From Arcobacter acticola (GTDB lineage: Bacteria; Campylobacterota; Campylobacteria; Campylobacterales; Arcobacteraceae), in assembly GCF_013177675.1 (NCBI RefSeq), contig NZ_CP042652.1, positions 62,001 through 126,000 on the forward strand: a DNA stretch of 64,000 nt, read 5' to 3'. Below the pieces are notes generated by a model. It did no database searches. It had not been told where the DNA came from and saw only the letters and a list, made by a program, of their open reading frames with translations. Of this stretch, positions 1 to 64,000 are shown in pieces. Every line of letters begins with the position of its first letter. Within the stretch, counting starts at the first letter, position 1. The position numbers and the translations under genes are program-made.

Positions 1-873
1 AACTTAGCATCTGTAAACTTATCAAGAATCAACACCAAAGAAGATATTGAAAGAGTTGTTCCAATTGCAATTAGAATGCTTGACAATGTAATTGATTTAA
101 ACTTCTATCCATTACGAAAAGTAAAAGCTACAAACTTAAAATCAAGAAGTATAGGTCTTGGAGTTATGGGTGAAGCTGAAATGGTTGCTGAATACAAACT
201 TGTATGGGGTGAAAATGACCATTTTAAAAAGATTGATGAAGTTATGGAAGCAATTTCATACAACGCAATTAAATCAAGTTCTGATTTAGCACTTGAAAAA
301 GGTATTTATGCAACTTATGAGGGTTCTAATTGGTCAAAAGGTATTATGCCTCATGATCATGCTCCACAAGCTGTAAATGCACTTATAGAGAAGGATTTAT
401 TTGATGCTTCTTATAACTGGGATGAGTTAAGAGCTAAAGTAAAAAAAGATGGTATGAGAAATGGTTACCTAATGGCTGTTGCTCCAACTTCATCTATTTC
501 TATTTTAGTAGGAACTACTCAAGCAATTGAGCCTGTTTATAAAAGAAAATGGTTTGAGGAAAATTTATCTGGATTAATTCCAGTAGTTGTACCAAAACTA
601 AGTCCTGAAACTTGGAATTACTATACACCTGCTTTTGAAATTGACCAATTAAAAGTTATAAAAGCAGCAGCAATTAGACAAAAATGGATAGACCAAGGTC
701 AATCTACAAATATTTTCATGAGCTTAGATAAAGCAAGTGGTAAATACTTACATGAAATCTATACATTAGCTTGGAAATTGGGACTTAAATCAACATACTA
801 TTTAAGAAGCCAATCACCTGAAGCAAAAAATGATGTTGAAGATAGAAGTTTAGAGTGTAGCGGTTGTCAATAA
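1..873 (+). CDS. nrdA: Ribonucleoside-diphosphate reductase alpha subunit, C-terminal part
   Basis: The reading frame is open from the first base, so the gene begins upstream of the window; 290 residues are visible. It reduces ribonucleoside diphosphates to deoxyribonucleotides together with the beta subunit encoded just downstream. The fragment starts shortly after where the catalytic thiyl-radical cysteine would lie (NLASVNLSRIN). It contains the tyrosine pair used for radical transfer (STYYLRSQ) and ends in ECSGCQ, the C-terminal cysteine pair that accepts electrons from thioredoxin or glutaredoxin. A 76-bp gap separates it from nrdB, consistent with one operon. The first internal ATG, at 76, is not the true start. 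Confidence 0.95.
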   Translation, partial: NLASVNLSRINTKEDIERVVPIAIRMLDNVIDLNFYPLRKVKATNLKSRSIGLGVMGEAEMVAEYKLVWGENDHFKKIDEVMEAISYNAIKSSSDLALEKGIYATYEGSNWSKGIMPHDHAPQAVNALIEKDLFDASYNWDELRAKVKKDGMRNGYLMAVAPTSSISILVGTTQAIEPVYKRKWFEENLSGLIPVVVPKLSPETWNYYTPAFEIDQLKVIKAAAIRQKWIDQGQSTNIFMSLDKASGKYLHEIYTLAWKLGLKSTYYLRSQSPEAKNDVEDRSLECSGCQ

Positions 874-949
874 GATAACCTTACATTCTTTACATACAAA
901 CAATTATAAATATACAATAAAATTTTAGAAAAAAGCAAAGGACTTCCAA

Positions 950-1981
950 ATGGAGCGAAAAACCATATATAACCCAGACTCAAAAGAGAGTTTAAATGAT
1001 AGAAGAATTTTTGGTGGAAATAGTGATGGAATGATTAATTTTACTAAAATGAAATATCAGTGGGCACTTAATTTATGGGATACAATGGAAGCTAATACTT
1101 GGTTTCCAAAAGAAGTTCAAATGACAGGTGATGCTAAAGACTATAAGTTTTTAACACCTGCAGAAAAAAGAATGTATGACTTAGTTTTATCACAATTAAT
1201 TTTCATGGATTCATTACAAACAAATAATCTAATGGACAATATAAACCCATATATTACAGCTCCTGAAGTAAATGCTTGTTTATCAAGACAATCTTATGAA
1301 GAAGCAAATCATAGTAAATCATATGCAGTTATGGTTGAATCAATTTCAGATAATACAGATCAAATCTACAATATGTGGAAAAATGATGCAAAACTTAGAG
1401 AAAAAAACAACTATATTGCAGATGTTTACAAGAGTCTAACCGCTGGTGATGATGGTGAAATATCTGATACAAAAATAGTATTAGCACTTTTTGCAAATCA
1501 AATCTTAGAAGGATTATATTTCTATGCAGGATTTGCAGCTATGTATGCCCTTGGAAAATCAGGGAAAATGCTAGGAAGCTCACAGATGATTAGATTCATT
1601 CAAAGAGATGAAGTAACACATCTATTACTTTTCCAAAACATGATAAACAGTGTAAGAAAAGAAAGACCAGAACTATTTACACCTGAGTTAGAAGAGACTG
1701 TAAGAGGAATGTTCAGAAAAGCAGTAGCTCTAGAAGCATCATGGGGAACATACATAACACAAGGACAAATCCTAGGATTTACAGATAAAATAATCGAACA
1801 ATATATTCAATACCTAGCAGATAAAAGACTAGATGCAGTTGGATATAAACCAGAATACAATGTAAAACACCCTATTCCATGGGTAGATGGTTATGCAAGT
1901 TTTAATGACCAAAGAACAAATTTCTTCGAAGGAAATGTAGTAAATTACAGTAAAGGTTCAATCGACTTCGACGATTTCTAG
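950..1981 (+). CDS. nrdB: Ribonucleoside-diphosphate reductase beta subunit
   Basis: 343 residues, the normal length for the class Ia small subunit that makes and stores the tyrosyl radical. Visible metal ligands and radical site: Asp87 (FMDSLQ), Glu118 and His121 in EEANHSKSY, and Tyr125 at the position of the radical tyrosine of E. coli R2. Later ligands fall in the [10 protein letters not shown] and [11 protein letters not shown] helices. The C-terminal tail, which docks on the alpha subunit, is acidic (SIDFDDF). The ATG follows AAAGGA. The gene directly follows nrdA, and its stop codon abuts a large palindromic element. Confidence 0.96.
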
Positions 1982-2100
1982 AATTCCATCTTTTGACCAG
2001 ACTCGGCGTTGGAACAATTTTTTTACTCAGTCACATACTTATTGTATGCTCCTTCGCAAAAAAAATGCTCCGCCTTGATTCTGAACAAAATATGAAATTC
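1981..2100. repeat. Large imperfect palindromic extragenic element I
   Basis: This about 120-bp sequence directly after nrdB folds back on itself. The left end GAATTCCATCTTTTG matches the reverse complement of the right end (GAATTTCATATTTTG), and the similarity continues imperfectly inward, including T-runs (about 2018-2024) facing an A-run (about 2057-2065). At its centre is a small exact hairpin, CATAC-TTATT-GTATG (2034-2048). It is locally less AT-rich than its surroundings. It has no credible coding sequence. It may serve as a transcription terminator for nrdAB or be a member of a dispersed palindromic repeat family; only one copy of this exact type is in the window. Confidence 0.6.
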
Positions 2101-2194
2101 TAATATATTAATGTGTTTTAAATTTTGACCGGAATTGTCTATAAACTAAAATAAATTACTTGGAGGTTCTAATTGAAAATAGTGAGTAAATAAA

Positions 2195-2305
2195 CACAAC
2201 ATTTAAAGACTTTGAAAGCTTTAAATGTGTGCTAATGTTTTTGTAGTGAGAAATACTAACATACATATCTTTCAATTTCCTTTAAAAAGTGTACTTTTTG
2301 TACAC
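2195..2305 (+). promoter_or_regulatory. Two inverted repeats upstream of the 123-aa gene
   Basis: The 294 bp before the 123-aa gene hold two dyads. The first pairs 2195-2208 with 2219-2231 (CATTTAAAG facing CTTTAAATG, with CACA/TGTG ends). The second is an exact GTGTAC-N5-GTACAC at 2289-2305. Either could be an operator or an RNA structure. Downstream, about 2346-2358 is TATA-rich and could supply a -10 box. No regulator is assigned. Confidence 0.35.
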
Positions 2306-2398
2306 GGATATTTTTATATATTTCTGTTGAGTACTAAAATAACTTTATATTTTATACTCTAATTCTAATAAATAGTAATTCCATAAGGAGAATTAAAC

Positions 2399-2770
2399 AT
2401 GCAACGAAAAAATTCAATTCAAATCAGAAATGACGAAACAGATATTTTAAAAATATTAACAACTTATGCAAGAAAACAAGGAAGTAAAAGTCCTGAAAAA
2501 TTGTATATGGTATATACGAAACTAGTATATAAAACACTAAATATTGAGAGTGGATTAAGAGGACAATTTAATTCTCATCAATTATCTATTATTGCTACAA
2601 TTGAGATATTGATTGCACAAACAGTTATTGAATTAATAAAAGAAAATATTCAATATAAAAAGATATATCAAATTGTAAAACAAAAACTTCAAAGTTTTGT
2701 AGGATTGATTAGTGTTAAAGAAATTTACAGTACTGATATAGAACTTTACAATATTAAATTAGCTTCATAA
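2399..2770 (+). CDS. Hypothetical protein, 123 aa
   Basis: I do not recognise this protein. The frame opens with ATG after a strong ribosome-binding site (AAGGAG at about 2384-2389). The product is Lys/Ile-rich, predicted mostly helical, with no signal peptide or clear membrane segment. The N-terminal half is basic (QRKNSIQIRNDETDILK, then ARKQGSK); a hydrophobic helix lies around residues 61-78 (LSIIATIEILIAQTVIELI). It is preceded by two dyad repeats and lies between two large palindromic elements, so the block may be an inserted accessory unit. A small DNA-binding protein is conceivable from the basic helices, but nothing proves it. Confidence 0.6.
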   Translation: MQRKNSIQIRNDETDILKILTTYARKQGSKSPEKLYMVYTKLVYKTLNIESGLRGQFNSHQLSIIATIEILIAQTVIELIKENIQYKKIYQIVKQKLQSFVGLISVKEIYSTDIELYNIKLAS

Positions 2771-2773
2771 AAA

Positions 2774-2997
2774 AAGCTAAAACTCCCAAGAAATCCAGCC
2801 TTTGTTGAAGCTAAGGTTTGATTCTTTATTTTCGGTGAAAAGAGAGGACTGTTTGAGTGAAGAAAGGTACTAAATGTACCTTTTGTAGCGAGTTCCGCAA
2901 CGCAGAAAATAAAGGAGCGAAACTTAGGAAGCTTTGCCTTCAACAACTTGGCTGGGAGTTTCTTTTTGCGTACTTTTTCTTACGGTTAAGAAAAAGT
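2774..2997. repeat. Large imperfect palindromic extragenic element II with trailing hairpin
   Basis: From about 2774 to 2970 the sequence forms one long imperfect inverted repeat. AACTCCCA near the left end pairs with TGGGAGTT near the right end, and TTTATTTTC pairs with GAAAATAAA further in. The centre is an exact hairpin, AAAGGTAC-TAAAT-GTACCTTT (2863-2883). A second exact hairpin follows at 2972-2997 (ACTTTTTCTTA-N4-TAAGAAAAAGT) and looks like a terminator. The region carries no convincing gene; the 66-codon minus-strand frame here arises from the palindrome. It follows the 123-aa gene immediately. Confidence 0.6.
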
Positions 2998-3065
2998 GCA
3001 TTCATATTTAAACTCCTCCTAAACCAAATTTGTTAAACTAATCTCTTTTTAATTGGAGAAACTAA

Positions 3066-3497
3066 ATGTTCACAGAAACAATAAAACCAAGATTCTTAGA
3101 AACAGATGCTCTTGGGCATATTAATAACAATACTTATGGTGTATGGTTTGAAGCAGCTCGTGATGAGATATTTCGTATCTTTATGCCAACAGCAAATATC
3201 AAAGAATGGAATCTAATTATGGCTCATAGCTCTTTTGATTTTTTAAAAGAGGTATTTTGGGGTAAAGAAGTCATTGTTAAAACTGGTATTTCAAAACTTG
3301 GTAACTCTTCTATAGAGTTATCCCATGCAGTTTATCAAAATGGAAAACTTTGTACCATAGGAAAATGTATACTTATACATTATAATTTTACTACAAAGAT
3401 ATCCGTTAAAATTCCTGATAAAATCAGATTAGAGCTAGAAAGTCATCTGTTTGCAGAGTCTTGGCCTGCTTTATTAGCTGAGTTAGAATTATTATAA
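3066..3497 (+). CDS. Hotdog-fold acyl-CoA thioesterase (4HBT/YbgC-like)
   Basis: 143 residues, typical for single-domain hotdog thioesterases that hydrolyse acyl-CoA to free acid and CoA in the cytoplasm. The N-terminal signature ETDALGHINNNTYGVWFE matches the 4-hydroxybenzoyl-CoA thioesterase family (catalytic Asp in the ETDALGHxNN loop). It has no obvious partner; a 41-aa membrane protein follows 24 bp downstream. The substrate cannot be read from the sequence. Another member of the family is encoded at 33256-33633. Confidence 0.82.
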   Translation: MFTETIKPRFLETDALGHINNNTYGVWFEAARDEIFRIFMPTANIKEWNLIMAHSSFDFLKEVFWGKEVIVKTGISKLGNSSIELSHAVYQNGKLCTIGKCILIHYNFTTKISVKIPDKIRLELESHLFAESWPALLAELELL

Positions 3498-3521
3498 AAA
3501 TATAAAGTTTAAAGGAAAAAT

Positions 3522-3647
3522 ATGAGAAATATCTTTATTATAGCACTGATTGTTGTTTCTATGGGATATATGTTTTCGATTTTATTTGATAAATATAATG
3601 TCGCAGTAGAAATTCAAGACAAAACTACATCACCGCAAAATAAATAA
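3522..3647 (+). CDS. Small single-pass membrane protein, 41 aa
   Basis: A short frame with ATG at 3522, preceded by AAAGGA (3511-3516) at good spacing. The product begins MRNIFIIALIVVSMGYMF, a single hydrophobic helix with a basic residue at the cytoplasmic end, followed by a short polar tail (about 20 residues, ending SPQNK). It follows the thioesterase gene by 24 bp on the same strand and may be co-transcribed with it. I do not recognise the family. The Shine-Dalgarno signal and the clean helix support it; the length alone would not. Confidence 0.5.
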   Translation: MRNIFIIALIVVSMGYMFSILFDKYNVAVEIQDKTTSPQNK

Positions 3648-3735
3648 AGAACTTAAGCTTTTAACTCCTGATAGACTTCTTGTAAATGGTTGTTCGTTAA
3701 CGTGAGGATATTATAGAGTTTTTGTAGCTAGTAGT

Positions 3736-3897
3736 TTATTTGGAGTATATATCTCCCCTTTTGTCTGCATAATGCTCCCAGCCTGTATCTTTGTGCTCTA
3801 ATGTCACATCAAAGTTACATACCTTGCTACGAGAACAATTTACTTTTACATCAATTACTTTTACTTCATTTGCGAATAAGTTTATATCTAAAATTTC
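3736..3897 (-). pseudogene. Remnant of a small exported protein gene
   Basis: The minus strand between 3897 and the stop at 3736-3738 reads as about 53 residues of protein-like sequence: a residue run like the end of a signal peptide (INLFANEVKV), then NCSRSKVCNFDVTLEHKD and TGWEHYADKRGDIYSK. It resembles, from memory, the N-terminal half of small secreted proteins whose core reads V-x-H-x-DTGW-x-HYAD followed by a longer C-terminal half. Here no proper ATG or full signal peptide precedes it, and it stops right after HYADK. It overlaps the 3' end of the outer-membrane protein gene. I read it as a gene truncated at both ends. Confidence 0.45.
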
Positions 3898-4499
3898 TTT
3901 TCTATATAAAAACAATTATAATTTGATCCACCATGTTCAACATTATTAATAAGTCCACCAATTCCTGAACGATGTTTTAATAAATACCCTAAATATGTTT
4001 CATGCATTGGTTTATAATCAATAAGTTTTCCCACATCAAAATCAACTGTAATATCTAAGTAATTTAAAAATCTAGCACTACTTAATATATTGTTTGGATC
4101 TTCATGCACATCATCATATTCTGCTTCAAGAATTCTACTTGTATAAGAGACCCCCTCTCCTAAACCAATTCTAACTGTATTATCTAAGAAATCTAGATTA
4201 TAGTATGCTTTTATATAAACAAGTGCTTCATATGCATTGTTATTAACTTTTTCATTAAAAGTTGAAAGGCCACCTTTAAGATAAATATCTATAGGTAAGT
4301 TTAAAAAGTTTTCTTTTAATAAATAACCACCATCAATCGTTACTACTGCCAAATATTTATCTGTTGTAGCAGGATTCCCAGTTAAAATCTGACCTAAATC
4401 ATTTTTATCAGCTATTCCGTAAGCCACTCTCATTAAGTATTTATCATCAGCATTTAATGCTAAGTTTAGTAGTAAAATAAGAAATAAAAAGAATTTCAT
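3888..4499 (-). CDS. Putative outer-membrane beta-barrel protein (acyloxyacyl hydrolase-like)
   Basis: 203 residues with a clear signal peptide (MKFFLFLILLLNLALNA, cleaved before DDKY). The mature part alternates polar and apolar residues with aromatic girdles and ends in KKF, as expected of an outer-membrane barrel with a C-terminal Phe. Near the C terminus is the string LKHRSGIGG followed by HGGSNYN; the His-x-Ser arrangement recalls PagL-type lipid A deacylases and related acyloxyacyl hydrolases, but I am not certain of the family. It is monocistronic on the minus strand. Its 3' end overlaps a gene remnant. Confidence 0.5.
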   Translation of the reverse strand: MKFFLFLILLLNLALNADDKYLMRVAYGIADKNDLGQILTGNPATTDKYLAVVTIDGGYLLKENFLNLPIDIYLKGGLSTFNEKVNNNAYEALVYIKAYYNLDFLDNTVRIGLGEGVSYTSRILEAEYDDVHEDPNNILSSARFLNYLDITVDFDVGKLIDYKPMHETYLGYLLKHRSGIGGLINNVEHGGSNYNCFYIEKKF

Positions 4500-4826
4500 A
4501 TATGTCCTTAAATGTTTAATATTGGAATATTGTTGTTAATCAAATAAATTTCGGAATACTAACTAAATATAGCTGAGATTTAGGAGCATTTTTTTCAATA
4601 TTTAACTGTAAAAAGTGTATTAAAAATATTTGATAACAAGGGTATTCTAAAGTTGTAGTGTTTTACTGTATAAGCGAAATACCAAAGAGCTAAAATAAGT
4701 TATATTTTACTCTTTAGTATAATTTACTTATAAATCAATTATAAGTTCTTTTAATTTTTGTTTCATCGTGTTAATGTCGATGAGCTATTACTTTAAAGTT
4801 TATTCTAAAATTTCTGTAAATCTTTT
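4500..4826. other. Intergenic region, no gene seen
   Basis: This 327-bp stretch between the outer-membrane protein and cytochrome c genes has no credible coding frame. It contains a short hairpin (ACTTATAA-N5-TTATAAGT, 4726-4746). It also contains a 15-bp copy (4756-4770) of sequence found inside the 3' end of the neighbouring cytochrome gene (4833-4847), with matching bases continuing a little further; this may be a remnant of a local duplication. Confidence 0.5.
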
Positions 4827-5315
4827 TTAAAATTTTGTTTCATCGTGATAATATTCATTAATTCCATTAAAACCTTCTAAGAAGTATAAAAAGTGATTTA
4901 CTTCTTCTATTTCTTCTTCAGTGATTTTATCTTTCATTGATGGCATTACTTCAAAGTGTTTAATAACTCCCTCAAGACAGATTGTTTTTGCTAAGTTAGG
5001 ATTGAATAAATAATCCTTTAAAAAATCATTTGTTTGAATTAGATGAAACTCCATATCTTCTTTATGACCTACTTGTTGTTTAAGTCTAAAAGATATCTCA
5101 TTTCCTGTCGGTGCTTTTAATTTAAGGGTTTGATTGTTTTCTTCTAAAAAGTTCTTCATTAAAAGTGGAATTGGCATTGATTTAACATGGCATTCGCTAC
5201 ATTTATTATCAAAAATCTTCTCACCACTTATATATATATCTCTATCAAACTCAGATGGAAGGTTTGCTGCCACAGTTGAGCTTATTAGTGCAAAAGTCAT
5301 TATTAACGTTTTCAT
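4827..5315 (-). CDS. Periplasmic monoheme cytochrome c
   Basis: 162 residues with a signal peptide (MKTLIMTFALISSTVAA) and one heme attachment site, CSECH, at residues 39-43. The probable distal ligand is a Met in EVMPSMKDKITEEEI, followed by the C-terminal helix typical of class I c-type cytochromes (EEVNHFLYFLEG). It would carry electrons in the periplasm; its partner is unknown. The ATG follows AAGGAG. The stretch between heme site and Met ligand (about 85 residues) is longer than in small cytochromes c. No oxidase or reductase gene is next to it. Confidence 0.85.
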   Translation of the reverse strand: MKTLIMTFALISSTVAANLPSEFDRDIYISGEKIFDNKCSECHVKSMPIPLLMKNFLEENNQTLKLKAPTGNEISFRLKQQVGHKEDMEFHLIQTNDFLKDYLFNPNLAKTICLEGVIKHFEVMPSMKDKITEEEIEEVNHFLYFLEGFNGINEYYHDETKF

Positions 5316-5401
5316 TCTAACTCCTTTTTATTAATTTTAGCACAAAAAATATAATATAATTAATTTTTTTGATAGAATTTAAAAAATTATAAAGAGGATT
5401 T

Positions 5402-5869
5402 ATGGCTGTAGAAATAGAAAGAAAATATTTAATTGATTTAGAAAAACTTGGAACTTTAAAAAATGCTAACAGAATAAAACAAGGATATATAACTACAAAT
5501 AAAGATGCAGTTGTAAGAGTTAGAGTTAAAAAGGATAAGGGATATTTAACAATAAAAAGCTCAAATATTGGAGCATCAAGATTAGAATTTGAATATGAAA
5601 TTCCCTTAGATGAAGCAAATGAAATGTTGGATAAACTATGTCAAAAACCAATTATTGATAAAAATAGATATATTGTAGATTTTGCTAATCATGTTTGGGA
5701 AATTGATATTTTCTATGGAGATAATGAAGGTTTAGTAATTGCAGAAGTTGAACTAGAAGATGAAAATGAGCATATAGAACTTCCCTTATGGATAAAAGAA
5801 GAAGTTACAGGCGATATTAAGTATTACAATTCAAATCTTATGAGCTATCCTTATAATAAATGGAAATAA
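5402..5869 (+). CDS. CYTH domain protein (triphosphatase or class IV adenylate cyclase type)
   Basis: 155 residues forming one CYTH (triphosphate tunnel metalloenzyme) domain. The diagnostic ExExK motif is visible at the N terminus (EIERKYL, residues 4-10), followed by alternating basic and acidic beta strands (VVRVRVKKDKGYLTIKS, then EFEYEIPL) that line the tunnel. Bacterial members of this size usually hydrolyse inorganic tripolyphosphate or related triphosphates rather than make cAMP; which applies here cannot be read off. The ATG follows GAGGA. A small unknown gene follows 38 bp downstream. Confidence 0.85.
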   Translation: MAVEIERKYLIDLEKLGTLKNANRIKQGYITTNKDAVVRVRVKKDKGYLTIKSSNIGASRLEFEYEIPLDEANEMLDKLCQKPIIDKNRYIVDFANHVWEIDIFYGDNEGLVIAEVELEDENEHIELPLWIKEEVTGDIKYYNSNLMSYPYNKWK

Positions 5870-5907
5870 GAAAATTAACTAATATAAAAAAAATAAAAAG
5901 GTAAATA

Positions 5908-6153
5908 ATGCAAAGAGTAAAAGAGTTTATAGAAAAACAAATAATTGATTTAGAAGAGTTTGATTATAAAATTGAACAAGAAAATGAGTTTATATATGTT
6001 TTATTTTCACAAATACTAGGAAAAAAGATAGATAAAGAGTTAACATTCAAACTTTTTGATGATATTTTATTTTATCATTCATTAAATTATGGTTGGAAAC
6101 CGCTTGAAAAAACTATAAATAATAGATATTTTTGGATTGACTTATTGTTTTAA
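5908..6153 (+). CDS. Hypothetical protein, 81 aa
   Basis: Small acidic protein, unrecognised. It is rich in Glu, Lys, Phe and Tyr, with no signal peptide or membrane helix. The first 40 residues look helical (VKEFIEKQIIDLEEFDYKIEQ) and the C-terminal end is aromatic (YGWKPLEKTINNRYFWIDLLF). It sits between the CYTH gene and an AEC transporter on the same strand, preceded by AAAAAGG. Lack of a competing frame and the upstream purine tract support a real gene. Confidence 0.55.
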   Translation: MQRVKEFIEKQIIDLEEFDYKIEQENEFIYVLFSQILGKKIDKELTFKLFDDILFYHSLNYGWKPLEKTINNRYFWIDLLF

Positions 6154-6209
6154 TAGTATTTTTTTAGAAAAAAATTGTAATATGTATTTTTTAAATAAGG
6201 AATAAACAA

Positions 6210-7136
6210 ATGTCACTATTTTTTCTATTATTATTGAAAATATTCCCCTTATATATAAATATAATTTTGGGATATTTTTCAACAAAATTATTAGATGTTA
6301 AAAGAGAATCAATTGCAAGTATTTTGATTTATATTTTAGGGCCAATCGTTGTGTTCTCTGCCACACTTAGCGTTAAAATTGATATGTCAATACTTTTTCT
6401 CCCAGTGTTTTTTTATGTATTTTGTTCGGCTATTGCTTTTATCACATTATATGTATTTCGTAAAAGTTGGAGTGACCCAAGTGGAAATATATTGGCATTT
6501 AGTGCAGGTACTGGAAATACGGGATATTTTGGTATTCCTTTGGCAATTATATTTTTTCCACCTTATTTAGCAGATATTTATATTTTTACTGTTCTAGCTT
6601 CACTTTTATATGAAAGTACAACGGGATTTTATGTTACAGCAAAAGGAAACTTTACTGTAAAAGAGTCTTTTCATAAGATGTTGAAACTTCCTATTTTATA
6701 TGCATTTATTTTAGGTGTAATCTTTAATCTGTTAGGAGTTGTAATACCTGAGGAAGTTAGTTCTTATACTGCACAGTTCAAAGGTGCATATGGAATTTTA
6801 GGAATGATGATGCTTGGTATGGGTTTAGTTGGATTGAAAAAAGGAAGTGATTTGGATGTAAAATTTATATCAATTAATTTTACAATGAAATTTATCTTTT
6901 GGCCGCTTGCAATTTTAGGTGTTATTTATTTAGATAGAAATTTCTATATGTTTTTGAATGAAGATTTATATAAAGTTATGTTTTTATTTGCAATTGTTCC
7001 TCTTGCTGGAAATACAGTAACCTTAGCAGTTTTATTAAATGCAAAACCAGAGAAAGCAAGTTTTACAGTACTATTAAGCACTATAGTTTCTATAATTTAT
7101 ATACCAATAGTTCTTGCTCTATATGGTGGATTTTAG
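6210..7136 (+). CDS. AEC-family transporter
   Basis: 308 residues with about ten hydrophobic segments, the size and layout of the auxin efflux carrier family of secondary transporters in the inner membrane. The central sequence SAGTGNTGYFGIPLAIIFF matches the family's conserved N-T-G-x-x-G-I-P crossover region. Bacterial members move small organic acids such as malate or malonate; no substrate can be assigned here. The gene ends at a strong two-way terminator shared with the convergent oxidoreductase gene. A second AEC gene lies at 50646-51560. Confidence 0.85.
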   Translation: MSLFFLLLLKIFPLYINIILGYFSTKLLDVKRESIASILIYILGPIVVFSATLSVKIDMSILFLPVFFYVFCSAIAFITLYVFRKSWSDPSGNILAFSAGTGNTGYFGIPLAIIFFPPYLADIYIFTVLASLLYESTTGFYVTAKGNFTVKESFHKMLKLPILYAFILGVIFNLLGVVIPEEVSSYTAQFKGAYGILGMMMLGMGLVGLKKGSDLDVKFISINFTMKFIFWPLAILGVIYLDRNFYMFLNEDLYKVMFLFAIVPLAGNTVTLAVLLNAKPEKASFTVLLSTIVSIIYIPIVLALYGGF

Positions 7137-7144
7137 CAATAAAT

Positions 7145-7183
7145 CACCTAAAAATAAAGTTTAAGAAACTTTATTTTTAGGTG
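7145..7183. terminator. Bidirectional terminator between convergent genes
   Basis: An exact stem of about 18 bp (CACCTAAAAATAAAGTTT with its complement, 7145-7162 and 7166-7183) with a 3-nt loop. The right arm encodes the last residues of the GltD-like protein. A/T runs in both arms allow function in both directions. Confidence 0.8.
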
Positions 7184-8378
7184 GAAGTGTATCAATATAT
7201 TCTTCAATAGATTTTGCAACTCTTTTAGAAAAAGCAACAGCTTCTACAACTGTTCGGGCACCCGTAACTACATCTCCTGAAGCAAATACACCTTTTCTTG
7301 CAGTTACTCCATTTTCATCACTTTCTAAAAGACCATTTTCTCCAAGACTAAGACCTGTATTGTTTTTTACTATTAAGTCTCTTGCTGTTTGACTAATTGC
7401 AATTAATATTGAATCTGCTTCTTCAAAGGCAATAGAATTATCATCTTCTTTAGTATTTTCATATTTTATTCCAGTTTCACTAAACTCTAAAGGTGATTTA
7501 AAAAGATTAAATTTCACTCCATCTATTTTTGCATGTTCTATTTCTATCCTTTCAGCAGGCATATCTTCTTCACCTTTTCTATACATAATAGAAACTTCAT
7601 GGGCACCATTTCTAATCGCAGTTCTAGCAACATCCATAGCAACATTTCCAGCTCCTACAACTATTACTTTTTCCCCTAAATCATACGCTTTTGGAGTTTT
7701 TAAATAATCTATTGCAAAATGAACATTTCCAAGACTTTCCCCTTTAATCCCTAGTTTTTTAGGTCGCCATACACCTGTTCCTATAAATACAGCATCAAAA
7801 TCATCTCTAAACATATCATCAAGGGTGATATTTTTTCCTATCATAATATTTTTTCTAATTTTTACACCAATTTTTTTCAGTTTTTCTTCAATAGTATCAA
7901 GAATAGTTCTATCAAGTCTAAAATCAGGGATCCCATATCTTAAAACTCCACCAATTTTGTCATTTGCTTCGTACATAGTCATGTTATAACCTTTTAAGGC
8001 CATCATCATGGCTAAACTAATTCCAGCTGGACCAGAACCAATAATTGCAATATTTCTTCCATTTTGCTCTGGTTTTTCAAAGGCTCTATAATTCATATAA
8101 TATGTTGAAATATAATTTTCAATTCCACCAACATTTACAGGAGTGTGTTTTTTATTTAATACACAATGTCCCTCACAATGTTTTTCATGGGGACAAACAA
8201 GTGAACAAATGATTGATAAAGGATTATTATCAAATACTTTTTGTCCTGCTTCTTTTATATCTCCACTTAAAAATAGTCTTATCATTTCTGCAATTGGTGT
8301 TCCCACTGGACAACCTATTTGACATTTTGGTTTTTTGCAGTCTAAACATGTTTGTGCTGAATTTATTATATGTTGCAT
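7161..8378 (-). CDS. GltD-like NAD(P)-dependent Fe-S/FAD oxidoreductase
   Basis: 405 residues related to the small subunit of glutamate synthase. The N terminus has two cysteine clusters for 4Fe-4S centres (CLDCKKPKCQIGCPVG and CSLVCPHEKHCEGHC). It then has an FAD-binding site (IAIIGSGPAGIS), an NAD(P)-binding site (VIVVGAGNVAMD) with the downstream MYRKGEEDMPA, and a C-terminal FAD motif (GVFASGDVVTGA). Such proteins pass electrons from NAD(P)H to a partner. No large glutamate synthase subunit is adjacent, so the partner may be encoded elsewhere. It is shorter than typical E. coli GltD (about 470 residues). Confidence 0.8.
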   Translation of the reverse strand: MQHIINSAQTCLDCKKPKCQIGCPVGTPIAEMIRLFLSGDIKEAGQKVFDNNPLSIICSLVCPHEKHCEGHCVLNKKHTPVNVGGIENYISTYYMNYRAFEKPEQNGRNIAIIGSGPAGISLAMMMALKGYNMTMYEANDKIGGVLRYGIPDFRLDRTILDTIEEKLKKIGVKIRKNIMIGKNITLDDMFRDDFDAVFIGTGVWRPKKLGIKGESLGNVHFAIDYLKTPKAYDLGEKVIVVGAGNVAMDVARTAIRNGAHEVSIMYRKGEEDMPAERIEIEHAKIDGVKFNLFKSPLEFSETGIKYENTKEDDNSIAFEEADSILIAISQTARDLIVKNNTGLSLGENGLLESDENGVTARKGVFASGDVVTGARTVVEAVAFSKRVAKSIEEYIDTLPPKNKVS

Positions 8379-8560
8379 TGTATTCTCTTTGAAAAATATT
8401 TATGCTCAAATTATAACAAATAAATTAAATTTTTAAATTAATTTAAATCAATAAGTTGCTTTTATATATACTTTCTATGTTTATTGAGTATAATGCGGAA
8501 ATTTAATCTAATTTAATAATTAGAAGTTATAATTAAACTAACTATATTTGAAGGATTGTG

Positions 8561-9631
8561 ATGTCGTTGATTAAAAAACTAATTTTGTTGTTAATATTTT
8601 TTATTGTTCTTAATATTTTCTCTATTTTTGAATTTGATTATAAGAGTTATTTATCAGATAACGAAAGTTTAAGTACATTAACAAGTAAAAATGATGAAAA
8701 AGATTTTCTAAATCAATTAAATGATTTCAAAAATAGAGTTTTTAGTTCATTTGCCGATGAAAAAAAAGAAGTGAAAGCACTTAATTTAGAACTAATTAAA
8801 AAAGATGGGCTTATTGAGATGAGTGGTTCATTTGCAAATGAAAATGATGCAAAAAAAATCGCAGATATTCTTAATATAAACCGTGAAGGTAACTTTCAAT
8901 TTGATACACAAAGTCTTATTGAGGAGTCTTTATTAGATGATTTAGTTTTATTGGTAACTCCTTTAAAGGATTATTTTACAGATAATTCAAAATTAACTGT
9001 ACTTAATAATCAAGTTTTTTTATCAGGAGAATTAATTAATCCAAGCTATAAAGATTTATTAGATTCAATTCTTTTAAGAGTTAAAGTTGATTTAAAAACT
9101 AATATTACTCTTCCAAAAGCTGAACTAACACATGCTGATAAAGTAATAAATAAAATGGAACAAGTACTTGATAGTAAAGTAATAAAAGATGAAAAAACAA
9201 ATGCATCTGCTACTGATAATACTAAAGTTAAACCATCTTCTGCTGTATCTAATGAAGTTAAGAAAAAAGATATTCAATCAACAATTAATAAACTTTTATC
9301 AAGCAAAAAAATTAATTTTGAAAGAAGAAGTACAAAAATAACAGAAGATTCAAATATTGTTGTTAAAGAAATTGCAAAGATTTTACAAGATAATCCAAGT
9401 TTCAAAATTGAAATAGCAGGGCATACTGATTCAAGAGGAAGTGATTCTTTAAACAAGCAAATATCTCAAGATAGAGCTTCAAGTGTTCGTGATGTATTGA
9501 TTTCACTAGGAATAGATAAAAACAGAGTTACGGCTATTGGTTATGGAGAAGAATTTCCAATTGCTCAAGATGATGAAAATGGTCTATCAGAGATTAATAG
9601 AAGAGTTGAATTTAATATTTTAGGAGAATAG
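8561..9631 (+). CDS. OmpA-family peptidoglycan-binding protein with BON-like repeats
   Basis: About 356 residues. A single N-terminal hydrophobic anchor (LIKKLILLLIFFIVLNIFSI) is followed by two BON-like modules (about residues 70-200), a Lys/Ser/Thr-rich linker and a C-terminal OmpA domain (about 245-356) with the peptidoglycan-binding signature (AGHTDSRGSDSLNKQIS and NRRVEF). It would link the cell envelope to the wall. I chose ATG 8561 over the GTG at 8558 because AAGGA at 8551-8555 is better spaced for the ATG. The next gene begins about 5 bp after the stop, so the two are almost certainly co-transcribed. Confidence 0.82.
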   Translation: MSLIKKLILLLIFFIVLNIFSIFEFDYKSYLSDNESLSTLTSKNDEKDFLNQLNDFKNRVFSSFADEKKEVKALNLELIKKDGLIEMSGSFANENDAKKIADILNINREGNFQFDTQSLIEESLLDDLVLLVTPLKDYFTDNSKLTVLNNQVFLSGELINPSYKDLLDSILLRVKVDLKTNITLPKAELTHADKVINKMEQVLDSKVIKDEKTNASATDNTKVKPSSAVSNEVKKKDIQSTINKLLSSKKINFERRSTKITEDSNIVVKEIAKILQDNPSFKIEIAGHTDSRGSDSLNKQISQDRASSVRDVLISLGIDKNRVTAIGYGEEFPIAQDDENGLSEINRRVEFNILGE

Positions 9632-9635
9632 TTTG

Positions 9636-10118
9636 ATGTTTGAAATTGCTTCATTAATTGTAGTAAATTTAATTATTGCTGCAATTATTGGTTTTATTGC
9701 AGGATATTTAATTGGAAGGCCTAGAACTGCCAAAATTGATTCTATTGAGAATCCTAATGGTTCAAGTAATACTCAAGACAGTAAAGTAAAACCTGTAATT
9801 AACCCTGTTTTTCGTAAAAATGCACAGGTTGATTATAAGCCTTTAGTTTTAAGCTCTCCTAGATTAGTTGGTAAAGATAATTTACAAAAAATAAAAGGTA
9901 TTGATGCTACTATAGAGAATAACCTAAATAATTTAGGTATTTATCATTTTGATCAAATATCTAAATGGTCAAATAAAAATTGTGATTGGATAGAAGAGTT
10001 TTTACATTTTCCAGGTTGTGCAAAAAACAATCAATGGATAGAGCAAGCAAAGATTTTACAATCAGGAAAAGAGACTATTTATAGTCAAAAAATAGAAAAT
10101 GGTGAAATAGCAGATTAG
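9636..10118 (+). CDS. Membrane-anchored helix-hairpin-helix-like protein
   Basis: About 160 residues: an N-terminal membrane helix ending in GFIAGYLIGRPR, a polar linker, and a C-terminal domain containing LQKIKGIDATIENNLNNLGI and FDQISKW. This is the helix-hairpin-helix-like fold (COG3743 type) often found at the end of membrane or NADH-dehydrogenase-associated proteins. ATG 9636 is preferred over TTG 9633; AGGAG lies at 9622-9626. It directly follows the OmpA-family gene. The function is unknown; a structural partner of the OmpA protein is a plausible inference from position only. Confidence 0.6.
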   Translation: MFEIASLIVVNLIIAAIIGFIAGYLIGRPRTAKIDSIENPNGSSNTQDSKVKPVINPVFRKNAQVDYKPLVLSSPRLVGKDNLQKIKGIDATIENNLNNLGIYHFDQISKWSNKNCDWIEEFLHFPGCAKNNQWIEQAKILQSGKETIYSQKIENGEIAD

Positions 10119-10139
10119 TTATAATCTGCTTATTTCTTT

Positions 10140-11126
10140 TTAGTCTTTTATTCTTACCACATATCTTCCAACAGCTTTTCCTGCTAACAATAATGAATAT
10201 GCATCTTTAACTTCATTTAACGTAATTTCATTAGTGATGCTATTTAATGTGCTTATCTTCCATTTACTAGCTATTTTTTCCCAAGCAGCTTGTTTTTTCT
10301 CTAATTTACATTCAACAGAATCAATTCCAATTAATCTTACTCCTCTTAATATAAAAGGGAATACATTTGTATTTAATTCATGAGATGATGTAAGACCACA
10401 ACAAGTTGCTACTCCATCATATTTAATATATTTTAATGCATTTGCTAATACTTCTCCACCAACTGTATCAACAACACCTGCATATTTTTCACCCATCATT
10501 GGTTTTTTTGCTTCTTCATTAAATGTATCTCTTAATATTACTTCACTAGCACCAATTCTTTTTAAATAGTCAGTTTTTTCTTCTTTACCTGAAATGGCAA
10601 CAACTGTAAATCCAATTTTACTTAAAATAGATACAGCAATAGATCCAACTCCACCTGTTGCTCCTGTCACTAAAATGCTTCCAGATTCTGGTCTAATGCC
10701 ATTATCCATAAGTTCATTTACACTTAAGGCAGCTGTTAATCCAGCAGTTCCAAAAGTCATTATTTCTTTATCTGTGATTGCATCAGGTATTCTAGCTACC
10801 CAATCAGCAGGTATTTTTACAAATTCAGCATGTCCACCATTTGTATTCATTCCCATATCATAACCAGTTACTAAAACTCTTTCACCTACTTTAAATATTG
10901 AAGAAGTTGATTCATATACAGTTCCTGCAACATCAATTCCTGTAATATGTGGGAAGTTTCTAGTAACCCCTGGATTCCCAACTGAACTTAATGCGTCTTT
11001 ATAATTTAATGAAGAGTAAGTTACTTTAATTACTATTTCATTTTCACCACATTTTGGAATAGCTACTTCTTTCACGTCTGCTGTAAATTCTTTATCACCA
11101 ATTTTTTCTACTAAAAAAGCTTTCAT
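10140..11126 (-). CDS. acuI: Acryloyl-CoA reductase / YhdH-family oxidoreductase
   Basis: 328 residues, a full-length zinc-free medium-chain dehydrogenase of the YhdH/AcuI group. It has the GroES-like N domain (SLNYKDALSSVGNPGV, FPHITGIDVAGTV) and an NADPH-binding Rossmann site (GATGGVGSIAVSIL). Characterised members reduce acryloyl-CoA to propanoyl-CoA with NADPH, which detoxifies acrylate. The gene is divergent from an HxlR-type regulator, with a dyad operator in the 110-bp gap; this resembles electrophile-induced reductase/HxlR pairs. Acrylate itself is an inference; another quinone or enone substrate is possible. Confidence 0.8.
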   Translation of the reverse strand: MKAFLVEKIGDKEFTADVKEVAIPKCGENEIVIKVTYSSLNYKDALSSVGNPGVTRNFPHITGIDVAGTVYESTSSIFKVGERVLVTGYDMGMNTNGGHAEFVKIPADWVARIPDAITDKEIMTFGTAGLTAALSVNELMDNGIRPESGSILVTGATGGVGSIAVSILSKIGFTVVAISGKEEKTDYLKRIGASEVILRDTFNEEAKKPMMGEKYAGVVDTVGGEVLANALKYIKYDGVATCCGLTSSHELNTNVFPFILRGVRLIGIDSVECKLEKKQAAWEKIASKWKISTLNSITNEITLNEVKDAYSLLLAGKAVGRYVVRIKD

Positions 11127-11187
11127 GTATATCCTTTATTATTTACTTATGATAAAAGTTTAGCTAAAATACAAATAAAGTGCAAGA

Positions 11188-11224
11188 ACTATCTTTTAAG
11201 AAAGGTACTGTCTAAAAAGATACT
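11188..11224. promoter_or_regulatory. Dyad operator between acuI and hxlR-family gene
   Basis: An inverted repeat, ACTATCTTTT (11188-11197) facing AAAAGATACT (11215-11224), lies in the divergent gap just ahead of the regulator's ribosome-binding site. HxlR-family dimers bind such dyads, so this is the likely operator controlling both genes; binding is inferred. Confidence 0.5.
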
Positions 11225-11236
11225 ATGGAGTAAATA

Positions 11237-11584
11237 ATGACTAAGAAAATAGATATAAAAGACAAAAATATGATAATAAAATGTCCTGTAGAAACTGCAA
11301 TCGATGCACTTGCAGGAAAATGGAAGATTCTAATTTTATGGTATTTAAAAGATGAAAAGAAAAGATTTAATGAACTTCAAAAACTTCTTCCAAGAGCAAC
11401 ACAAAAGATGTTAATTCAGAAATTAAGAGAGTTAGAAGATGATGGTTTAGTTCATAGAGAAGTTTATCCTATTGTTCCACCAAAGGTTGAATATTCTCTT
11501 ACAACTTATGGACAGAGTTTAAAACCTATTTTAAAACAATTATATATTTGGGGAGATATTCACAAAAAGAATAAAGCTATTTAA
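11237..11584 (+). CDS. HxlR-family winged-helix transcriptional regulator
   Basis: 115 residues with the HxlR signature: [20 protein letters not shown], then the recognition region [21 protein letters not shown] and a wing ([18 protein letters not shown]). The single N-terminal Cys (residue 15, in KCPVETA) is the position used for thiol-based sensing in YodB/HypR/QorR-type members. ATG 11237 follows GGAG. It is divergent from acuI and probably controls it. The 3' end overlaps the convergent fetB-like gene by 8 bp. Confidence 0.88.
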
Positions 11585-12272
11585 TACTTTTTTCTTTTAA
11601 AATAAAATAAATTACCATATTAATCCCTGCGCTTGAAAGTATAGTAGCCATTACCATGATTTGATATCTAACAGCTATTAAAGGATCTACTCCTGATAAT
11701 ATTTGACCTGTCATCATTCCTGGTAGTGAAACTAATCCAACAGCTAACAAAGAGTTTATTTGAGGAATTAAAGCTGATTTAAAAGCTGTATTTCTTGCAA
11801 TTTCAAAACTTTCATTTCTTGATATCTCTTTATCAAATCTCTCAATTGCAATTGATAATACATTCATAGAATTTGCAAGTATCATTCCTGCAATTGGTAT
11901 TACATATTTAGGCTCATAAAATGTATCTAAATCTAAAATGAAATTTATAATTAATATTAGATGCAAAAAACTAGAAACACTTATAGCCAATGCAATTTTA
12001 TAAAACTGTACCAATGACTTGTCTTGTGAATTTCTAAGACTAATCCAAGATGAAACTAACATCATAAATATTAATATAAATATACCAAGATATATATTTT
12101 TTTCATGAAAAAGATATATAAGTATATATCCTACTAATAAAAGCTGAACAATCATTCTTATTGTTGAATATAATATTTCAGTACTATTATTTGCCCATTT
12201 ATTATAAAAATATCCAACTATTAACAGTGGTATTAATGAATAAAGTAAATTTACTAATGTGATTGTTTGCAT
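11577..12272 (-). CDS. fetB: FetB/YbbM-family membrane permease
   Basis: 231 residues with about seven membrane segments, matching the UPF0014 family that includes E. coli FetB, the permease of an iron-export ABC transporter. Typical strings are [13 protein letters not shown] and [17 protein letters not shown]. No FetA ATPase gene is adjacent, unlike in E. coli. It is the last gene of a minus-strand run after tonB, with a 22-bp gap. Its 3' end overlaps the convergent HxlR gene. The iron role is by homology only. Confidence 0.75.
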
Positions 12273-12294
12273 AAAGTATTTTATCTAAATTTAA

Positions 12295-13035
12295 CTAGTT
12301 TAATTTAAATTCTAAAGGTAAATTAAAATCTAAAAACTCTTTATTTATTGCTTTATCAAATACTTCAAACTCTTTGGTATCGTATAAAGCATTTAAAGCT
12401 GCCTTATCAAGTCTTTCTTTATTACTTGAGGATATCAGTCTAATATTTATGAATTTACCTGATTTGAGTACTCTAAAGCTAACTATCACATTTCCTTGTT
12501 CATGCAGCTTTTTTGATATAGTAGGATAGCTTTTATTTTTATTTATTTCTTCTCTTAATTTAGAAGCATATTTATCTATAAGCATATTTTCTTGATGATC
12601 TATTTTAGGAATTGGTTCTATAGTTTTTTGAGTACTTTGTTCAGTTGGAATTGTTTTTTTAATCTCTTTTACTTCTTCTATATTTTCAGAAGTTTTTTGT
12701 ACAGTTTCTTTTATCACTTCTTTTACTTGAACTTTTTCTTTTTCAACTTTTTTTGGAGTTTCTTTTTTTATAGCTTTAATCTTTTCTGCAGGTTTTTGTA
12801 TTTCTTCTTTTTTTATCTCTTTAATGATTTCTTTAACTATCTCTTTTTTTTCTTCAACAATTGGTTTTTCAATTTGCTTTTCTACTTCTACAATTTTCGT
12901 TAATTGAAATTGAATAATTGGATTACTTATATTTGGTAATGATGTGATTATTGGTGTATTTCTATAATAAAGAAAAAGTAAAATATGTAAGGATGTAACT
13001 ACAAAAAAAGAAGCAAAAATTATAAATTTATTCAT
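12295..13035 (-). CDS. tonB: TonB energy transducer
   Basis: 246 residues with the classic TonB plan. An N-terminal membrane anchor (FIIFASFFVVTSLHILLFLYY) is followed by a very long Lys/Glu/Ile-rich periplasmic spacer in place of the usual Pro-rich one (about residues 50-150, predicted extended coiled helix). The C-terminal domain (about 165-246) contains SYPTISKKLHEQGNVIVSF and LDKAALNAL. It transmits proton-motive force to outer-membrane receptors. No exbB/exbD is adjacent. It lies 11 bp after gpsA in a run of housekeeping genes. Confidence 0.85.
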   Translation of the reverse strand: MNKFIIFASFFVVTSLHILLFLYYRNTPIITSLPNISNPIIQFQLTKIVEVEKQIEKPIVEEKKEIVKEIIKEIKKEEIQKPAEKIKAIKKETPKKVEKEKVQVKEVIKETVQKTSENIEEVKEIKKTIPTEQSTQKTIEPIPKIDHQENMLIDKYASKLREEINKNKSYPTISKKLHEQGNVIVSFRVLKSGKFINIRLISSSNKERLDKAALNALYDTKEFEVFDKAINKEFLDFNLPLEFKLN

Positions 13036-13046
13036 AAATTTATAAT

Positions 13047-13943
13047 TTAACTTTTAAGTAAATCTTTTAGACTATCTTTTGGATTTTTCCCTAGAAGTAC
13101 AAGATTTACTTCATTTGCAATGGGAGTATATATTTCATATTTTCTAGAAAGATTTTGAATAGCAACAGAAGTTTGAACACCCTCTGCTACTTCACCTAAT
13201 TCTTCTAAAATATCTTCTAATTTCTTATCTTGTGATAATCCAAGCCCTACTCTAAAGTTTCTACTCATAGTAGAATTAGCTGTTAAAAATAAATCTCCAG
13301 CGCCACTTAGTCCTAAAAATGATGATTTTTTAGCTTTAAAAACTTTTCCAAATCTTTGCATTTCCACTAAACCACGAGCTATTAATGAAGCTTGAGCATT
13401 TTTCCCAAGATTTAAACCTTCGCAAATTCCACTTGCAATTGCTAGTACATTTTTATATGCACCTGCAACTTCTGCACCTATTACATCAGAACTATAATAA
13501 GTTTTAATAAAATTTGGGAAAAAAGGTTCGAACTTTTTATAAAGTTTTTTTGAACTAGAATTTATAACTAAAGCACATGGAAGTCCTTTTATAACCTCAG
13601 CTGCAAATGAAGGTCCTGAAATAAATCCAATATTTTTTTCAGGCACAAAAGGTGCATAAATTTCATTTAAAAATTCACCACTAGATGCTTCAATACCTTT
13701 TGAGGCTACTAATATCTTTTGTCCATTAAAAACAAAATTTTCTTTTAACCAAGCTCTAATTTCTTGAGCTGGTATTGCAATTACTAGATATTCACATTCC
13801 AATGCAGTTTGTAAATCAACAAAGTTTTTTACATCTCTAGGTGTTCTTGATGTTATAAAAACCTCTTGTTTTTGACTAAGTGCAAAATGAAGAGCACTTC
13901 CCCATTTACCTGCACCTATAACTGCAATAGAATTTTTTCTCAT
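13047..13943 (-). CDS. gpsA: Glycerol-3-phosphate dehydrogenase [NAD(P)+]
   Basis: 298 residues. It makes sn-glycerol 3-phosphate from dihydroxyacetone phosphate for phospholipid synthesis. Features: the N-terminal nucleotide-binding loop IAVIGAGKWGSAL, the ISGPSFAAEV strand, the catalytic lysine region VAGAYKNVLAIASG, and the GAGDLFLTANSTMSRNFRVG segment that binds the substrate. It lies 1 bp after gatB on the minus strand, so they are co-transcribed. It is somewhat shorter than E. coli GpsA (339), as is common in this phylum. Confidence 0.93.
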   Translation of the reverse strand: MRKNSIAVIGAGKWGSALHFALSQKQEVFITSRTPRDVKNFVDLQTALECEYLVIAIPAQEIRAWLKENFVFNGQKILVASKGIEASSGEFLNEIYAPFVPEKNIGFISGPSFAAEVIKGLPCALVINSSSKKLYKKFEPFFPNFIKTYYSSDVIGAEVAGAYKNVLAIASGICEGLNLGKNAQASLIARGLVEMQRFGKVFKAKKSSFLGLSGAGDLFLTANSTMSRNFRVGLGLSQDKKLEDILEELGEVAEGVQTSVAIQNLSRKYEIYTPIANEVNLVLLGKNPKDSLKDLLKS

Positions 13944-13944
13944 A

Positions 13945-15372
13945 TTATGATAATCTTTGTTTCAATAAATCATTAACTTTAGCAGGATTAGCAGTACCTT
14001 TTGATTCTTTCATTGTTTGACCAACAAAGAATCCCATTAGTTTTTCTTTACCTGATTTATATTCTGCTACTTTTTCTTCATTTGCTGCAAGAATTGTATC
14101 AATAATAGCTAATAATGCACCATCATCACTTACTTGTTTAAGTCCTAGTTTTTCAATTGCTTCATCAACATTAGTTGCTTCATTTTCAAATAAATAATCA
14201 AGTACTTCTTTAGCTGCTTTTCCTGAAATTGTATCATCTTCAATTCTTTTTACTATTGTTGCTAATGTAATTGCATCAATAATTGAATCTTCGATTAAAG
14301 CACCCTCTTTTAATCTTGCTAATAGTTCAACAGTTAACCAAGTTACAGCATTTTTAGCATTAATTCCTTGAGTCATCATTTCATCAAAATATTTAGCCAT
14401 TTCTAAAGATGCAGTTATTACAGAAGCATCATATTCTTTTAGTCCAAACTCTTTTACAAATCTTTCTTTTTTCTCATCTGGTAATTCTGGAATTACTGAA
14501 TATTTAGCCAACATTTCATCTGTAATAATTACAGGTAAAAGGTCTGGATCTGGGAAATATCTATAATCAGCGGCATCTTCCTTACCTCTCATAGATCTAG
14601 TTTCTCCAGTATTTGGATCAAATAATCTTGTTTCTTGAACTATTTCTTTCGAGTGAACTCCATCTTCCCATGCTTCAATGTGTCTATTTACTTCATATGC
14701 AATTGCTTTTTCTATAAACTTAAATGAGTTCATATTTTTGATTTCACATCTTGTATAAAGATTTGTATCACCTTTTGGTCTAATAGAAACATTTACGTCA
14801 CATCTAAAAGATCCTTCTTGCATATTAGCATCACTAATCCCTAAGTATCTTACAATAGAGTGTAGTTTTTTAAGATATAAAATAGCTTCTTCTGCACTTC
14901 TCATATCTGGTTCTGAAACGATTTCTAAAAGTGGAGTTCCTGCTCTATTTAAATCTACTTGAGAAACAGATCCTGAGTGGATGCTTTTCCCTGCATCATT
15001 TTCTAAGTGAGCACGTGTAACACCTATAACTTTTTGTCTACCATCAGCAAAATCAATAATAAGTTCACCAAGACCAACTACAGGAACTTCAAATTGTGAT
15101 ATTTGATAACCTGATGGTAAATCTGGATAAAAATAATTCTTTCTATTAAATACAGATTTTTGATTTATTTTTGCTTTTAATGCAGTTCCAAGCATGATTG
15201 CTTTGTGAACAGCTTCTTTATTTAGTGAAGGAAGTGCTCCTGGTAATCCTAAGCAAGTTGGACATACATTTGTATTTGGTTCTTCACCAAAACTTGTTGC
15301 ACAAGAGCAAAAAAGCTTACTATTTGTATTTAACTGTGTATGTACTTCTAACCCTATAATTACTTCAAACAT
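13945..15372 (-). CDS. gatB: Aspartyl/glutamyl-tRNA(Asn/Gln) amidotransferase subunit B
   Basis: 475 residues, normal for GatB, which phosphorylates and amidates mis-charged Glu-tRNA(Gln) or Asp-tRNA(Asn) in the GatCAB complex. Signatures: [30 protein letters not shown], the DVNVSIRP motif and the C-terminal YqeY-like tail ending in [17 protein letters not shown]. It sits between a SurA-like gene (14-bp gap) and gpsA. gatA and gatC are not in the window. Confidence 0.95.
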
Positions 15373-15386
15373 ATTTTCTATTCCCT

Positions 15387-16211
15387 TTATCTTACTATTT
15401 TAATATCAGCTGTAAGTTTTTGTTTCTCAAAGTGATCTTTTAAATATTTTTTTTCTCTTGTACTCATAATATCATTAAAGATTTTTGCTTTTACACTTTC
15501 GTAAGAAAGTGGTGCAGAACCTTGTTTTTTTACAATAAATAATGCCATATATTGTTTATTTGCAGTGAAAATTGGAGTAAAAGTATTTTCTTTTGTCTCA
15601 TTTAATAAATACTGCATTTGACCTTGTAATTTATCAATAGTTAATGTTATTGGTTCTCTTGTAACTTCAGTAGATATAACCAATGGATTTTTGATTGTGC
15701 TAATTAAAGCAGCTTTGTCTTTTGATGCATATTGAACAACCTCATAATTACTTGCAGCTAAAAATTGATTTTTATTTTTTTCATAATAAAGTTTCATATC
15801 TTCTTCTGTTGCAATTGTTAATTGACCTTTTACAATTTTTTGAACAAGTTTTTGTCTTATTACAGCATTTTTTGCTTCATTTTCAAAAACTTCATAATCT
15901 GGATATTTTTGTTTAACTACTGATTTGAATGTATAAACATCCATACCATTTGAACTAGCAAGTTTTTCCGTATAATCATTTATATCGAAAACATCTGCTG
16001 TAATATTATTTTCTTGAACCAATTGATCATAAAGAATCTTGTCAATTAAATAGCTTACCGCTTCATTTTTGCTTATATTATTTACCGACATAGTTTTGTC
16101 TATATCATAAAGAGTTATTGGCTCATCATTTACAATTATTGCTATACCATTTACCATTGCAGCGAATGATATTCCTGAACTCACAAGTAGTGATAAAAAA
16201 AGTTTGTACAT
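15387..16211 (-). CDS. Periplasmic SurA-like chaperone / peptidyl-prolyl isomerase
   Basis: 274 residues from the chosen start. I moved the start to the ATG at 16209-16211 because GAGGGA precedes it at ideal spacing and the product then begins with a normal signal peptide ([18 protein letters not shown]). The mature part opens with [18 protein letters not shown], the typical SurA N-terminal strand and helix, followed by helical chaperone sequence. The central part looks like a degenerate parvulin domain. Such proteins assist outer-membrane protein folding. It heads the surA-gatB-gpsA-tonB-fetB run. Confidence 0.75.
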
Positions 16212-16283
16212 TATTATTCCCTCTTTCATAAAACAGACATTTTACCAAAAAAATAGTAAATATCTGTTTTGATTGAAAAAAGA

Positions 16284-19124
16284 TTATAAATTTTTAGATT
16301 TTGTTACTTTATTAACTAGATAAAAGATTGAATTATAATCAAGACCTGATTCATCACTTAATCCAATTTCACAAGTTTTAGATGTAGAAAATGCCATTTT
16401 AGCACCACTTGTTTGCTCTTTTAGATATCTAAGTGCTGATTTATTTAATTCAGGAAAATTAAACCCTCTATCTCCTGCAAAACCACAACATTTTACATCT
16501 GCTGGAATTATTACATTTGTTGAGCAAAGTTTTGCTAAAGAGTTAAATTTATCTTCTAATCCCATTTTTCTTGAACTACAAGTTGTATGAATTGTAATTG
16601 GTTCTTCAATTGCTGTAAATTCTAACTCTTTCGTTAAAAATTCTAAAGCAAATTCAATTGGTTCATAAATATTTAATTTATGTGAAAAACTTTCAAGCAT
16701 TTTTTTAGTACAAGGACTTGTATCGCATAAAATTGGATATTCACCAAATTCACTTACATGTAATAATGCATCTTCCAATTGAGCTGATTTTGTATGTGCA
16801 GCATCATTAAAGCCTTTTGATGAAAATGGCATACCACAACATAAGTTTGGAAGGTTTTGTGGGAATAAAATTTGGTAACCAGCTTTTTGTAATAGTTCTA
16901 CTGTTACATCAAATAATTGTTTCTCCTCTTGTGATGCATCATTTAATCCCATACTTCTTGTTATACATGAAGGGAAATAAACTACTTTTTTATTACTAAC
17001 CTTTTGTTCAAAATTAATATTAATACTTGTAGCTTTTGGCATAGTAATACTCCATTTAGGAAGAGTATTTCTACTTAGGTCTCTGAATGTTTTAGTAACC
17101 GTTTCCATACTAGGTGTTCCTAAAACTTTGTGAATAAAGTTTGCAGAATGAAGACCAATTCTTACACCTTTTAAAGTTGCTGAAAAATTATTTGCAACAA
17201 AATTTGCAATTGATTTAGATGTATCTGAAATTTGCTCCGCTCTTAAGTGTTTAGTTAAGTTTCCTGTATCAATTTTAACAGGACAAGCAGATGAACATAA
17301 ACTACATGTTGCGCATGTTTCTATTCCATCATATTGATATAAATCTTTGTACTCTTTTGCTTCTTTATGCTCTCCAATACTTTCAAGTCTTGAGATTTCT
17401 CTATTTACAACAATTCTTTGTCTTGGTGTTAATGAAAGTTCATTTGATGGACATGTAGGTTCACAAAAACCACATTCAATACATTTATCAACTATTTCAT
17501 TTGTTGCAGGAAGTGTTTTTAAGTTTTTCAAGTGGGCTTGTGCATCATCATTTATAATAACACCTGGATTTAACAATCCTTTAGGGTCAAATAAATTTTT
17601 TATTTTCTTCATCATCATATAAGCATCATAACCCCACTCAACTTCAATAAATGCAGCCATGTTTCTACCTGTTCCATGTTCTGCTTTTAGGCTCCCTTGG
17701 TATTTAACTGCAACACTATGAACTACATCATTCATAAAGTCATCATATCTTTTTACTTCTTTGGGATCTGAAAAATCTTGTGTAAATACAAAGTGGAAGT
17801 TACCTTCAAGTGCATGCCCAAAAATCAAAGCTTCACTGTAATTATGTTTTTTAAATAATTCTTGTAATTCTAATGTAGCTTCAGCTAAACACTCAATAGG
17901 ATAAGCAACATCTTCAATTATAACTGTAGTTCCAGTTTCTCTCACAGCTCCAACTGCTGGAAATAGACCTTTTCTTATTTTCCAATAAAGAGTATATTCT
18001 GCAACATTTTTTGTAAAATAAATATCTCTAACAACTGAAAATTCACTTAATAATTCTTCTATCTGAGCAGTTTGAATATCAAGTTGCTCATCACTTATAG
18101 CTCTTGTTTCAATTAAAAGTGCAGTTACCTTCTCATCAAAATCTTTAATAAAAACTGGCATTGCTGGATCATTCTCAATACTTGCAAGTCCTGCTCTATC
18201 CATTAACTCAACTGCTTCTACATTAATTGTTTTTGCTTCTTTTGCAAGTTTTAATTTAGTAACTGCTGAACATGCTTCTTTAATATCTTTAAAATAAATA
18301 AGAGTACTAGCCTTATCTTTTAAATCTTCAACTGTGTAGTATGTGATTTCTTCAATAAAGGCTAAGGTTCCTTCGCTTCCAATGATTAAATGTTCTAATA
18401 TTTCAAACTCATCATCAAAATCAATTAAAGAATTTAATGAGTAACCACATGTATTTTTAATTTTATATTTTCTTTCTATTTTTGCTCTTAATTCCTCATT
18501 TGCTTTTGTATCATCTGAAAATGATTTTAAATTTTTTAAAAATTCACCATGTGTTTTTCTAAATGAGTCTTTACTTTTTTCACATGAAGTATCAAGTTTT
18601 GTTCCATCAGAAAATATTAGTTTCATTGATTTTAAAGTTTTATACGAGTTTTGTGAAATCCCACAACACATTCCAGATGCATTATTTGCAGCAATCCCAC
18701 CTATCATAGCAGCATTTATAGAAGCTGGATCTGGACCTATTTTTTTTGAATATCTTGCAAGTAATCCATTTACTTGAGCACCTGTAAGTGCTGGTTCTAA
18801 TGAAATATAACTAACATCACTAGCAATTTTGAAATTAGAGAAATTTCTTGAAGTAATTATTAAAATAGAATCACTAATAGCTTGTCCAGAAAGAGAAGTT
18901 CCCCCTGCCCTAAAAGTTATGCTTAAATTCATAGAGTTTGATAATTCTATAATATCTTGAACTTCTTTTGCATTGTCAGTTTTAATTACAATTTTTGGAA
19001 TCAATCTATAAAAAGATGCATCTGTTCCATAAGCTAAAGTATGTAGCTTGTCTGTGAAAATTTTTTCTTTTGGGATTTTATGAATTATTTGATCATAAAA
19101 ATCTTGATATTTTGCTTCTAACAT
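16284..19124 (-). CDS. dld: D-lactate dehydrogenase, FAD/Fe-S fused type
   Basis: 946 residues: an FAD-binding type 4 oxidase half fused to an iron-sulfur/CCG half, as in Dld-II proteins that oxidise D-lactate to pyruvate and feed the quinone pool. Visible features: FAD loop FRAGGTSLSGQAIS, PDPASINAAMIGGIAANN, C-terminal FAD-oxidase motif GHALEGNFHFVF, two 4Fe-4S motifs (CIECGFCEPTCPS and CATCSLCSSACPV) and two CCG modules (CCGMPFSSKG, CCGFAGDRG). It lies about 220 bp downstream of the DctPQM TRAP genes on the same strand, which suggests they supply its substrate. A related 2-hydroxy-acid substrate (for example 2-hydroxyglutarate) cannot be excluded. It lacks the direct-repeat promoter seen at dctP and lutA. 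Confidence 0.8.
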   Translation of the reverse strand: MLEAKYQDFYDQIIHKIPKEKIFTDKLHTLAYGTDASFYRLIPKIVIKTDNAKEVQDIIELSNSMNLSITFRAGGTSLSGQAISDSILIITSRNFSNFKIASDVSYISLEPALTGAQVNGLLARYSKKIGPDPASINAAMIGGIAANNASGMCCGISQNSYKTLKSMKLIFSDGTKLDTSCEKSKDSFRKTHGEFLKNLKSFSDDTKANEELRAKIERKYKIKNTCGYSLNSLIDFDDEFEILEHLIIGSEGTLAFIEEITYYTVEDLKDKASTLIYFKDIKEACSAVTKLKLAKEAKTINVEAVELMDRAGLASIENDPAMPVFIKDFDEKVTALLIETRAISDEQLDIQTAQIEELLSEFSVVRDIYFTKNVAEYTLYWKIRKGLFPAVGAVRETGTTVIIEDVAYPIECLAEATLELQELFKKHNYSEALIFGHALEGNFHFVFTQDFSDPKEVKRYDDFMNDVVHSVAVKYQGSLKAEHGTGRNMAAFIEVEWGYDAYMMMKKIKNLFDPKGLLNPGVIINDDAQAHLKNLKTLPATNEIVDKCIECGFCEPTCPSNELSLTPRQRIVVNREISRLESIGEHKEAKEYKDLYQYDGIETCATCSLCSSACPVKIDTGNLTKHLRAEQISDTSKSIANFVANNFSATLKGVRIGLHSANFIHKVLGTPSMETVTKTFRDLSRNTLPKWSITMPKATSININFEQKVSNKKVVYFPSCITRSMGLNDASQEEKQLFDVTVELLQKAGYQILFPQNLPNLCCGMPFSSKGFNDAAHTKSAQLEDALLHVSEFGEYPILCDTSPCTKKMLESFSHKLNIYEPIEFALEFLTKELEFTAIEEPITIHTTCSSRKMGLEDKFNSLAKLCSTNVIIPADVKCCGFAGDRGFNFPELNKSALRYLKEQTSGAKMAFSTSKTCEIGLSDESGLDYNSIFYLVNKVTKSKNL

Positions 19125-19299
19125 TTTTTATCCTTTTTTATATATATATTTTTTTGATTATGAAAAAAATATTTATCATTCAAGGCGTGGTACGGTATAG
19201 ATTCTTTGTTGAGAGTCGTAAATAAAAGCAAACATTTTATCTTTTATTTTAAAAACAATATTAGAGAGTAATTTTAAAAAGTTTTTATTTTGCATTTTT

Positions 19300-19327
19300 G
19301 CTTCTTAATTAAATAAAGTTAAGAAGC
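19300..19327 (-). terminator. Stem-loop downstream of dctM
   Basis: GCTTCTTAA (19300-19308) pairs exactly with TTAAGAAGC (19319-19327), 22 bp after the dctM stop. No long T-run follows on the minus strand, so termination may be partial and allow read-through into dld. Confidence 0.45.
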
Positions 19328-19348
19328 TTTTGCCCCTTAACTTTTTGT

Positions 19349-20710
19349 TTACATACTTGAACTAATTCCAAATATTTCTGGATAAAATACAAGCAATAAT
19401 AATACTGCTACTTGTATAAATATAAATGGTAAAACACCTTTATAAATTTCAACAGTTCTAACACTATCTGGAACAACACCTTTTAGGTAAAAAAGTGCAA
19501 ACCCAAATGGTGGGGTTAAGAATGAAGTTTGTAAATTCATTGCAATTAATATTGCAAACCAAACTGGATTTATATCTAAGTTCATTGCAATTGGAACTAA
19601 AATAGGAACAATAATATATGAAATCTCAACGAAGTCAATAAAGAATCCTAAAATAAATATTGCTAACATTGTAAATAATATAAATGCAATTTTTTCATCA
19701 CCTGGTAAATTCATCATAAAGTGTTCAACAATTTCATCTCCACCAGTATAAGTAAATACCATTGAGAATGCTGTTGCACCAATTAAAATACCAAATACCA
19801 TTGAAGTTACTTTTACAGATTCAAAAGCTGCTTCTTTTACCATGTCCAGTGAAAATGATCTATAAGCAACAGCTAATAATACAGCACCCAAACACCCAAT
19901 TGCTGAAGATTCAGTTGGTGTAGCAATTCCAGCAAAAATCGAACCTAATACAAATAATATCAGTGTTAATGACGGAATAATATCTATTAATGCTTTAATT
20001 ACTTGTTTCATTTTTGAACCACGAGAAGGATCTTTTGGAATTGCAGGTGCCATATCTTTTTTAAAATATGAAACAATTAAAATAAATATAATATAAGCTG
20101 CAACTAATCCAAGTCCAGGCCAAACAGCAGCTGAAAATAAATCACCGACAGGAACTCTAAATACATCTCCTAAGATAATTAATACAATTGATGGAGGAAT
20201 TATTTGACCAAGTGTTCCAGATGCACAAATAGTTCCACATGCAAGTGGAGTATTATATTTGTATTTCATCATAACAGGTAATGAAATAACACCCATTGCA
20301 ACAACTGATGCACCAACAACTCCAGTAGAAGCTGCTAATAATGTACCAACTAAAACAGTTGAAATAGCAACTCCACCTCTGATTTCACCAAATAAGAATC
20401 CCATAGATTCTAAAAGTTTTTCAGCAAGTCCTGTTTTTTGTAAAATAATACCCATGAAAATAAACATTGGTATTGCCATTAAAACAGTATTTTCCATAAT
20501 TGACATAATTCTATATGGCATAAAGTCAAACATAGAAAGACCTTCACTTATTCCTTCTGTTAAACCTTCAATTAAACCATCATCAAAACCAATCTCTACA
20601 ATTCCTGCAATTACACCAAATAATAAAGATACTGCTGCAAAAGTAAATGCTACTGGAAAACCATAAAGTAGCATTACTAATGAAGCAAAAAACATAATTA
20701 TACCAATCAT
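19349..20710 (-). CDS. dctM: TRAP transporter large permease (DctM)
   Basis: 453 residues with about 12 to 13 membrane segments, the ion-coupled permease of a tripartite TRAP transporter in the inner membrane. Typical strings: SLPVMMKYKYNTPLACGTIC, CASGTLGQIIPPSIVLIILG and LGFFIDFVEISYIIVPILVP. It overlaps dctQ by 4 bp (stop/start ATGA), so the two are translationally coupled. Its partners are encoded immediately upstream. Confidence 0.95.
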   Translation of the reverse strand: MIGIIMFFASLVMLLYGFPVAFTFAAVSLLFGVIAGIVEIGFDDGLIEGLTEGISEGLSMFDFMPYRIMSIMENTVLMAIPMFIFMGIILQKTGLAEKLLESMGFLFGEIRGGVAISTVLVGTLLAASTGVVGASVVAMGVISLPVMMKYKYNTPLACGTICASGTLGQIIPPSIVLIILGDVFRVPVGDLFSAAVWPGLGLVAAYIIFILIVSYFKKDMAPAIPKDPSRGSKMKQVIKALIDIIPSLTLILFVLGSIFAGIATPTESSAIGCLGAVLLAVAYRSFSLDMVKEAAFESVKVTSMVFGILIGATAFSMVFTYTGGDEIVEHFMMNLPGDEKIAFILFTMLAIFILGFFIDFVEISYIIVPILVPIAMNLDINPVWFAILIAMNLQTSFLTPPFGFALFYLKGVVPDSVRTVEIYKGVLPFIFIQVAVLLLLVFYPEIFGISSSM

Positions 20711-21315
20711 TTGTTTTCTCCTTTATCATCTATGTCAACAACATGATGTTTATGTTTATTTAATTCATTTTTAAGATTTTCAATTTCACCTTTTAAATTA
20801 TATTCAGTTGATCCATGAAGACCTTTATATATATTTAGATTTTTTATAAAAAATCCAATAGTTGTGATGATAAGTAAAAAGAATGATAATGGAATTAATG
20901 ATTTTACAATCCATCTATATGGAAGACCACCTGGATCGCCACTTTGCTCATTTGAATTAAAAGATTCAACAACATAAGGAATTGATTCAATTCCTATTAA
21001 AAGTGCAACTGGAAGTATAAATAGAATTGCTCCAATCATATTAACTCTAGCTTTTTTCTTTTCAGTCAATCTATCATAGATTAAATCCACTCTTACGTGA
21101 CCATCTTCTTTTAGTGTGTATGATATTCCTAATAGAATAACCACAGAAAATAAGTGCCACTCCATCTCTTGCATTGCAATACTACCTGTATTAAAAAAGT
21201 ATCTCATAACAACGTCATAAGTTACATTTAAAATCATTAGTACTAATACAAATGCAGTTAGATAACCAATTGCATCAGCAAATTTATCAAAACCACGTTC
21301 TAGTTTTAACAGCAT
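20707..21315 (-). CDS. dctQ: TRAP transporter small permease (DctQ)
   Basis: 202 residues with four membrane segments (VLVLMILNVTYDVVMRYFF, the MEWHLFSVVILLGISY helix, and two more). The conserved DctQ element MQEMEWHLFS is visible. The C-terminal tail is unusually long and charged, ending in an HKHHV cluster. It bridges DctP and DctM in the inner membrane. It lies about 120 bp after dctP, with a strong stem-loop in between, and overlaps dctM. Confidence 0.93.
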   Translation of the reverse strand: MLLKLERGFDKFADAIGYLTAFVLVLMILNVTYDVVMRYFFNTGSIAMQEMEWHLFSVVILLGISYTLKEDGHVRVDLIYDRLTEKKKARVNMIGAILFILPVALLIGIESIPYVVESFNSNEQSGDPGGLPYRWIVKSLIPLSFFLLIITTIGFFIKNLNIYKGLHGSTEYNLKGEIENLKNELNKHKHHVVDIDDKGENK

Positions 21316-21406
21316 AATAATCCTTTTGAAATCATAGATAAGTTAAATAAATATAAATTAGTTTATACATTTATTAAACTTATTATATCTATTTTATTTT
21401 TAGAAG

Positions 21407-21431
21407 CTAACTCTCTTAGAAAGAGAGTTAG
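21407..21431 (-). terminator. Intra-operon stem-loop between dctP and dctQ
   Basis: An exact 11-bp stem (CTAACTCTCTT with AAGAGAGTTAG) and a 3-nt loop sit 6 bp after the dctP stop. No T-run follows on the minus strand. Such hairpins usually protect or attenuate the message so that the binding protein is made in excess over the permeases. Confidence 0.6.
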
Positions 21432-21437
21432 AGTTTT

Positions 21438-22502
21438 TTATAAATTGTCTTTTAAGTATAAGAAATCAGACATTTCTGTCCATTTTCTTGCTTGTTTTTG
21501 GTAAGCTTCTTGAGATTCTAATACTTCTTTTACTATTGGAGATTCTTTTTTAACCTCTTCTAATAAGTCTGCATTAGCTTTTTTCATAGCATCCATAACA
21601 TCTTTAGGGAAAGTTTTAACTTTGATATCTGGGAATTCAGTTAACATTGTTGACCAAGCTTTAGCACTCATGTCATAGTTTTGAATATACATATCATAAG
21701 CTGATACTCTCATTGCTGTTAATAGAATTTGTTGATAATCTTTTGGTAATTTTTCAAATGATTTTTCATTTACTAAAAACTGTAATTCAGTTGCTGGTTC
21801 ATGCCAACCTGTGTAATAGTAAGGTGCAATTTTATGGAATCCCATACTGATGTCCATACCTGGGCCAACCCATTCTAAAGCATCGATAGTTCCTCTTTCA
21901 AGTGAAGTATATAATTCACCTGGAGCTATATTTGTAACAGATAATCCAAGTTTTGCCATAACTTCACCAGCAAAACCAGGAACTCTCATTTTTAAACCTT
22001 GTAAATCAGCAACAGTATTGATTTCTTTTCTAAACCAACCACCCATTTGATTTCCTGTGTTTCCACCTGGGAATGATAAAACACCATGCTTTGCATATGC
22101 TTTTTTCATTAATTCCATTCCACCACCATAGTAGAACCATGCATATTGTTCAGGTGTAGTCATACCAAATGGCATTGTTGTAAATGGAAGAGTATCAATA
22201 TCTTTACCTTTCCAGTAATATGATGCAGAGTGACCCATTTCATATTGACCACCTTTAACCATATCTAAAATACCAAGGGCAGCTTTATGCTTATTTGCAG
22301 CATCAACTCTAATTGTAAATTTACCATCAGACATAGTTTCAACTAAGCTTGCCATATTTGTTGGAGCATCAATAAATGGAGTTAAAGTTGAACCCCAAGT
22401 AGTAGCTAATTTCCATTTAACTTTATCAGCAGCACTTGCAGCTGTAGTAATACCTGCGATTAAAGCAGTAGTAACAAGTAGTTTTGTAGTAGTTTTTAAC
22501 AT
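21438..22502 (-). CDS. dctP: TRAP transporter substrate-binding protein (DctP, TakP-like)
   Basis: 354 residues with a signal peptide (MLKTTTKLLVTTALIAGITTAASA). It is the periplasmic receptor of the TRAP system. The ligand-carboxylate arginine lies in GLKMRVPGFAGEV, and the second-lobe motif is IDALEWVGPGMDISMGFH. The overall pattern is that of the TakP/lactate-binding group (2-oxo acids, lactate) rather than the C4-dicarboxylate group. Proximity to D-lactate dehydrogenase, and a promoter shared with lutABC, favour lactate or pyruvate. A close paralogue is at 54392-55456. The gene has its own direct-repeat promoter. Confidence 0.9.
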   Translation of the reverse strand: MLKTTTKLLVTTALIAGITTAASAADKVKWKLATTWGSTLTPFIDAPTNMASLVETMSDGKFTIRVDAANKHKAALGILDMVKGGQYEMGHSASYYWKGKDIDTLPFTTMPFGMTTPEQYAWFYYGGGMELMKKAYAKHGVLSFPGGNTGNQMGGWFRKEINTVADLQGLKMRVPGFAGEVMAKLGLSVTNIAPGELYTSLERGTIDALEWVGPGMDISMGFHKIAPYYYTGWHEPATELQFLVNEKSFEKLPKDYQQILLTAMRVSAYDMYIQNYDMSAKAWSTMLTEFPDIKVKTFPKDVMDAMKKANADLLEEVKKESPIVKEVLESQEAYQKQARKWTEMSDFLYLKDNL

Positions 22503-22531
22503 TTCATTTCTCCTTAGATTTGTTATTTTAA

Positions 22532-22564
22532 ATTCTAACTATAAGAAATGATATTGATATGATA
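22532..22564 (-). promoter_or_regulatory. Direct-repeat promoter of dctPQM
   Basis: On the minus strand: TATCAT-N5-TATCAT-N10-TAGAAT. The half-sites are 11 bp apart and the presumed -10 box starts 10 bp after the second. It is one of eight sites of identical architecture in this window and lies in the divergent gap with the NDH-2-like gene. Confidence 0.7.
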
Positions 22565-22603
22565 TTTTTCTTCAATAAATCAAATTCAAGTTAGTTTTTT
22601 ACT

Positions 22604-22636
22604 TGACATATTTTTATCATTATTTTTAATTAAAAT
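22604..22636 (+). promoter_or_regulatory. Direct-repeat promoter of the NDH-2-like gene
   Basis: TGACAT-N5-TATCAT-N10-TAAAAT, 28 bp before the start codon. It is the weakest match of the eight (first half-site TGACAT, -10 TAAAAT), but the spacing is exact. It lies back to back with the dctP site. Confidence 0.6.
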
Positions 22637-22663
22637 TTAAAAACTATATTATTAAGGTTTAAA

Positions 22664-23821
22664 ATGAAAAGAGTGATTATTATTGGATCTAGTTATGCAG
22701 GGCTTTATGCAGTTAAAAGATTTTCAAAGTATAAAAATATTGAAGTTATATTATTTGATAAAAATGATTATCATTATATACAAGTAGAATCTTATGGTTT
22801 TGTATCAACATCTTATAGTATGTCTGATGTTACTATAAATATAAATAAATATATAAATAGTTTAAATAAAAATATCAAATTTCATAAAGAAAAAGTAGAT
22901 TCTTTTGACTCAAATTTAAAAGAAATTACAACATCTAATAATATGAAATATTCTTATGATTATTTAATAATGGCAACTGGATCTCTTACTAACTTTCCAA
23001 TTCAAGTTCCAAATATACAAAAGTATTCAGTAGGAATTAAAACTCTTCAAAGTGCTACTAAGGTTGAACAAACTTTCAATTCTCTTATTACTAATAAAAA
23101 ATATCAAAAAGTTAGTCAAAATAATAAATTTAATATTGTAATTGGTGGAGCTGGTCTTTCAGGGGTTGAAATAGCAGCAGATATGGCAGCACATATTAAA
23201 GACAAATTTCCTGATACACAAGATAATACTTTAAAAATAAATATAATTATTGTTGATGGTATGCAAACTGTTTTACCAAATATGGATGATAGATTGGTTA
23301 GTGCTTGTAAAAAAAGATTGGATGAATTAAATATCAAAACATATTTAGGATCATTTATAAAAGATGTAGATGAAAATAAAATTTATTTAGCAAATGATAC
23401 TATTATTGACTATGATTATTTTATCTTCTCAGGGGGAATAAAAGCAGTTAATATTGAATCGAATAAGAATTATGAAATTAATAAATTAAATCAATATATT
23501 GTAAATAATAATTTAAAGTTAAAAGGTGAAAAAGATATTTTTGTTATTGGAGATGCAGCAGAAATAATATCAAATAATAAATATGTACCTCCAACTGCAC
23601 AACTTGCAATTCAATGTGGTGAATATGTATCAACTTATATTCATAATGAATTATCATATAAATACACAGAAGAGTTTACTGCGAAATCAAATGGTGTTTT
23701 AATCTCTTTAGGTGGTAATTATGCAATAGGATTAGTTTATAATAAATTTTTTGTAGAAGGTTATTTTGCTCATTTAATAAAAAAATTTGTTACGTATAGT
23801 CATAAATTGAAATTTATTTAA
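22664..23821 (+). CDS. FAD-dependent NAD(P)H dehydrogenase, NDH-2-like
   Basis: 385 residues of the two-dinucleotide-binding-domain flavoprotein superfamily. The first Rossmann site is VIIIGSSYAGLYAVK (FAD), the second is IVIGGAGLSGVEIAADMA (NADH), and the C-terminal FAD motif is DIFVIGDAAEII. This plan fits type II NADH:quinone oxidoreductases or AIF/FSP1-like enzymes that bind the membrane peripherally. Its promoter carries the same direct repeats as the acyl-CoA oxidation genes. I infer that it reoxidises NADH from 3-hydroxyacyl-CoA dehydrogenase; sulfide:quinone reductase is a less likely alternative because the expected conserved cysteines are not evident. Confidence 0.75.
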   Translation: MKRVIIIGSSYAGLYAVKRFSKYKNIEVILFDKNDYHYIQVESYGFVSTSYSMSDVTININKYINSLNKNIKFHKEKVDSFDSNLKEITTSNNMKYSYDYLIMATGSLTNFPIQVPNIQKYSVGIKTLQSATKVEQTFNSLITNKKYQKVSQNNKFNIVIGGAGLSGVEIAADMAAHIKDKFPDTQDNTLKINIIIVDGMQTVLPNMDDRLVSACKKRLDELNIKTYLGSFIKDVDENKIYLANDTIIDYDYFIFSGGIKAVNIESNKNYEINKLNQYIVNNNLKLKGEKDIFVIGDAAEIISNNKYVPPTAQLAIQCGEYVSTYIHNELSYKYTEEFTAKSNGVLISLGGNYAIGLVYNKFFVEGYFAHLIKKFVTYSHKLKFI

Positions 23822-23833
23822 TTTCTCATTTCT

Positions 23834-23866
23834 TGCCATAAGTTTGTCATTTTATATATATATACT
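23834..23866 (+). promoter_or_regulatory. Direct-repeat promoter of phaJ
   Basis: TGCCAT-N5-TGTCAT-N10-TATACT, with the -10 box 31 bp before the start codon. Half-sites are 11 bp apart. Confidence 0.7.
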
Positions 23867-23897
23867 AATTTAATTTAAAAGAAATAGGAGAAGGTTA

Positions 23898-24332
23898 ATG
23901 ACTACTAAACTTATAGTTGATAATATTGCAATTGAAGATATTAAAGAAGGAATGGAAGCTAGTTATTCTCAAACAATAACTGATGCTGATGTAAAAACTT
24001 TTGCTGGAATGTCAGGTGATCATAATCCTGTTCATGTAAATGATGAATATGCTGCAAATTCAAGATGGGAAAGAAGAATAGCTCATGGTATGATTTCAGC
24101 ATCATTTTTTTCAGGATTAATGGGAACAAAATTACCAGGAATTGGATGTGTTTGGGTTTCTCAAACTTTGAAATTTTTAAAACCTGTATATATTGGTGAT
24201 ACTGTTACTGCAAAAGTTATTGTAAGAGATATTGATTTAGAAAGAAGAAGAGTTTTCTTACGAACAGTATGTAGTGTAAAAGGTGAAATTGTAATTGATG
24301 GAGAAGCGGAAGCTTTTGTTCCTAGAACATAA
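23898..24332 (+). CDS. phaJ: MaoC-type (R)-specific enoyl-CoA hydratase
   Basis: 144 residues, a single hotdog domain of the MaoC/PhaJ family that adds water to trans-2-enoyl-CoA. The catalytic Asp/His loop is intact (MSGDHNPVHVNDEYA), and the hydratase motif RRIAHGMISASFFSGL follows. Known PhaJ enzymes give the (R)-3-hydroxyacyl-CoA. It is the only enoyl-CoA hydratase in the acyl-CoA oxidation cluster; no crotonase-type gene is present. It has its own promoter and terminator. Confidence 0.85.
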   Translation: MTTKLIVDNIAIEDIKEGMEASYSQTITDADVKTFAGMSGDHNPVHVNDEYAANSRWERRIAHGMISASFFSGLMGTKLPGIGCVWVSQTLKFLKPVYIGDTVTAKVIVRDIDLERRRVFLRTVCSVKGEIVIDGEAEAFVPRT

Positions 24333-24359
24333 TTTACCTATCTTTTAAGAAACTAATAT

Positions 24360-24386
24360 AGCTATAAAATATCAAATTTTATAGCT
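24360..24386 (+). terminator. Terminator after phaJ
   Basis: Exact 11-bp stem AGCTATAAAAT / ATTTTATAGCT with a 5-nt loop, followed by a pyrimidine-rich tract (TCTTCCTTT), 28 bp after the stop codon. Confidence 0.7.
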
Positions 24387-24491
24387 TCTTCCTTTAAAAT
24401 TTTCAGCTTAAAAACTTTTTTTTATTCTATTTAATACCACACATTATTAATTCAAAAATTAGTATATTTTATTGCTATTAATAGTATTCAA

Positions 24492-24524
24492 TATCATTAA
24501 AATGTCATCTTTTATAAATATACT
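24492..24524 (+). promoter_or_regulatory. Direct-repeat promoter of the permease gene
   Basis: TATCAT-N5-TGTCAT-N10-TATACT, a full match to the shared architecture. It precedes a short leader frame and the permease gene. Confidence 0.75.
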
Positions 24525-24550
24525 TTTTTAAATTAATAAGGAGAGAAAAG

Positions 24551-24601
24551 ATGAGTATTAATTTAAAAATTAAAGTAAAAAGGAACAAGTATGCAGTTTA
24601 A
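24551..24601 (+). CDS. Possible 16-aa leader peptide overlapping the permease start
   Basis: ATG 24551 is preceded by the strongest Shine-Dalgarno in this gap (AAGGAGAG, about 24538-24545). The frame encodes MSINLKIKVKRNKYAV and stops at 24599-24601, 11 bp inside the permease gene in another frame. Its own late codons contain AAAAGGAA, which serves as the ribosome-binding site of the permease. This geometry suggests translational coupling. It could alternatively be fortuitous. Confidence 0.4.
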   Translation: MSINLKIKVKRNKYAV

Positions 24602-25991
24602 AAAGAGATCTGAAGGTGCAGAACAACCTCATTGGCCATTAGGTCCATTTAAAATACGACTTCCATTTGTTCATTATCGTTGGGAATTACCTGAAATGAT
24701 GCAGGGGTTCTTTATGTTTGTTGTTGGTTTAGCAATGATTCCATTATTGGAAAAATATCTTGGTATGCCATATGAAGCTGCATTGGCATTTTGTTTTATT
24801 GCAGGTATTGGATATATGTTACCAGCACTACTTGGTGTTCCATTAGTTCCAGGTTGGATTACTCCAGCAATTCCTGTCGTATTACTTTATTTAAAAGGTT
24901 TTGAACCAGGTCCTGAGGCTATTAAAGCAATGTTTGCTTTACAGATTGAAGTAACATTAATTTTCTTATTCTTAGGGATTACAAGACTTGGATCTAAATT
25001 AGTTGATTCAATACCAAATTCATTAAAATCTGGTGTAATTATTGGGGCAGGAATAGCTGCATTAATGGGTGAATTAAAAGTTGGTGGTCGTATTGATATT
25101 ACTCCAATTTCAATTATTATAGGTTCTTTAGTTTCAGCATATGTATTATTTTCATTATCATTTAAAAATGTTATTAAAAATAATGCTTTTGCAAAACAAA
25201 TAGCAAATTTTGGTTTGGTATCAGGAATGATTATAGCTATGATTGTTGGATGGAGTGTTGGTGAATATAGTTTACCTGATATTAAATTTGGAATTACACA
25301 ACCTGATTTTTCTTTAATGTGGAATTATTTGATATTTTCTACAGGTTTACCTTCTTGGGATATATTTTTATTAGCTATTCCTACAGCGTTAATTGCTTAT
25401 GTAATTGCTTTTGGAGATATTATTATTGGCTTTACATTAGTTAAAAGAGCTGATGATATTCGTACAGATGAAGTAATTGAAGAAAATGTTGATAGAGTTC
25501 ATTTAGTTACAGCTCTTAGAAATGCATTACATTCTTTATTTGCACCATGGCCTGGACTTGCTGGACCTTTATGGACAGCTGCTCATGCTACATTAGCAGA
25601 ACGTTATGCAATGGGAAGAAAATCAATGGACTCTATTTATAGTGGTGGAGGAACATTTTGGATAAGTGGGATGTTAGCTTTATTTATGTTGCCTTTAGTG
25701 ACATTTTTTAAGCCAGTATTACCAATAGCTTTATCTCTTACCTTGATTCTTACTGCATATATTTGCATTTTAGTTGGTGTAGAACAACTTAAAAATTCAA
25801 CTGAAAGAGGTGTTGCTGGAATTGTTGCAATTACTTTATCTATGCCAGATCCTAAATCAACTTTGTATGCAGTTGCTATTGGATTAGTATTGTATTTCTT
25901 ACTTGAAAGACCAAAACTATTAGGTAAACATGATGAAAGTAGTATCCTTTCTGGTGAAGATCAAGAGTCATCTATCCCTAATAAATCATAG
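24591..25991 (+). CDS. Putative inner-membrane permease of unknown substrate
   Basis: 466 residues with about 11 to 13 hydrophobic segments. The layout recalls the NCS2/SulP-type UraA fold (for example PLVPGWITPAIPVV and the SLKSGVIIGAGIAALMG helix), but the family is not certain. Polar signature: HSLFAPWPGLAGPLW followed by TAAHATLAERYAMGRKS. The N terminus is amphipathic and cytoplasmic (EQPHWPLGPFKIRLPFVHYRWE). It is monocistronic, between phaJ and the acyl-CoA dehydrogenase operon, with the same direct-repeat promoter. I infer uptake of the short-chain acid that the cluster degrades, but nothing in the sequence names the substrate. Confidence 0.6.
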   Translation: MQFKKRSEGAEQPHWPLGPFKIRLPFVHYRWELPEMMQGFFMFVVGLAMIPLLEKYLGMPYEAALAFCFIAGIGYMLPALLGVPLVPGWITPAIPVVLLYLKGFEPGPEAIKAMFALQIEVTLIFLFLGITRLGSKLVDSIPNSLKSGVIIGAGIAALMGELKVGGRIDITPISIIIGSLVSAYVLFSLSFKNVIKNNAFAKQIANFGLVSGMIIAMIVGWSVGEYSLPDIKFGITQPDFSLMWNYLIFSTGLPSWDIFLLAIPTALIAYVIAFGDIIIGFTLVKRADDIRTDEVIEENVDRVHLVTALRNALHSLFAPWPGLAGPLWTAAHATLAERYAMGRKSMDSIYSGGGTFWISGMLALFMLPLVTFFKPVLPIALSLTLILTAYICILVGVEQLKNSTERGVAGIVAITLSMPDPKSTLYAVAIGLVLYFLLERPKLLGKHDESSILSGEDQESSIPNKS

Positions 25992-26013
25992 TTATTTATT
26001 ATGTCTAAAAAAT

Positions 26014-26038
26014 AATCAGCCCTAAACTAGGGTTGATT
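26014..26038 (+). terminator. Stem-loop after the permease gene
   Basis: AATCAGCCCTA (26014-26024) pairs with TAGGGTTGATT (26028-26038) through one G-U pair, with a 3-nt loop. It lies 22 bp after the stop codon and is the most GC-rich stem of this region. Confidence 0.55.
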
Positions 26039-26138
26039 GTACAGTAATCTAATAGTAAAAAAATCATTTTATTTACCTTCTAATGTATTATTAAGTTATT
26101 ATTTATTCTTCAATATATTTAATATTTCTTCTTTCTAA

Positions 26139-26171
26139 TATCATTAAATTGTCATTTTTTCTAAATATACT
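26139..26171 (+). promoter_or_regulatory. Direct-repeat promoter of the acyl-CoA dehydrogenase operon
   Basis: TATCAT-N5-TGTCAT-N10-TATACT, with the -10 box 32 bp before the ATG of the acyl-CoA dehydrogenase. It drives a six-gene unit that ends at the stem-loop at 32699-32733. Confidence 0.75.
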
Positions 26172-26203
26172 GCTTTATATTAAATTAATCAAGGAGAATA
26201 ATT

Positions 26204-27343
26204 ATGAATTTTGAATTAAGTGAAGATCACAAGGTTTTAACAGACAGTCTTAAAGATTTTGTTGATAATGAGATAAAACCTATTGCTATGGAAATTGATG
26301 AAAATCATGAGATACCAATGTCATTAATTACACAAATGAGTGAATTAGGATTTATGGGTACATATATTCCTGAGGAGTATGGTGGTGCTGGAATGGATTA
26401 CTTCTCTTATATTTTAACTGTTGAAGAAGTTTCAAAAGCTTGCGCTTCATCTGGCGTATTAATAGCTGCTCATACTTCTTTATGTTGTGGACCAATCTTA
26501 ACTTATGGAACAGAAGAACAAAAGAAAAAATTTCTTCCTGCACTTGCACGTGGAGAAAAAATTGGTTGTTTTTTACAAACAGAACCAAATGCTGGAAGTG
26601 ATGTTGTTAATATTGATACTAAATATGTTGAAAAAGATGATTGTTATGTAATAACTGGTTCTAAAATATTTATTACAAATGGTGCATATAAAGGTACAGG
26701 TATTGTAATTGCTACAAAAGATAAATCATTAGGACATAAAGGTTTATCTGCATTTATAGTTGATTTATCAACTCCTGGTGTTGAAGTATTAAAAAATGAA
26801 GTAAAAATGGGTATTAGAGGAAGTTATACAACAGCCTTTGGTCTTGATGGCGTAGTTGTTCCAAAAGAAAACTTATTAGCAAATGAAGGTGACGGTTTTA
26901 AAATAGCAATGGAAACTCTAAATGCTGGAAGAATCAGTGTTGGAGCTCAAGCTTTAGGTATCGCTGAAGGTGCTTTTGAAAGATCAGTTGATTATACTCA
27001 AGAGAGAAAACAATTTGGGAAACCACTTGCAGCTTTCCAAGCAGTATCAATGAAATTAGCAGAAATGAAAGTTAGAATTGAACAAAGTAAAATGTTAATT
27101 TATAGAGCTGCTTGGTTAAAAGAAAATCACAAACCATATATTATGGAATCAGCGATGGCAAAACTTTCAGCTTCTGAAACAGCTACTTTTGTAACAAAAG
27201 ACGCTATTCAGGTTCATGGTGGATATGGATTTATTTGTGAATATGAAGTTGAAAGAATGTATAGGGATGCAAAAATTACAGAGATTTATGAAGGTACTAG
27301 TGAAATTCAAAGAGTTATCATAGGTAAGATGCTGATTAAATAA
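26204..27343 (+). CDS. Acyl-CoA dehydrogenase (short-chain/butyryl-CoA type)
   Basis: 379 residues, the usual length for the family that oxidises acyl-CoA to trans-2-enoyl-CoA and passes electrons to ETF. Motifs: GCFLQTEPNAGSDV (flavin/substrate loop), ERKQFGKPLAAFQAV, QVHGGYGFICEYEVERMYRD and the catalytic base in ITEIYEGTSEIQR, at the short-chain position (Glu near residue 364). It is first in the operon with the EMO-like reductase, EtfBA, a methyltransferase and 3-hydroxybutyryl-CoA dehydrogenase, so butyryl-CoA is the likely substrate class. Confidence 0.93.
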   Translation: MNFELSEDHKVLTDSLKDFVDNEIKPIAMEIDENHEIPMSLITQMSELGFMGTYIPEEYGGAGMDYFSYILTVEEVSKACASSGVLIAAHTSLCCGPILTYGTEEQKKKFLPALARGEKIGCFLQTEPNAGSDVVNIDTKYVEKDDCYVITGSKIFITNGAYKGTGIVIATKDKSLGHKGLSAFIVDLSTPGVEVLKNEVKMGIRGSYTTAFGLDGVVVPKENLLANEGDGFKIAMETLNAGRISVGAQALGIAEGAFERSVDYTQERKQFGKPLAAFQAVSMKLAEMKVRIEQSKMLIYRAAWLKENHKPYIMESAMAKLSASETATFVTKDAIQVHGGYGFICEYEVERMYRDAKITEIYEGTSEIQRVIIGKMLIK

Positions 27344-27350
27344 ATCTTTT

Positions 27351-27375
27351 TAGGAGTAAAAGTATTTTACTCCTA
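27351..27375 (+). terminator. Intra-operon stem-loop after the acyl-CoA dehydrogenase gene
   Basis: Exact 11-bp stem TAGGAGTAAAA / TTTTACTCCTA with a 3-nt loop, 7 bp after the stop codon. No T-run follows, so it probably tunes expression of the downstream membrane reductase rather than ending the transcript. Confidence 0.55.
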
Positions 27376-27416
27376 GATTATTAGAGATTTGATTTTAGAT
27401 TTATGTGGAGAGTATT

Positions 27417-29426
27417 ATGGAAATATCTAGAGAAATATATTGGAATGTTGGAAATAGTTTAACAACAATTGCACTTATGTACTTCTTTACTTTTTTAGCT
27501 ATGGGATACGTTGTATATCTTTTTTACAAAAGATATAAAGTATATCAATTAGGGAAACCTTTAAATAGAACAGATAATCTTGCTGAAAGAATTAAATATA
27601 TGCTAACTAATATGGCAGGACAGATTAAAGTTAGAAGAAGAAGTCGTCCTGGTATTGCACATAGTATATTCTTTTGGTCATTTACTATTTTGTTTATAGG
27701 GACATTTTTAGTTTTCGTTCAAGCTGATATTACAGATTTATTTTTTGATTATGTATTTTTAAAAGGTGACTTTTACAAAGCATATTCATTTTCTTTAGAT
27801 ATTGCAGGTTTAGTTGGAATTATTATGTTAGGTGGGTTATTCATAAGAAGATTTGTGTTTAAACCTAAAAGTTTAGTAACTTCGAAAGAGGATACTATTA
27901 TTCATGTTCTTTTATTTGCAATTCTTATTACAGGATTTTTAATTGAAGGTGTAAGAATGGCCGCTACTGAATTAAAAACTAATCCTGAATGGATGATTTT
28001 TTCACCAGTTGGTATGGTTATCGCAAATATGCTTTCACAAGTTAGTGATAATGTTCTTCTTCTTTCTCATAAAATAATCTGGTGGGTACACCTATTTATA
28101 GTTTTAGCTTTTTTTATTGTAATACCAGTTACAAAATTAAGACATATGTTTACAATAACAGCTAATTATGTATTTAAAGATAATGGACCTACGGGAAAAC
28201 TTGTAACTTTGAATATGGAAGACGAAACTATAGAAAGTTTTGGTGTTTCAAAAGTAACAGATTTTACATGGAAAGATATATTTGATGCAGATGCTTGTAT
28301 TAATTGTAGTCGTTGTCAAGATATTTGTCCAGCTAATGCAACAGGAAAACCATTATCTCCAATGAGTGTAATAAATAGAATTGGAAATGCTGCATTTAAT
28401 GACCCAAGTATAAATTTAATTGATGATATTGGACGAGATTCTATTTGGTCTTGTACAACTTGTAGAGCTTGTGAAGATATTTGTCCTGCGAATAATGAAC
28501 ATGTAAATAAAATTATTGATTTTAGAAGAAATCTTGTTCTTATGGAAGGTGAGTTTGCAGGTGATGAGGTTATGCAAGCTATGGATAATGTTGAGGTAAA
28601 TGGTAACCCAATGGGATTAGCAATGGCTTCAAGAGGAGATTGGGCAATAGGACTTGATGTAGTTATCATGAGTGATACTTATGAAATAGTGAAAAATCCT
28701 GTTGATGTTCTTTATTATGTTGGATGTTATGCTTCTTTTGATGCAAGAAATCAAAAAATTGCAAAGAACTTTGTTGAAATATGTAATGTCTCAGGAATCA
28801 AAGTTGGTATTTTAGGAAAAGAAGAAAAATGTTGTGGAGAGCCTATTCGTAAGATGGGGAATGAATATTTATATCAAGAATTAGCAAAAGAAAATATTGA
28901 GAATTTAGGAAAATATAATGTTCTTAAAATTGTAACAACATGTCCACACTGTTTTAATACACTAAACAAAGATTATAGAGATTTAGGGTTTGAAACACAA
29001 GTTGAACACTATACTGTTTTCCTTGATAGATTGGAAAAAGAGAATCGAATTCCAATGAAAGAAGAAGCATTTGATTGTACATATCATGATTCTTGTTATT
29101 TAGTAAGACACAATGATATAGATGATCAACCAAGATCTCTTTTAAATGCAGCGGGTGCAAATATTATAGAAATGGATAAGAGTAGAAAAAACACTTCTTG
29201 TTGTGGTGCTGGAGGAGGAAGAATTCTTGCAGAAGAACATCTTGGAACTAAGATAAATATTGCAAGGGTTAATATGGCTCAAGAAACAGGAGCCCCTACT
29301 TTGATTTCAAATTGTCCATTCTGTCTTACAATGTTTGAAGATGGGATAAAAATGGCTGATTGTGAAGATAGCTTAGTAGTAAAAGATTTATCAGAAATAA
29401 TTGTTGAAAGACTTAAAAAATCGTAA
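27417..29426 (+). CDS. Membrane-bound ETF:(mena)quinone oxidoreductase, EMO type
   Basis: About 669 residues. The N-terminal third has five or six membrane helices resembling the nitrate-reductase gamma/HdrE cytochrome b domain (MYFFTFLAMGYVVYLFY, then HSIFFWSFTILFIGTFLVF). The rest is HdrD-like: two 4Fe-4S motifs (CINCSRCQDICPANATG, CTTCRACEDICPANNEH) and two CCG modules (CCGEPIRKMG, CCGAGGGRI). Proteins of this plan beside etfBA pass electrons from acyl-CoA dehydrogenation via ETF to menaquinone. ATG 27417 follows GGAGAG and is preferred over GTG 27405. A generic heterodisulfide-reductase-like role is the alternative. Confidence 0.85.
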   Translation: MEISREIYWNVGNSLTTIALMYFFTFLAMGYVVYLFYKRYKVYQLGKPLNRTDNLAERIKYMLTNMAGQIKVRRRSRPGIAHSIFFWSFTILFIGTFLVFVQADITDLFFDYVFLKGDFYKAYSFSLDIAGLVGIIMLGGLFIRRFVFKPKSLVTSKEDTIIHVLLFAILITGFLIEGVRMAATELKTNPEWMIFSPVGMVIANMLSQVSDNVLLLSHKIIWWVHLFIVLAFFIVIPVTKLRHMFTITANYVFKDNGPTGKLVTLNMEDETIESFGVSKVTDFTWKDIFDADACINCSRCQDICPANATGKPLSPMSVINRIGNAAFNDPSINLIDDIGRDSIWSCTTCRACEDICPANNEHVNKIIDFRRNLVLMEGEFAGDEVMQAMDNVEVNGNPMGLAMASRGDWAIGLDVVIMSDTYEIVKNPVDVLYYVGCYASFDARNQKIAKNFVEICNVSGIKVGILGKEEKCCGEPIRKMGNEYLYQELAKENIENLGKYNVLKIVTTCPHCFNTLNKDYRDLGFETQVEHYTVFLDRLEKENRIPMKEEAFDCTYHDSCYLVRHNDIDDQPRSLLNAAGANIIEMDKSRKNTSCCGAGGGRILAEEHLGTKINIARVNMAQETGAPTLISNCPFCLTMFEDGIKMADCEDSLVVKDLSEIIVERLKKS

Positions 29427-29438
29427 AAGGATAAAAAT

Positions 29439-30206
29439 ATGAAAGTACTTGTATGTATTAAACAAGTTCCAGATATGGAATCAAAATTTAAAATAAATGC
29501 TAATGGAACTTGGTTTGATGAAAATGATTTAGCATATCGTATAAATGAGTACGATGAGTATGCAATTGAGCAAGCAGTTCAATTAAAAGAGCAGTTAAAT
29601 AATGTAGATATTACAGTTCTAAGTGTTGGACCAGCAAGAGTAAAAGAGGCTTTAAAAAAAGCACTAGCAATGGGTTGTGATGATGCTGTTCATATTGAAG
29701 ATGAGCAATCTTCTTTAAAAGAGCCTTTTCAAATTGCAAATTTGATAGCTGATTTTGCTAAAGATAAAGGCTTTGATATTGTGTTTACTGGTATGCAGTC
29801 TCAAGATAGAGGTTCAGGACAAGTTGGAATTATCCTTTCAGAATTATTAAATATGTCTTGTGTTTCGACAATTGCAGAATTTGAATATAAAGATGGAATC
29901 ACTGTTAAAAGAGAACTTGAAGGTGGTTTAAAATCAATTGTAAAAGTTTCAACACCAGTTGTTTTAACTTGTCAATTAGGATTAAATACTCCTAGATACC
30001 CAACTTTGCCAAATATTATGAAAGCTAAGAAAAAAGAGTTACTTACAATTGCATCTACAGAACTTTTTGCAGTTGATAGTTCTTATGAAACAGTTAATTT
30101 TTACCACCCACAAAAAAGTGGAGGAAGCCTTATTTTAGAAGGTTCCGTATCAGAACTTGTTGATAAATTAATCGTAATATTAAAAGAAAAGACTTCGGTT
30201 CTTTAA
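29439..30206 (+). CDS. etfB: Electron transfer flavoprotein beta subunit
   Basis: 255 residues, normal for EtfB, which binds AMP or a second flavin and pairs with EtfA. It begins MKVLVCIKQVPD and contains ALAMGCDDAVHI, FTGMQSQDRGSGQVGIIL and ELEGGLKSIVKV. It lies between the EMO-like gene (12-bp gap) and etfA (14-bp gap). It shuttles electrons from the acyl-CoA dehydrogenase to the membrane reductase. Whether this ETF bifurcates cannot be decided from the sequence, but the EMO partner argues for simple transfer. Confidence 0.93.
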   Translation: MKVLVCIKQVPDMESKFKINANGTWFDENDLAYRINEYDEYAIEQAVQLKEQLNNVDITVLSVGPARVKEALKKALAMGCDDAVHIEDEQSSLKEPFQIANLIADFAKDKGFDIVFTGMQSQDRGSGQVGIILSELLNMSCVSTIAEFEYKDGITVKRELEGGLKSIVKVSTPVVLTCQLGLNTPRYPTLPNIMKAKKKELLTIASTELFAVDSSYETVNFYHPQKSGGSLILEGSVSELVDKLIVILKEKTSVL

Positions 30207-30220
30207 GAAAGGAAATAATC

Positions 30221-31129
30221 ATGAAATTATTATTAGTTGGAGAATATCGAGAAAAGAAGTTATTAAATGTAACTTATGATTTAGTTGGCATTGCAAATAA
30301 ATTAGGAGCTGATAAAGTGATGGTTGCCTCAGGTTATGAATCTGATTTACCAAAATTTGATGGAAAACTATATTTAGCTAATGCAAATGATGTTGGAGAA
30401 TATAATCCAAACATACATAAACAAATGATTTTAGATGTAGTTGAAAAAGAGAATCCAGATGTAATTGTATTTATTCACTCTTCTTTTGGTTGGGATTTAG
30501 CTCCAAGAGTTGCAACTGCTTTAAAAGCTGCCCAATTTACAGAAGTAATTGATTTTAAAGATGGTTCTTTTATAGTTCCTTCTTGTAATTCAAAATTAAG
30601 AAGAGAACTAAAATCAAAAACTAATAAAACTGTAATAACAATTCAGGCTGGTGCATTTGCATTTTCAGATGAATCAACTGCTTCACCTATTGTAGAAAAG
30701 ATAACTCCTTCAAATACATCAAATGTAGAATTTGTAAGTTATGAAGAAGCTGAAGCAAAAGGGCTTGATCTAACAAAGGCAGATATTATCGTTACTGCTG
30801 GTAGAGGTGTTGGTAAAAAGGACAATATTCCTATTATTCAAGCATTAGCTACAAAACTAGGTGGAGAATTAGGTGCAAGTCGTCCAGTTGCAGATAATGC
30901 ATGGGTTGACCATAGCCATCAAGTTGGGACTACTGGACAAACAGTATCTCCAAAATTATATATAGCTTGTGGAGTTTCAGGAGCGATCCAACATCTTGCA
31001 GGTATGAAAAAATCTGAGTTTATAGTTGCTATAAATACAGATAAAGATGCACCAATTGGTGAAATAGCTGATGTTTTAATAGTTGCAGATGTACTTCAAT
31101 TTGTACCTGCTTTAACTAATAAATTATAA
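30221..31129 (+). CDS. etfA: Electron transfer flavoprotein alpha subunit
   Basis: 302 residues. The N-terminal domain resembles EtfB. The C-terminal FAD domain has VTAGRGVGKKDN, GASRPVADNAWVDHSHQVG and LYIACGVSGAIQHLAGM, the diagnostic EtfA FAD-binding signature. It forms a heterodimer with the EtfB encoded upstream. It is slightly shorter than E. coli or human EtfA because the N-terminal domain is compact. Confidence 0.94.
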   Translation: MKLLLVGEYREKKLLNVTYDLVGIANKLGADKVMVASGYESDLPKFDGKLYLANANDVGEYNPNIHKQMILDVVEKENPDVIVFIHSSFGWDLAPRVATALKAAQFTEVIDFKDGSFIVPSCNSKLRRELKSKTNKTVITIQAGAFAFSDESTASPIVEKITPSNTSNVEFVSYEEAEAKGLDLTKADIIVTAGRGVGKKDNIPIIQALATKLGGELGASRPVADNAWVDHSHQVGTTGQTVSPKLYIACGVSGAIQHLAGMKKSEFIVAINTDKDAPIGEIADVLIVADVLQFVPALTNKL

Positions 31130-31153
31130 GAATTTTAATAAAAGGTTGATACT

Positions 31154-31804
31154 TTGGATAAAGATTTTTGGAATGAGAGATGGGAAAAAGAGGAAATAGC
31201 TTTTCATATGAATGAAGTTAATCCTATGCTTATAAAACATTTTTCAGAGTTATCTTTAGAAAAACAAAAAAGAATCTTTATTCCTTTATGTGGAAAAACA
31301 TTAGATATTGAGTGGTTATTGGCTAGAAACTACAAAATTATTGGGGTTGAATTAAATGAATTAGCTGTTAAAAGTCTATTTATTGAATTAAAAATAGAAC
31401 CAACAATTTTAAAAACAAGTGACTTTATAATTTATAAACATGAAAATATAGAAGTATTAGTAGGAGATTTTTTCAATCTATCTAAAAGTCTTTTGGGAAA
31501 GGTTGATTTAATTTATGATAGAGCAGCTCTTGTTGCTCTACCTAAAGATATGAGAAAAAAATATTCAGCGCACTTATTAAATATTACAAGTGGTGTTTCT
31601 CAACTACTACTAACTTATGAATATGATCAAAATACAATGAAAGGTCCACCTTTTTGTGTGGATAGCCTTGAAGTAGAAGAATATTATTTTGATATTTATT
31701 CATTAGTTTTACTTGAAAAAAATGAAAACCTTCCAAGTGGATTAAAAAGAAAATCAAATGGATGTGAAAAAGTTTGGCTATTAAAAAAAAATAAAAAAGT
31801 TTAA
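31154..31804 (+). CDS. tpm: Thiopurine S-methyltransferase (TPMT)-family methyltransferase
   Basis: 216 residues with the TPMT family signature: FWNERWEKEEIAFHMNEVNP, IFIPLCGKTLDIEWL (SAM site) and VDLIYDRAALVALP. The start is TTG at 31154 (AAAGG upstream); no better ATG exists. Bacterial TPMT-like enzymes methylate thiols, selenium or tellurium species, and some make methylated sulfur gases. Its position inside an acyl-CoA oxidation operon, between etfA (24 bp) and hbd (11 bp), is odd and unexplained. Confidence 0.8.
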   Translation: MDKDFWNERWEKEEIAFHMNEVNPMLIKHFSELSLEKQKRIFIPLCGKTLDIEWLLARNYKIIGVELNELAVKSLFIELKIEPTILKTSDFIIYKHENIEVLVGDFFNLSKSLLGKVDLIYDRAALVALPKDMRKKYSAHLLNITSGVSQLLLTYEYDQNTMKGPPFCVDSLEVEEYYFDIYSLVLLEKNENLPSGLKRKSNGCEKVWLLKKNKKV

Positions 31805-31815
31805 AAGGAGAAATA

Positions 31816-32691
31816 ATGGAAATAAAAGAAGTAGGAATCATTGGTTCTGGACAAATGGGAAATGGGATAGCTCACGTATGTGCTTTATCTGGATATAAAG
31901 TTGTATTAATAGATATTGCAGAAGAAGCATTAACTAACGCAATAGGAACTATTAAGAAAAATCTTAAGAGACAAGTAGAAAAAGAAAAAATTTCTCAAAG
32001 TGATATGGATAGAGCTTTATCTAATATTGTTACTAATACAGAGTCAAAAGCTCTTAAAAATGCAGATTTGATTATTGAAGCTGCTACTGAGAATTTTGAT
32101 TTAAAAGTTAAGATTTTTAAAGGAGTATTAGAATATATTAAAGAAAGTTGTTTATTATCAACAAATACTTCAAGTATGTCTATTACTAAATTAGCTGCTA
32201 ATACAGATAGACCTGAAAGATTTATTGGTTTACATTTTATGAATCCAGTTCCAGTTATGAAGTTGGTAGAAATTATTCCTGGAATTGCAACAAGTGATGA
32301 AATGTTAGAAACAACAAAATCATTCGCTGAATCTTTAGGTAAAACAATTGCAGTAGCAAAAGATTATCCAGCTTTTATTGCTAATCGTATTTTAGTTCCG
32401 ATGATAAATGAAGCAATTTATTCTTTATATGAAGGAGCAGGAGATATTAAGTCAATTGATACTGCTATGAAACTTGGAATGGGACATCCAATGGGTCCAT
32501 TAGAGTTGGCTGACTTTGTAGGTTTGGATACTTGTCTAGCAATAATGAATGTATTATATGAAGGATTTGGTGATACTAAATATAGTCCTTGTCCATTATT
32601 AGTTAAATATGTGGAAGCTGGATGGTATGGAGTTAAATCTGGAAAAGGTTTCTATGATTACTCAGGTGCTACACCTATTCCTACTAAATAA
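31816..32691 (+). CDS. hbd: 3-hydroxybutyryl-CoA dehydrogenase
   Basis: 291 residues, a stand-alone NAD(P)-dependent (S)-3-hydroxyacyl-CoA dehydrogenase. The Rossmann loop is VGIIGSGQMGNGIAHVCA. The catalytic His lies in GLHFMNPVPVMKLVEII, followed by DYPAFIANRILVPMINEA and the C-terminal domain MGHPMGPLELADFVGLD. It converts 3-hydroxybutyryl-CoA to acetoacetyl-CoA. It is last in the acd operon; the thiolase that uses its product lies 2.5 kb downstream under a similar promoter. Confidence 0.94.
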   Translation: MEIKEVGIIGSGQMGNGIAHVCALSGYKVVLIDIAEEALTNAIGTIKKNLKRQVEKEKISQSDMDRALSNIVTNTESKALKNADLIIEAATENFDLKVKIFKGVLEYIKESCLLSTNTSSMSITKLAANTDRPERFIGLHFMNPVPVMKLVEIIPGIATSDEMLETTKSFAESLGKTIAVAKDYPAFIANRILVPMINEAIYSLYEGAGDIKSIDTAMKLGMGHPMGPLELADFVGLDTCLAIMNVLYEGFGDTKYSPCPLLVKYVEAGWYGVKSGKGFYDYSGATPIPTK

Positions 32692-32698
32692 AAATTTT

Positions 32699-32733
32699 AT
32701 AAACTATTTTAGCAAATAGCTAAAATAGTTTAT
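32699..32733 (+). terminator. Terminator of the acyl-CoA dehydrogenase operon
   Basis: Exact 15-bp stem, ATAAACTATTTTAGC with its complement, around a 5-nt loop, 7 bp after the hbd stop codon. It separates the operon from the next direct-repeat promoter, at 32759. Confidence 0.75.
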
Positions 32734-32758
32734 CTAAGATTTCTCATTAAATATTACT

Positions 32759-32791
32759 TATCATAATTTTGTCATTATATATTTATATACT
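32759..32791 (+). promoter_or_regulatory. Direct-repeat promoter of the thioesterase pair
   Basis: TATCAT-N5-TGTCAT-N10-TATACT, 30 bp before the ATG. It matches the shared architecture exactly. Confidence 0.75.
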
Positions 32792-32821
32792 TCTTATATG
32801 TAAATTATTAGGAGAATTATT

Positions 32822-33253
32822 ATGAGTATCTGGAAAAAAACTTTTACATTAGAGTCACTTAATGAAAAATGTAAAAATACTGCTGTAGAAACTTTAGGTA
32901 TTAAAATTACAAAAATTGAAGATAATTCTTTAGAAGGTGAAATGCCTGTAGATTCAAGAACCCATCAAATACATGGTATCTTGCATGGAGGAGCTTCTGT
33001 TTTATTTGCTGAAACATTGGGAAGTATTGCCGGTGTTGTAGCTGCTAAACCTGGTTATACAGTTGTTGGATTAGATATAAATGCAAATCATTTAAGAGGT
33101 GTTAGTGAAGGCTTTGTTGTAGGTATTGCAACTGCTATTCATATTGGTAGAACTACTCAAGTTTGGGATATTAAAATAAAACATAAAGAAACTGATAAGT
33201 TAGTTTGTATCTCAAGATTAACAGTTTCTGTTATAGAAGAGAAGGAAGAATAG
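32822..33253 (+). CDS. PaaI/MenI-type hotdog acyl-CoA thioesterase
   Basis: 143 residues. The motif HQIHGILHGGASVLFAETLG is characteristic of the PaaI/YdiI (MenI) thioesterase group, whose catalytic acid is the Glu in FAETLG. YdiI-like enzymes hydrolyse aryl- and acyl-CoA esters, with DHNA-CoA as one physiological substrate. Here the gene shares the catabolic promoter, so release of CoA from stalled acyl-CoA intermediates is more likely. It is followed 2 bp later by a second thioesterase gene. Confidence 0.83.
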   Translation: MSIWKKTFTLESLNEKCKNTAVETLGIKITKIEDNSLEGEMPVDSRTHQIHGILHGGASVLFAETLGSIAGVVAAKPGYTVVGLDINANHLRGVSEGFVVGIATAIHIGRTTQVWDIKIKHKETDKLVCISRLTVSVIEEKEE

Positions 33254-33255
33254 AA

Positions 33256-33633
33256 ATGAAAGTTAGAATTTATTATGAAGATACAGATGCAGCAGGAATT
33301 GTGTATCATGCAAATTTTATAAAATATTGTGAAAGAGCTAGATCTGAAATATTCTTTAAACAAGGATTTAATTCTCATAATAAAACAAAAAATGAGCATT
33401 TTGTTGTAAGAAATATCGTTTGTGATTTTGTACAAACTTCAGTTCTAGGTGACTTATTAGAAGTTAAAACAAAAGTTCTACAGAGAAAGAATACTTCTGT
33501 TATCTTAAATCAAGATATCCTTAGAGGCAAAGAGTTAATTTGTTCTTTTCAAGTTGTTCTAGTTTATGTACAAAACTTTAAAGCTATAAAAATACCCGAT
33601 GAAGTATTTGAAATATTAGAAAATAATAGTTAA
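33256..33633 (+). CDS. ybgC: YbgC-type hotdog acyl-CoA thioesterase
   Basis: 125 residues from ATG 33256, preceded by GAAGGAAG inside the end of the upstream gene; an upstream in-frame extension to 33205 overlaps that gene and lacks the family's conserved start. It opens with MKVRIYYEDTDAAGIVYHAN, the YbgC signature, followed by FIKYCERARSEIF. YbgC acts on short-chain acyl-CoA or acyl-ACP. It is coupled to the PaaI-like thioesterase and ends at a strong stem-loop. It is not next to tol-pal genes, its usual setting in proteobacteria. Confidence 0.85.
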   Translation: MKVRIYYEDTDAAGIVYHANFIKYCERARSEIFFKQGFNSHNKTKNEHFVVRNIVCDFVQTSVLGDLLEVKTKVLQRKNTSVILNQDILRGKELICSFQVVLVYVQNFKAIKIPDEVFEILENNS

Positions 33634-33664
33634 TTAGCATATTATATATCTCTTTTAATCTTTT

Positions 33665-33699
33665 GTGTGTTAAATAAATTAAATATTTATTTAACACAC
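33665..33699 (+). terminator. Terminator after the thioesterase pair
   Basis: Exact 15-bp stem GTGTGTTAAATAAAT with its complement and a 5-nt loop, about 30 bp after the stop codon. It is preceded by TTTT, and its long AT part may work in both directions. Confidence 0.7.
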
Positions 33700-33791
33700 G
33701 ATATTACTATTTACTTACCCTTATAAATAATTCTTTTAATTTTTTAAATTTAAATAACTTTATTTCTAAATTAATTTAGAGATGATAAATT

Positions 33792-33824
33792 TGCCATGTT
33801 TTTATCATTATTTATTCATATACT
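33792..33824 (+). promoter_or_regulatory. Direct-repeat promoter of atoDA-thiolase-HK-RR
   Basis: TGCCAT-N5-TATCAT-N10-TATACT, with the -10 box 43 bp before the atoD start. No stem-loop of terminator quality separates thiolase from the kinase gene, so this promoter may also drive the two-component genes. Confidence 0.72.
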
Positions 33825-33867
33825 TTCAGTGTAAAAATAATTTATGCTATGAAAAAAGGAGGCAGAG

Positions 33868-34515
33868 ATGGAAAAGGTAATAGATATATCTGAGATTAAA
33901 AAATTTCTAAAAGATGGAATGATAATTTCTATTGGTGGTTTTTTTGGCTGTGGAAATGCTCATAATATTATAGATGAAATATTAAAAACTGATGTAAAAA
34001 ATTTGACTATTGTCGCTTCTGATACAGTTGTTGATGGTAAAGGAATAGGAAAACTAGTTGCTGATAATAGAATATCTAAACTTATGGCTACCCATATTGG
34101 TACAAATAAAGATACTCAAAAGCAAGTAAACGAAGGTCTTATTGAATTAGAATTAATACCTCAAGGAACTTTAGCTGAAAGATTGAGATCAGCATCTGCT
34201 GGATTAGGTGGCGTTTTAACACGAACCGGATTGGGTACATTAGTTCAAGAAGGTAAAGAAGTAATTATTGTAGATGAAAAAGAGTACATTTTAGAAAAAC
34301 CAATATTTGTTGATTTAGCCATTATAAAAGCGCATACTGCAGATAGAGCTGGAAATTTAATTTATAACGGTTCTTCACGAAATTTTAATGTCGCAATGGC
34401 AGGAGCAGCTAAGATAACTATAGCTGAAGTTGAGAACATAGTTGAAAATGGAGAGTTAAATCCCAACTTTATACATACACCATTTGTTTATGTAAATTAT
34501 TTAGTAAAGGCTTAA
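33868..34515 (+). CDS. atoD: 3-oxoacid/acetoacetate CoA-transferase subunit A
   Basis: 215 residues, the alpha subunit of a family I CoA transferase. The motif ISIGGFFGCGNAHNIIDEIL matches the CoA-binding glycine loop, and GGVLTRTGLGTLVQEGK is conserved downstream. It transfers CoA from acetyl-CoA or acetoacetyl-CoA onto a free short-chain acid. It starts with ATG after AAAAAGGAGG and is followed 1 bp later by the beta subunit gene. Confidence 0.92.
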   Translation: MEKVIDISEIKKFLKDGMIISIGGFFGCGNAHNIIDEILKTDVKNLTIVASDTVVDGKGIGKLVADNRISKLMATHIGTNKDTQKQVNEGLIELELIPQGTLAERLRSASAGLGGVLTRTGLGTLVQEGKEVIIVDEKEYILEKPIFVDLAIIKAHTADRAGNLIYNGSSRNFNVAMAGAAKITIAEVENIVENGELNPNFIHTPFVYVNYLVKA

Positions 34516-34516
34516 C

Positions 34517-35155
34517 ATGGAAGCAAAAGAGATAATAGCACAAAGAGTTGCAAAAGAATTTAATAATGGTGACTTTATAAATTTAGGTATAGGCTTACCT
34601 ACTTTAGTAGCCAATTATGTACCTAAAGATGTAGAAATTATTTTACATTCTGAAAATGGTTTTGCAGGGGTTTGGGATAAGGCACATGGGGATGATATTA
34701 GCAAAGATTTGATTGATGCAGGTGGTACGAATGTTGTATTAAGAGCTGGTGGAGCATTTTTTGATTCTTGTACATCTTTTGAAATCATTAGAGGTGGTCA
34801 TATTGATATTACTGTTTTAGGTGCTTTAGAAGTAGATCAAGAAGCTAGTTTGGCTAGTTGGAATATTCCTGGGAAATTTGTTCCTGGAATGGGTGGTTCT
34901 ATGGACCTAGTAAGTGGGGTGAAGAAAGTAATTATTGCTATGTTACACACTGCTAAAGGAGCTCCTAAAATACTTGAAAAATGTACTTTACCTTTAACTG
35001 GAAAAAATGTAATAAGTATGATTATAACTGAGTTGGGAGTTTTTAAATTTATAAGTGGGAAGTTACATTTAGTAGAACTTATTGGTGATACAACATTAGA
35101 ACAGATAAAAGAAGTTACTCCAGCTTCTTATATTGTTGCATTAAAAAATAATTAA
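34517..35155 (+). CDS. atoA: 3-oxoacid/acetoacetate CoA-transferase subunit B
   Basis: 212 residues, the beta subunit that carries the catalytic glutamate in ILHSENGFAG. The surrounding motifs NLGIGLPTLVANYVP and GGHIDITVLGALEVDQ are typical. With AtoD it would activate butyrate or a similar acid at the expense of another CoA ester. Its partner thiolase lies 20 bp downstream. Confidence 0.93.
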   Translation: MEAKEIIAQRVAKEFNNGDFINLGIGLPTLVANYVPKDVEIILHSENGFAGVWDKAHGDDISKDLIDAGGTNVVLRAGGAFFDSCTSFEIIRGGHIDITVLGALEVDQEASLASWNIPGKFVPGMGGSMDLVSGVKKVIIAMLHTAKGAPKILEKCTLPLTGKNVISMIITELGVFKFISGKLHLVELIGDTTLEQIKEVTPASYIVALKNN

Positions 35156-35175
35156 TAGAATATGAGGATTAAAAA

Positions 35176-36369
35176 TTGAAAGTATATATTGTAGAAGCAA
35201 AAAGAAGTGCTATTGGGAGTTTTTTAGGAACTTTAAAAGATGTGAAACCTGGTGATTTAGCTGGTCAGGTAATAAAAGATTTAACAAAAAATATTGATAA
35301 TAATATTGTAGATGAAGTTATTGTTGGGAATATCTTAAGCGCAGGACACTCTCAAGGGATAGGAAGACAAGCTGCAATATTTGGAGGAATGCCACATTCA
35401 ACTGTTGCATATTCATTAAATATGTTATGTGGTTCAGGAATGAAAGCTGTATTAAATGCTGTTGCTGAAATAAAATCAGGTGAAAAGAATGTAATAATTG
35501 CTGGTGGTGTTGAAAGTATGTCTGGAGCACCATTTTTAGTTTCATCAAAAGCTAGATCTGGTTTAGGACTAGGAGATGAAAAACTTGTTGATTCTATAAG
35601 TGATGCTCTAACAGATGCCTTTGAAGGTTATCATATGGGAATAACTGCTGAAAAAATTGCTGAAAAATTCAATATTTCTAGACAAACGCAAGATGAATAT
35701 GCTTTAGATTCTCAAAGAAAAGCAATAGCCGCGGATAATGCCGGAAAATTTGTAGATGAGATAACTCCTATTGTCGTTAAAACAAGAAAAGGCGAGATAA
35801 TATTTAATAAAGATGAATATATTAATAGAAATACTTCTTTAGAAAAATTGAATAATCTAAAAGCTGTTTTTAAAAAAGATGGAACAGTAACTGCTGGAAA
35901 TGCCTCTGGAATAAATGATGGTGCAAGTTTTACTCTAATTGCATCAGAAGATGCTGTTAAAAAATATAATTTGAAACCTTTGGTAGAAATTGTAGATATA
36001 GCTCAAGTTGGGATAGATCCTTCTGTTATGGGATTAAGTCCAGCATATGCAATCGAAAAGTTATTAAATAAAACAGGTGTTGATATAAGTGATATTGATG
36101 TTATTGAAATAAATGAAGCTTTTGCTGCCCAAATTTTAGGTGTATTTGAACTATTAAAAGAGAAAGTAAATTTAACAGATGAAATTTTAAATGAGAATAT
36201 GAACGTAAATGGAAGTGGAATAGCTTTAGGACACCCTGTTGGTGCTAGTGCAAATAGAATTATTGTTTCATTAATTTATGAGATGTTAAAACAAAACTCT
36301 ACATATGGTTTAGCTTCATTATGTATCGGAGGGGGACTAGGAACTGCTATTTTACTTAAAAAAGTATAG
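35176..36369 (+). CDS. atoB: Acetyl-CoA acetyltransferase (thiolase)
   Basis: 397 residues. The acylated cysteine is in NMLCGSGMKAVLNAV (near residue 87). The other active-site motifs NEAFAAQ, GHPVGASAN and LCIGGGLG are all present. It cleaves acetoacetyl-CoA into two acetyl-CoA. The start is TTG 35176 after GAGGA. Together with AtoDA it completes the pathway begun by the acd operon. A histidine kinase gene starts 60 bp downstream with no strong terminator between. Confidence 0.94.
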   Translation: MKVYIVEAKRSAIGSFLGTLKDVKPGDLAGQVIKDLTKNIDNNIVDEVIVGNILSAGHSQGIGRQAAIFGGMPHSTVAYSLNMLCGSGMKAVLNAVAEIKSGEKNVIIAGGVESMSGAPFLVSSKARSGLGLGDEKLVDSISDALTDAFEGYHMGITAEKIAEKFNISRQTQDEYALDSQRKAIAADNAGKFVDEITPIVVKTRKGEIIFNKDEYINRNTSLEKLNNLKAVFKKDGTVTAGNASGINDGASFTLIASEDAVKKYNLKPLVEIVDIAQVGIDPSVMGLSPAYAIEKLLNKTGVDISDIDVIEINEAFAAQILGVFELLKEKVNLTDEILNENMNVNGSGIALGHPVGASANRIIVSLIYEMLKQNSTYGLASLCIGGGLGTAILLKKV

Positions 36370-36429
36370 TAAGTTTATTGATATTATATTATTATGATAT
36401 TATATTTTCAAATAACAATCGGGATGTGA

Positions 36430-37569
36430 ATGAAGAAGAAGTATTATAATAAGTTAAATAAAAAATTAAATTTTGAGGATGTATTGTTGGACGCATTACC
36501 AAACCCCATATATTATAAAGATATAAAAGGGGATTTTATAAGATGTAATACTAGATTTGCAGATTTGGCTAGTACTTCTAAGAAAAAAGTTATAGGTAAG
36601 TCTGCTTATGAATTTTTTCCTAAAAGTGCTGCTGATAGGCATAAACAAATTGATGTGCAAATCATGAAAACTTTGCAACCTTATGAGGATGAAGTACATT
36701 TCATAAAAAAAGATGGTGAAGTAAGATATTACAATTTAAGTAAGGCTGTATGTTTAGATTATAAAGGCATGGTTGCTGGTATTGTTTGCATTATGACAGA
36801 TATTACTGAAAGAATCAAAGAAAAAGAACTTTTAATCCAACAAAGTAAGTTTGCTGAAATGGGTGAAATGATAGCTGCAATTGCTCATCAATGGAATGAG
36901 CCTTTGGTTGAACTTTCTGCACAAATTCAGAAAATGCAACTTTTTTACTCTTCAAATGTTATTGATAAAGAAAAAGTATCTAATTTTGTAATTGATTCTA
37001 TGGTTCAAATTCAATATATGTCTGTGACTTTAAATGATTTTAGAAATTTCCTAAAACCATCTGTTTTAAAAGAAGAGTTTGAAGTTAAAAAAGCAATAAA
37101 AGAAATTTTTGAAATAGTCGGTAAACAAATTTTTTATTTTAATATCAAAGTAAACTTTGAATATAACACTAATGATGAAATAATGATTTATGGCTATAAA
37201 AATGAGTTAAAACAGGTTTTATTAAATGTTATAAATAATGCAAAAAATAAACTTGTAAAACTTAATGAAAAAAATACTTTCAATGGAATCATCACAATTA
37301 GAATAAATGAGAGTAAAAAATATAATATTATTGAAGTTATTGATAATGGAGGTGCTATTGAAGGAAGTATTATGGACCGTTTATTCGATCCATTCTTTAC
37401 AACAAAAGAAAATGGCACTGGAATTGGATTATATATGGCAAAAATTATAGTTGAAGATAAAATGTCTGGAAAAATTGAAGTTAAGAATGATGGTAAAAAT
37501 GTAATATTTTTAATCAAAATCCCAAAAATAAAGAAGCATAAATATGAAGATATTCTTATTAGAAGATAA
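36430..37569 (+). CDS. PAS-domain sensor histidine kinase, cytoplasmic
   Basis: 379 residues with no signal peptide or membrane helix. A PAS domain spans about residues 15-130 (LPNPIYYKDIKGDFIRCNTRF, ending in GIVCIMTDITERI). The phosphoacceptor is His153 in AAIAHQWNEPLVELS. The ATP-binding domain has the N box (ELKQVLLNVINNAKN) and G boxes (IEVIDNGGA, TTKENGTGIGLYMAK). Its catalytic half is closely similar to that of the 735-aa kinase at 38871-41078, but the periplasmic sensor is absent. It overlaps its response regulator gene by 26 bp and probably belongs to the atoDA-thiolase transcript. Confidence 0.88.
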   Translation: MKKKYYNKLNKKLNFEDVLLDALPNPIYYKDIKGDFIRCNTRFADLASTSKKKVIGKSAYEFFPKSAADRHKQIDVQIMKTLQPYEDEVHFIKKDGEVRYYNLSKAVCLDYKGMVAGIVCIMTDITERIKEKELLIQQSKFAEMGEMIAAIAHQWNEPLVELSAQIQKMQLFYSSNVIDKEKVSNFVIDSMVQIQYMSVTLNDFRNFLKPSVLKEEFEVKKAIKEIFEIVGKQIFYFNIKVNFEYNTNDEIMIYGYKNELKQVLLNVINNAKNKLVKLNEKNTFNGIITIRINESKKYNIIEVIDNGGAIEGSIMDRLFDPFFTTKENGTGIGLYMAKIIVEDKMSGKIEVKNDGKNVIFLIKIPKIKKHKYEDILIRR

Positions 37570-38191
37570 TAAAACATTAAATGAAGCAATTAAATTAAAA
37601 TTTGAATTAAAAGGTTATAAAGTATATTCATACTTATGTGGTGAAGAAGCTTTTAATAATATTACAAATGGTTTTTCATGTTTTCTTCTTGATATTCATG
37701 TTCCAAATGTAGATGGATTAAAAATTCTTAAAAAGATACGTGAATATTATGATAATGTTCCTGTTGTAATTATCTCATCAACTGTAGAACTTGATATTAT
37801 AAAAAAATCATATAGTTTTGGTTGCAATGATTATTTAAAAAAACCATTTTTTATAGATGAATTGGAAATCAAAGTTGATAAACTTTGTAATATTCCTGAT
37901 AATGAAGTTCTTTTTGATGAGAAGAGTTTTTTCAATTTTAGTGAAAGTATTATTACTATTGATGGAGAAAAGAAAGTATTAACTGAAAAAGAAAATCTAC
38001 TTGTAAATCTATTTTTATTAAATAAAAATAAATTAGTGAGTTATGAAAACATACAAAACTATGTTTGGAAAGGTGAATATGCATCTATTGATGCAATAAG
38101 AACACTTATTAGAAGATTAAGAAAGAAAATAGATAAGACTACTATAAAAGCTTCATCTAACAGAGGATACTATTTATATGTAGAATGTTGA
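37544..38191 (+). CDS. OmpR/PhoB-family response regulator 1
   Basis: 215 residues: a receiver domain with the acidic pair (LLEDN), phospho-Asp50 (CFLLDIHVPNVDG) and Lys in YLKKPF, then a winged-helix DNA-binding domain. The recognition helix region IDAIRTLIRRLRKKI is nearly the same as in regulator 2 (IESI-like variant at 38230-38874), so both should read similar DNA. The gene overlaps the kinase gene. It is a candidate activator at the TRTCAT direct repeats, which have the PhoB-type 11-bp spacing. Confidence 0.88.
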   Translation: MKIFLLEDNKTLNEAIKLKFELKGYKVYSYLCGEEAFNNITNGFSCFLLDIHVPNVDGLKILKKIREYYDNVPVVIISSTVELDIIKKSYSFGCNDYLKKPFFIDELEIKVDKLCNIPDNEVLFDEKSFFNFSESIITIDGEKKVLTEKENLLVNLFLLNKNKLVSYENIQNYVWKGEYASIDAIRTLIRRLRKKIDKTTIKASSNRGYYLYVEC

Positions 38192-38229
38192 ATTTAAAAT
38201 ATATTTTTAAATTCTTTCTTTTTAATATT

Positions 38230-38874
38230 TTAGTTACTTTTAAATATATATCCTGTATCAACAACAGTTTGAATATACTCTTTATCAATTACTTTTCTTA
38301 CTCGTCTAATAAGGCTTCTTATTGATTCTAAAGATGCAAAATTACCTTCCCAAACATAATTTTCTATAGATTCGTATGATATTACTTGATTCTTTTTTGT
38401 TAAAAATAGATTCATTAAAAGTTTTTCTTTTTTTGTTAATCTAATTTCTTTATCATTCATTTTAATTACTGATGATTTAAAATCAAAACAACAATTCTCA
38501 TCAAAAAATATCTCATCATTTTGTATTTTACAGAGTTTTTCAATTTTGATTTCTAATTCATCTATGAAAAATGGTTTCTTTAAAAAATCATTACATCCAA
38601 AATCATAGGCTTGTTTTATGACATCAAGTTCAACACTTGCGCTTATAATAATTACAGGTAAAGTAGGATAATACTCTCTAATTTTTTTAAGGATCTTTAT
38701 TCCATCAATATTTGGAACATTTATATCTAAAATAAAACATGAAAAACCATCTGATACCGCTTCAAACGCCTGTGCTCCGTCTGTAAAAGTTAAAAGATTA
38801 TATCCTTTCATTTTTAGTCGTTTTGTTATAGTTTCATTTAACTTTTTATTATCTTCTAATAATAGAATTTTCAA
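38230..38874 (-). CDS. OmpR/PhoB-family response regulator 2
   Basis: 214 residues, a clear paralogue of regulator 1: phospho-Asp50 (CFILDINVPNIDG), the FLKKPFFIDELEIK segment, and recognition helix region LESIRSLIRRVRKVI. It overlaps the upstream kinase gene by 4 bp and is convergent with regulator 1, with only 38 bp between the stops. It is the last gene of the apparent lutABC-kinase-regulator unit. It is a candidate regulator of the direct-repeat promoters. Confidence 0.88.
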   Translation of the reverse strand: MKILLLEDNKKLNETITKRLKMKGYNLLTFTDGAQAFEAVSDGFSCFILDINVPNIDGIKILKKIREYYPTLPVIIISASVELDVIKQAYDFGCNDFLKKPFFIDELEIKIEKLCKIQNDEIFFDENCCFDFKSSVIKMNDKEIRLTKKEKLLMNLFLTKKNQVISYESIENYVWEGNFASLESIRSLIRRVRKVIDKEYIQTVVDTGYIFKSN

Positions 38875-41078
38875 TTTTGTACCTTTTTATGGGGAAGTTT
38901 TATAGTGAAAACAACATTATTGTTATCATTTCTAACTTTAATTATTCCTCTCATTTTATCTTCAATTATTACTTTTGCCATATAAAGACCAAAGCCAGTT
39001 CCTGATTCTTTTGTAGTGAAGTATGGATCAAATATTGAATGTATAATTTTTTCATCAATTGCTCCACCATCATCAATTATTTCAATAATATTGTAATTTG
39101 ATGATCTTTCTATATTGATATTGATATGTGCTTTTTTACCAAAATCAGTATTTTTTTCAACTATTTTATTTTTTGCATTATTCAACAGATTTAATAAAAC
39201 TTGCTTAAATTCATTTTCATAGCCATAAATTAGAAGTTCTTCATTTTCATTTTTATAATTAAAAGTCATTTCAATATTTGAATAAAATATTTGTTTTCCA
39301 ATAATTTCATTAATCTCTCTTAATGCTTTTGATATGGAGAATAACTTTTTTTTAGTTGATGGTTTCAAGAAGTTTCTAAAATCACTTAATGTTTTTGACA
39401 TATATTTAATTTGCACCATTGAATCATTTACGAAATCTTTAACTTCCATATCTTTTAATTCATTTAATAAATATGATGTTTGTATATCTTGAACCAATGC
39501 TGATAATTCCACCAAAGGTTCATTCCATTGGTGGGCAATTGCAGCAATCATATCACCCATTTCTGCCAATTTACTTTGTTGTATCAAGAATTGTTTTTGT
39601 TGAACTCTTTCTGTTATATCATCCATAATACAAACAATTCCACCAACGGTTCCATCTATATTTTTATAAACAGCTTTATTTAAAATTATATGTTTCATCT
39701 CATTTGTTGGTGTATGAAAAGTAAATTCAGAGGTACTTGTTGAAAAAGTTGTTAGTAATTCTTGGTCTATTATAGTGTTTGCATTTGCAACTTTAAATGA
39801 AAAGAAATCAAAAGCAGTTTTTCCAATAATTTCATCTCTGCTACTATTTACTAAAGATGCAAAGCTGATATTACAGCCTAAAAACTTACCATCAACATTT
39901 TTGTAATATATTGGATTTGGAATGGTATCTAGTAAAACTTTATCAAATTCTATTCTATTTGATAACTCTAATTCTAGTTTTTCTCTTCTTTGAATATTTG
40001 CTTTTAATATAATAACAATTGTACTAAGTATAAATATTATTAAAGCTGTAAATATAAAAAGTTTTGAATGCTCTTTATATACAGTTGCAGGCTCATTTAT
40101 TATCACTGGATTACCAATATAAGGAGAAATGTCAATGTTAAATTTATCTAACTCTTTGTAGTCAAACATATAAATATTTGGAGATTTTTCAATTATTGGA
40201 ATATCAGATATTTTTTTTCCATTAAAAATTTGAAGAGCCATTTTTGAAACCGATTCTCCTTGAGCAATTGCAGAAGTTAAAAGACCACCTACTATCCCAT
40301 TATCTAAATAGAAATCCCAAAGACCATAAATTGGAACTTGACTTACTTCTTTTACTTGTGCAAAACTTTGTTTATAGGTAAAGTATTTTCCCGTGGTATC
40401 TTTGAATAAAAGAACAAATAGTATTACACTATTTTCTTTATCTAAATTTGAAACTTTTTGTCTTAAATTATTTATTTCTAAATCATCTGTATATTCAATG
40501 TTAAATTTATTTTTGTATTTTTCAATTATTGGTCGCAAATCTCTTTTAACTGCATAACCTGTATTTGAAGTATCATTAATTATTAAAAGATTTTTCAATT
40601 TTGGATGTAGTTTTGAAATAAGTTCAAAGTTTTTTTCTAAATCAACATCTTCAGCAACACCTGTCATATAGTTTTTTAAATTATTTTCATCTAATAATAC
40701 CTTGTCAAAATTGTTTATTCCACAAAATAAAACGGGAGTATTTTTAAATAAATATTCATGATATTTAATCATAAAATCAAAAGCAGTGTTATCACTTACG
40801 ATTATTAAATCAAAGATTCTACCCTCAAATTGTTGTTTGTAAAGTTTTGCGAGGCTATTTAAGTATTCTGCATTATCAATTCTTTTTGTATCCATATAAA
40901 CAGTTGTAACTTCTATTTCTGCTTTTTTATATTCAGAAAAAGTTTTTTCTATAGCTTTTGATATGTCATCACTCCAAGCATATCCCTTATGATAAGAGTG
41001 TAAAACCAATACTTCTTTGCTAGTATTTGCAAAAAGAAAATTTAAAAAAAGTATGCTAAATAGTAAAAAAAATTTCAT
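38871..41078 (-). CDS. Sensor histidine kinase with periplasmic binding-protein-like domain
   Basis: 735 residues. A signal/anchor sequence (MKFFLLFSILFLNFLFA) is followed by a periplasmic domain of about 310 residues resembling ABC-type substrate-binding proteins (EVLVLHSYHKGYAWSDDI, IIVSDNTAFDFMIKYHEYLF). A membrane helix follows (LFIFTALIIFILSTIVIIL, about 340-360), then a PAS domain (LPNPIYYKNVDGKFLGC) and the kinase core with AAIAHQWNEPLVELS (His near residue 510) and TTKESGTGFGLYMAK. It begins 25 bp after lutC on the same strand, which suggests that it senses a ligand linked to lactate use. Confidence 0.9.
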   Translation of the reverse strand: MKFFLLFSILFLNFLFANTSKEVLVLHSYHKGYAWSDDISKAIEKTFSEYKKAEIEVTTVYMDTKRIDNAEYLNSLAKLYKQQFEGRIFDLIIVSDNTAFDFMIKYHEYLFKNTPVLFCGINNFDKVLLDENNLKNYMTGVAEDVDLEKNFELISKLHPKLKNLLIINDTSNTGYAVKRDLRPIIEKYKNKFNIEYTDDLEINNLRQKVSNLDKENSVILFVLLFKDTTGKYFTYKQSFAQVKEVSQVPIYGLWDFYLDNGIVGGLLTSAIAQGESVSKMALQIFNGKKISDIPIIEKSPNIYMFDYKELDKFNIDISPYIGNPVIINEPATVYKEHSKLFIFTALIIFILSTIVIILKANIQRREKLELELSNRIEFDKVLLDTIPNPIYYKNVDGKFLGCNISFASLVNSSRDEIIGKTAFDFFSFKVANANTIIDQELLTTFSTSTSEFTFHTPTNEMKHIILNKAVYKNIDGTVGGIVCIMDDITERVQQKQFLIQQSKLAEMGDMIAAIAHQWNEPLVELSALVQDIQTSYLLNELKDMEVKDFVNDSMVQIKYMSKTLSDFRNFLKPSTKKKLFSISKALREINEIIGKQIFYSNIEMTFNYKNENEELLIYGYENEFKQVLLNLLNNAKNKIVEKNTDFGKKAHININIERSSNYNIIEIIDDGGAIDEKIIHSIFDPYFTTKESGTGFGLYMAKVIIEDKMRGIIKVRNDNNNVVFTIKLPHKKVQN

Positions 41079-41103
41079 TATGATCCCCTATTTAGCAATT
41101 ATA

Positions 41104-41691
41104 TCAAGATTTTGTAAAAATTACATAGCCAGATTTTGGTCCATGAGCTCCGATAACTAATGATTGTTCTATATCAGCTGTTTTTGATGGTCCTGAAATA
41201 AATACACCATATCCATTATTATCAAAATTTAATTTTTGATAAGCTTCATGCATATTATTTAGTATATCTTTTTCATCAATTACAATAACAATATTCTGTG
41301 CTATAAAATATAAAGCTCTATGTCTATTTTCTTCATCTTTCATCCAAATAGCACCATTTTCTGCAATTGCAAAATTACCTTTTACAACTGCTAAATCAAT
41401 ATCTTTTAAAGTATGAACATCTTCTTGTTCATTAGCATTAAAATTTCCAACATTGCAAAATTCAACATTTGATGCAATTTGTTTTTCATCTGGGTACAAC
41501 TCTTTAATAGTTTTATCCAAATCAGATTTATTTATTAATAAAGCTTTCCCTCCCACACTTTCAATCATTGTTGAAAAAGTTTGAAACTTATCTTCAAATT
41601 TTATTCCAAAGTTATCATATGATGGAAGAGGAACTTCTTTTACTATATTATTCTCTTTTATATTTTTAAGTATTAATTCTTTACTAGTCAT
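41104..41691 (-). CDS. lutC: L-lactate utilisation protein LutC
   Basis: 195 residues, an LUD-domain protein. Typical strings are GNFAIAENGAIWM and VIGAHGPKSGYVIF. With LutA and LutB it oxidises L-lactate to pyruvate, with electrons entering the quinone pool. It overlaps lutB by 8 bp. The sensor kinase gene follows 25 bp downstream. Confidence 0.88.
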   Translation of the reverse strand: MTSKELILKNIKENNIVKEVPLPSYDNFGIKFEDKFQTFSTMIESVGGKALLINKSDLDKTIKELYPDEKQIASNVEFCNVGNFNANEQEDVHTLKDIDLAVVKGNFAIAENGAIWMKDEENRHRALYFIAQNIVIVIDEKDILNNMHEAYQKLNFDNNGYGVFISGPSKTADIEQSLVIGAHGPKSGYVIFTKS

Positions 41692-43063
41692 CTAAGTCTC
41701 CTGCTATAAACATTTCTTTAAAACTTTTCTCTGGCATTTTTGGTAAATCTCTTTGTTTCCCCCAAATATTTCCTTTATTATAAAGTAGTGAATTTGGTAG
41801 TTTTGGAACAATTTTTCTAGCAACTTTTCCAGCAAAGTCAAATAATGCAGGTTTTCCCATTAACCAAGCGGTTACCTTCATAGCCATTTTTTTCTTTGAA
41901 TCGATTAAATTTGCATTTCCTAAGTCTTGTCTTAAACTATAAAGTTGTGAGTCTAAATCTATTTTTACAGGACAAACATTTGTACAAGAACCGCATAAAG
42001 TACATGCAAATGGCAATGAATTATGTTTTTCAGGTTCTTTTTTGGCTCCTAATATTGAACCAATTGGTCCAGGAATTACATATTCGTAAGAGTGACCACC
42101 ACTTCTTCTATAAACAGGACAAGTGTTCATACAAGCACCACATCTAATGCAGTTTAATGCTTTTTTATTTTTTTGTGATGCTAAAAATTGAGATCTATTA
42201 TTATCAACAATAATAATATGCATTTCTCCACCTTCAATAGGAGCGTGAAAATGAGAAGTATATGAAGTGATTGGCTGTCCCGTTGCACTTCTTGCTAGTA
42301 ACCTTGTAAATACAGATAAATCTTCAAGTCTAGGAATGATTTTTTCAATTCCCATTGAAGCGATATGTAGCTTTGGAACACTAGCTCCCATATCAGCATT
42401 TCCTTCATTTGTACAAACAACAACTCCACCTGTTTGAGCAATTGCGAAGTTTACACCTGTCAGTCCTGCTTGTGCAGTTAAAAAATCTTCTCTTAAACTG
42501 GCTCTTGCTGCTCTTGTTAAATAAGTAGGATCATCATTTCCTTTTTGGGTTCCTAAATGTTCATGAAAGGTATCAGATACATCCATTTTTTTAAGATGAA
42601 TAGCTGGTAATACAATATGAGAAGGTGGTTCATTTCTCAATTGAACAATTCTTTCACCTAAATCTGTGTCAATAACTTCTATACCCCTTTCTTCTAAAAA
42701 TGGATTTAAATGACACTCTTCTGTTAGCATAGATTTTGATTTAACTAATTTCGTAACATTTTTTTCTTTTAAAAGTCTATATGCAATTTCATTGTGCTCT
42801 TTTGCATCAATTGCAAAATGAACTGTAATTCCCTTTGCTTTTGCATTTTTTTCAAACTCAATTAAATATTTATCAAGATTTGCCATAGTATGAGTTTTTA
42901 TTTGACTTGCAAATTCTCTTAATTGTTCCCATTCTGGAATTGATTTACTAGCTCTGTCTCTTTTTTCTCTTACGAACCATAATGCTTGGTCATGCCAGTG
43001 CATTCTTTCATCATTGGCTACAAATACTTTTGCATTATCTGAGTGATTGTGATTTGTACTCAT
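41684..43063 (-). CDS. lutB: L-lactate utilisation iron-sulfur protein LutB
   Basis: 459 residues. The N-terminal LUD domain (NFAIAQTGGVVVCTNEGNAD) is followed by a ferredoxin-like region with two 4Fe-4S motifs (CIRCGACMNTCPVYRRSGG and CTLCGSCTNVCPVKIDL), as in LutB/LldF. It is the electron-transfer core of the LutABC complex. It overlaps lutA by 4 bp and lutC by 8 bp, a tightly coupled operon. Confidence 0.93.
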   Translation of the reverse strand: MSTNHNHSDNAKVFVANDERMHWHDQALWFVREKRDRASKSIPEWEQLREFASQIKTHTMANLDKYLIEFEKNAKAKGITVHFAIDAKEHNEIAYRLLKEKNVTKLVKSKSMLTEECHLNPFLEERGIEVIDTDLGERIVQLRNEPPSHIVLPAIHLKKMDVSDTFHEHLGTQKGNDDPTYLTRAARASLREDFLTAQAGLTGVNFAIAQTGGVVVCTNEGNADMGASVPKLHIASMGIEKIIPRLEDLSVFTRLLARSATGQPITSYTSHFHAPIEGGEMHIIIVDNNRSQFLASQKNKKALNCIRCGACMNTCPVYRRSGGHSYEYVIPGPIGSILGAKKEPEKHNSLPFACTLCGSCTNVCPVKIDLDSQLYSLRQDLGNANLIDSKKKMAMKVTAWLMGKPALFDFAGKVARKIVPKLPNSLLYNKGNIWGKQRDLPKMPEKSFKEMFIAGDLDD

Positions 43064-43809
43064 GGTTTAACTCCTGCAAGAATTTCAACTATATGCATTA
43101 CTTTTATTGGATAGTTATTTCTGTTTATTAATCCATCCATATGCATTAAACATGACATATCAGCTCCTGTCATAATTTGTGCTGATGAATCTAGATGATC
43201 TTTGATCCTATCTTTTCCCATTGCAACTGAAATATCTTCTTCTGCAACTGAAAAGGTACCACCAAAACCACAACATTCATCTTTTCTTTTTAACTCAACT
43301 AATTCAATATTATTAACTGTATTTAAAATATTTTCTAACTTTGAATTATATGGAACATTAAGTTCACTAGCCGTTCCTAATTTTAAAACTCTATGTCCAT
43401 GACAAGAGTTATGTAATCCTACTTTATAAGGAAATGAAATATTTAAATTTAAATTTTCAACTTTTATAATATCATGTAAAAATTCGCATACTTCATAAAT
43501 AGAAGCTTTTACTTTATTGTAATCTTTATCATTATTGAAAAATTCATTATAGTGTTCTTTTACCATTGATACACAAGAGCCACTAGGTGCTACAATATAA
43601 TCAAATTCTTTAAATGTATTTACGAAGTTTATTGCTAGATTCTTAACATCTTTGGAACAACCAGAATTTGCCATTGGCTGACCACAACAAGTTTGATTAA
43701 GTGGATACTCTACATTTAAACCTTGTCTTTTTAATACTTGGTATGTTGCTTTGCAAATATCAGGATATAGTTCATTCATAAAACATGGTATAAATAAGCC
43801 TATTTTCAT
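43060..43809 (-). CDS. lutA: L-lactate utilisation protein LutA (CCG domain)
   Basis: 249 residues with two CCG domains (CCGQPMANSGC and CCGFGGTFSVAEEDI) that bind an iron-sulfur cofactor. It begins MKIGLFIPCFMNELYPDI, the standard LutA/LldE start. It is first in the lutABC operon. Immediately upstream lies one of the eight direct-repeat promoters (43837-43869). Confidence 0.93.
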   Translation of the reverse strand: MKIGLFIPCFMNELYPDICKATYQVLKRQGLNVEYPLNQTCCGQPMANSGCSKDVKNLAINFVNTFKEFDYIVAPSGSCVSMVKEHYNEFFNNDKDYNKVKASIYEVCEFLHDIIKVENLNLNISFPYKVGLHNSCHGHRVLKLGTASELNVPYNSKLENILNTVNNIELVELKRKDECCGFGGTFSVAEEDISVAMGKDRIKDHLDSSAQIMTGADMSCLMHMDGLINRNNYPIKVMHIVEILAGVKP

Positions 43810-43836
43810 TTCTATTCCTTGTGTTTATTTAAACTA

Positions 43837-43869
43837 ATTTTATATTTAAAATATGATAAATGTATGATA
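43837..43869 (-). promoter_or_regulatory. Direct-repeat promoter of lutABC
   Basis: On the minus strand: TATCAT-N5-TATCAT-N10-TAAAAT, ending 28 bp before the lutA start. It lies between lutA and the upstream methyltransferase gene. Same half-site and spacing rules as the acyl-CoA oxidation promoters 10 to 20 kb away. Confidence 0.7.
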
Positions 43870-43872
43870 ATT

Positions 43873-44442
43873 TTATTTTTCCAGATATATTGAAAAATCG
43901 TTACTTAAATAATTTTCCTTAATTTTTATTTTAGAAGAAAGTGTTGAACAATGGTTTATTACTTGTGTTTTACTAACTTTTGTTAAAGAATCATTTTTTA
44001 AAAAATTAAAAATAAAAGCTTTTTTTGAAGAGTAGTAACATTTATTTATAAAAATAAAAACTTCGTTTTCTTCTAATATGTTCATAGCGCCACTACAAAT
44101 ATAATAATCTGCAAAGTCTAATTCTTCTTTTAATATATCTTTCTTTTTAAATGTAGTATTCAGAAATCTCTTTGAAGCTAGATTAATCATTTGCTCTTCA
44201 CAATCTATTCCTAAATAGGATTTTGGTTTTAGATCATTATCAAACAAATAATTATAATACTCTGCAAAGCCGCATCCTGCATCAATTATTGAAGATTCTT
44301 TAATGTTATTTTTTATAAAGCTTGTTAGTATTTCAAATCTTTTATATTGTGAATAATCTGAATTCCACTGTACCCCTTGAGCACTTATTCCATATTTCTC
44401 AATTGATTTTTTATAAAATTCAGTATTATCTTTTTGTGCCAT
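43873..44442 (-). CDS. SAM-dependent methyltransferase
   Basis: 189 residues, a class I methyltransferase. SAM-binding motif I is SSIIDAGCGFAEYYNYL, motif II lies in SYLGIDCEEQMINLA, and motif IV in DYYICSGAMNIL. It begins 3 bp after the dCMP deaminase gene and may be co-transcribed with it. The substrate is unknown. Confidence 0.75.
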   Translation of the reverse strand: MAQKDNTEFYKKSIEKYGISAQGVQWNSDYSQYKRFEILTSFIKNNIKESSIIDAGCGFAEYYNYLFDNDLKPKSYLGIDCEEQMINLASKRFLNTTFKKKDILKEELDFADYYICSGAMNILEENEVFIFINKCYYSSKKAFIFNFLKNDSLTKVSKTQVINHCSTLSSKIKIKENYLSNDFSIYLEK

Positions 44443-44445
44443 TTG

Positions 44446-44889
44446 TTAATTTTTATCTTTTATTTGTTCAATTTGTACATTATTATCTTTTATAAATTTT
44501 GAGATAATTTCAGAATTTGTATGTTCATATGCTTTTTCATAAACAATTCTTACTATTCCACTTGCAATTACATTTTTTGAACATTCACTACAAGGCTCAA
44601 GGGTAACATAAATAGTTGCGCCTTCGATTGATATACCTTTTCTTGCTGCCCAAATTATTGCATTCATTTCTGCATGAATTTCATAAGTTTTTGACCAATC
44701 ATGATGGTCTTTCGTATAATTACCTTCCCAATGGTCACTACAATTTTTGTAACCAGCTGGTGTTCCATTATATCCCGTTGAAAGAATTCTTCCATCTTTT
44801 ACAATAACAGCACCCACTTGTTTTGAAACACATTTTGAAGCTTTTGAGATTTCTTTTGCAATATTTATAAAACTTTGATCGTTTAACAT
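44446..44889 (-). CDS. dCMP deaminase family protein
   Basis: 147 residues. Zinc ligands and catalytic Glu are visible in EIHAEMNAIIWAAR and TLEPCSECSKNVI; the N-terminal motif VGAVIVKDGRILSTGYNGTP is typical of ComEB-like dCMP deaminases. It converts dCMP to dUMP for thymidylate synthesis. The usual fold length is complete. A methyltransferase gene follows at once. Confidence 0.88.
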   Translation of the reverse strand: MLNDQSFINIAKEISKASKCVSKQVGAVIVKDGRILSTGYNGTPAGYKNCSDHWEGNYTKDHHDWSKTYEIHAEMNAIIWAARKGISIEGATIYVTLEPCSECSKNVIASGIVRIVYEKAYEHTNSEIISKFIKDNNVQIEQIKDKN

Positions 44890-45059
44890 TTTTTTCCTAA
44901 CTGAAACTTTTTTAGATTATATCAAAAGATTTTTTATAAAATATTATTTTGATTTTACTTTTAATCTTAAATAAGACTTAATTAATTATACAAAAATATA
45001 TTTATTAGAAAAAATGTGCTATTATGAGAAAAAATTTTACTAAATAAAAAAGGCTAAGT

Positions 45060-45518
45060 ATGGATTTTAAAGAAATCAGAGAATTAATAAGAGTATTTGA
45101 TAAGAGTGAACTTAACAAATTAAAGGTTAAAGAAGGTGAATTTGAAATTTCTATGCAAAGAGGTTTTGAAAGTGGTGTAACTACAGTTACTACGTCTGCT
45201 CCTGTTGCTCAAGTTTCAAGTGTATCTGCTCCTGTTGCTATATCTGCTCCTGTTGCTGAAACAGTAGTACGTGCAGCTGGCGAAACAATCAATTCACCAA
45301 TGGTTGGGACATATTATTCATCTCCATCTCCTGAATCACCTGCATTTGTAAAAGTTGGTGCGACAGTTAAAAAAGGTCAAACTCTTTGTATTTTAGAAGC
45401 TATGAAAATTATGAACGAAGTTGAAGCTGAATTTGATTGCAAAATTGTAGAAATTCTTGTTACAGATGGTAATCCTGTTGAATATGATATGCCAATTTTT
45501 GTTGTTGAAAAGTTATAA
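45060..45518 (+). CDS. accB: Biotin carboxyl carrier protein of acetyl-CoA carboxylase
   Basis: 152 residues. The biotinylated Lys is in ILEAMKIMNEVEAEF near the C terminus. The N-terminal segment (MDFKEIRELIRVFDKSELNKL) is typical of AccB, and an Ala/Pro/Val linker of repeated SAPVA units joins the two. It starts malonyl-CoA production for fatty acid synthesis. accC follows 9 bp downstream. Confidence 0.95.
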   Translation: MDFKEIRELIRVFDKSELNKLKVKEGEFEISMQRGFESGVTTVTTSAPVAQVSSVSAPVAISAPVAETVVRAAGETINSPMVGTYYSSPSPESPAFVKVGATVKKGQTLCILEAMKIMNEVEAEFDCKIVEILVTDGNPVEYDMPIFVVEKL

Positions 45519-45527
45519 GAGTAATCT

Positions 45528-46880
45528 ATGGCAGAAATAAAAAAAATCTTAATAGCTAATAGAGGTGAAATTGTTCAACGTGCTATTAGAACTATTAGAG
45601 AAATGGGTAAAAAGTCGGTTGTTGTTTATAGTGCTGGAGATAAAAACGCTTCATATCTAAAACATGCGGATGAAGCTGTATGTATTGGTGGAGCAAAATC
45701 TAGCGAATCATATTTAAATATTCCAGCAATTATCACAGCAGCAGAAATGACAGGTTGTGATGCAATTTTTCCAGGATATGGATTTTTATCTGAAAATCAA
45801 GACTTTGTAGAAATTTGTCAATTACATAATATCAAATTTATTGGTCCATCTGTTGAAGTAATGGAAAAAATGGCTGATAAATCAAAAGCTAAAGATGAAA
45901 TGATAAAAGCTGGAGTTCCTGTAGTTCCAGGATCTAAAGGTGCTGTACATTCTGTTGAAGAAGGTAGAAGAGTTGCCCTTGAAATTGGTTATCCAATTAT
46001 GGCAAAAGCATCTGCAGGTGGTGGTGGTAGAGGTATGAGACTTATTGAAAATGAAGATAAGTTTGATCAACTATTCACAGCTGCATCAAGTGAAGCTTTA
46101 GCTGCTTTTGGTGATGGAACAATGTATCTTGAAAGGTTTATCAATAATCCAAGACATATTGAAGTTCAAGTTGTTGGAGATTCTCATGGTAATGCTATTC
46201 ATATAGGTGAAAGAGATTGTTCATTACAAAGAAGACATCAAAAAGTTATTGAAGAGTCACCTGCGATTTTATTAAACGATGAAACAAGAGCAAAACTTCA
46301 TGATGTTGCAGTAAAAGCGACTAAATATTTAAAATATGAAGGTGCAGGAACTTTCGAATTTTTAGCCGATGATAAACAAAACATCTATTTTATGGAAATG
46401 AATACAAGACTTCAAGTTGAACATCCAGTTTCAGAAATGGTTTCAGGTATTGATATTGTTGAATTAATGATTAAAGTAGCTGAAGGTGAAAAAGTTCCTC
46501 CACAAGAATCTATTAAATTCAGAGGTCATGCAATAGAATGTAGAATTACAGCAGAAGATCCAAACTCATTTTTACCAAGTCCAGGAAAAGTGACTCAATG
46601 GATGGTTCCAGGTGGAAGAAATGTAAGAGTTGATTCTCATGTGTACGCAGGATACGTTGTACCTCCTTATTATGACTCAATGATTGGAAAACTAATTGTT
46701 TGGGGAAGAGATAGAAATAAAGCTATTAATATTATGAAAAGAGCTTTAGCTGAATTTGAAGTAGAAGGAATTAGAACAACAATACCATTTCATCAAAAAA
46801 TGATGGAAAATGAAGATTTTATTTCAAATGATTATGACACTAAATACCTAGAAAACTACAAAAAACTAGAAGACTTATAA
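45528..46880 (+). CDS. accC: Biotin carboxylase
   Basis: 450 residues, standard length. The ATP-grasp domain has MAKASAGGGGRGMR, HIGERDCSLQRRHQKVIEES and FMEMNTRLQVEHPVSEMV, and the start IKKILIANRGEIVQRAIRT is diagnostic. It carboxylates the biotin on AccB. It forms an operon with accB and is followed by a small stem-loop. Confidence 0.96.
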   Translation: MAEIKKILIANRGEIVQRAIRTIREMGKKSVVVYSAGDKNASYLKHADEAVCIGGAKSSESYLNIPAIITAAEMTGCDAIFPGYGFLSENQDFVEICQLHNIKFIGPSVEVMEKMADKSKAKDEMIKAGVPVVPGSKGAVHSVEEGRRVALEIGYPIMAKASAGGGGRGMRLIENEDKFDQLFTAASSEALAAFGDGTMYLERFINNPRHIEVQVVGDSHGNAIHIGERDCSLQRRHQKVIEESPAILLNDETRAKLHDVAVKATKYLKYEGAGTFEFLADDKQNIYFMEMNTRLQVEHPVSEMVSGIDIVELMIKVAEGEKVPPQESIKFRGHAIECRITAEDPNSFLPSPGKVTQWMVPGGRNVRVDSHVYAGYVVPPYYDSMIGKLIVWGRDRNKAINIMKRALAEFEVEGIRTTIPFHQKMMENEDFISNDYDTKYLENYKKLEDL

Positions 46881-46885
46881 GAAGT

Positions 46886-46900
46886 AGGAGCATAGCTCCT
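46886..46900 (+). terminator. Stem-loop after accC
   Basis: AGGAGC-ATA-GCTCCT, six exact pairs, followed by CTTTCTT. It is short but well placed, 5 bp after the stop codon. Confidence 0.55.
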
Positions 46901-47118
46901 CTTTCTTAAAGCTTAAATTTATCTAAAACTAGATATAATCCGCCAAATTATACACATTTATATACCCATTTTACTTTGATATATTAATCAAAGATTCATT
47001 TTCATTAAACTGACTTACTTGCAAGACTCAAATTGCGTTTTAATTGTACATTTATGGGGAGATTAAATCTAACATATAACCGTGTGTATTAATTTAATAA
47101 ATATACTAAGGTAAAAAA

Positions 47119-48768
47119 ATGACTTTTAACGAATTCAATTTAAAAGAATTATTGCAAAAAGCAATAGATGAAGCAGGTTTTAAAGAACCAAGTCCAATAC
47201 AAGAACAAGCAATTCCATTTGTATTAGATGGAAGAGATATTGTTGGTCAAGCACATACAGGAACTGGTAAAACAGCTGCTTTTGGTCTTCCAATTTTAAA
47301 TAAAATGAAGGGTAATAGTGGTGTTGAAGCTGTTGTTATTGTTCCTACAAGAGAACTTGCAATGCAAGTTTCAGATGAATTATACAGATTTGGTAGATTT
47401 TTAGGAATTAACACTGCAACTGTATATGGTGGACAAGCTTATGCTAGACAAATCAAATTAATAGAAAATGCAGGTATTATTGTTGCTACTCCAGGAAGAT
47501 TTTTAGATCTTTTAAGAGGTGGTAAAATTGATATTAAACCTGAGTACGTAATTCTTGATGAAGCAGATGAAATGCTTGATATGGGATTCTTAGATGATAT
47601 TAAAGAGATTTTTACTTTCTTACCAGAAGAAAGACAAACTTTATTATTCTCTGCAACTATGCCAGTTGCTATCAAAAATCTTGCAAAAACTATTTTAAAA
47701 GATCCAGAATTTATTACTTTAACTAAAAAAGATGTAACTAATTCAAAAATTACTCAAACTTTTTATGTTGTTGATGAAAGAGAAAGAGATGATGCTTTAA
47801 TTAGATTGTATGATTATAAAAATCCTACTAAATCTATTATTTTCTGTCGCACAAAAAAAGAAGTTGATAGATTATCAACTTTTATGGTATCTCAAGGATT
47901 CATGGCTAAAGGTCTTCATGGAGATATGGAGCAAAGACAAAGAGAAGAAGCAATTAGAGCATTTAAAACTTCTAAATTAGAGATTTTAATTGCAACTGAT
48001 GTTGCTGCAAGAGGATTAGATGTAAATGATGTTTCTCACGTATTTAATTATCATTTACCATTTGATTCTGAGTCTTATGTTCATAGAATTGGAAGAACAG
48101 GACGTGCTGGAAAAGAAGGTGTTGCTGTTTCTATTGTAACTCCACATGAATTCAGAATGTTACAAAAAATTGAAAAAAATATTGGTACAAAATTAGAAGG
48201 GAAAGCTATTCCTAATATTGATTCAGTTAAATTAAAAAAAGTTGCTGAATTAAAAAATCAAATTAGTGAGCAAGAAATTCAAGATTATGCTTTGGCATTA
48301 GTTGAAGAATTAAAAGAAGAATTTGATATCTCTACAATTGCATTTAAATTAGCTTCAATGATTTCTGCATCTACATTTGTTCAAGGTAATAATAATATCG
48401 GTAAATCTGAATCTGATATTAAAAGACTTGTTGAAAATGCAAGTAGATATGAAGGTGAAGGTAGAGGAGATAGAAACTCTAGAGGTGGCCGAGGTGGAAG
48501 ATATGGTTCTTCTAGAGGTGGCGATTCAAGAGGCGGAAATAGAGGGGGAAGACCATCTGGAGATAGAAACTCAAGAGGTGGCGATAGAGATAGAGCACCA
48601 AGAGGTGATAGACCATCAGGTGATAGAGCTCCAAGAGGAGACAGACCATCTGGAGATAGAGCACCAAGAGGTGACAGACCAAGTGGTGATAGAGCTCCAA
48701 GAGGCGATAGACCTTCTGGGGACAGAGGTTCTAGACCAAGTGGTGATAGAAGTAGAAAAAGAGATTAA
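47119..48768 (+). CDS. DEAD-box RNA helicase with RG-rich repeat tail
   Basis: 549 residues. Core helicase motifs: Q motif (PSPIQEQAIPF), AHTGTGKTAAFG, PTRELA, DEAD (VILDEADEMLDMGF), SAT and HRIGRTGRAGKEG. A linker follows, then a C-terminal tail from about residue 445 rich in Arg, Gly, Asp and Ser (GGRGGRYGSSRGG), ending in four 11-residue repeats. Such enzymes unwind structured RNA in ribosome assembly and RNA decay, often at low temperature. The 238-bp gap upstream leaves room for a long 5' leader, common in cold-induced helicase genes; that is inference. Confidence 0.92.
   Translation: MTFNEFNLKELLQKAIDEAGFKEPSPIQEQAIPFVLDGRDIVGQAHTGTGKTAAFGLPILNKMKGNSGVEAVVIVPTRELAMQVSDELYRFGRFLGINTATVYGGQAYARQIKLIENAGIIVATPGRFLDLLRGGKIDIKPEYVILDEADEMLDMGFLDDIKEIFTFLPEERQTLLFSATMPVAIKNLAKTILKDPEFITLTKKDVTNSKITQTFYVVDERERDDALIRLYDYKNPTKSIIFCRTKKEVDRLSTFMVSQGFMAKGLHGDMEQRQREEAIRAFKTSKLEILIATDVAARGLDVNDVSHVFNYHLPFDSESYVHRIGRTGRAGKEGVAVSIVTPHEFRMLQKIEKNIGTKLEGKAIPNIDSVKLKKVAELKNQISEQEIQDYALALVEELKEEFDISTIAFKLASMISASTFVQGNNNIGKSESDIKRLVENASRYEGEGRGDRNSRGGRGGRYGSSRGGDSRGGNRGGRPSGDRNSRGGDRDRAPRGDRPSGDRAPRGDRPSGDRAPRGDRPSGDRAPRGDRPSGDRGSRPSGDRSRKRD
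48592..48723 (+). repeat. Four 33-bp tandem repeats in the helicase tail
   Basis: Four consecutive copies encode RAPRGDRPSGD each. The protein unit is exact while codons vary (Gly as GGT/GGA/GGC, Ser as TCA/TCT/AGT), so the peptide repeat is maintained by selection. Copy number may vary between strains. Confidence 0.85.
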
Positions 48769-48780
48769 TTCTCTTTTCTA
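48753..48780 (+). terminator. Stem-loop at the end of the helicase gene
   Basis: TAGAAAAAGAGA pairs with TCTCTTTTCTA through one bulge, enclosing the stop codon. It is moderately convincing as a terminator. Confidence 0.4.
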
Positions 48781-48980
48781 TTCAATCAACTCTCTTTAAC
48801 AAAAAACTCCCTAATAAATACTTTCTTTTACTAATATTTAAACCCTATAAAATATAAACTTTATCCACAAATACTAGAGTATGACTATAAACTATTTAAG
48901 CTTATTTAAAGCTTTGATAAGGAAAAGTTCACTATAATATTAACCTACTTAAATTACAAAATAGTTACAAAAGGTATACT

Positions 48981-50567
48981 TTGGATATTAAAACAATCAA
49001 TCGAATCGATAAGGCTAGGGATAAGACATTACCTGGTTTCGCAAAACTTTCATTAGCACTACTTTTTATAGTAGTTGTTTTTCTTTGGTCATATGCTTCT
49101 CATGGCAATCTTCCAAATAATACATTTTTAATTATTGGTGCAGTATTTGGAGCTTATATGGCTATGAATATTGGTGCAAATGATGTTGCAAATAATGTTG
49201 GGCCTGCTGTTGGGTCTAAAGCTTTAACGTTAACAGGTGCTATTATAATAGCAGCAATTTTCGAGTCTTTAGGTGCATTCATTGCAGGTGGTGATGTTGT
49301 TAAAACTATTAAAGATGGAATTATTAATCCTGCTTTAATTTCTGATCCTCAGATTTTTATATGGGCAATGTCAGCTGCCTTATTATCAGCAGCTCTTTGG
49401 TTAAATTTTGCCACTTCAATTGGTGCTCCAGTTTCAACAACTCACTCAATTGTAGGTGGAGTTATGGGTGCTGGTATTGCAGCTGCTGGGTTTTCCATAG
49501 TTGATTGGGATAAAGTTGGTCAAATTGTCGCTTCATGGGTTATTTCACCATTAATGGGTGGTATTATTGCTGCTGCATTTTTATATTTTATTAAAACTCA
49601 AATTGTTTTTAAAGAAGATAAAGTAGAAGCTGCTAAAAAATTTGTTCCTTTATTAATTGCTTTAATGTCTTGGGTTTTTAGTGCTTATATTATTTTAAAA
49701 GGTATTAAACAAATAATAAAAGTTGATTTTATAACTGCTATTATTTTAGGTTTAATTATTGGAGTTGTTGTATATTTTATCGTTAAACCTTTAATTATCA
49801 AAGCAGCAGAGAAATTAGAAAATAATAGAATATCTGTTAATACTTTATTTAATATTCCTTTAGTTTTTGCTGCAGCTTTATTATCATTTGCCCATGGTGC
49901 AAATGACGTTGCTAATGCAATTGGACCATTAGCAGCAATAAATGATGCTATAGTAAATGTTGAAGTTGCATCAAATGTTAGTATTCCATTTTGGGTTATG
50001 GCTGTTGGTGCTTTTGGTATTGTTGTTGGATTAATGCTTTATGGTCCAAAATTAATCAAAACAGTAGGTTCAGAAATTACAGAACTTGATCAAATGAGAG
50101 CTTATTCTATTGCAATGGCTGCTTCATTTACCGTTATTGTCGCAAGCCAGTTAGGTCTTCCTGTTTCTTCTACTCATATTGCTGTTGGTGGGGTATTTGG
50201 AGTTGGATTTTTAAGAGAATTTTTAGATGCGAATGAAAAAAGATTTTTACAAGAAACACGAAAAAAATTCAAAAAACATAAAAAAGAACTTGAAGTAATG
50301 AATGAAGAATTAGCTAAACTTGAACTTATTGTTGATAAATCAAAAAGTAATTATATTAGAATTGTTGAGCTTATTAAAAATATTGATGATAGAGAAGATT
50401 TAGTTAAACAAGATAGAAAAGATGTAAAAGATGCAAAAAGAACTAAGTATGTAAAAAGAGATGCAGTTAAAAAAATTATTGCAGCTTGGATTATTACAGT
50501 TCCTGCAGCTTCAATATTAGCAGCTGCAATCTTTTTTATGATAAAAGGTATTATGGCTTCTTGGTAA
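48981..50567 (+). CDS. pit: Inorganic phosphate transporter, PiT family
   Basis: 528 residues with about 11 membrane segments. The duplicated family signature is present twice: GANDVANNVGPAVGSKALT in the first half and HGANDVANAIGPLAA in the second, each with a S-x-T-H-x-x-x-G partner (VSTTHSIVGGVMG and VSSTHIAVGGVFG). A charged cytoplasmic coiled coil (about residues 415-495) precedes a last membrane helix. The start is TTG 48981 after AAAAGG. No PhoU-like or Pst gene is adjacent. Confidence 0.92.
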   Translation: MDIKTINRIDKARDKTLPGFAKLSLALLFIVVVFLWSYASHGNLPNNTFLIIGAVFGAYMAMNIGANDVANNVGPAVGSKALTLTGAIIIAAIFESLGAFIAGGDVVKTIKDGIINPALISDPQIFIWAMSAALLSAALWLNFATSIGAPVSTTHSIVGGVMGAGIAAAGFSIVDWDKVGQIVASWVISPLMGGIIAAAFLYFIKTQIVFKEDKVEAAKKFVPLLIALMSWVFSAYIILKGIKQIIKVDFITAIILGLIIGVVVYFIVKPLIIKAAEKLENNRISVNTLFNIPLVFAAALLSFAHGANDVANAIGPLAAINDAIVNVEVASNVSIPFWVMAVGAFGIVVGLMLYGPKLIKTVGSEITELDQMRAYSIAMAASFTVIVASQLGLPVSSTHIAVGGVFGVGFLREFLDANEKRFLQETRKKFKKHKKELEVMNEELAKLELIVDKSKSNYIRIVELIKNIDDREDLVKQDRKDVKDAKRTKYVKRDAVKKIIAAWIITVPAASILAAAIFFMIKGIMASW

Positions 50568-50645
50568 GTATAATATATGTAAGTCACCTTTTATTTATCT
50601 CTTTAATGGTAGAATCCCTTTTAAAAATCTTATTAGGGATCTGCT

Positions 50646-51560
50646 TTGGATGCTGTATTTGCTGTTTTACCTGTTTATTTTTTTATTTTACTTGGATTTT
50701 CTGCAAAAAAAATCTTTACGAACCAACTTGATGAAAAAACTCTAGTTTTAATTTCTTTATATTTTTTCCAACCAATTTTGATATTTTGGGGACTAACAAA
50801 AACACCTATCAATTATGAATTAATCGCTTCACCTTTTGCTTATTTATCTATTGTACTTATTTGTTTAGTATTTTTATTGTTGATTAATAAAAAAATATTT
50901 AAAGAAAGAAGTGATCAATCAGTTTATCTGGCATCTTCTCTTGTTGGAAATACAGGCAATCTTGGTATTCCTCTTGGAATTGCCATATTTGGTATTGAAT
51001 CTGTTCCCTATACAAGTATTATAAATATTGCGAATATCTTATTTATTTATATATTTTCAGTTTATTTTTTTGCAAGAGAACAGTTCTTATTAAAAGAAGC
51101 CATATATTCAATTTTAAAAATTCCTGCTATTTGGTTTGCCTTATTTGCACTTTTTGTTAATTATCAAGGTATTACAATTAATAAGCATATTTATACTGCA
51201 CTTGAAATGGGTGCATATACTTCAATGGTTATTCAATTGCTAATTTTTGGTATGTATTTATTTAATGTTAAAATCAAAACTATTCCTTGGCATATATCTA
51301 TACAAATTTCTGTAGTTAAGCATATATTTTTGCCTCTTGTTGGTTTAGTTTTTGTTTTATATTTTACAAATCTAAACTCTTATGTGGCTTCTATTTTAAT
51401 TATGGAGTTAATGGTACCCTTAGCGGTTAATAATGTAAATCTTGCAGCTTTATATAATTGTAAACCATTTAATGTTGCAGCTTCTGTTTTAGTTTCAACA
51501 GCATTATTTGCAATACTTCTTTATTTTAATATTGAAGTCATTAAGTATTTTATTAAGTAG
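50646..51560 (+). CDS. AEC-family transporter
   Basis: 304 residues with about ten membrane helices. The AEC crossover motif reads SSLVGNTGNLGIPLGIAIFG, close to that of the 6210-7136 paralogue. The start is TTG 50646. It lies 6 bp upstream of asnB and may be co-transcribed; this hints at an organic acid or amino acid linked to asparagine metabolism, but that is only positional. Confidence 0.82.
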   Translation: MDAVFAVLPVYFFILLGFSAKKIFTNQLDEKTLVLISLYFFQPILIFWGLTKTPINYELIASPFAYLSIVLICLVFLLLINKKIFKERSDQSVYLASSLVGNTGNLGIPLGIAIFGIESVPYTSIINIANILFIYIFSVYFFAREQFLLKEAIYSILKIPAIWFALFALFVNYQGITINKHIYTALEMGAYTSMVIQLLIFGMYLFNVKIKTIPWHISIQISVVKHIFLPLVGLVFVLYFTNLNSYVASILIMELMVPLAVNNVNLAALYNCKPFNVAASVLVSTALFAILLYFNIEVIKYFIK

Positions 51561-51566
51561 GTAATT

Positions 51567-53357
51567 ATGTGTGGAATTATAGGTACAAATTTTATTTCAG
51601 ATAAATTTGATAAATCATTAGAATTATTAAATAATAGAGGTCCAGATTTTCAAAAATCTATTATTCTTGATAATAAACAATTTGGGCATACTAGGCTTGC
51701 AATTATTGATTTAAATGAAGAAGCAAATCAGCCTATGATATTTGATGATATTTTACTTGTTTTCAATGGTGAAATTTACAATTATAAAGAATTGATTCAC
51801 GTGGAACAATTGCAATGTAAAACTCAAAGTGATAGTGAAGTACTAATTAGACTTTATCAAAAATATGAATTTGATTTTTTAAATAAACTAAATGGAATGT
51901 TTTCTTTTTGTCTTTATGATATGAAAAAAGATAGATATTTTTGTGCAAGGGATAGATATGGGAAAAAACCTTTTTTCTATTATTTTAAAGATAATAAGTT
52001 TATATTCTCTTCATCAATTAAATCAATATTAAACCTACTTGATTATAAACCAAATCTAAATAAAGTTGCAGTTTCAAAATATATGCAATATTTTGTTTCA
52101 TATGGAGAAGATACATTCTATCAAAATATATTTAAACTAGAATCATCTTCATATATGATTTATGAGCCTTTAAAGGCCCAAGAGCTTCTAAAAAAGAAAT
52201 ATTATAAGATTAACACATATAAAGCTATAAAGGATGAAAAACAGGCTTTAAATGATATAGAAGAGTTTTTATTTAAAAGTGTTGAATTAAGGCTTAATAG
52301 TGATGTAGAAGTTGCATCATTATTAAGTGGTGGAATTGATAGTTCGTTGATTTCTGCTTTATATACAAAAATTTCAGGCAAAAAGATAAATACTTTCAGT
52401 ATTGGTTATGATGAACATAAAAACTATTGTGAGTTATCTTATGCACAAATTACTGCAAAGCATATAGGTTCAAATCATAATCCTATTGAAATAAATCAAA
52501 AAGAGTATATTAATCATTTTGAAGAAACTTTAGAATTTTTGGAAGAACCACATGGAGATAGTGCTGCAATTCCTTTAAATATTTTAACTAAACAAATTCA
52601 TAAAGCAGGAATCAAAACTGTATTGTCAGGTGAAGGCAGTGATGAAATTTTTTTAGGGTATGATAACTATGCTAAATTTTTAAAATATTATGAATTCGAA
52701 AAAAGTTTATCATCTGAGCAAAATCTTTTTTTAAATGATATTATTGGAGCACTTCAAAACAATACAAAAGAAAGCGAATACTTAAGAAGAATAGTAAAAA
52801 AACAAAATCTTTATAATTCTTTTGGTGAAATATATACAGATATTCAAAGAAAAAGATTATTTAAAAAAGTTCCAACTTTTAAAAGTGAAACAGCAAAACA
52901 AGACCCTGTTGATTGGATGAGTTATATTGATTTAAAAATTTGGTTAGGAGAAGCTTTATTATCAAAAGTTGATAGAATTTCTATGGGTAATTCTTTAGAG
53001 GTTAGAACTCCATTCTTGGATTTTAATTTAGTAAACTATATGTTTAGTGTTGAATCAAAGATAAAAGTTGGAGATACAAATAAATATCTATTAAAGAAAA
53101 TTGCTTCAAAATATATTCCAAATGAGATTATAAATAGAACAAAAAAAGGCTTTAATTCACCCTTTAATGAATGGCTAAATAAAGAATACAAAAGTTCTAT
53201 TCTTGATGTTATACTTGACGTAAATAATAATACTAATTTGTTTAATGATGAATATATTTTGCATATCTATGAGTTATCTAAATCAAATAAATTTAAACAG
53301 CATTTGTATTCTCTTTTTATATTCTCTTTATGGTATAAAAAAGAGTATCTTTCTTAA
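51567..53357 (+). CDS. asnB: Asparagine synthase (glutamine-hydrolysing)
   Basis: 596 residues. The N-terminal class II amidotransferase starts MCGIIG with the nucleophilic Cys2, plus NNRGPDFQKS and FNGEIYNYKEL. The C-terminal synthetase domain has the pyrophosphate loop VASLLSGGIDSSLISAL, TVLSGEGSDEIFLGYDNY and MGNSLEVRTPFLDF. It makes asparagine from aspartate, glutamine and ATP. The presence of gatB in the same genome means a tRNA-dependent route also exists. Members near surface polysaccharide genes can instead amidate sugars, but no such genes are here. Confidence 0.9.
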   Translation: MCGIIGTNFISDKFDKSLELLNNRGPDFQKSIILDNKQFGHTRLAIIDLNEEANQPMIFDDILLVFNGEIYNYKELIHVEQLQCKTQSDSEVLIRLYQKYEFDFLNKLNGMFSFCLYDMKKDRYFCARDRYGKKPFFYYFKDNKFIFSSSIKSILNLLDYKPNLNKVAVSKYMQYFVSYGEDTFYQNIFKLESSSYMIYEPLKAQELLKKKYYKINTYKAIKDEKQALNDIEEFLFKSVELRLNSDVEVASLLSGGIDSSLISALYTKISGKKINTFSIGYDEHKNYCELSYAQITAKHIGSNHNPIEINQKEYINHFEETLEFLEEPHGDSAAIPLNILTKQIHKAGIKTVLSGEGSDEIFLGYDNYAKFLKYYEFEKSLSSEQNLFLNDIIGALQNNTKESEYLRRIVKKQNLYNSFGEIYTDIQRKRLFKKVPTFKSETAKQDPVDWMSYIDLKIWLGEALLSKVDRISMGNSLEVRTPFLDFNLVNYMFSVESKIKVGDTNKYLLKKIASKYIPNEIINRTKKGFNSPFNEWLNKEYKSSILDVILDVNNNTNLFNDEYILHIYELSKSNKFKQHLYSLFIFSLWYKKEYLS

Positions 53358-53413
53358 GAAAAAACATAGTAAAATCAAAGTTATTATAAATAAAAATTAT
53401 TAAAAGAGAAAAT

Positions 53414-53716
53414 ATGACTATATTAATACCCGTAGATTCAAAAAATAGAGATGAGTGTATAATTGCTTCAATTGAAGGAAATAAAGCTTGGGCGTTTGTT
53501 ACTTTAGATGAAGGTAAAATTGTAAAGGTTGAATTTTATGAAAGAAGAGAAGATATAAGTGTTTGGATTGATGCTGTTGTTGTAATAAATGATTTAGAGT
53601 ATGTATGGCCATTTATGGATGAAGGTATTATTGCATTAGTTGCACCTACACAAAAAAGTATTGATGAAATTGTTGAAGCTTTTTTATTCAAAGATTTACA
53701 TGATTTTTCAATCTAG
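53414..53716 (+). CDS. NifX/NifB-like small protein
   Basis: 100 residues. It opens MTILIPVDSKNRDECIIASI and has the compact alternating strand/helix pattern of the NifX/NafY (dinitrogenase iron-molybdenum cofactor-associated) superfamily. No nif genes are nearby and no metal-binding Cys or His cluster is visible, so a cofactor role is unproven. Its stop abuts the bluB start, so the two are translationally linked. Confidence 0.5.
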   Translation: MTILIPVDSKNRDECIIASIEGNKAWAFVTLDEGKIVKVEFYERREDISVWIDAVVVINDLEYVWPFMDEGIIALVAPTQKSIDEIVEAFLFKDLHDFSI

Positions 53717-54337
53717 ATGAAGTTTAATAAAAAAGATTTAAAAACGCTTACAAATATTATTGCCTCAAGACGGGACGTTAGAGGCAATAACTTTATAAAT
53801 AAAAAGATATCAAGTAAAAAACTTAACATTATTTTACAATCAGCTTTAAATGCCCCTTCTGTAGGATTTTCACAACCTTGGAAATTTATTATTGTTGATA
53901 AAGATAAACAAGATTTAGTTTACACTCATTTTATGAAATCATTTGAAAAAAGTAAAAAGAAATTTATTGATAGACCTTTATATAGTTCATTGAAACTTGA
54001 AGGTATCAAAGAATCTGATATTAATATTGCCGTTTACTATAAAAAATCATCTTCTAATACTCTAGGTCAAACCTATATGAAAAGAACAGGAGAGTATTCT
54101 GTTGTTTGCGCAATTCTAAATATGTGGCTTACTGCTCGTGCTTTAAATATTGGAATGGGATGGGTTTCTATTTTAAAACCTAAAAAGATAAATAAAATAT
54201 TTAATATGAATAAAAATCAATACAAGTTTATTGCTTATTTATGTCTTGGATATACAAAAGAATTTTATGATGAACCAGAACTAAAAAAATTAAAATGGAA
54301 TAAAAAACTCAAACTTGATGAATGCCTAATTAGTTAA
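53717..54337 (+). CDS. bluB: 5,6-dimethylbenzimidazole synthase (BluB-like)
   Basis: 206 residues of the nitroreductase fold. The BluB signature is present: IIASRRDVRGNNFI at the N terminus, ALNAPSVGFSQPWKFIIV, and GMGWVSILKPKKI near the C terminus. BluB destroys reduced FMN with oxygen to form the lower ligand of vitamin B12. No other cobalamin genes are in the window. It directly follows the NifX-like gene. A different nitroreductase-type flavoenzyme is the alternative. Confidence 0.78.
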   Translation: MKFNKKDLKTLTNIIASRRDVRGNNFINKKISSKKLNIILQSALNAPSVGFSQPWKFIIVDKDKQDLVYTHFMKSFEKSKKKFIDRPLYSSLKLEGIKESDINIAVYYKKSSSNTLGQTYMKRTGEYSVVCAILNMWLTARALNIGMGWVSILKPKKINKIFNMNKNQYKFIAYLCLGYTKEFYDEPELKKLKWNKKLKLDECLIS

Positions 54338-54391
54338 GCTTTTTAATATACACCTAGATATATAATATTCAACTTATTACAAGGAGTATAA

Positions 54392-55456
54392 ATGAAAAAA
54401 TCAATTAGAAAATTTTCTTTCTTTGTTGTTTGCATAGGACTATTGTCTTCTTTAAATGCAGATGATAAAGTTTATAAATTTACTATGGCTACAACATGGA
54501 CTGAAACAGCTACGCCACTTATAGATTCAGCTAAAAATATGGCTGATATGGCTTTCAAAATGTCAAATGGTAGAATTGAAATTAAAGTAGATTCTGCAAA
54601 TAAACATAAAGCACCTTTAGCTGTGCTTGATATGGTTAAAGGTGGGCAATATGATATGGGCCACACAGCTTCATATTATTGGAAAGGTAAAGATATAAAT
54701 ACTTTACCATTTACTTCTATGCCTTTTGGTTTAACTTCTCCAGAACAATATGCATGGTTTTATCATGGTGGTGGTATGGAACTTATGAAAAAAGTTTATG
54801 ATAAACATGGTGTTTTATCATTCCCAGGTGGAAGTACAGGTGTTCAAATGGGAGGATGGTTTAAAAAAGAAATCAATACTCTTGATGATCTAAAAGGTCT
54901 AAAAATGAGAATTCCAGGTTTTGCAGGTGAAATCATGGCTAAACTTGATGTTCAAGTTAGTAATATTCCTTCTGGTGAATTATTTACTTCTTTAGAAATG
55001 GGAACTATTGATGCTTTAGAATGGGTTGGACCTTCAATGGACATTAGTATGGGATTTCATAAAATTGCACCATATTATTATACAGGTTGGCATGAACCAG
55101 CATCTGAAATGCAATTTATCATAAATACTAAGAAGTTTGATAAACTTCCTGCTGATTTAAAAGAGATTATGGTTAATGCAATTAGATTAAGTGCTTATGA
55201 CATGTATATTCAAAATTATGATATGAACGCAGTTGCATGGCAACAAATGAAAACTGAATATCCAAATATTCAGGTTAAAACATTCGCAAAACCAATCATG
55301 GATGCAATGAAAAAAGCTAATCAAGAATTAAGAACTGAAATGGGAGCTACTAGCCCTTTATTAAAAGAAATCTTAGATTCACAAGATGTATATATGAAAA
55401 AAGTTAGAGAGTGGACTAAAATGTCTGACTACTTATACTTAAAAGATAATTTATAA
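54392..55456 (+). CDS. dctP: Orphan TRAP substrate-binding protein (DctP, TakP-like)
   Basis: 354 residues with a signal peptide (FFVVCIGLLSSLNA). It is a close paralogue of the dctP product at 21438-22502, the same length with long shared stretches such as YYWKGKDI, GLKMRIPGFAGE and DISMGFHKIAPYYYTGWHEP. The Arg of the carboxylate-binding motif is kept. No permease genes flank it and its promoter lacks the TRTCAT repeats. It may serve the DctQM at 19.3-21.3 kb with a different ligand or at different times. A two-way terminator follows. Confidence 0.88.
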   Translation: MKKSIRKFSFFVVCIGLLSSLNADDKVYKFTMATTWTETATPLIDSAKNMADMAFKMSNGRIEIKVDSANKHKAPLAVLDMVKGGQYDMGHTASYYWKGKDINTLPFTSMPFGLTSPEQYAWFYHGGGMELMKKVYDKHGVLSFPGGSTGVQMGGWFKKEINTLDDLKGLKMRIPGFAGEIMAKLDVQVSNIPSGELFTSLEMGTIDALEWVGPSMDISMGFHKIAPYYYTGWHEPASEMQFIINTKKFDKLPADLKEIMVNAIRLSAYDMYIQNYDMNAVAWQQMKTEYPNIQVKTFAKPIMDAMKKANQELRTEMGATSPLLKEILDSQDVYMKKVREWTKMSDYLYLKDNL

Positions 55457-55461
55457 TTTTA

Positions 55462-55489
55462 AAATAAAGAGGATTAAACCTCTTTATTT
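55462..55489. terminator. Bidirectional terminator between orphan dctP and the sdhB-like gene
   Basis: Exact 11-bp stem AAATAAAGAGG / CCTCTTTATTT with a 6-nt loop in the 34-bp gap between two convergent genes; A/T runs lie on both sides. Confidence 0.75.
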
Positions 55490-55490
55490 A

Positions 55491-56225
55491 TTAAAATCCA
55501 TTTGGATTAAATCCCCCAAAATCATCATCAAAATTTGTTCCATAAGCAAAAGTTTGCATATTTGGATTATCATATCCATTTTGTACTGAAATATTTTGTA
55601 ATTGCATAATATCTGCTTTTGGATCTATTCCTTGTGGACAAACTAAAGTACAAGCACTACATAAAGTACAATCCCAAATTCCATTAGCTTGAATATTACT
55701 TACTATATTTGCTCCAGAAGCGTTTTTCTTTTCATTTATATATCTAAGCGCTCTTGTTAGTGCAAAAGGCCCTAGAAACTCTTTATTTACTTCATAAACA
55801 GGGCATGAACTATAACATGCGTTGCATAGTATGCAATTACTTTGTAAATCTATAATTTTAATGTCTTTCTGACTTATATTAACCACTTGATTCTCTTCAA
55901 TAAAGCTTTTTGTTTTCTTTATCAAAAATGTTTCATGTGAAACATCTGCAACTAAATCTTTTATAATGGTGCTGTTATTTATAGGCTCAATTAGATCTGA
56001 ATCTTTTATTTTTGTTTTACACGCAAGTTTCTCTACTCCATTAACTTTAATGGCACATGAACCACAAACTCCACTTTTACATCCACATCTAAATGTCAAA
56101 GTTGAATCAATATTAATTTTAATTTCATATAAAGCTTTTAATAAATTATCTTCCTTTATATCATATTGATACACTTTATTTTCAAATGATTTATCTTTAG
56201 AAAATCTTTTTATATTAATCTTCAT
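55491..56225 (-). CDS. sdhB: Succinate dehydrogenase/fumarate reductase-type iron-sulfur subunit
   Basis: 244 residues. The 2Fe-2S motif is CGCKSGVCGSCAIKVNG with a fourth Cys in LACKTKI. The C-terminal cluster motifs are CILCNACYSSCPV and CTLCSACTLVCPQGIDP. It passes electrons between the flavoprotein encoded just upstream (4-bp overlap) and another carrier. No membrane anchor gene (SdhC/D or SdhE) adjoins it, unlike standard succinate:quinone oxidoreductases. Confidence 0.85.
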   Translation of the reverse strand: MKINIKRFSKDKSFENKVYQYDIKEDNLLKALYEIKINIDSTLTFRCGCKSGVCGSCAIKVNGVEKLACKTKIKDSDLIEPINNSTIIKDLVADVSHETFLIKKTKSFIEENQVVNISQKDIKIIDLQSNCILCNACYSSCPVYEVNKEFLGPFALTRALRYINEKKNASGANIVSNIQANGIWDCTLCSACTLVCPQGIDPKADIMQLQNISVQNGYDNPNMQTFAYGTNFDDDFGGFNPNGF

Positions 56226-57826
56226 TTGATATCCTCAAATTCTATGTTAGAATTTTTATTAATTTTATAAACTTTTGAACATTTTTCATAGCTAGCATCT
56301 GTATTTGGATAATCAGTTCTATAATGTCCTCCTCTACTTTCTTTTCGCTTAATTGCACAAAGAGTTGTAATAATTGCTATATCTAAAATATTTCTAAATT
56401 CTATAAACTCAACAAGATTTTTGTTATATTCAATTGATTTATCTGTAATTCCCATTTTAGGCAATTTATTTTTTATTTCATATAGTTCATTTAGTAATAA
56501 ATTCATTTTATCTTCATTTCTAAATAATCCTAAATTCTCAAATAAAGTATCTCCTAGAATTTCTTTATACTTATAAAAGTTTTCGATATTTGGAAGAGAG
56601 TATACATTTTCTTTATCTATTAAATCTTCTTTATATTGTAATGAATTTGATATATCAAATTCATTTACTTTATTTGATTGAATTGAAGCATTTAATCCAG
56701 CTACTTTACCGAATGTAACAATTTCTAATAAAGAGTTTCCACCAAGCCTATTTGCACCATGTATATAAGCTTGAGCACACTCACCACAAGCATAAAGATT
56801 TGATATATTTGTTTTTGTATCTTTATCTGTTTTTATTCCACCCATAGAATAGTGAGCAGCAGGAGTAATAGGAAGAATTTCTTCTTCTATCTTTATATTT
56901 GAAAATTCATAGGCTAAATTTCTTTCTTGTGGCATTAACTCTTTTATTTTATCTAGTCCTAAATGCCTTAAATCAAGGAATACTTTTTCTCCTATTTTAA
57001 TTTTTTCATATATAGCTCTTGAAACTTCATCTCTAGGTTTTAATTCATCAATAAATCTTTTTTCATTTATATCAACAAGATGTCCACCCTCACCTCTAGC
57101 ACTTTCACTTATTAATATATTTGAATTCTCAAGTGTTGTTGGATGAAATTGTACAAACTCCATATTAGATAATTCACACCCTGCTTTATATGCTATATTA
57201 ATTCCATCAGCAGTATTTGAATATGAATTTGTTGAGTGATTGTAGTAAATACCAGCATATCCACCACTTGCAATAATTGTAGTTTTTGATAGGAATTCTT
57301 TTATCTCTCCTATTTGTATATCAAGGGCTGTTATTCCTTTACATATTTTATCTTCAATAATAAGATTTAAAGCTAGATGTTCGTTTTTAAAGTCTATGCC
57401 CTCTTTTATACATTGATCATAAAGTGTATGAAGTATCTTTAATCCAGTATAATCACTTGAGTAACATGTTCTGATTTTTTGTGTTCCACCAAATTTTCTT
57501 TGAGCAATTCTATTATCTTTATCCCTATTGAATGGAACTCCAATGGAATCTAGCCAATATATTGTTTCTTTAGCATTTTCACACATAAATTTTATAGTAT
57601 CTTTATTTGCGAGTTTAAAAGACGCATTATAGGTATCTTGTGTGTGTATATCAACACTATCATCATCTTCATATAAAACAGCGTTTATTCCACCTTGTGC
57701 TTGTACACTTTGAGAATGTGTTGGATAAGTTTTTGAAACCACTAAAACATTTGAACCATTTTTTTTTGCATTTAATGCAGCTGTTAGTCCAGCTATTCCT
57801 GAGCCTATAATTAATACATCAATCAT
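56222..57826 (-). CDS. sdhA: Succinate dehydrogenase/fumarate reductase-type flavoprotein
   Basis: 534 residues, shorter than E. coli FrdA (602) or SdhA (588). The N-terminal FAD loop is VLIIGSGIAGLTAALNA. The active-site residues are kept: HPTTL, ESARGEGGHLVD, LKPRDEVSRAI, AAHYSMGG and GANRLGGNSLLE. At the place of the His that binds FAD covalently (SHTVAAQGG-type motif), this protein reads SQSVQAQGG, so FAD should be non-covalent. No Tat signal is present; the pair is cytoplasmic. Direction (fumarate reduction versus succinate oxidation) and partner are unknown. Confidence 0.82.
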   Translation of the reverse strand: MIDVLIIGSGIAGLTAALNAKKNGSNVLVVSKTYPTHSQSVQAQGGINAVLYEDDDSVDIHTQDTYNASFKLANKDTIKFMCENAKETIYWLDSIGVPFNRDKDNRIAQRKFGGTQKIRTCYSSDYTGLKILHTLYDQCIKEGIDFKNEHLALNLIIEDKICKGITALDIQIGEIKEFLSKTTIIASGGYAGIYYNHSTNSYSNTADGINIAYKAGCELSNMEFVQFHPTTLENSNILISESARGEGGHLVDINEKRFIDELKPRDEVSRAIYEKIKIGEKVFLDLRHLGLDKIKELMPQERNLAYEFSNIKIEEEILPITPAAHYSMGGIKTDKDTKTNISNLYACGECAQAYIHGANRLGGNSLLEIVTFGKVAGLNASIQSNKVNEFDISNSLQYKEDLIDKENVYSLPNIENFYKYKEILGDTLFENLGLFRNEDKMNLLLNELYEIKNKLPKMGITDKSIEYNKNLVEFIEFRNILDIAIITTLCAIKRKESRGGHYRTDYPNTDASYEKCSKVYKINKNSNIEFEDIK

Positions 57827-57827
57827 A

Positions 57828-58205
57828 TTAATCCCAAAATTCTTTTAAAGGTTCAATCTTCTCACTTTTTGCACTATTTGAATCAAAAGAAAAATCTATT
57901 TTATCAATTTCATCAAGAGCATGTTGATATTCTTCGCTTGTAATTTGTTCCTCTATTTGCTTAGTTGATTCAAGGTTTTCTTTTTTAATATTTTGATTAA
58001 AACTCTTTTCTTTTAATTTTAAATAGTCATTCATGATTTTTTCATATTCATTAAAATCTAAAAGTATGATGCCAGGTTTTCCATCTCTTAGTATTATTGC
58101 TTTCTCAATCTCATTTTTATTTAATTTATCAAATATATTTTTACTTTTTCTAACTAATTCAGTAGAAGAAAACATTTCATTTGATGTATATTGCAGTAAG
58201 CCCAT
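57828..58205 (-). CDS. Phd/YefM-like antitoxin-type protein with acidic C-terminal tail
   Basis: 125 residues. The first 60 resemble Phd/YefM antitoxins (SSTELVRKSKNIFDKL, KAIILRDGKPGIILLDFNEY). The following 65 residues are highly charged and probably disordered or coiled (LKLKEKSFNQNIKKENLES), with no toxin gene adjacent. The sdhA-like gene starts 1 bp downstream. A perfect 16-bp palindrome overlaps the promoter region just upstream, in keeping with autoregulation. It may have been recruited as a local repressor. Confidence 0.6.
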   Translation of the reverse strand: MGLLQYTSNEMFSSTELVRKSKNIFDKLNKNEIEKAIILRDGKPGIILLDFNEYEKIMNDYLKLKEKSFNQNIKKENLESTKQIEEQITSEEYQHALDEIDKIDFSFDSNSAKSEKIEPLKEFWD

Positions 58206-58217
58206 TTTTACTCCTTT

Positions 58218-58233
58218 ACATATTATAATATGT
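58218..58233. promoter_or_regulatory. Perfect 16-bp palindrome upstream of the Phd-like gene
   Basis: ACATATTATAATATGT reads the same on both strands and lies 13 bp before the start codon, touching the ribosome-binding site region. It is a likely operator for the Phd-like protein, by analogy to Phd/YefM autoregulation; it also contains a TATAAT-like core. Confidence 0.5.
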
Positions 58234-58467
58234 ATTGTAACACAAATTAAAATTTATTATGATTTTTTTAATATATTAAAATTTAAATTTATTAAATAAA
58301 TAAAAGACCATTTTATAGTTAAATTATTTAGATTTTAAAAATACTATAAACAAATTGGCTTAATATAATTAGTTTGCAATAAATTGAGTAAATGTATTTT
58401 ATATTTTTGATTAATAAAATTATAAATTGAGTTTTAATAGTAAATAATTGGTGTATTTTAATAGATT

Positions 58468-58494
58468 AAATAACATCTAAAAAAGATGTTATTT
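58468..58494 (-). terminator. Stem-loop at the end of the PIN-PhoH gene
   Basis: AAATAACATCT pairs exactly with AGATGTTATTT around a 5-A loop (T5 on the minus strand). The stop codon lies within the stem. Confidence 0.6.
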
Positions 58495-59895
58495 AGAGAA
58501 AATTTCTTCAGCCCACTCTGTAATAGGACCTCTTAGAACTTTTTGTAATTTAATTGCAAATGAATTTACAAGTGTATTTTCATTTTTACTTGATTTTAAA
58601 AGTGTAGTTAAAGCATTAGTATATTTATTTACATAGAAGTTATCTATTTGTTTATTTGATCCTAAAATAACCACTTTACAAGAACTATCAATTCTAGATA
58701 AAACCATTTGCATAGTTTTATTAGACATGTTTTGTGCTTCATCAATTATAATAAATGAATTAGATAGTGTTCTACCACGCATTTCCCCTACCCACATGGT
58801 CTCAATTCCATAATTGCCAATCATTTGTTCGATTCTAGCAGTTACTTCGCTGTCGTCCAATTCTGACACTATTATATCAGGAGTTTTTTTATTTCTTTTT
58901 CTTTTATGCTCTGTTCTAATAATATAATCTAAGCTGTCCATTAAAGGGTGATTATATATTCTAAATTTTTCTTCAAGACCAGGAAGATAACCTACATCTT
59001 CACCTTTATCAAGTGATTCAATTGAGTTTCTAATATAAATGATTTTTTGAAAATGTTTTTGACGTACGAGTTTTAATGCTCCACTTAATGCTAAAAGAGT
59101 TTTTCCAGAACCTGCTTTTGCTTCTACAATTAGAACATTATAAAAATGATTTAGAATTGCATCTGAAAAAAAGAGTTGTTCTTTATTTAAGGGAGTAATT
59201 ATTTGATCTCTAATTTCATCTTCATCTAAAACTCTTATTCTTTTATTTTGAATATTTGCTAAAACTACTTGATCTGAGGCTTCAACATTAAAACAGTATG
59301 AGAAGTTATATGGTTTATATTCTTTATCAAATTTACTTATTTCTTGATTATCAAGAAATTCTAAGTCTTTAAATTTTATATCAAGGTCTTTAATAAATTC
59401 AAAATCAAAATTGTCCTTATCCTTACCTACAAGGGCATCTGTTTTAATATCAAGAGATACAGCCCTAGTTCTTGCCATTATATCTAAAGATAAAAATTCA
59501 ACTTGATTACTGTAGTAAGTATTTGCAAATGTTGCAATTTCAAGAATTTTTCTATCGTTTATTATATTTGGCGAAACATTTTTTATATTAACTAAATATT
59601 CGTCTTTTGAAATAATATCTATAATAGTATTTTTATCATTTTGAATTTTTAATCTTATAATTTTATATGAATCTTTTTTTACAGAATCTAAGATTTTTGA
59701 ATTCTCAAGTATTCTTGCAAATTCTCTTGCTTGAAAATTTATTTCATCAAAACCACTCTTTTTACTATCAAGTTCATCTAAAACTGTTTCAGGTAAAACA
59801 ATAAGATTCTTTCCTTCTTGAGATAACTTATAAATATTTGTAGCATCTTCTAACAATATATTTGTATCTAATACGTAGTATTTTTCAAATTTCAT
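58489..59895 (-). CDS. phoH: PIN-PhoH family protein (PhoH2)
   Basis: 468 residues: an N-terminal PIN nuclease domain (YYVLDTNILLEDA, PETVLDELDSKKSG) fused to a PhoH-type ATPase with Walker A EAKAGSGKTLLALSGAL and Walker B FIIIDEAQNMSNKTM. PhoH2 proteins couple ATP-driven RNA unwinding to RNA cleavage. The gene overlaps hemJ by 4 bp on the minus strand and ends at a stem-loop. Confidence 0.9.
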   Translation of the reverse strand: MKFEKYYVLDTNILLEDATNIYKLSQEGKNLIVLPETVLDELDSKKSGFDEINFQAREFARILENSKILDSVKKDSYKIIRLKIQNDKNTIIDIISKDEYLVNIKNVSPNIINDRKILEIATFANTYYSNQVEFLSLDIMARTRAVSLDIKTDALVGKDKDNFDFEFIKDLDIKFKDLEFLDNQEISKFDKEYKPYNFSYCFNVEASDQVVLANIQNKRIRVLDEDEIRDQIITPLNKEQLFFSDAILNHFYNVLIVEAKAGSGKTLLALSGALKLVRQKHFQKIIYIRNSIESLDKGEDVGYLPGLEEKFRIYNHPLMDSLDYIIRTEHKRKRNKKTPDIIVSELDDSEVTARIEQMIGNYGIETMWVGEMRGRTLSNSFIIIDEAQNMSNKTMQMVLSRIDSSCKVVILGSNKQIDNFYVNKYTNALTTLLKSSKNENTLVNSFAIKLQKVLRGPITEWAEEIFSK

Positions 59896-60416
59896 GATAC
59901 CTTCTTCTCTTTTTGTTTATAAACTTTATATACTATAAATGAACCCACTACTAATGTTATTACTGTGAATAGTAATGAAAAAGTTTTTGTAATTACATAT
60001 GCTACAATAAATAAAGATAATATAGTAGGTATTTCATTATATGCTCTAAAGAAATTGCCACTTCTTTCATAATCATCTTTTTCTAATTTTTTTCTATAAT
60101 ACCCTAAAGAAAAAGAATATATAACAAGTAATAAAGCAAAAAATAGTTTTGCATGCATCCAACCACCTGCTTGGCTTGATAATAAATAGGGATTTAAATA
60201 AAGCATTATTGCACCACTTATTATTGTAGCCCACATTGCTGGAACACCAATATATTTATACATTTTAAGTTCTTGAATTTTAACCACATCAACAAACTCT
60301 TTTTTATTTTGATGTTCTGTATGATATACATAAAGTCTTGGTTGATAAAAAAGCATTGCCATCCAAGACATCATAGCCATAATGTGAAAAGTTAGTACCC
60401 AAGTGTAATATTCCAT
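59892..60416 (-). CDS. hemJ: Protoporphyrinogen oxidase HemJ
   Basis: 174 residues with four or five membrane helices. The start FHIMAMMSWMAMLFYQPRLYVYH holds the conserved His and Arg of HemJ, and the later AYNEIPTILSLFIVAYVI is also typical. It oxidises protoporphyrinogen IX in heme synthesis. It lies between rarA (2-bp gap) and the PIN-PhoH gene in a compact minus-strand operon. Confidence 0.88.
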   Translation of the reverse strand: MEYYTWVLTFHIMAMMSWMAMLFYQPRLYVYHTEHQNKKEFVDVVKIQELKMYKYIGVPAMWATIISGAIMLYLNPYLLSSQAGGWMHAKLFFALLLVIYSFSLGYYRKKLEKDDYERSGNFFRAYNEIPTILSLFIVAYVITKTFSLLFTVITLVVGSFIVYKVYKQKEKKVS

Positions 60417-60418
60417 TC

Positions 60419-61615
60419 TTAATCCTTACTATTACTTTTAATTTTAATTAACCATTCATTTAAACTCTTCTCAAATCCAATATTTGAATTCTCATAAAGT
60501 TTTAAATCTTCTTTCATATATTCTTGTTCAACATATCCACCGTAATTATGAGGGTATAAATAGCCTATATGCTGCGAATCCAAATGTTTTGGTATATCAA
60601 GTATCTTACCAGCTTTTATCTCTTCTAGAGCTTTATTTACAGCTTTATATGCACTATTTGATTTAGGACTTGATGCTAGGTAAATTGCACATTGAGAAAG
60701 TATGATTCTTGATTCTGGATAACCTATTTTATTACAAGCTATCATTGTATTAACAGCAAGATTAAGTGCATTTGGATTTGCATTTCCTATATCTTCACTT
60801 GCGAAGATAACAAGTCTTCTAGTTATAAAGTCTACACTTTCTCCACCATTTATTAATCTACTCATATAATAAAGTGCTGCATCAATATTAGAACCTCTTA
60901 AAGACTTTATCATAGCACTTGCTAAATCATAGTGTGTATCTGAAGATGAAACGCCATCACCTATTACATTCTCTCTTAACTCTTTTAATAAACTCACATC
61001 AATATCATTTGATACTTTATATGAAAAATTAAGTAGGGTAAGCATTGCTCTTGCATCTCCAGAACTTGATGTAATCAAATATTCTAAAGCATCATCTTGT
61101 ATATTTATTTCTATATCTTTTAAAGCAATATCAAGAATTTTAATCATTTCTTCTTTTGTAAAAGCTTTAAACTCATATAAAAAAGATCTTGATCTAATAG
61201 CTGATGTTAAAGTAAAAAAAGGATTTTCTGTACTTGCTCCTATGATTATAGCATCATAATTTTCCATAATTGGAAGTAGTACTTCTTGTTGATTTTTTGA
61301 TAATCGATGAACTTCATCAATAAAGATTAAAGGCTTAATTAAAGAATTTTTATATCTATCAAATACTTTACGTAAATCTTCTATCTTTATACTTGTTGCA
61401 TTAAAGTAGAAATAATCTGTATTTATCTCTTTAGCAATAATTTTTGCAAGTGTAGTTTTCCCAGTTCCAGGTTTTCCATAGAAAAATAAGTGTGGAATAT
61501 CTTTTTTTTTGATTAGTTTATATAGTGCTTTATCTTTAGAGATAATGTGAGATTGACCAACAAAATTATCTAGATTTGTTGGTCTTAACTTGTTAGATAG
61601 ATCTATCATCTTCAT
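60419..61615 (-). CDS. rarA: Replication-associated recombination protein A
   Basis: 398 residues, an AAA+ ATPase of the RarA/MgsA/WRNIP1 group that acts at stalled forks. Walker A is FYGKPGTGKTTLAKII, Walker B lies in LIFIDEVHRLSKNQ, the sensor 1 region in IGASTENPFFTL and the sensor 2 region in SGDARAMLTLL. The C-terminal domain contains HYDLASAMIKSLRGSNIDAA, diagnostic of RarA. It overlaps rluB by 23 bp. Confidence 0.93.
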   Translation of the reverse strand: MKMIDLSNKLRPTNLDNFVGQSHIISKDKALYKLIKKKDIPHLFFYGKPGTGKTTLAKIIAKEINTDYFYFNATSIKIEDLRKVFDRYKNSLIKPLIFIDEVHRLSKNQQEVLLPIMENYDAIIIGASTENPFFTLTSAIRSRSFLYEFKAFTKEEMIKILDIALKDIEINIQDDALEYLITSSSGDARAMLTLLNFSYKVSNDIDVSLLKELRENVIGDGVSSSDTHYDLASAMIKSLRGSNIDAALYYMSRLINGGESVDFITRRLVIFASEDIGNANPNALNLAVNTMIACNKIGYPESRIILSQCAIYLASSPKSNSAYKAVNKALEEIKAGKILDIPKHLDSQHIGYLYPHNYGGYVEQEYMKEDLKLYENSNIGFEKSLNEWLIKIKSNSKD

Positions 61616-62399
61616 TCATAAAGATTCTAAGATTTTTGTATTCCTCTTTAGTTAAATATCTTGTTTTTCCAGTTGGTAGATTATTTAAAGAGATTCCACC
61701 ATACTCTAATCTTTTTAAATCAAGTACATCAAGTCCAAAGTGAGCAAAGAATCTTCTTAACTCCCTATTTTTACCTTCACTTATTACAACTTTAATTTTA
61801 GAAAATTTTTCACTATTAGTTAATATATCATATGCTAAAAATGGTGCAAAACTCATAGATTTTATTTTACTTGTTTTATACGCTCCTGAAGTTGCATCTT
61901 CTATTTCTAAACCGTGTTGCATTGCTTCTTCAACAGGTTTTGTAATTACTCCATTAACTTTTATTTTATAAACTCTTTCTAAATCAGAGTGCATCAATGC
62001 ATCAACAATTGTAACACTATCAGAAAGTAAAAGTAAACCTTCACTTGCGTAGTCAAGTCTTCCTACACTTAAAAAGTGTTTGTATTTATGATCAAGTGAA
62101 TCATAAATTGTACGTCTCCCTTGTGGATCTTTTTTAGAAACAATTTCACCCTTAGGTTTATTGTAAACAATTACAGTAGATATTTTATTTTTATCTTCTT
62201 TAATTTTTTTTCTTCCAATTTCAACTTCATCATTATTTGAAACTTTAGTAGCTAAATTAGTAACTACTTTACCATTAATTTTTACCTTACCCTCTTCGAT
62301 TAGCTTATCTGCTTCTCTTCTTGAGTAATTACTATTATGTGATAAAAATTTATTTAGTCTTACTAATTCTACTTGTGTTTCTTCTTCTCTTTTTTTCAT
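61593..62399 (-). CDS. rluB: 23S rRNA pseudouridine synthase (RluB-type)
   Basis: 268 residues. An N-terminal S4 RNA-binding domain (LVRLNKFLSHNSNYSRREAD) precedes the RsuA-family catalytic domain with catalytic Asp in VGRLDYASEGLLLLSD, plus YKIKVNG and ISEGKNRELRRFFAHFGL. It makes pseudouridine in 23S or 16S rRNA; RluB is favoured over RsuA/RluE on the S4 domain and length, but not certain. It overlaps kdsD by 4 bp. Confidence 0.88.
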   Translation of the reverse strand: MKKREEETQVELVRLNKFLSHNSNYSRREADKLIEEGKVKINGKVVTNLATKVSNNDEVEIGRKKIKEDKNKISTVIVYNKPKGEIVSKKDPQGRRTIYDSLDHKYKHFLSVGRLDYASEGLLLLSDSVTIVDALMHSDLERVYKIKVNGVITKPVEEAMQHGLEIEDATSGAYKTSKIKSMSFAPFLAYDILTNSEKFSKIKVVISEGKNRELRRFFAHFGLDVLDLKRLEYGGISLNNLPTGKTRYLTKEEYKNLRIFMNEDDRSI

Positions 62400-63358
62400 T
62401 TTATACCAGCTTCTATTAAATCATGAATATGTAATACACCAATTAATTTATCATTTTCATCAGTTACAATTAATAGTTGAATTTTATAATCTTCTATTAC
62501 TTGAAGTGCATCACTTGCTAAAAGCTCTTTGTTTTTTAATCTTTTTGGATTCATCGTTGCAATATCTTCTACCTTACAATCCATTGAAAAATTATCATTC
62601 ATTAAAGCTCTTCTTAAATCCCCATCACTTAGAAGTGCAATTACTTTATCATCTTTATCTGTAATTATTACACTTCCAAGTCTTCCTTCGCTCATTACTA
62701 AAATTGCATCTTTTAGTTTTGTTTCACGTGAAACTACAGGAAGATTTTCTTTTCGTAGTAAATCATCAACTTTTACAAAAAGTTGTTTTCCTAAACTTCC
62801 ACCTGGATGAAATGAAGCAAAATCCTCTTTTTTAAAATCTCTTTTTCTCATTAAACAAACAGCTAATGCATCGCCCATTGCCATAGTTAAAGTTGTAGAT
62901 GACATAGGTGCTGCATCAAGAGGACAACCCTCTTTATCTACTTTTATATTAATAAAAACATCAGCATATTTTGCAAGTGTTGATTCCGGATTTCTAGCCA
63001 TTGCAATTAATGGAATATTAAATCTCTTTAAATGTGGAAGAATCTGAACTAATTCATCACTTTCTCCACTATAAGAAATTCCAAGAACTATATCATTTTC
63101 TCCTATCATTCCTAAATCACCATGCATAGCTTCAGTTGGATGAAGAAAAAATGAGCTAGTTCCAGTACTTGCTAGTGTTGCTGCAATTTTAGCTCCTACA
63201 AGGCCTGATTTACCAACACCTGTGATAATTAACTTGCCCTTAGAAGTCATGATTAAATCAATAGCTTTATCAATATCAAAAGCTACATTATTTGCAGCTT
63301 TTTCTAGTTCTTTTGCTTCTATTAATAATAAATCTTTAACTATCTGTTTAAAATCCAT
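62396..63358 (-). CDS. kdsD: D-arabinose 5-phosphate isomerase (KpsF/GutQ/KdsD)
   Basis: 320 residues: an N-terminal SIS sugar-isomerase domain (VGKSGLVGAKIAATLASTG, LHPTEAMHGDLGMI, GISYSGESDE) followed by two CBS domains (from about residue 200). It converts ribulose 5-phosphate to arabinose 5-phosphate for KDO in lipopolysaccharide. It lies 11 bp after the RNase J gene in the same minus-strand run. Confidence 0.93.
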   Translation of the reverse strand: MDFKQIVKDLLLIEAKELEKAANNVAFDIDKAIDLIMTSKGKLIITGVGKSGLVGAKIAATLASTGTSSFFLHPTEAMHGDLGMIGENDIVLGISYSGESDELVQILPHLKRFNIPLIAMARNPESTLAKYADVFINIKVDKEGCPLDAAPMSSTTLTMAMGDALAVCLMRKRDFKKEDFASFHPGGSLGKQLFVKVDDLLRKENLPVVSRETKLKDAILVMSEGRLGSVIITDKDDKVIALLSDGDLRRALMNDNFSMDCKVEDIATMNPKRLKNKELLASDALQVIEDYKIQLLIVTDENDKLIGVLHIHDLIEAGIK

Positions 63359-63369
63359 TTGTATAATCC

Positions 63370-64000
63370 TTATTGAACAAATATTGTAGGAACTATCATA
63401 GGATATTTTTTATATTTTCTCGTACAATGTTTTCTTACAACTTTTCTTAATTCATCTTCTAAAATTCTATTATTTTTTAAGATGCCTGGTTTTATATTTT
63501 CTAAGAATGTACTTAATAAATCTTCAATTTCTTTAGAGAAGAATTTATCTTGTTTATCAGGAACTAATCCAAAAGAAGTAACTTTTGGTCTTTGAGCCAT
63601 TGTTCTGTCATTCTCATTAATTTGCGCAACAATCATAACAACACCTTCGTTTGCCATTGTTTGTCTATCTAAAATTACATCATCAGAAATTTTGTTGTTT
63701 AATTGATTATCAATATAAACTTTTCCTGTTTTAACTGTTTTTACTTTTTTAAGATATTTAGGGCTTACTTCGATCTGCTCACCATCACTCATGATATAAA
63801 CATTTCTTTCTAATACACCACAATCAATACCTGTTTGTCCATGTTTTAATGCATGATTATATTCACCGTGAACTGGTAAAAAGAATTTAGGTTTAACAAG
63901 TCTAAGCATTAATTTTTGCTCTTCTTGAGAAGCATGTCCAGAAACGTGAATATCACCATAATCTTGATATGCAACTTTAGCTCCAGCTTTTAATAAATGG
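63370..64000 (-). CDS. rnj: Ribonuclease J, C-terminal part
   Basis: The frame stays open to the window edge, so the N-terminal part lies beyond 64000; 209 residues are visible. RNase J motifs: GDIHVSGHASQEEQK (residues of the metallo-beta-lactamase/beta-CASP region) and FFLPVHGEYNHALKH. A C-terminal domain follows, ending in KKYPMIVPTIFVQ. The enzyme processes and degrades mRNA and rRNA, acting as both endonuclease and 5' exonuclease. It begins the rnj-kdsD-rluB-rarA-hemJ-phoH run. Confidence 0.93.
   Translation of the reverse strand, partial: HLLKAGAKVAYQDYGDIHVSGHASQEEQKLMLRLVKPKFFLPVHGEYNHALKHGQTGIDCGVLERNVYIMSDGEQIEVSPKYLKKVKTVKTGKVYIDNQLNNKISDDVILDRQTMANEGVVMIVAQINENDRTMAQRPKVTSFGLVPDKQDKFFSKEIEDLLSTFLENIKPGILKNNRILEDELRKVVRKHCTRKYKKYPMIVPTIFVQ

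Follow-up and report, generated by a model that had tools for sequence, protein, structure and literature searches.

Two paralogous two-component systems in Arcobacter acticola probably run two adjoining, largely insulated regulons of shared ancestry, as judged from comparative sequence analysis. They lie tail to tail in a window of 64,000 nucleotides (assembly GCF_013177675.1, NZ_CP042652.1, positions 62,001-126,000 of the forward strand), whose numbering is used throughout (Table 1). The HKato-RRato pair (36430-38191, plus strand) is convergent with the RRlut-HKlut pair (38230-41078, minus strand), with 38 bp between them. HKato follows the thiolase gene thl after 60 bp and HKlut follows lutC after 25 bp, and the RRato start codon is 26 bp within the HKato gene. 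A terminator/promoter scan of the locus gave 44 promoter-like matches against 38 in shuffled sequences, and one terminator-like match against 0.8.

Table 1. Genes, gene clusters and promoter boxes of the two systems in the window.
Feature	Position	Strand	Remarks
HKato	36430..37569	+	PAS histidine kinase, predicted cytoplasmic, 379 aa; H153, H+15 = K
RRato	37544..38191	+	response regulator, OmpR-type; T11, L18; wing ASSNR
RRlut	38230..38874	-	response regulator, OmpR-type; K11, K18; wing TVVDT
HKlut	38871..41078	-	735 aa; periplasmic ABC_sub_bind sensor, membrane helix, PAS; H+15 = D
lutC	41104-41691	-	LUD domain match
lutB	41684-43063	-	named from gene order and likeness
lutA	43060-43809	-	named from gene order and likeness
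lutABC lactate oxidation operon	41104..43809	-	HKlut-RRlut forms its end
dctP, dctQ, dctM (TRAP transporter) and dld-like FAD/FeS dehydrogenase	16284..22502	-	part of lactate cluster severed by island
beta-oxidation/ato island	22664..38191	+	between RRlut and dctP; place confirmed by G009 scar
lut-type box before lutA	43837..43869	-	lut 26.6 bits, ato 14.5
lut-type box before dctP	22532..22564	-	lut 29.2, ato 9.7
ato-type box before ndh-like gene 22664-23821	22604..22636	+	box scan and class score
ato-type box before maoC-like gene 23898-24332	23834..23866	+	box scan and class score
ato-type box before putative permease 24591-25991	24492..24524	+	permease Pfam match below cut-off
ato-type box before acyl-CoA dehydrogenase 26204-27343	26139..26171	+	box scan and class score
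ato-type box before thioesterase gene 32822-33253	32759..32791	+	box scan and class score
ato-type box before atoD (33868), first gene of atoDA-thl-HKato-RRato	33792..33824	+	box scan and class score

The likeness between the two pairs is well above the background set by the 50-60 matches that the genome search listed. The kinase cores are 55% identical across 359 amino acids and the regulators 58% across 209, each being the other's best match in a whole-genome search (next-best kinase 37%, next-best regulator 45%), and the DNA of the pairs is 71% identical over 1.4 kb in inverted orientation. Both have the hallmarks of the OmpR/PhoB type: a phospho-accepting His with HATPase_c in the kinase, and a receiver Asp (D50 in 16/16 ato sequences) with a Trans_reg_C winged helix in the regulator. 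RRato matches the receiver (Response_reg) and Trans_reg_C domains and nothing else. HKlut contains ABC_sub_bind (PF04392), a membrane helix near residue 340, PAS and HATPase_c; HKato matches PAS_4 and HATPase_c, and since no segment exceeds 1.6 in a 19-residue hydropathy scan it is predicted to be cytoplasmic. Compared with solved structures, the HKlut sensor gave one weak match, to an ABC-type sugar-family solute-binding protein (E 0.003), which names no ligand. A first-pass annotation had described this convergent layout, its spacings and domains, the paralogy, and a periplasmic as opposed to a cytoplasmic sensor, and all of this is borne out. It was also correct that the recognition helices are nearly identical, but this is weak evidence for common targets and was discarded as a sign of them: a third regulator paralog (C1:2790140), 46% identical overall, has the nearly identical helix IRALIKRLRKK.

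The promoters bear a box of common design, in which two CAT half-sites form direct repeats with 11 bp spacing and stand 10 bp ahead of the -10 element. Boxes of the lut class read TATCAT/TnTCAT, and those of the ato class have TGnCAT in one or both halves. Eight strict matches fall in the window against 0.07 expected by chance: six ato-type boxes on transcription units of the island and two lut-type boxes on lutA and dctP. The ndh, maoC, permease and tesA boxes, four of the six on the island, had not yet been seen when the pattern was set; the box before the thioesterase gene 32822-33253 was absent from the other island loci scanned. The whole genome has 10 strict matches, and the reversed control pattern gives 2. 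The two matches outside the window (C1:1763729 and C1:2589896), of which one falls within a reading frame and one at a reading frame's start, equal the control in number and were taken as chance.

In the comparison of loci, the box was found before 41/52 lutA, 32/54 dctP and 13/15 atoD regions, compared with 0.3-0.5% of shuffled sequences; a first motif-refinement scan had given no box in 25/106 lutA/dctP regions, at least some of them through a wrong start codon. Leave-one-out scoring separates the classes completely (69/69 lut, 29/29 ato). The TGnCAT half is present in all 38 labelled ato-regulon boxes and in none of the 69 family lut boxes; the first of these counts leaves aside 23 boxes whose downstream gene bore no label (10 with and 13 without the TG half) and one box before dcd without it. 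Exceptions to the half-site rule, with TGTCAT, are the second dctP of one family genome (G076) and four dctP boxes from outside the family. The lutA box still reaches 14.5 bits with the ato matrix. The two systems share a box layout, but the proposal that they feed one set of promoters is not supported, since the classes separate and each is found in the window on its own operons.

The kinase-regulator interface also differs between the lineages. Kinase position H+15 is K/R in 16/16 ato sequences and D/E in 66/66 lut sequences, RR11 is T in 16/16 and K/R in 65/65, and RR18 is L in 15/16 (E in 1/16) and K in 65/65, respectively, although each switch is a single event on one branch and the counts are not independent replicates. 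This concerted switch in the ato lineage argues for insulation of the pairs and against the cross-talk that had been suggested, yet of the three kinase positions that dominate specificity, two have not changed. Positions H+7 and H+11, dominant in EnvZ, read V and A in almost every sequence of both lineages, H+12 differs in part only, and the KKPF stretch expected to hold the beta5-alpha5 loop is identical; cross-phosphorylation may therefore persist. It could run one way, with HKlut also phosphorylating RRato so that outside lactate primes the island, and HKato kept from RRlut by its H+15 lysine, which would meet two lysines (K11/K18). The HKlut aspartate would face neutral T11/L18 of RRato, H+7 and H+11 are the same in both kinases, and three island boxes retain TATCAT, the lut-like sequence, as first half. 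With the ancestral D/K pairing gone, however, transfer from HKlut to RRato should be weaker as well, and we regard this arrangement as unlikely.

The boxes might be read by neither RRlut nor RRato but by a third OmpR-type regulator, for example the 46% paralog with its similar helix. We consider this very improbable, as TGnCAT boxes with a TATAMT -10 occur in 16/16 genomes with HKato and 9/88 others (Fisher test, 8e-13), and the boxes stand on operons linked to RRlut and RRato.

The comparison covered 104 genomes of the family. HKlut-RRlut is widespread, usually before the dctPQM TRAP-transporter genes: dctP directly follows RRlut in 36 of 48 family loci (the six island genomes left out) and in 12/15 loci outside the family. 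In the other 12 family loci dctPQM is absent or replaced (8), the contig ends (3) or there is a deletion scar (1). HKato-RRato is carried by 16 genomes, beside the lut pair in six and elsewhere in eight; in the other two (G040 and G065) the contigs end at the pair. Thiolase is directly upstream of HKato in 16/16 carriers, and atoDA is present in 15. In A. acticola the pairs are in contact because an island of ~15.6 kb separates RRlut from dctP. It carries ndh, maoC, permease, acd, FeS protein, etfB, etfA and methyltransferase genes, together with hbd, two thioesterases, atoD, atoA, thl, HKato and RRato. In a relative (G009), the equivalent of window position 22850 is joined to 37664, a deletion scar of the island; what is left of RRato there is 84% identical and contains a stop codon. 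It appears that the lactate-use cluster came to enclose an island whose end carries a sensor pair of its own.

The ato sequences form a single clade (support 100/100). A tree joining them with the lut sequences of the six island genomes was rejected (dlnL 203, AU p 0.00013), so the copies are not sisters within the lineage where they stand side by side. A quick tree placed ato beside all family lut sequences (support 80), and a careful tree did not distinguish positions beside and inside the family lut clade (AU p 0.39). The ato pair is an old lineage of its own. The first-pass proposal of an inverted duplication in place, giving an outside and an inside sensor on the same promoters, is scarcely credible despite the adjacent, convergent pairs of mutual best paralogs and their common box layout, for it is contradicted by the rejected tree and by gene order, with ato away from lut in 8/16 genomes (among them those deep branches of its tree that were resolved) and the RRlut-dctP junction intact in 36/48 loci, and the boxes are of two classes. 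What is refuted is a recent duplication in the island-bearing lineage; a deep one, later separated, could have occurred.

We favour a reading of two largely insulated regulons. The periplasmic substrate-binding-like domain of HKlut would sense a substrate outside the membrane, probably lactate to judge from the operon, and phosphorylate RRlut, which would bind the TATCAT-N5-TnTCAT repeats before lutA and dctP and activate lutABC together with its own genes, as well as the TRAP transporter and dld-like dehydrogenase. HKato, without an outside domain, would read an intracellular signal via PAS, perhaps acetoacetate, 3-hydroxybutyrate or a short-chain acyl compound, as the operon suggests, and phosphorylate RRato. 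RRato would bind boxes with at least one TGnCAT half at six beta-oxidation/ato transcription units, its own operon among them. An old duplication was probably followed by divergence of both surfaces, kinase-regulator and regulator-DNA. More tentatively, the locus may be a natural record of how insulation of a duplicated pathway arose: the charge at the interface of a sensor-less kinase and its regulator would have switched together with one half-site base. The whole regulon, regulators and every promoter included, would then have entered the parent pathway's operon as an island, so that any remaining cross-talk would run one way, from the outside sensor to the inside one.

As a compact and fully bounded natural example, the locus lends itself to study of how duplicated two-component systems diverge: it has two regulators, box sets differing mainly in one half-site base, and eight promoters in ~22 kb, and for comparison there are genomes that carry a copy, lack it or have it in decayed form. 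For Arcobacteraceae, it also points to regulators and boxes of lactate use and of short-chain fatty acid/ato catabolism. Searches of open-access literature, judged by titles and abstract openings, yielded no description of these two systems.

AtoC is an NtrC-type sigma54 activator and AtoS is membrane-bound, whereas RRato, with Response_reg and Trans_reg_C only, is OmpR-type rather than NtrC-type, and HKato is predicted to be cytoplasmic. The likeness is in the pathway: the two-component system AtoS-AtoC of Escherichia coli is described as activating the ato genes and serving the breakdown of acetoacetate/short-chain fatty acids (PMC3118216), and HKato-RRato is likewise tied to ato genes. BumS-BumR of Campylobacter jejuni, from the same phylum, resembles HKato-RRato in its cytoplasmic PAS sensor, which responds to short-chain fatty acids; BumS reportedly acts as a phosphatase, shows no autokinase activity and lacks the usual kinase residues (PMC11796366, PMC9449129), whereas HKato retains H153 and HATPase_c. 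The paralogous EnvZ-OmpR and RstB-RstA pairs are described as insulated by a few co-changing residues of the DHp helices and receiver alpha-1, with three dominant kinase positions (PMC2991266). The fixed differences here, at H+15, RR11 and RR18 and thus outside the three dominant kinase positions, fall at positions of that type (by our own count, EnvZ M258 = H+15, and OmpR 15 and 22). The ato and lut pairs differ from the EnvZ-OmpR/RstB-RstA comparison in that their DNA box has also split into two classes.

The reading frames, gaps and domains of the two kinase-regulator pairs, re-read in the window, agree with the first-pass annotation. HKato-RRato, with its short cytoplasmic kinase, lies at the 3' end of the atoDA-thl operon, and HKlut-RRlut, with a long kinase bearing a periplasmic sensor, at that of lutABC. 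By whole-genome comparison they are mutual closest paralogs by a wide margin in the 3.02 Mb genome of A. acticola (G000). A third paralogous pair (L069; regulator 46%, kinase 36%) adjoins a gene for a permease-like protein of 468 aa. A near relative of HKato, at 91% identity, occurs in Aliarcobacter sp. isolate STC_123.

With HKato as query (E ≤ 1e-75), matches were obtained in 72 of 104 family genomes. The short kinase was found in 16 of these, all of which also encode the long HKlut type. A thiolase gene is directly 5' of the short kinase in 16/16 genomes and atoDA is present in 15/16, and in several genomes the ato cassette also includes a TRAP transporter and genes named by eye as methylmalonate-semialdehyde, 3-hydroxyisobutyrate and 3-hydroxybutyrate dehydrogenase-like. 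Beyond the family, the short kinase was seen in a single genome, G369, where ato genes do not accompany it. The two pairs are adjacent and convergent in six of the 16 (G000, G018, G021, G035, G091, and G095) and apart in eight (G032, G041, G076, G086, G087, G088, G089, and G090); the contigs of G040 and G065 stop where adjacency would be read.

Leaving aside the genomes with the island, dctP normally comes directly after the long kinase-regulator pair, in 36 of 48 family loci and likewise in 12 of 15 loci from beyond the family. Across all six island genomes, opposite-strand genes interrupt this RRlut-dctP junction, the last being atoDA-thl-HKato-RRato. The dctP/ndh-maoC-permease-acd boundary at the island's left end was seen in the window itself and in four of the five remaining island genomes (G018, G021, G035, and G091). 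In G009, of the same genus as A. acticola, matches to two separate window segments are joined with an overlap of approximately 6 bases, and the scar keeps an RRato remnant (84% identity) with a stop codon, flanked by intact lut and dct genes. Since the island splits the usual junction and G009 retains a deletion scar, the tail-to-tail contact of the pairs is derived, and the sequence comparison indicates that the island is both present and lost at the RRlut-dctP place. Several same-genus relatives (L040, L042-L045, and L048) encode a 545-546 aa lactate permease-like permease in place of dctPQM after RRlut, and lut-type boxes still occur near that permease unit in several of them (listed under dld). 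The window also contains a second dctP-like solute-binding gene, with 75% DNA identity to the G009 dctP over 1 kb, apparently without adjoining membrane subunits of its own and without a lut- or ato-type box.

Coordinates of the kinase-regulator pairs, the island and associated features (window, G000:C1:62001-126000)
Feature	Sequence	Position	Strand	Remark
HKato/RRato	window	36430-38191	+	short kinase and regulator
HKlut/RRlut	window	38230-41078	-	long kinase and regulator
Island	window	22664-38191	+	beta-oxidation/ato genes
Segments joined in G009	window	21084-22850; 37664-39038		
G009 island deletion scar	L039 (G009:C1:86001-106000)	8075-8789		ndh start joined to RRato end
Second dctP-like gene	window	54392-55456		
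Third paralogous pair	G000:C1	2790140-2791879		L069

A phylogenetic tree was constructed with IQ-TREE under a mixture model from joined kinase core and regulator sequences of 50 of the 86 collected pairs. The ato rows form a single clade (support 100/100). The duplication in place suggested by the first-pass annotation, which would make the pairs sister copies within the island genomes, is rejected: grouping the ato rows with these genomes' lut rows lowers the log-likelihood by 203 units (AU p 0.00013). Constraining the family lut rows (lut_f1) to be monophyletic lowers it by 2.75 units (p 0.39), and positions of ato beside or just inside them both fit. Within genus g1, the ato row of G000 pairs with that of G021, but its lut row pairs with that of G018, and the lut row of G021 with that of G020. 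This mismatch is a hint of interspecies exchange of the island, or of uneven loss.

A common motif, AAAATATCATAnntTnTCATAT, precedes both lutA and dctP, its second TCAT being located 10 bases 5' of a TAnAAT-like -10, and atoD is preceded by the same layout, TGYCATnnTTTTATCAT-N10-TATACT. A generic form, CAT-N8-CAT-N10-TWnnnT, is present upstream of lutA (41/52), dctP (32/54), atoD (13/15), and acd (2/2), versus 0.3-0.5% of shuffled regions (0 for acd). A stricter pattern has eight matches in the window versus 0.07 in shuffles, and genome-wide 10 versus two for the reversed pattern. The eight window boxes are 57-96 bases 5' of ndh, maoC, permease, acd, tesA, atoD, dctP, and lutA, four of which (ndh, maoC, permease, and tesA) were unexamined before the pattern was set; among the loci scanned, the tesA box is confined to G000. 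A recurrent related box, TGTCATATG(T/C)TCA with a TATAAT -10, is found in genus g9 (G054, G058, G060, G065, and G066) and may be the site of another regulator.

The boxes fall into two classes. Among boxes with a labelled gene (23 lacking one were left out), at least one TGnCAT half is present in 38/38 before atoD, ndh, acd, maoC, permease, tesA, and thl, versus 0/40 for lutA, 5/37 for dctP, 0/11 for dld, and 0/1 for dcd. The five dctP exceptions comprise four boxes from genomes beyond the family and one that precedes the second dctP of G076. In leave-one-out scoring of one box per region, with ato-cassette loci and genomes outside the family set aside, 69/69 family lut boxes and 29/29 ato boxes scored on their own side. 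The six window island boxes favor the ato matrix by at least 13 bits, and the two lut boxes the lut matrix by at least 12. A TG-half box with a TATAMT -10 was found in 16/16 genomes with HKato versus 9/88 without. Outside the family, loci L078, L084, L087, and L090 have TGTCAT halves before dctP, and among the genomes of these four loci the short kinase was seen only in G369 (L078). The family lut boxes seem to have lost the G of the half-site.

The most parsimonious reading is a pair of regulons with a common ancestry. The outside-sensing pair, HKlut-RRlut, would activate lactate uptake and oxidation, and the inside-sensing pair, HKato-RRato, the ato/beta-oxidation island, each in response to a putative ligand, with the two regulons largely insulated. 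Autoregulation of each pair is probable, since its genes come last in the operon that starts from its own box. The island encodes acyl-CoA dehydrogenase, ETF, 3-hydroxybutyryl-CoA dehydrogenase and 3-oxoacid CoA-transferase subunit A (the last two each above its cut-off), and thiolase (above the family cut-off), a set that fits catabolism of butyrate-like or ketone-like acids. For A. butzleri, the genome paper describes the remaining two-component systems as too little similar for functional prediction (PMC2147049).

Residue comparison covered 66 lut pairs and 16 ato pairs. In the receiver domain, clean separation of the two groups is confined to two columns, both in alpha-1: RR11, T in ato versus K/R in lut, and RR18, L (once E) in ato versus K in lut. 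The remaining separating regulator columns all fall within the DNA-binding domain, with six at 202-207, the wing. Of 31 separating kinase columns, H+15 of the DHp helix is K/R in ato versus D/E in lut, and further ones are mainly in or around the PAS region; H+7 and H+11 are the same in almost every row of both groups. The ato interface state is derived, because the lut state is found in the tree outgroup row, G074, and, where readable, in rows outside the family. In G041, regulator E18 accompanies K at kinase H+15, a swapped charge pair. By count, RR11 and RR18 presumably correspond to OmpR 15 and 22. H+15, counted from H243, corresponds to EnvZ M258. A published study names EnvZ M258 among coevolving specificity residues (PMC2991266).
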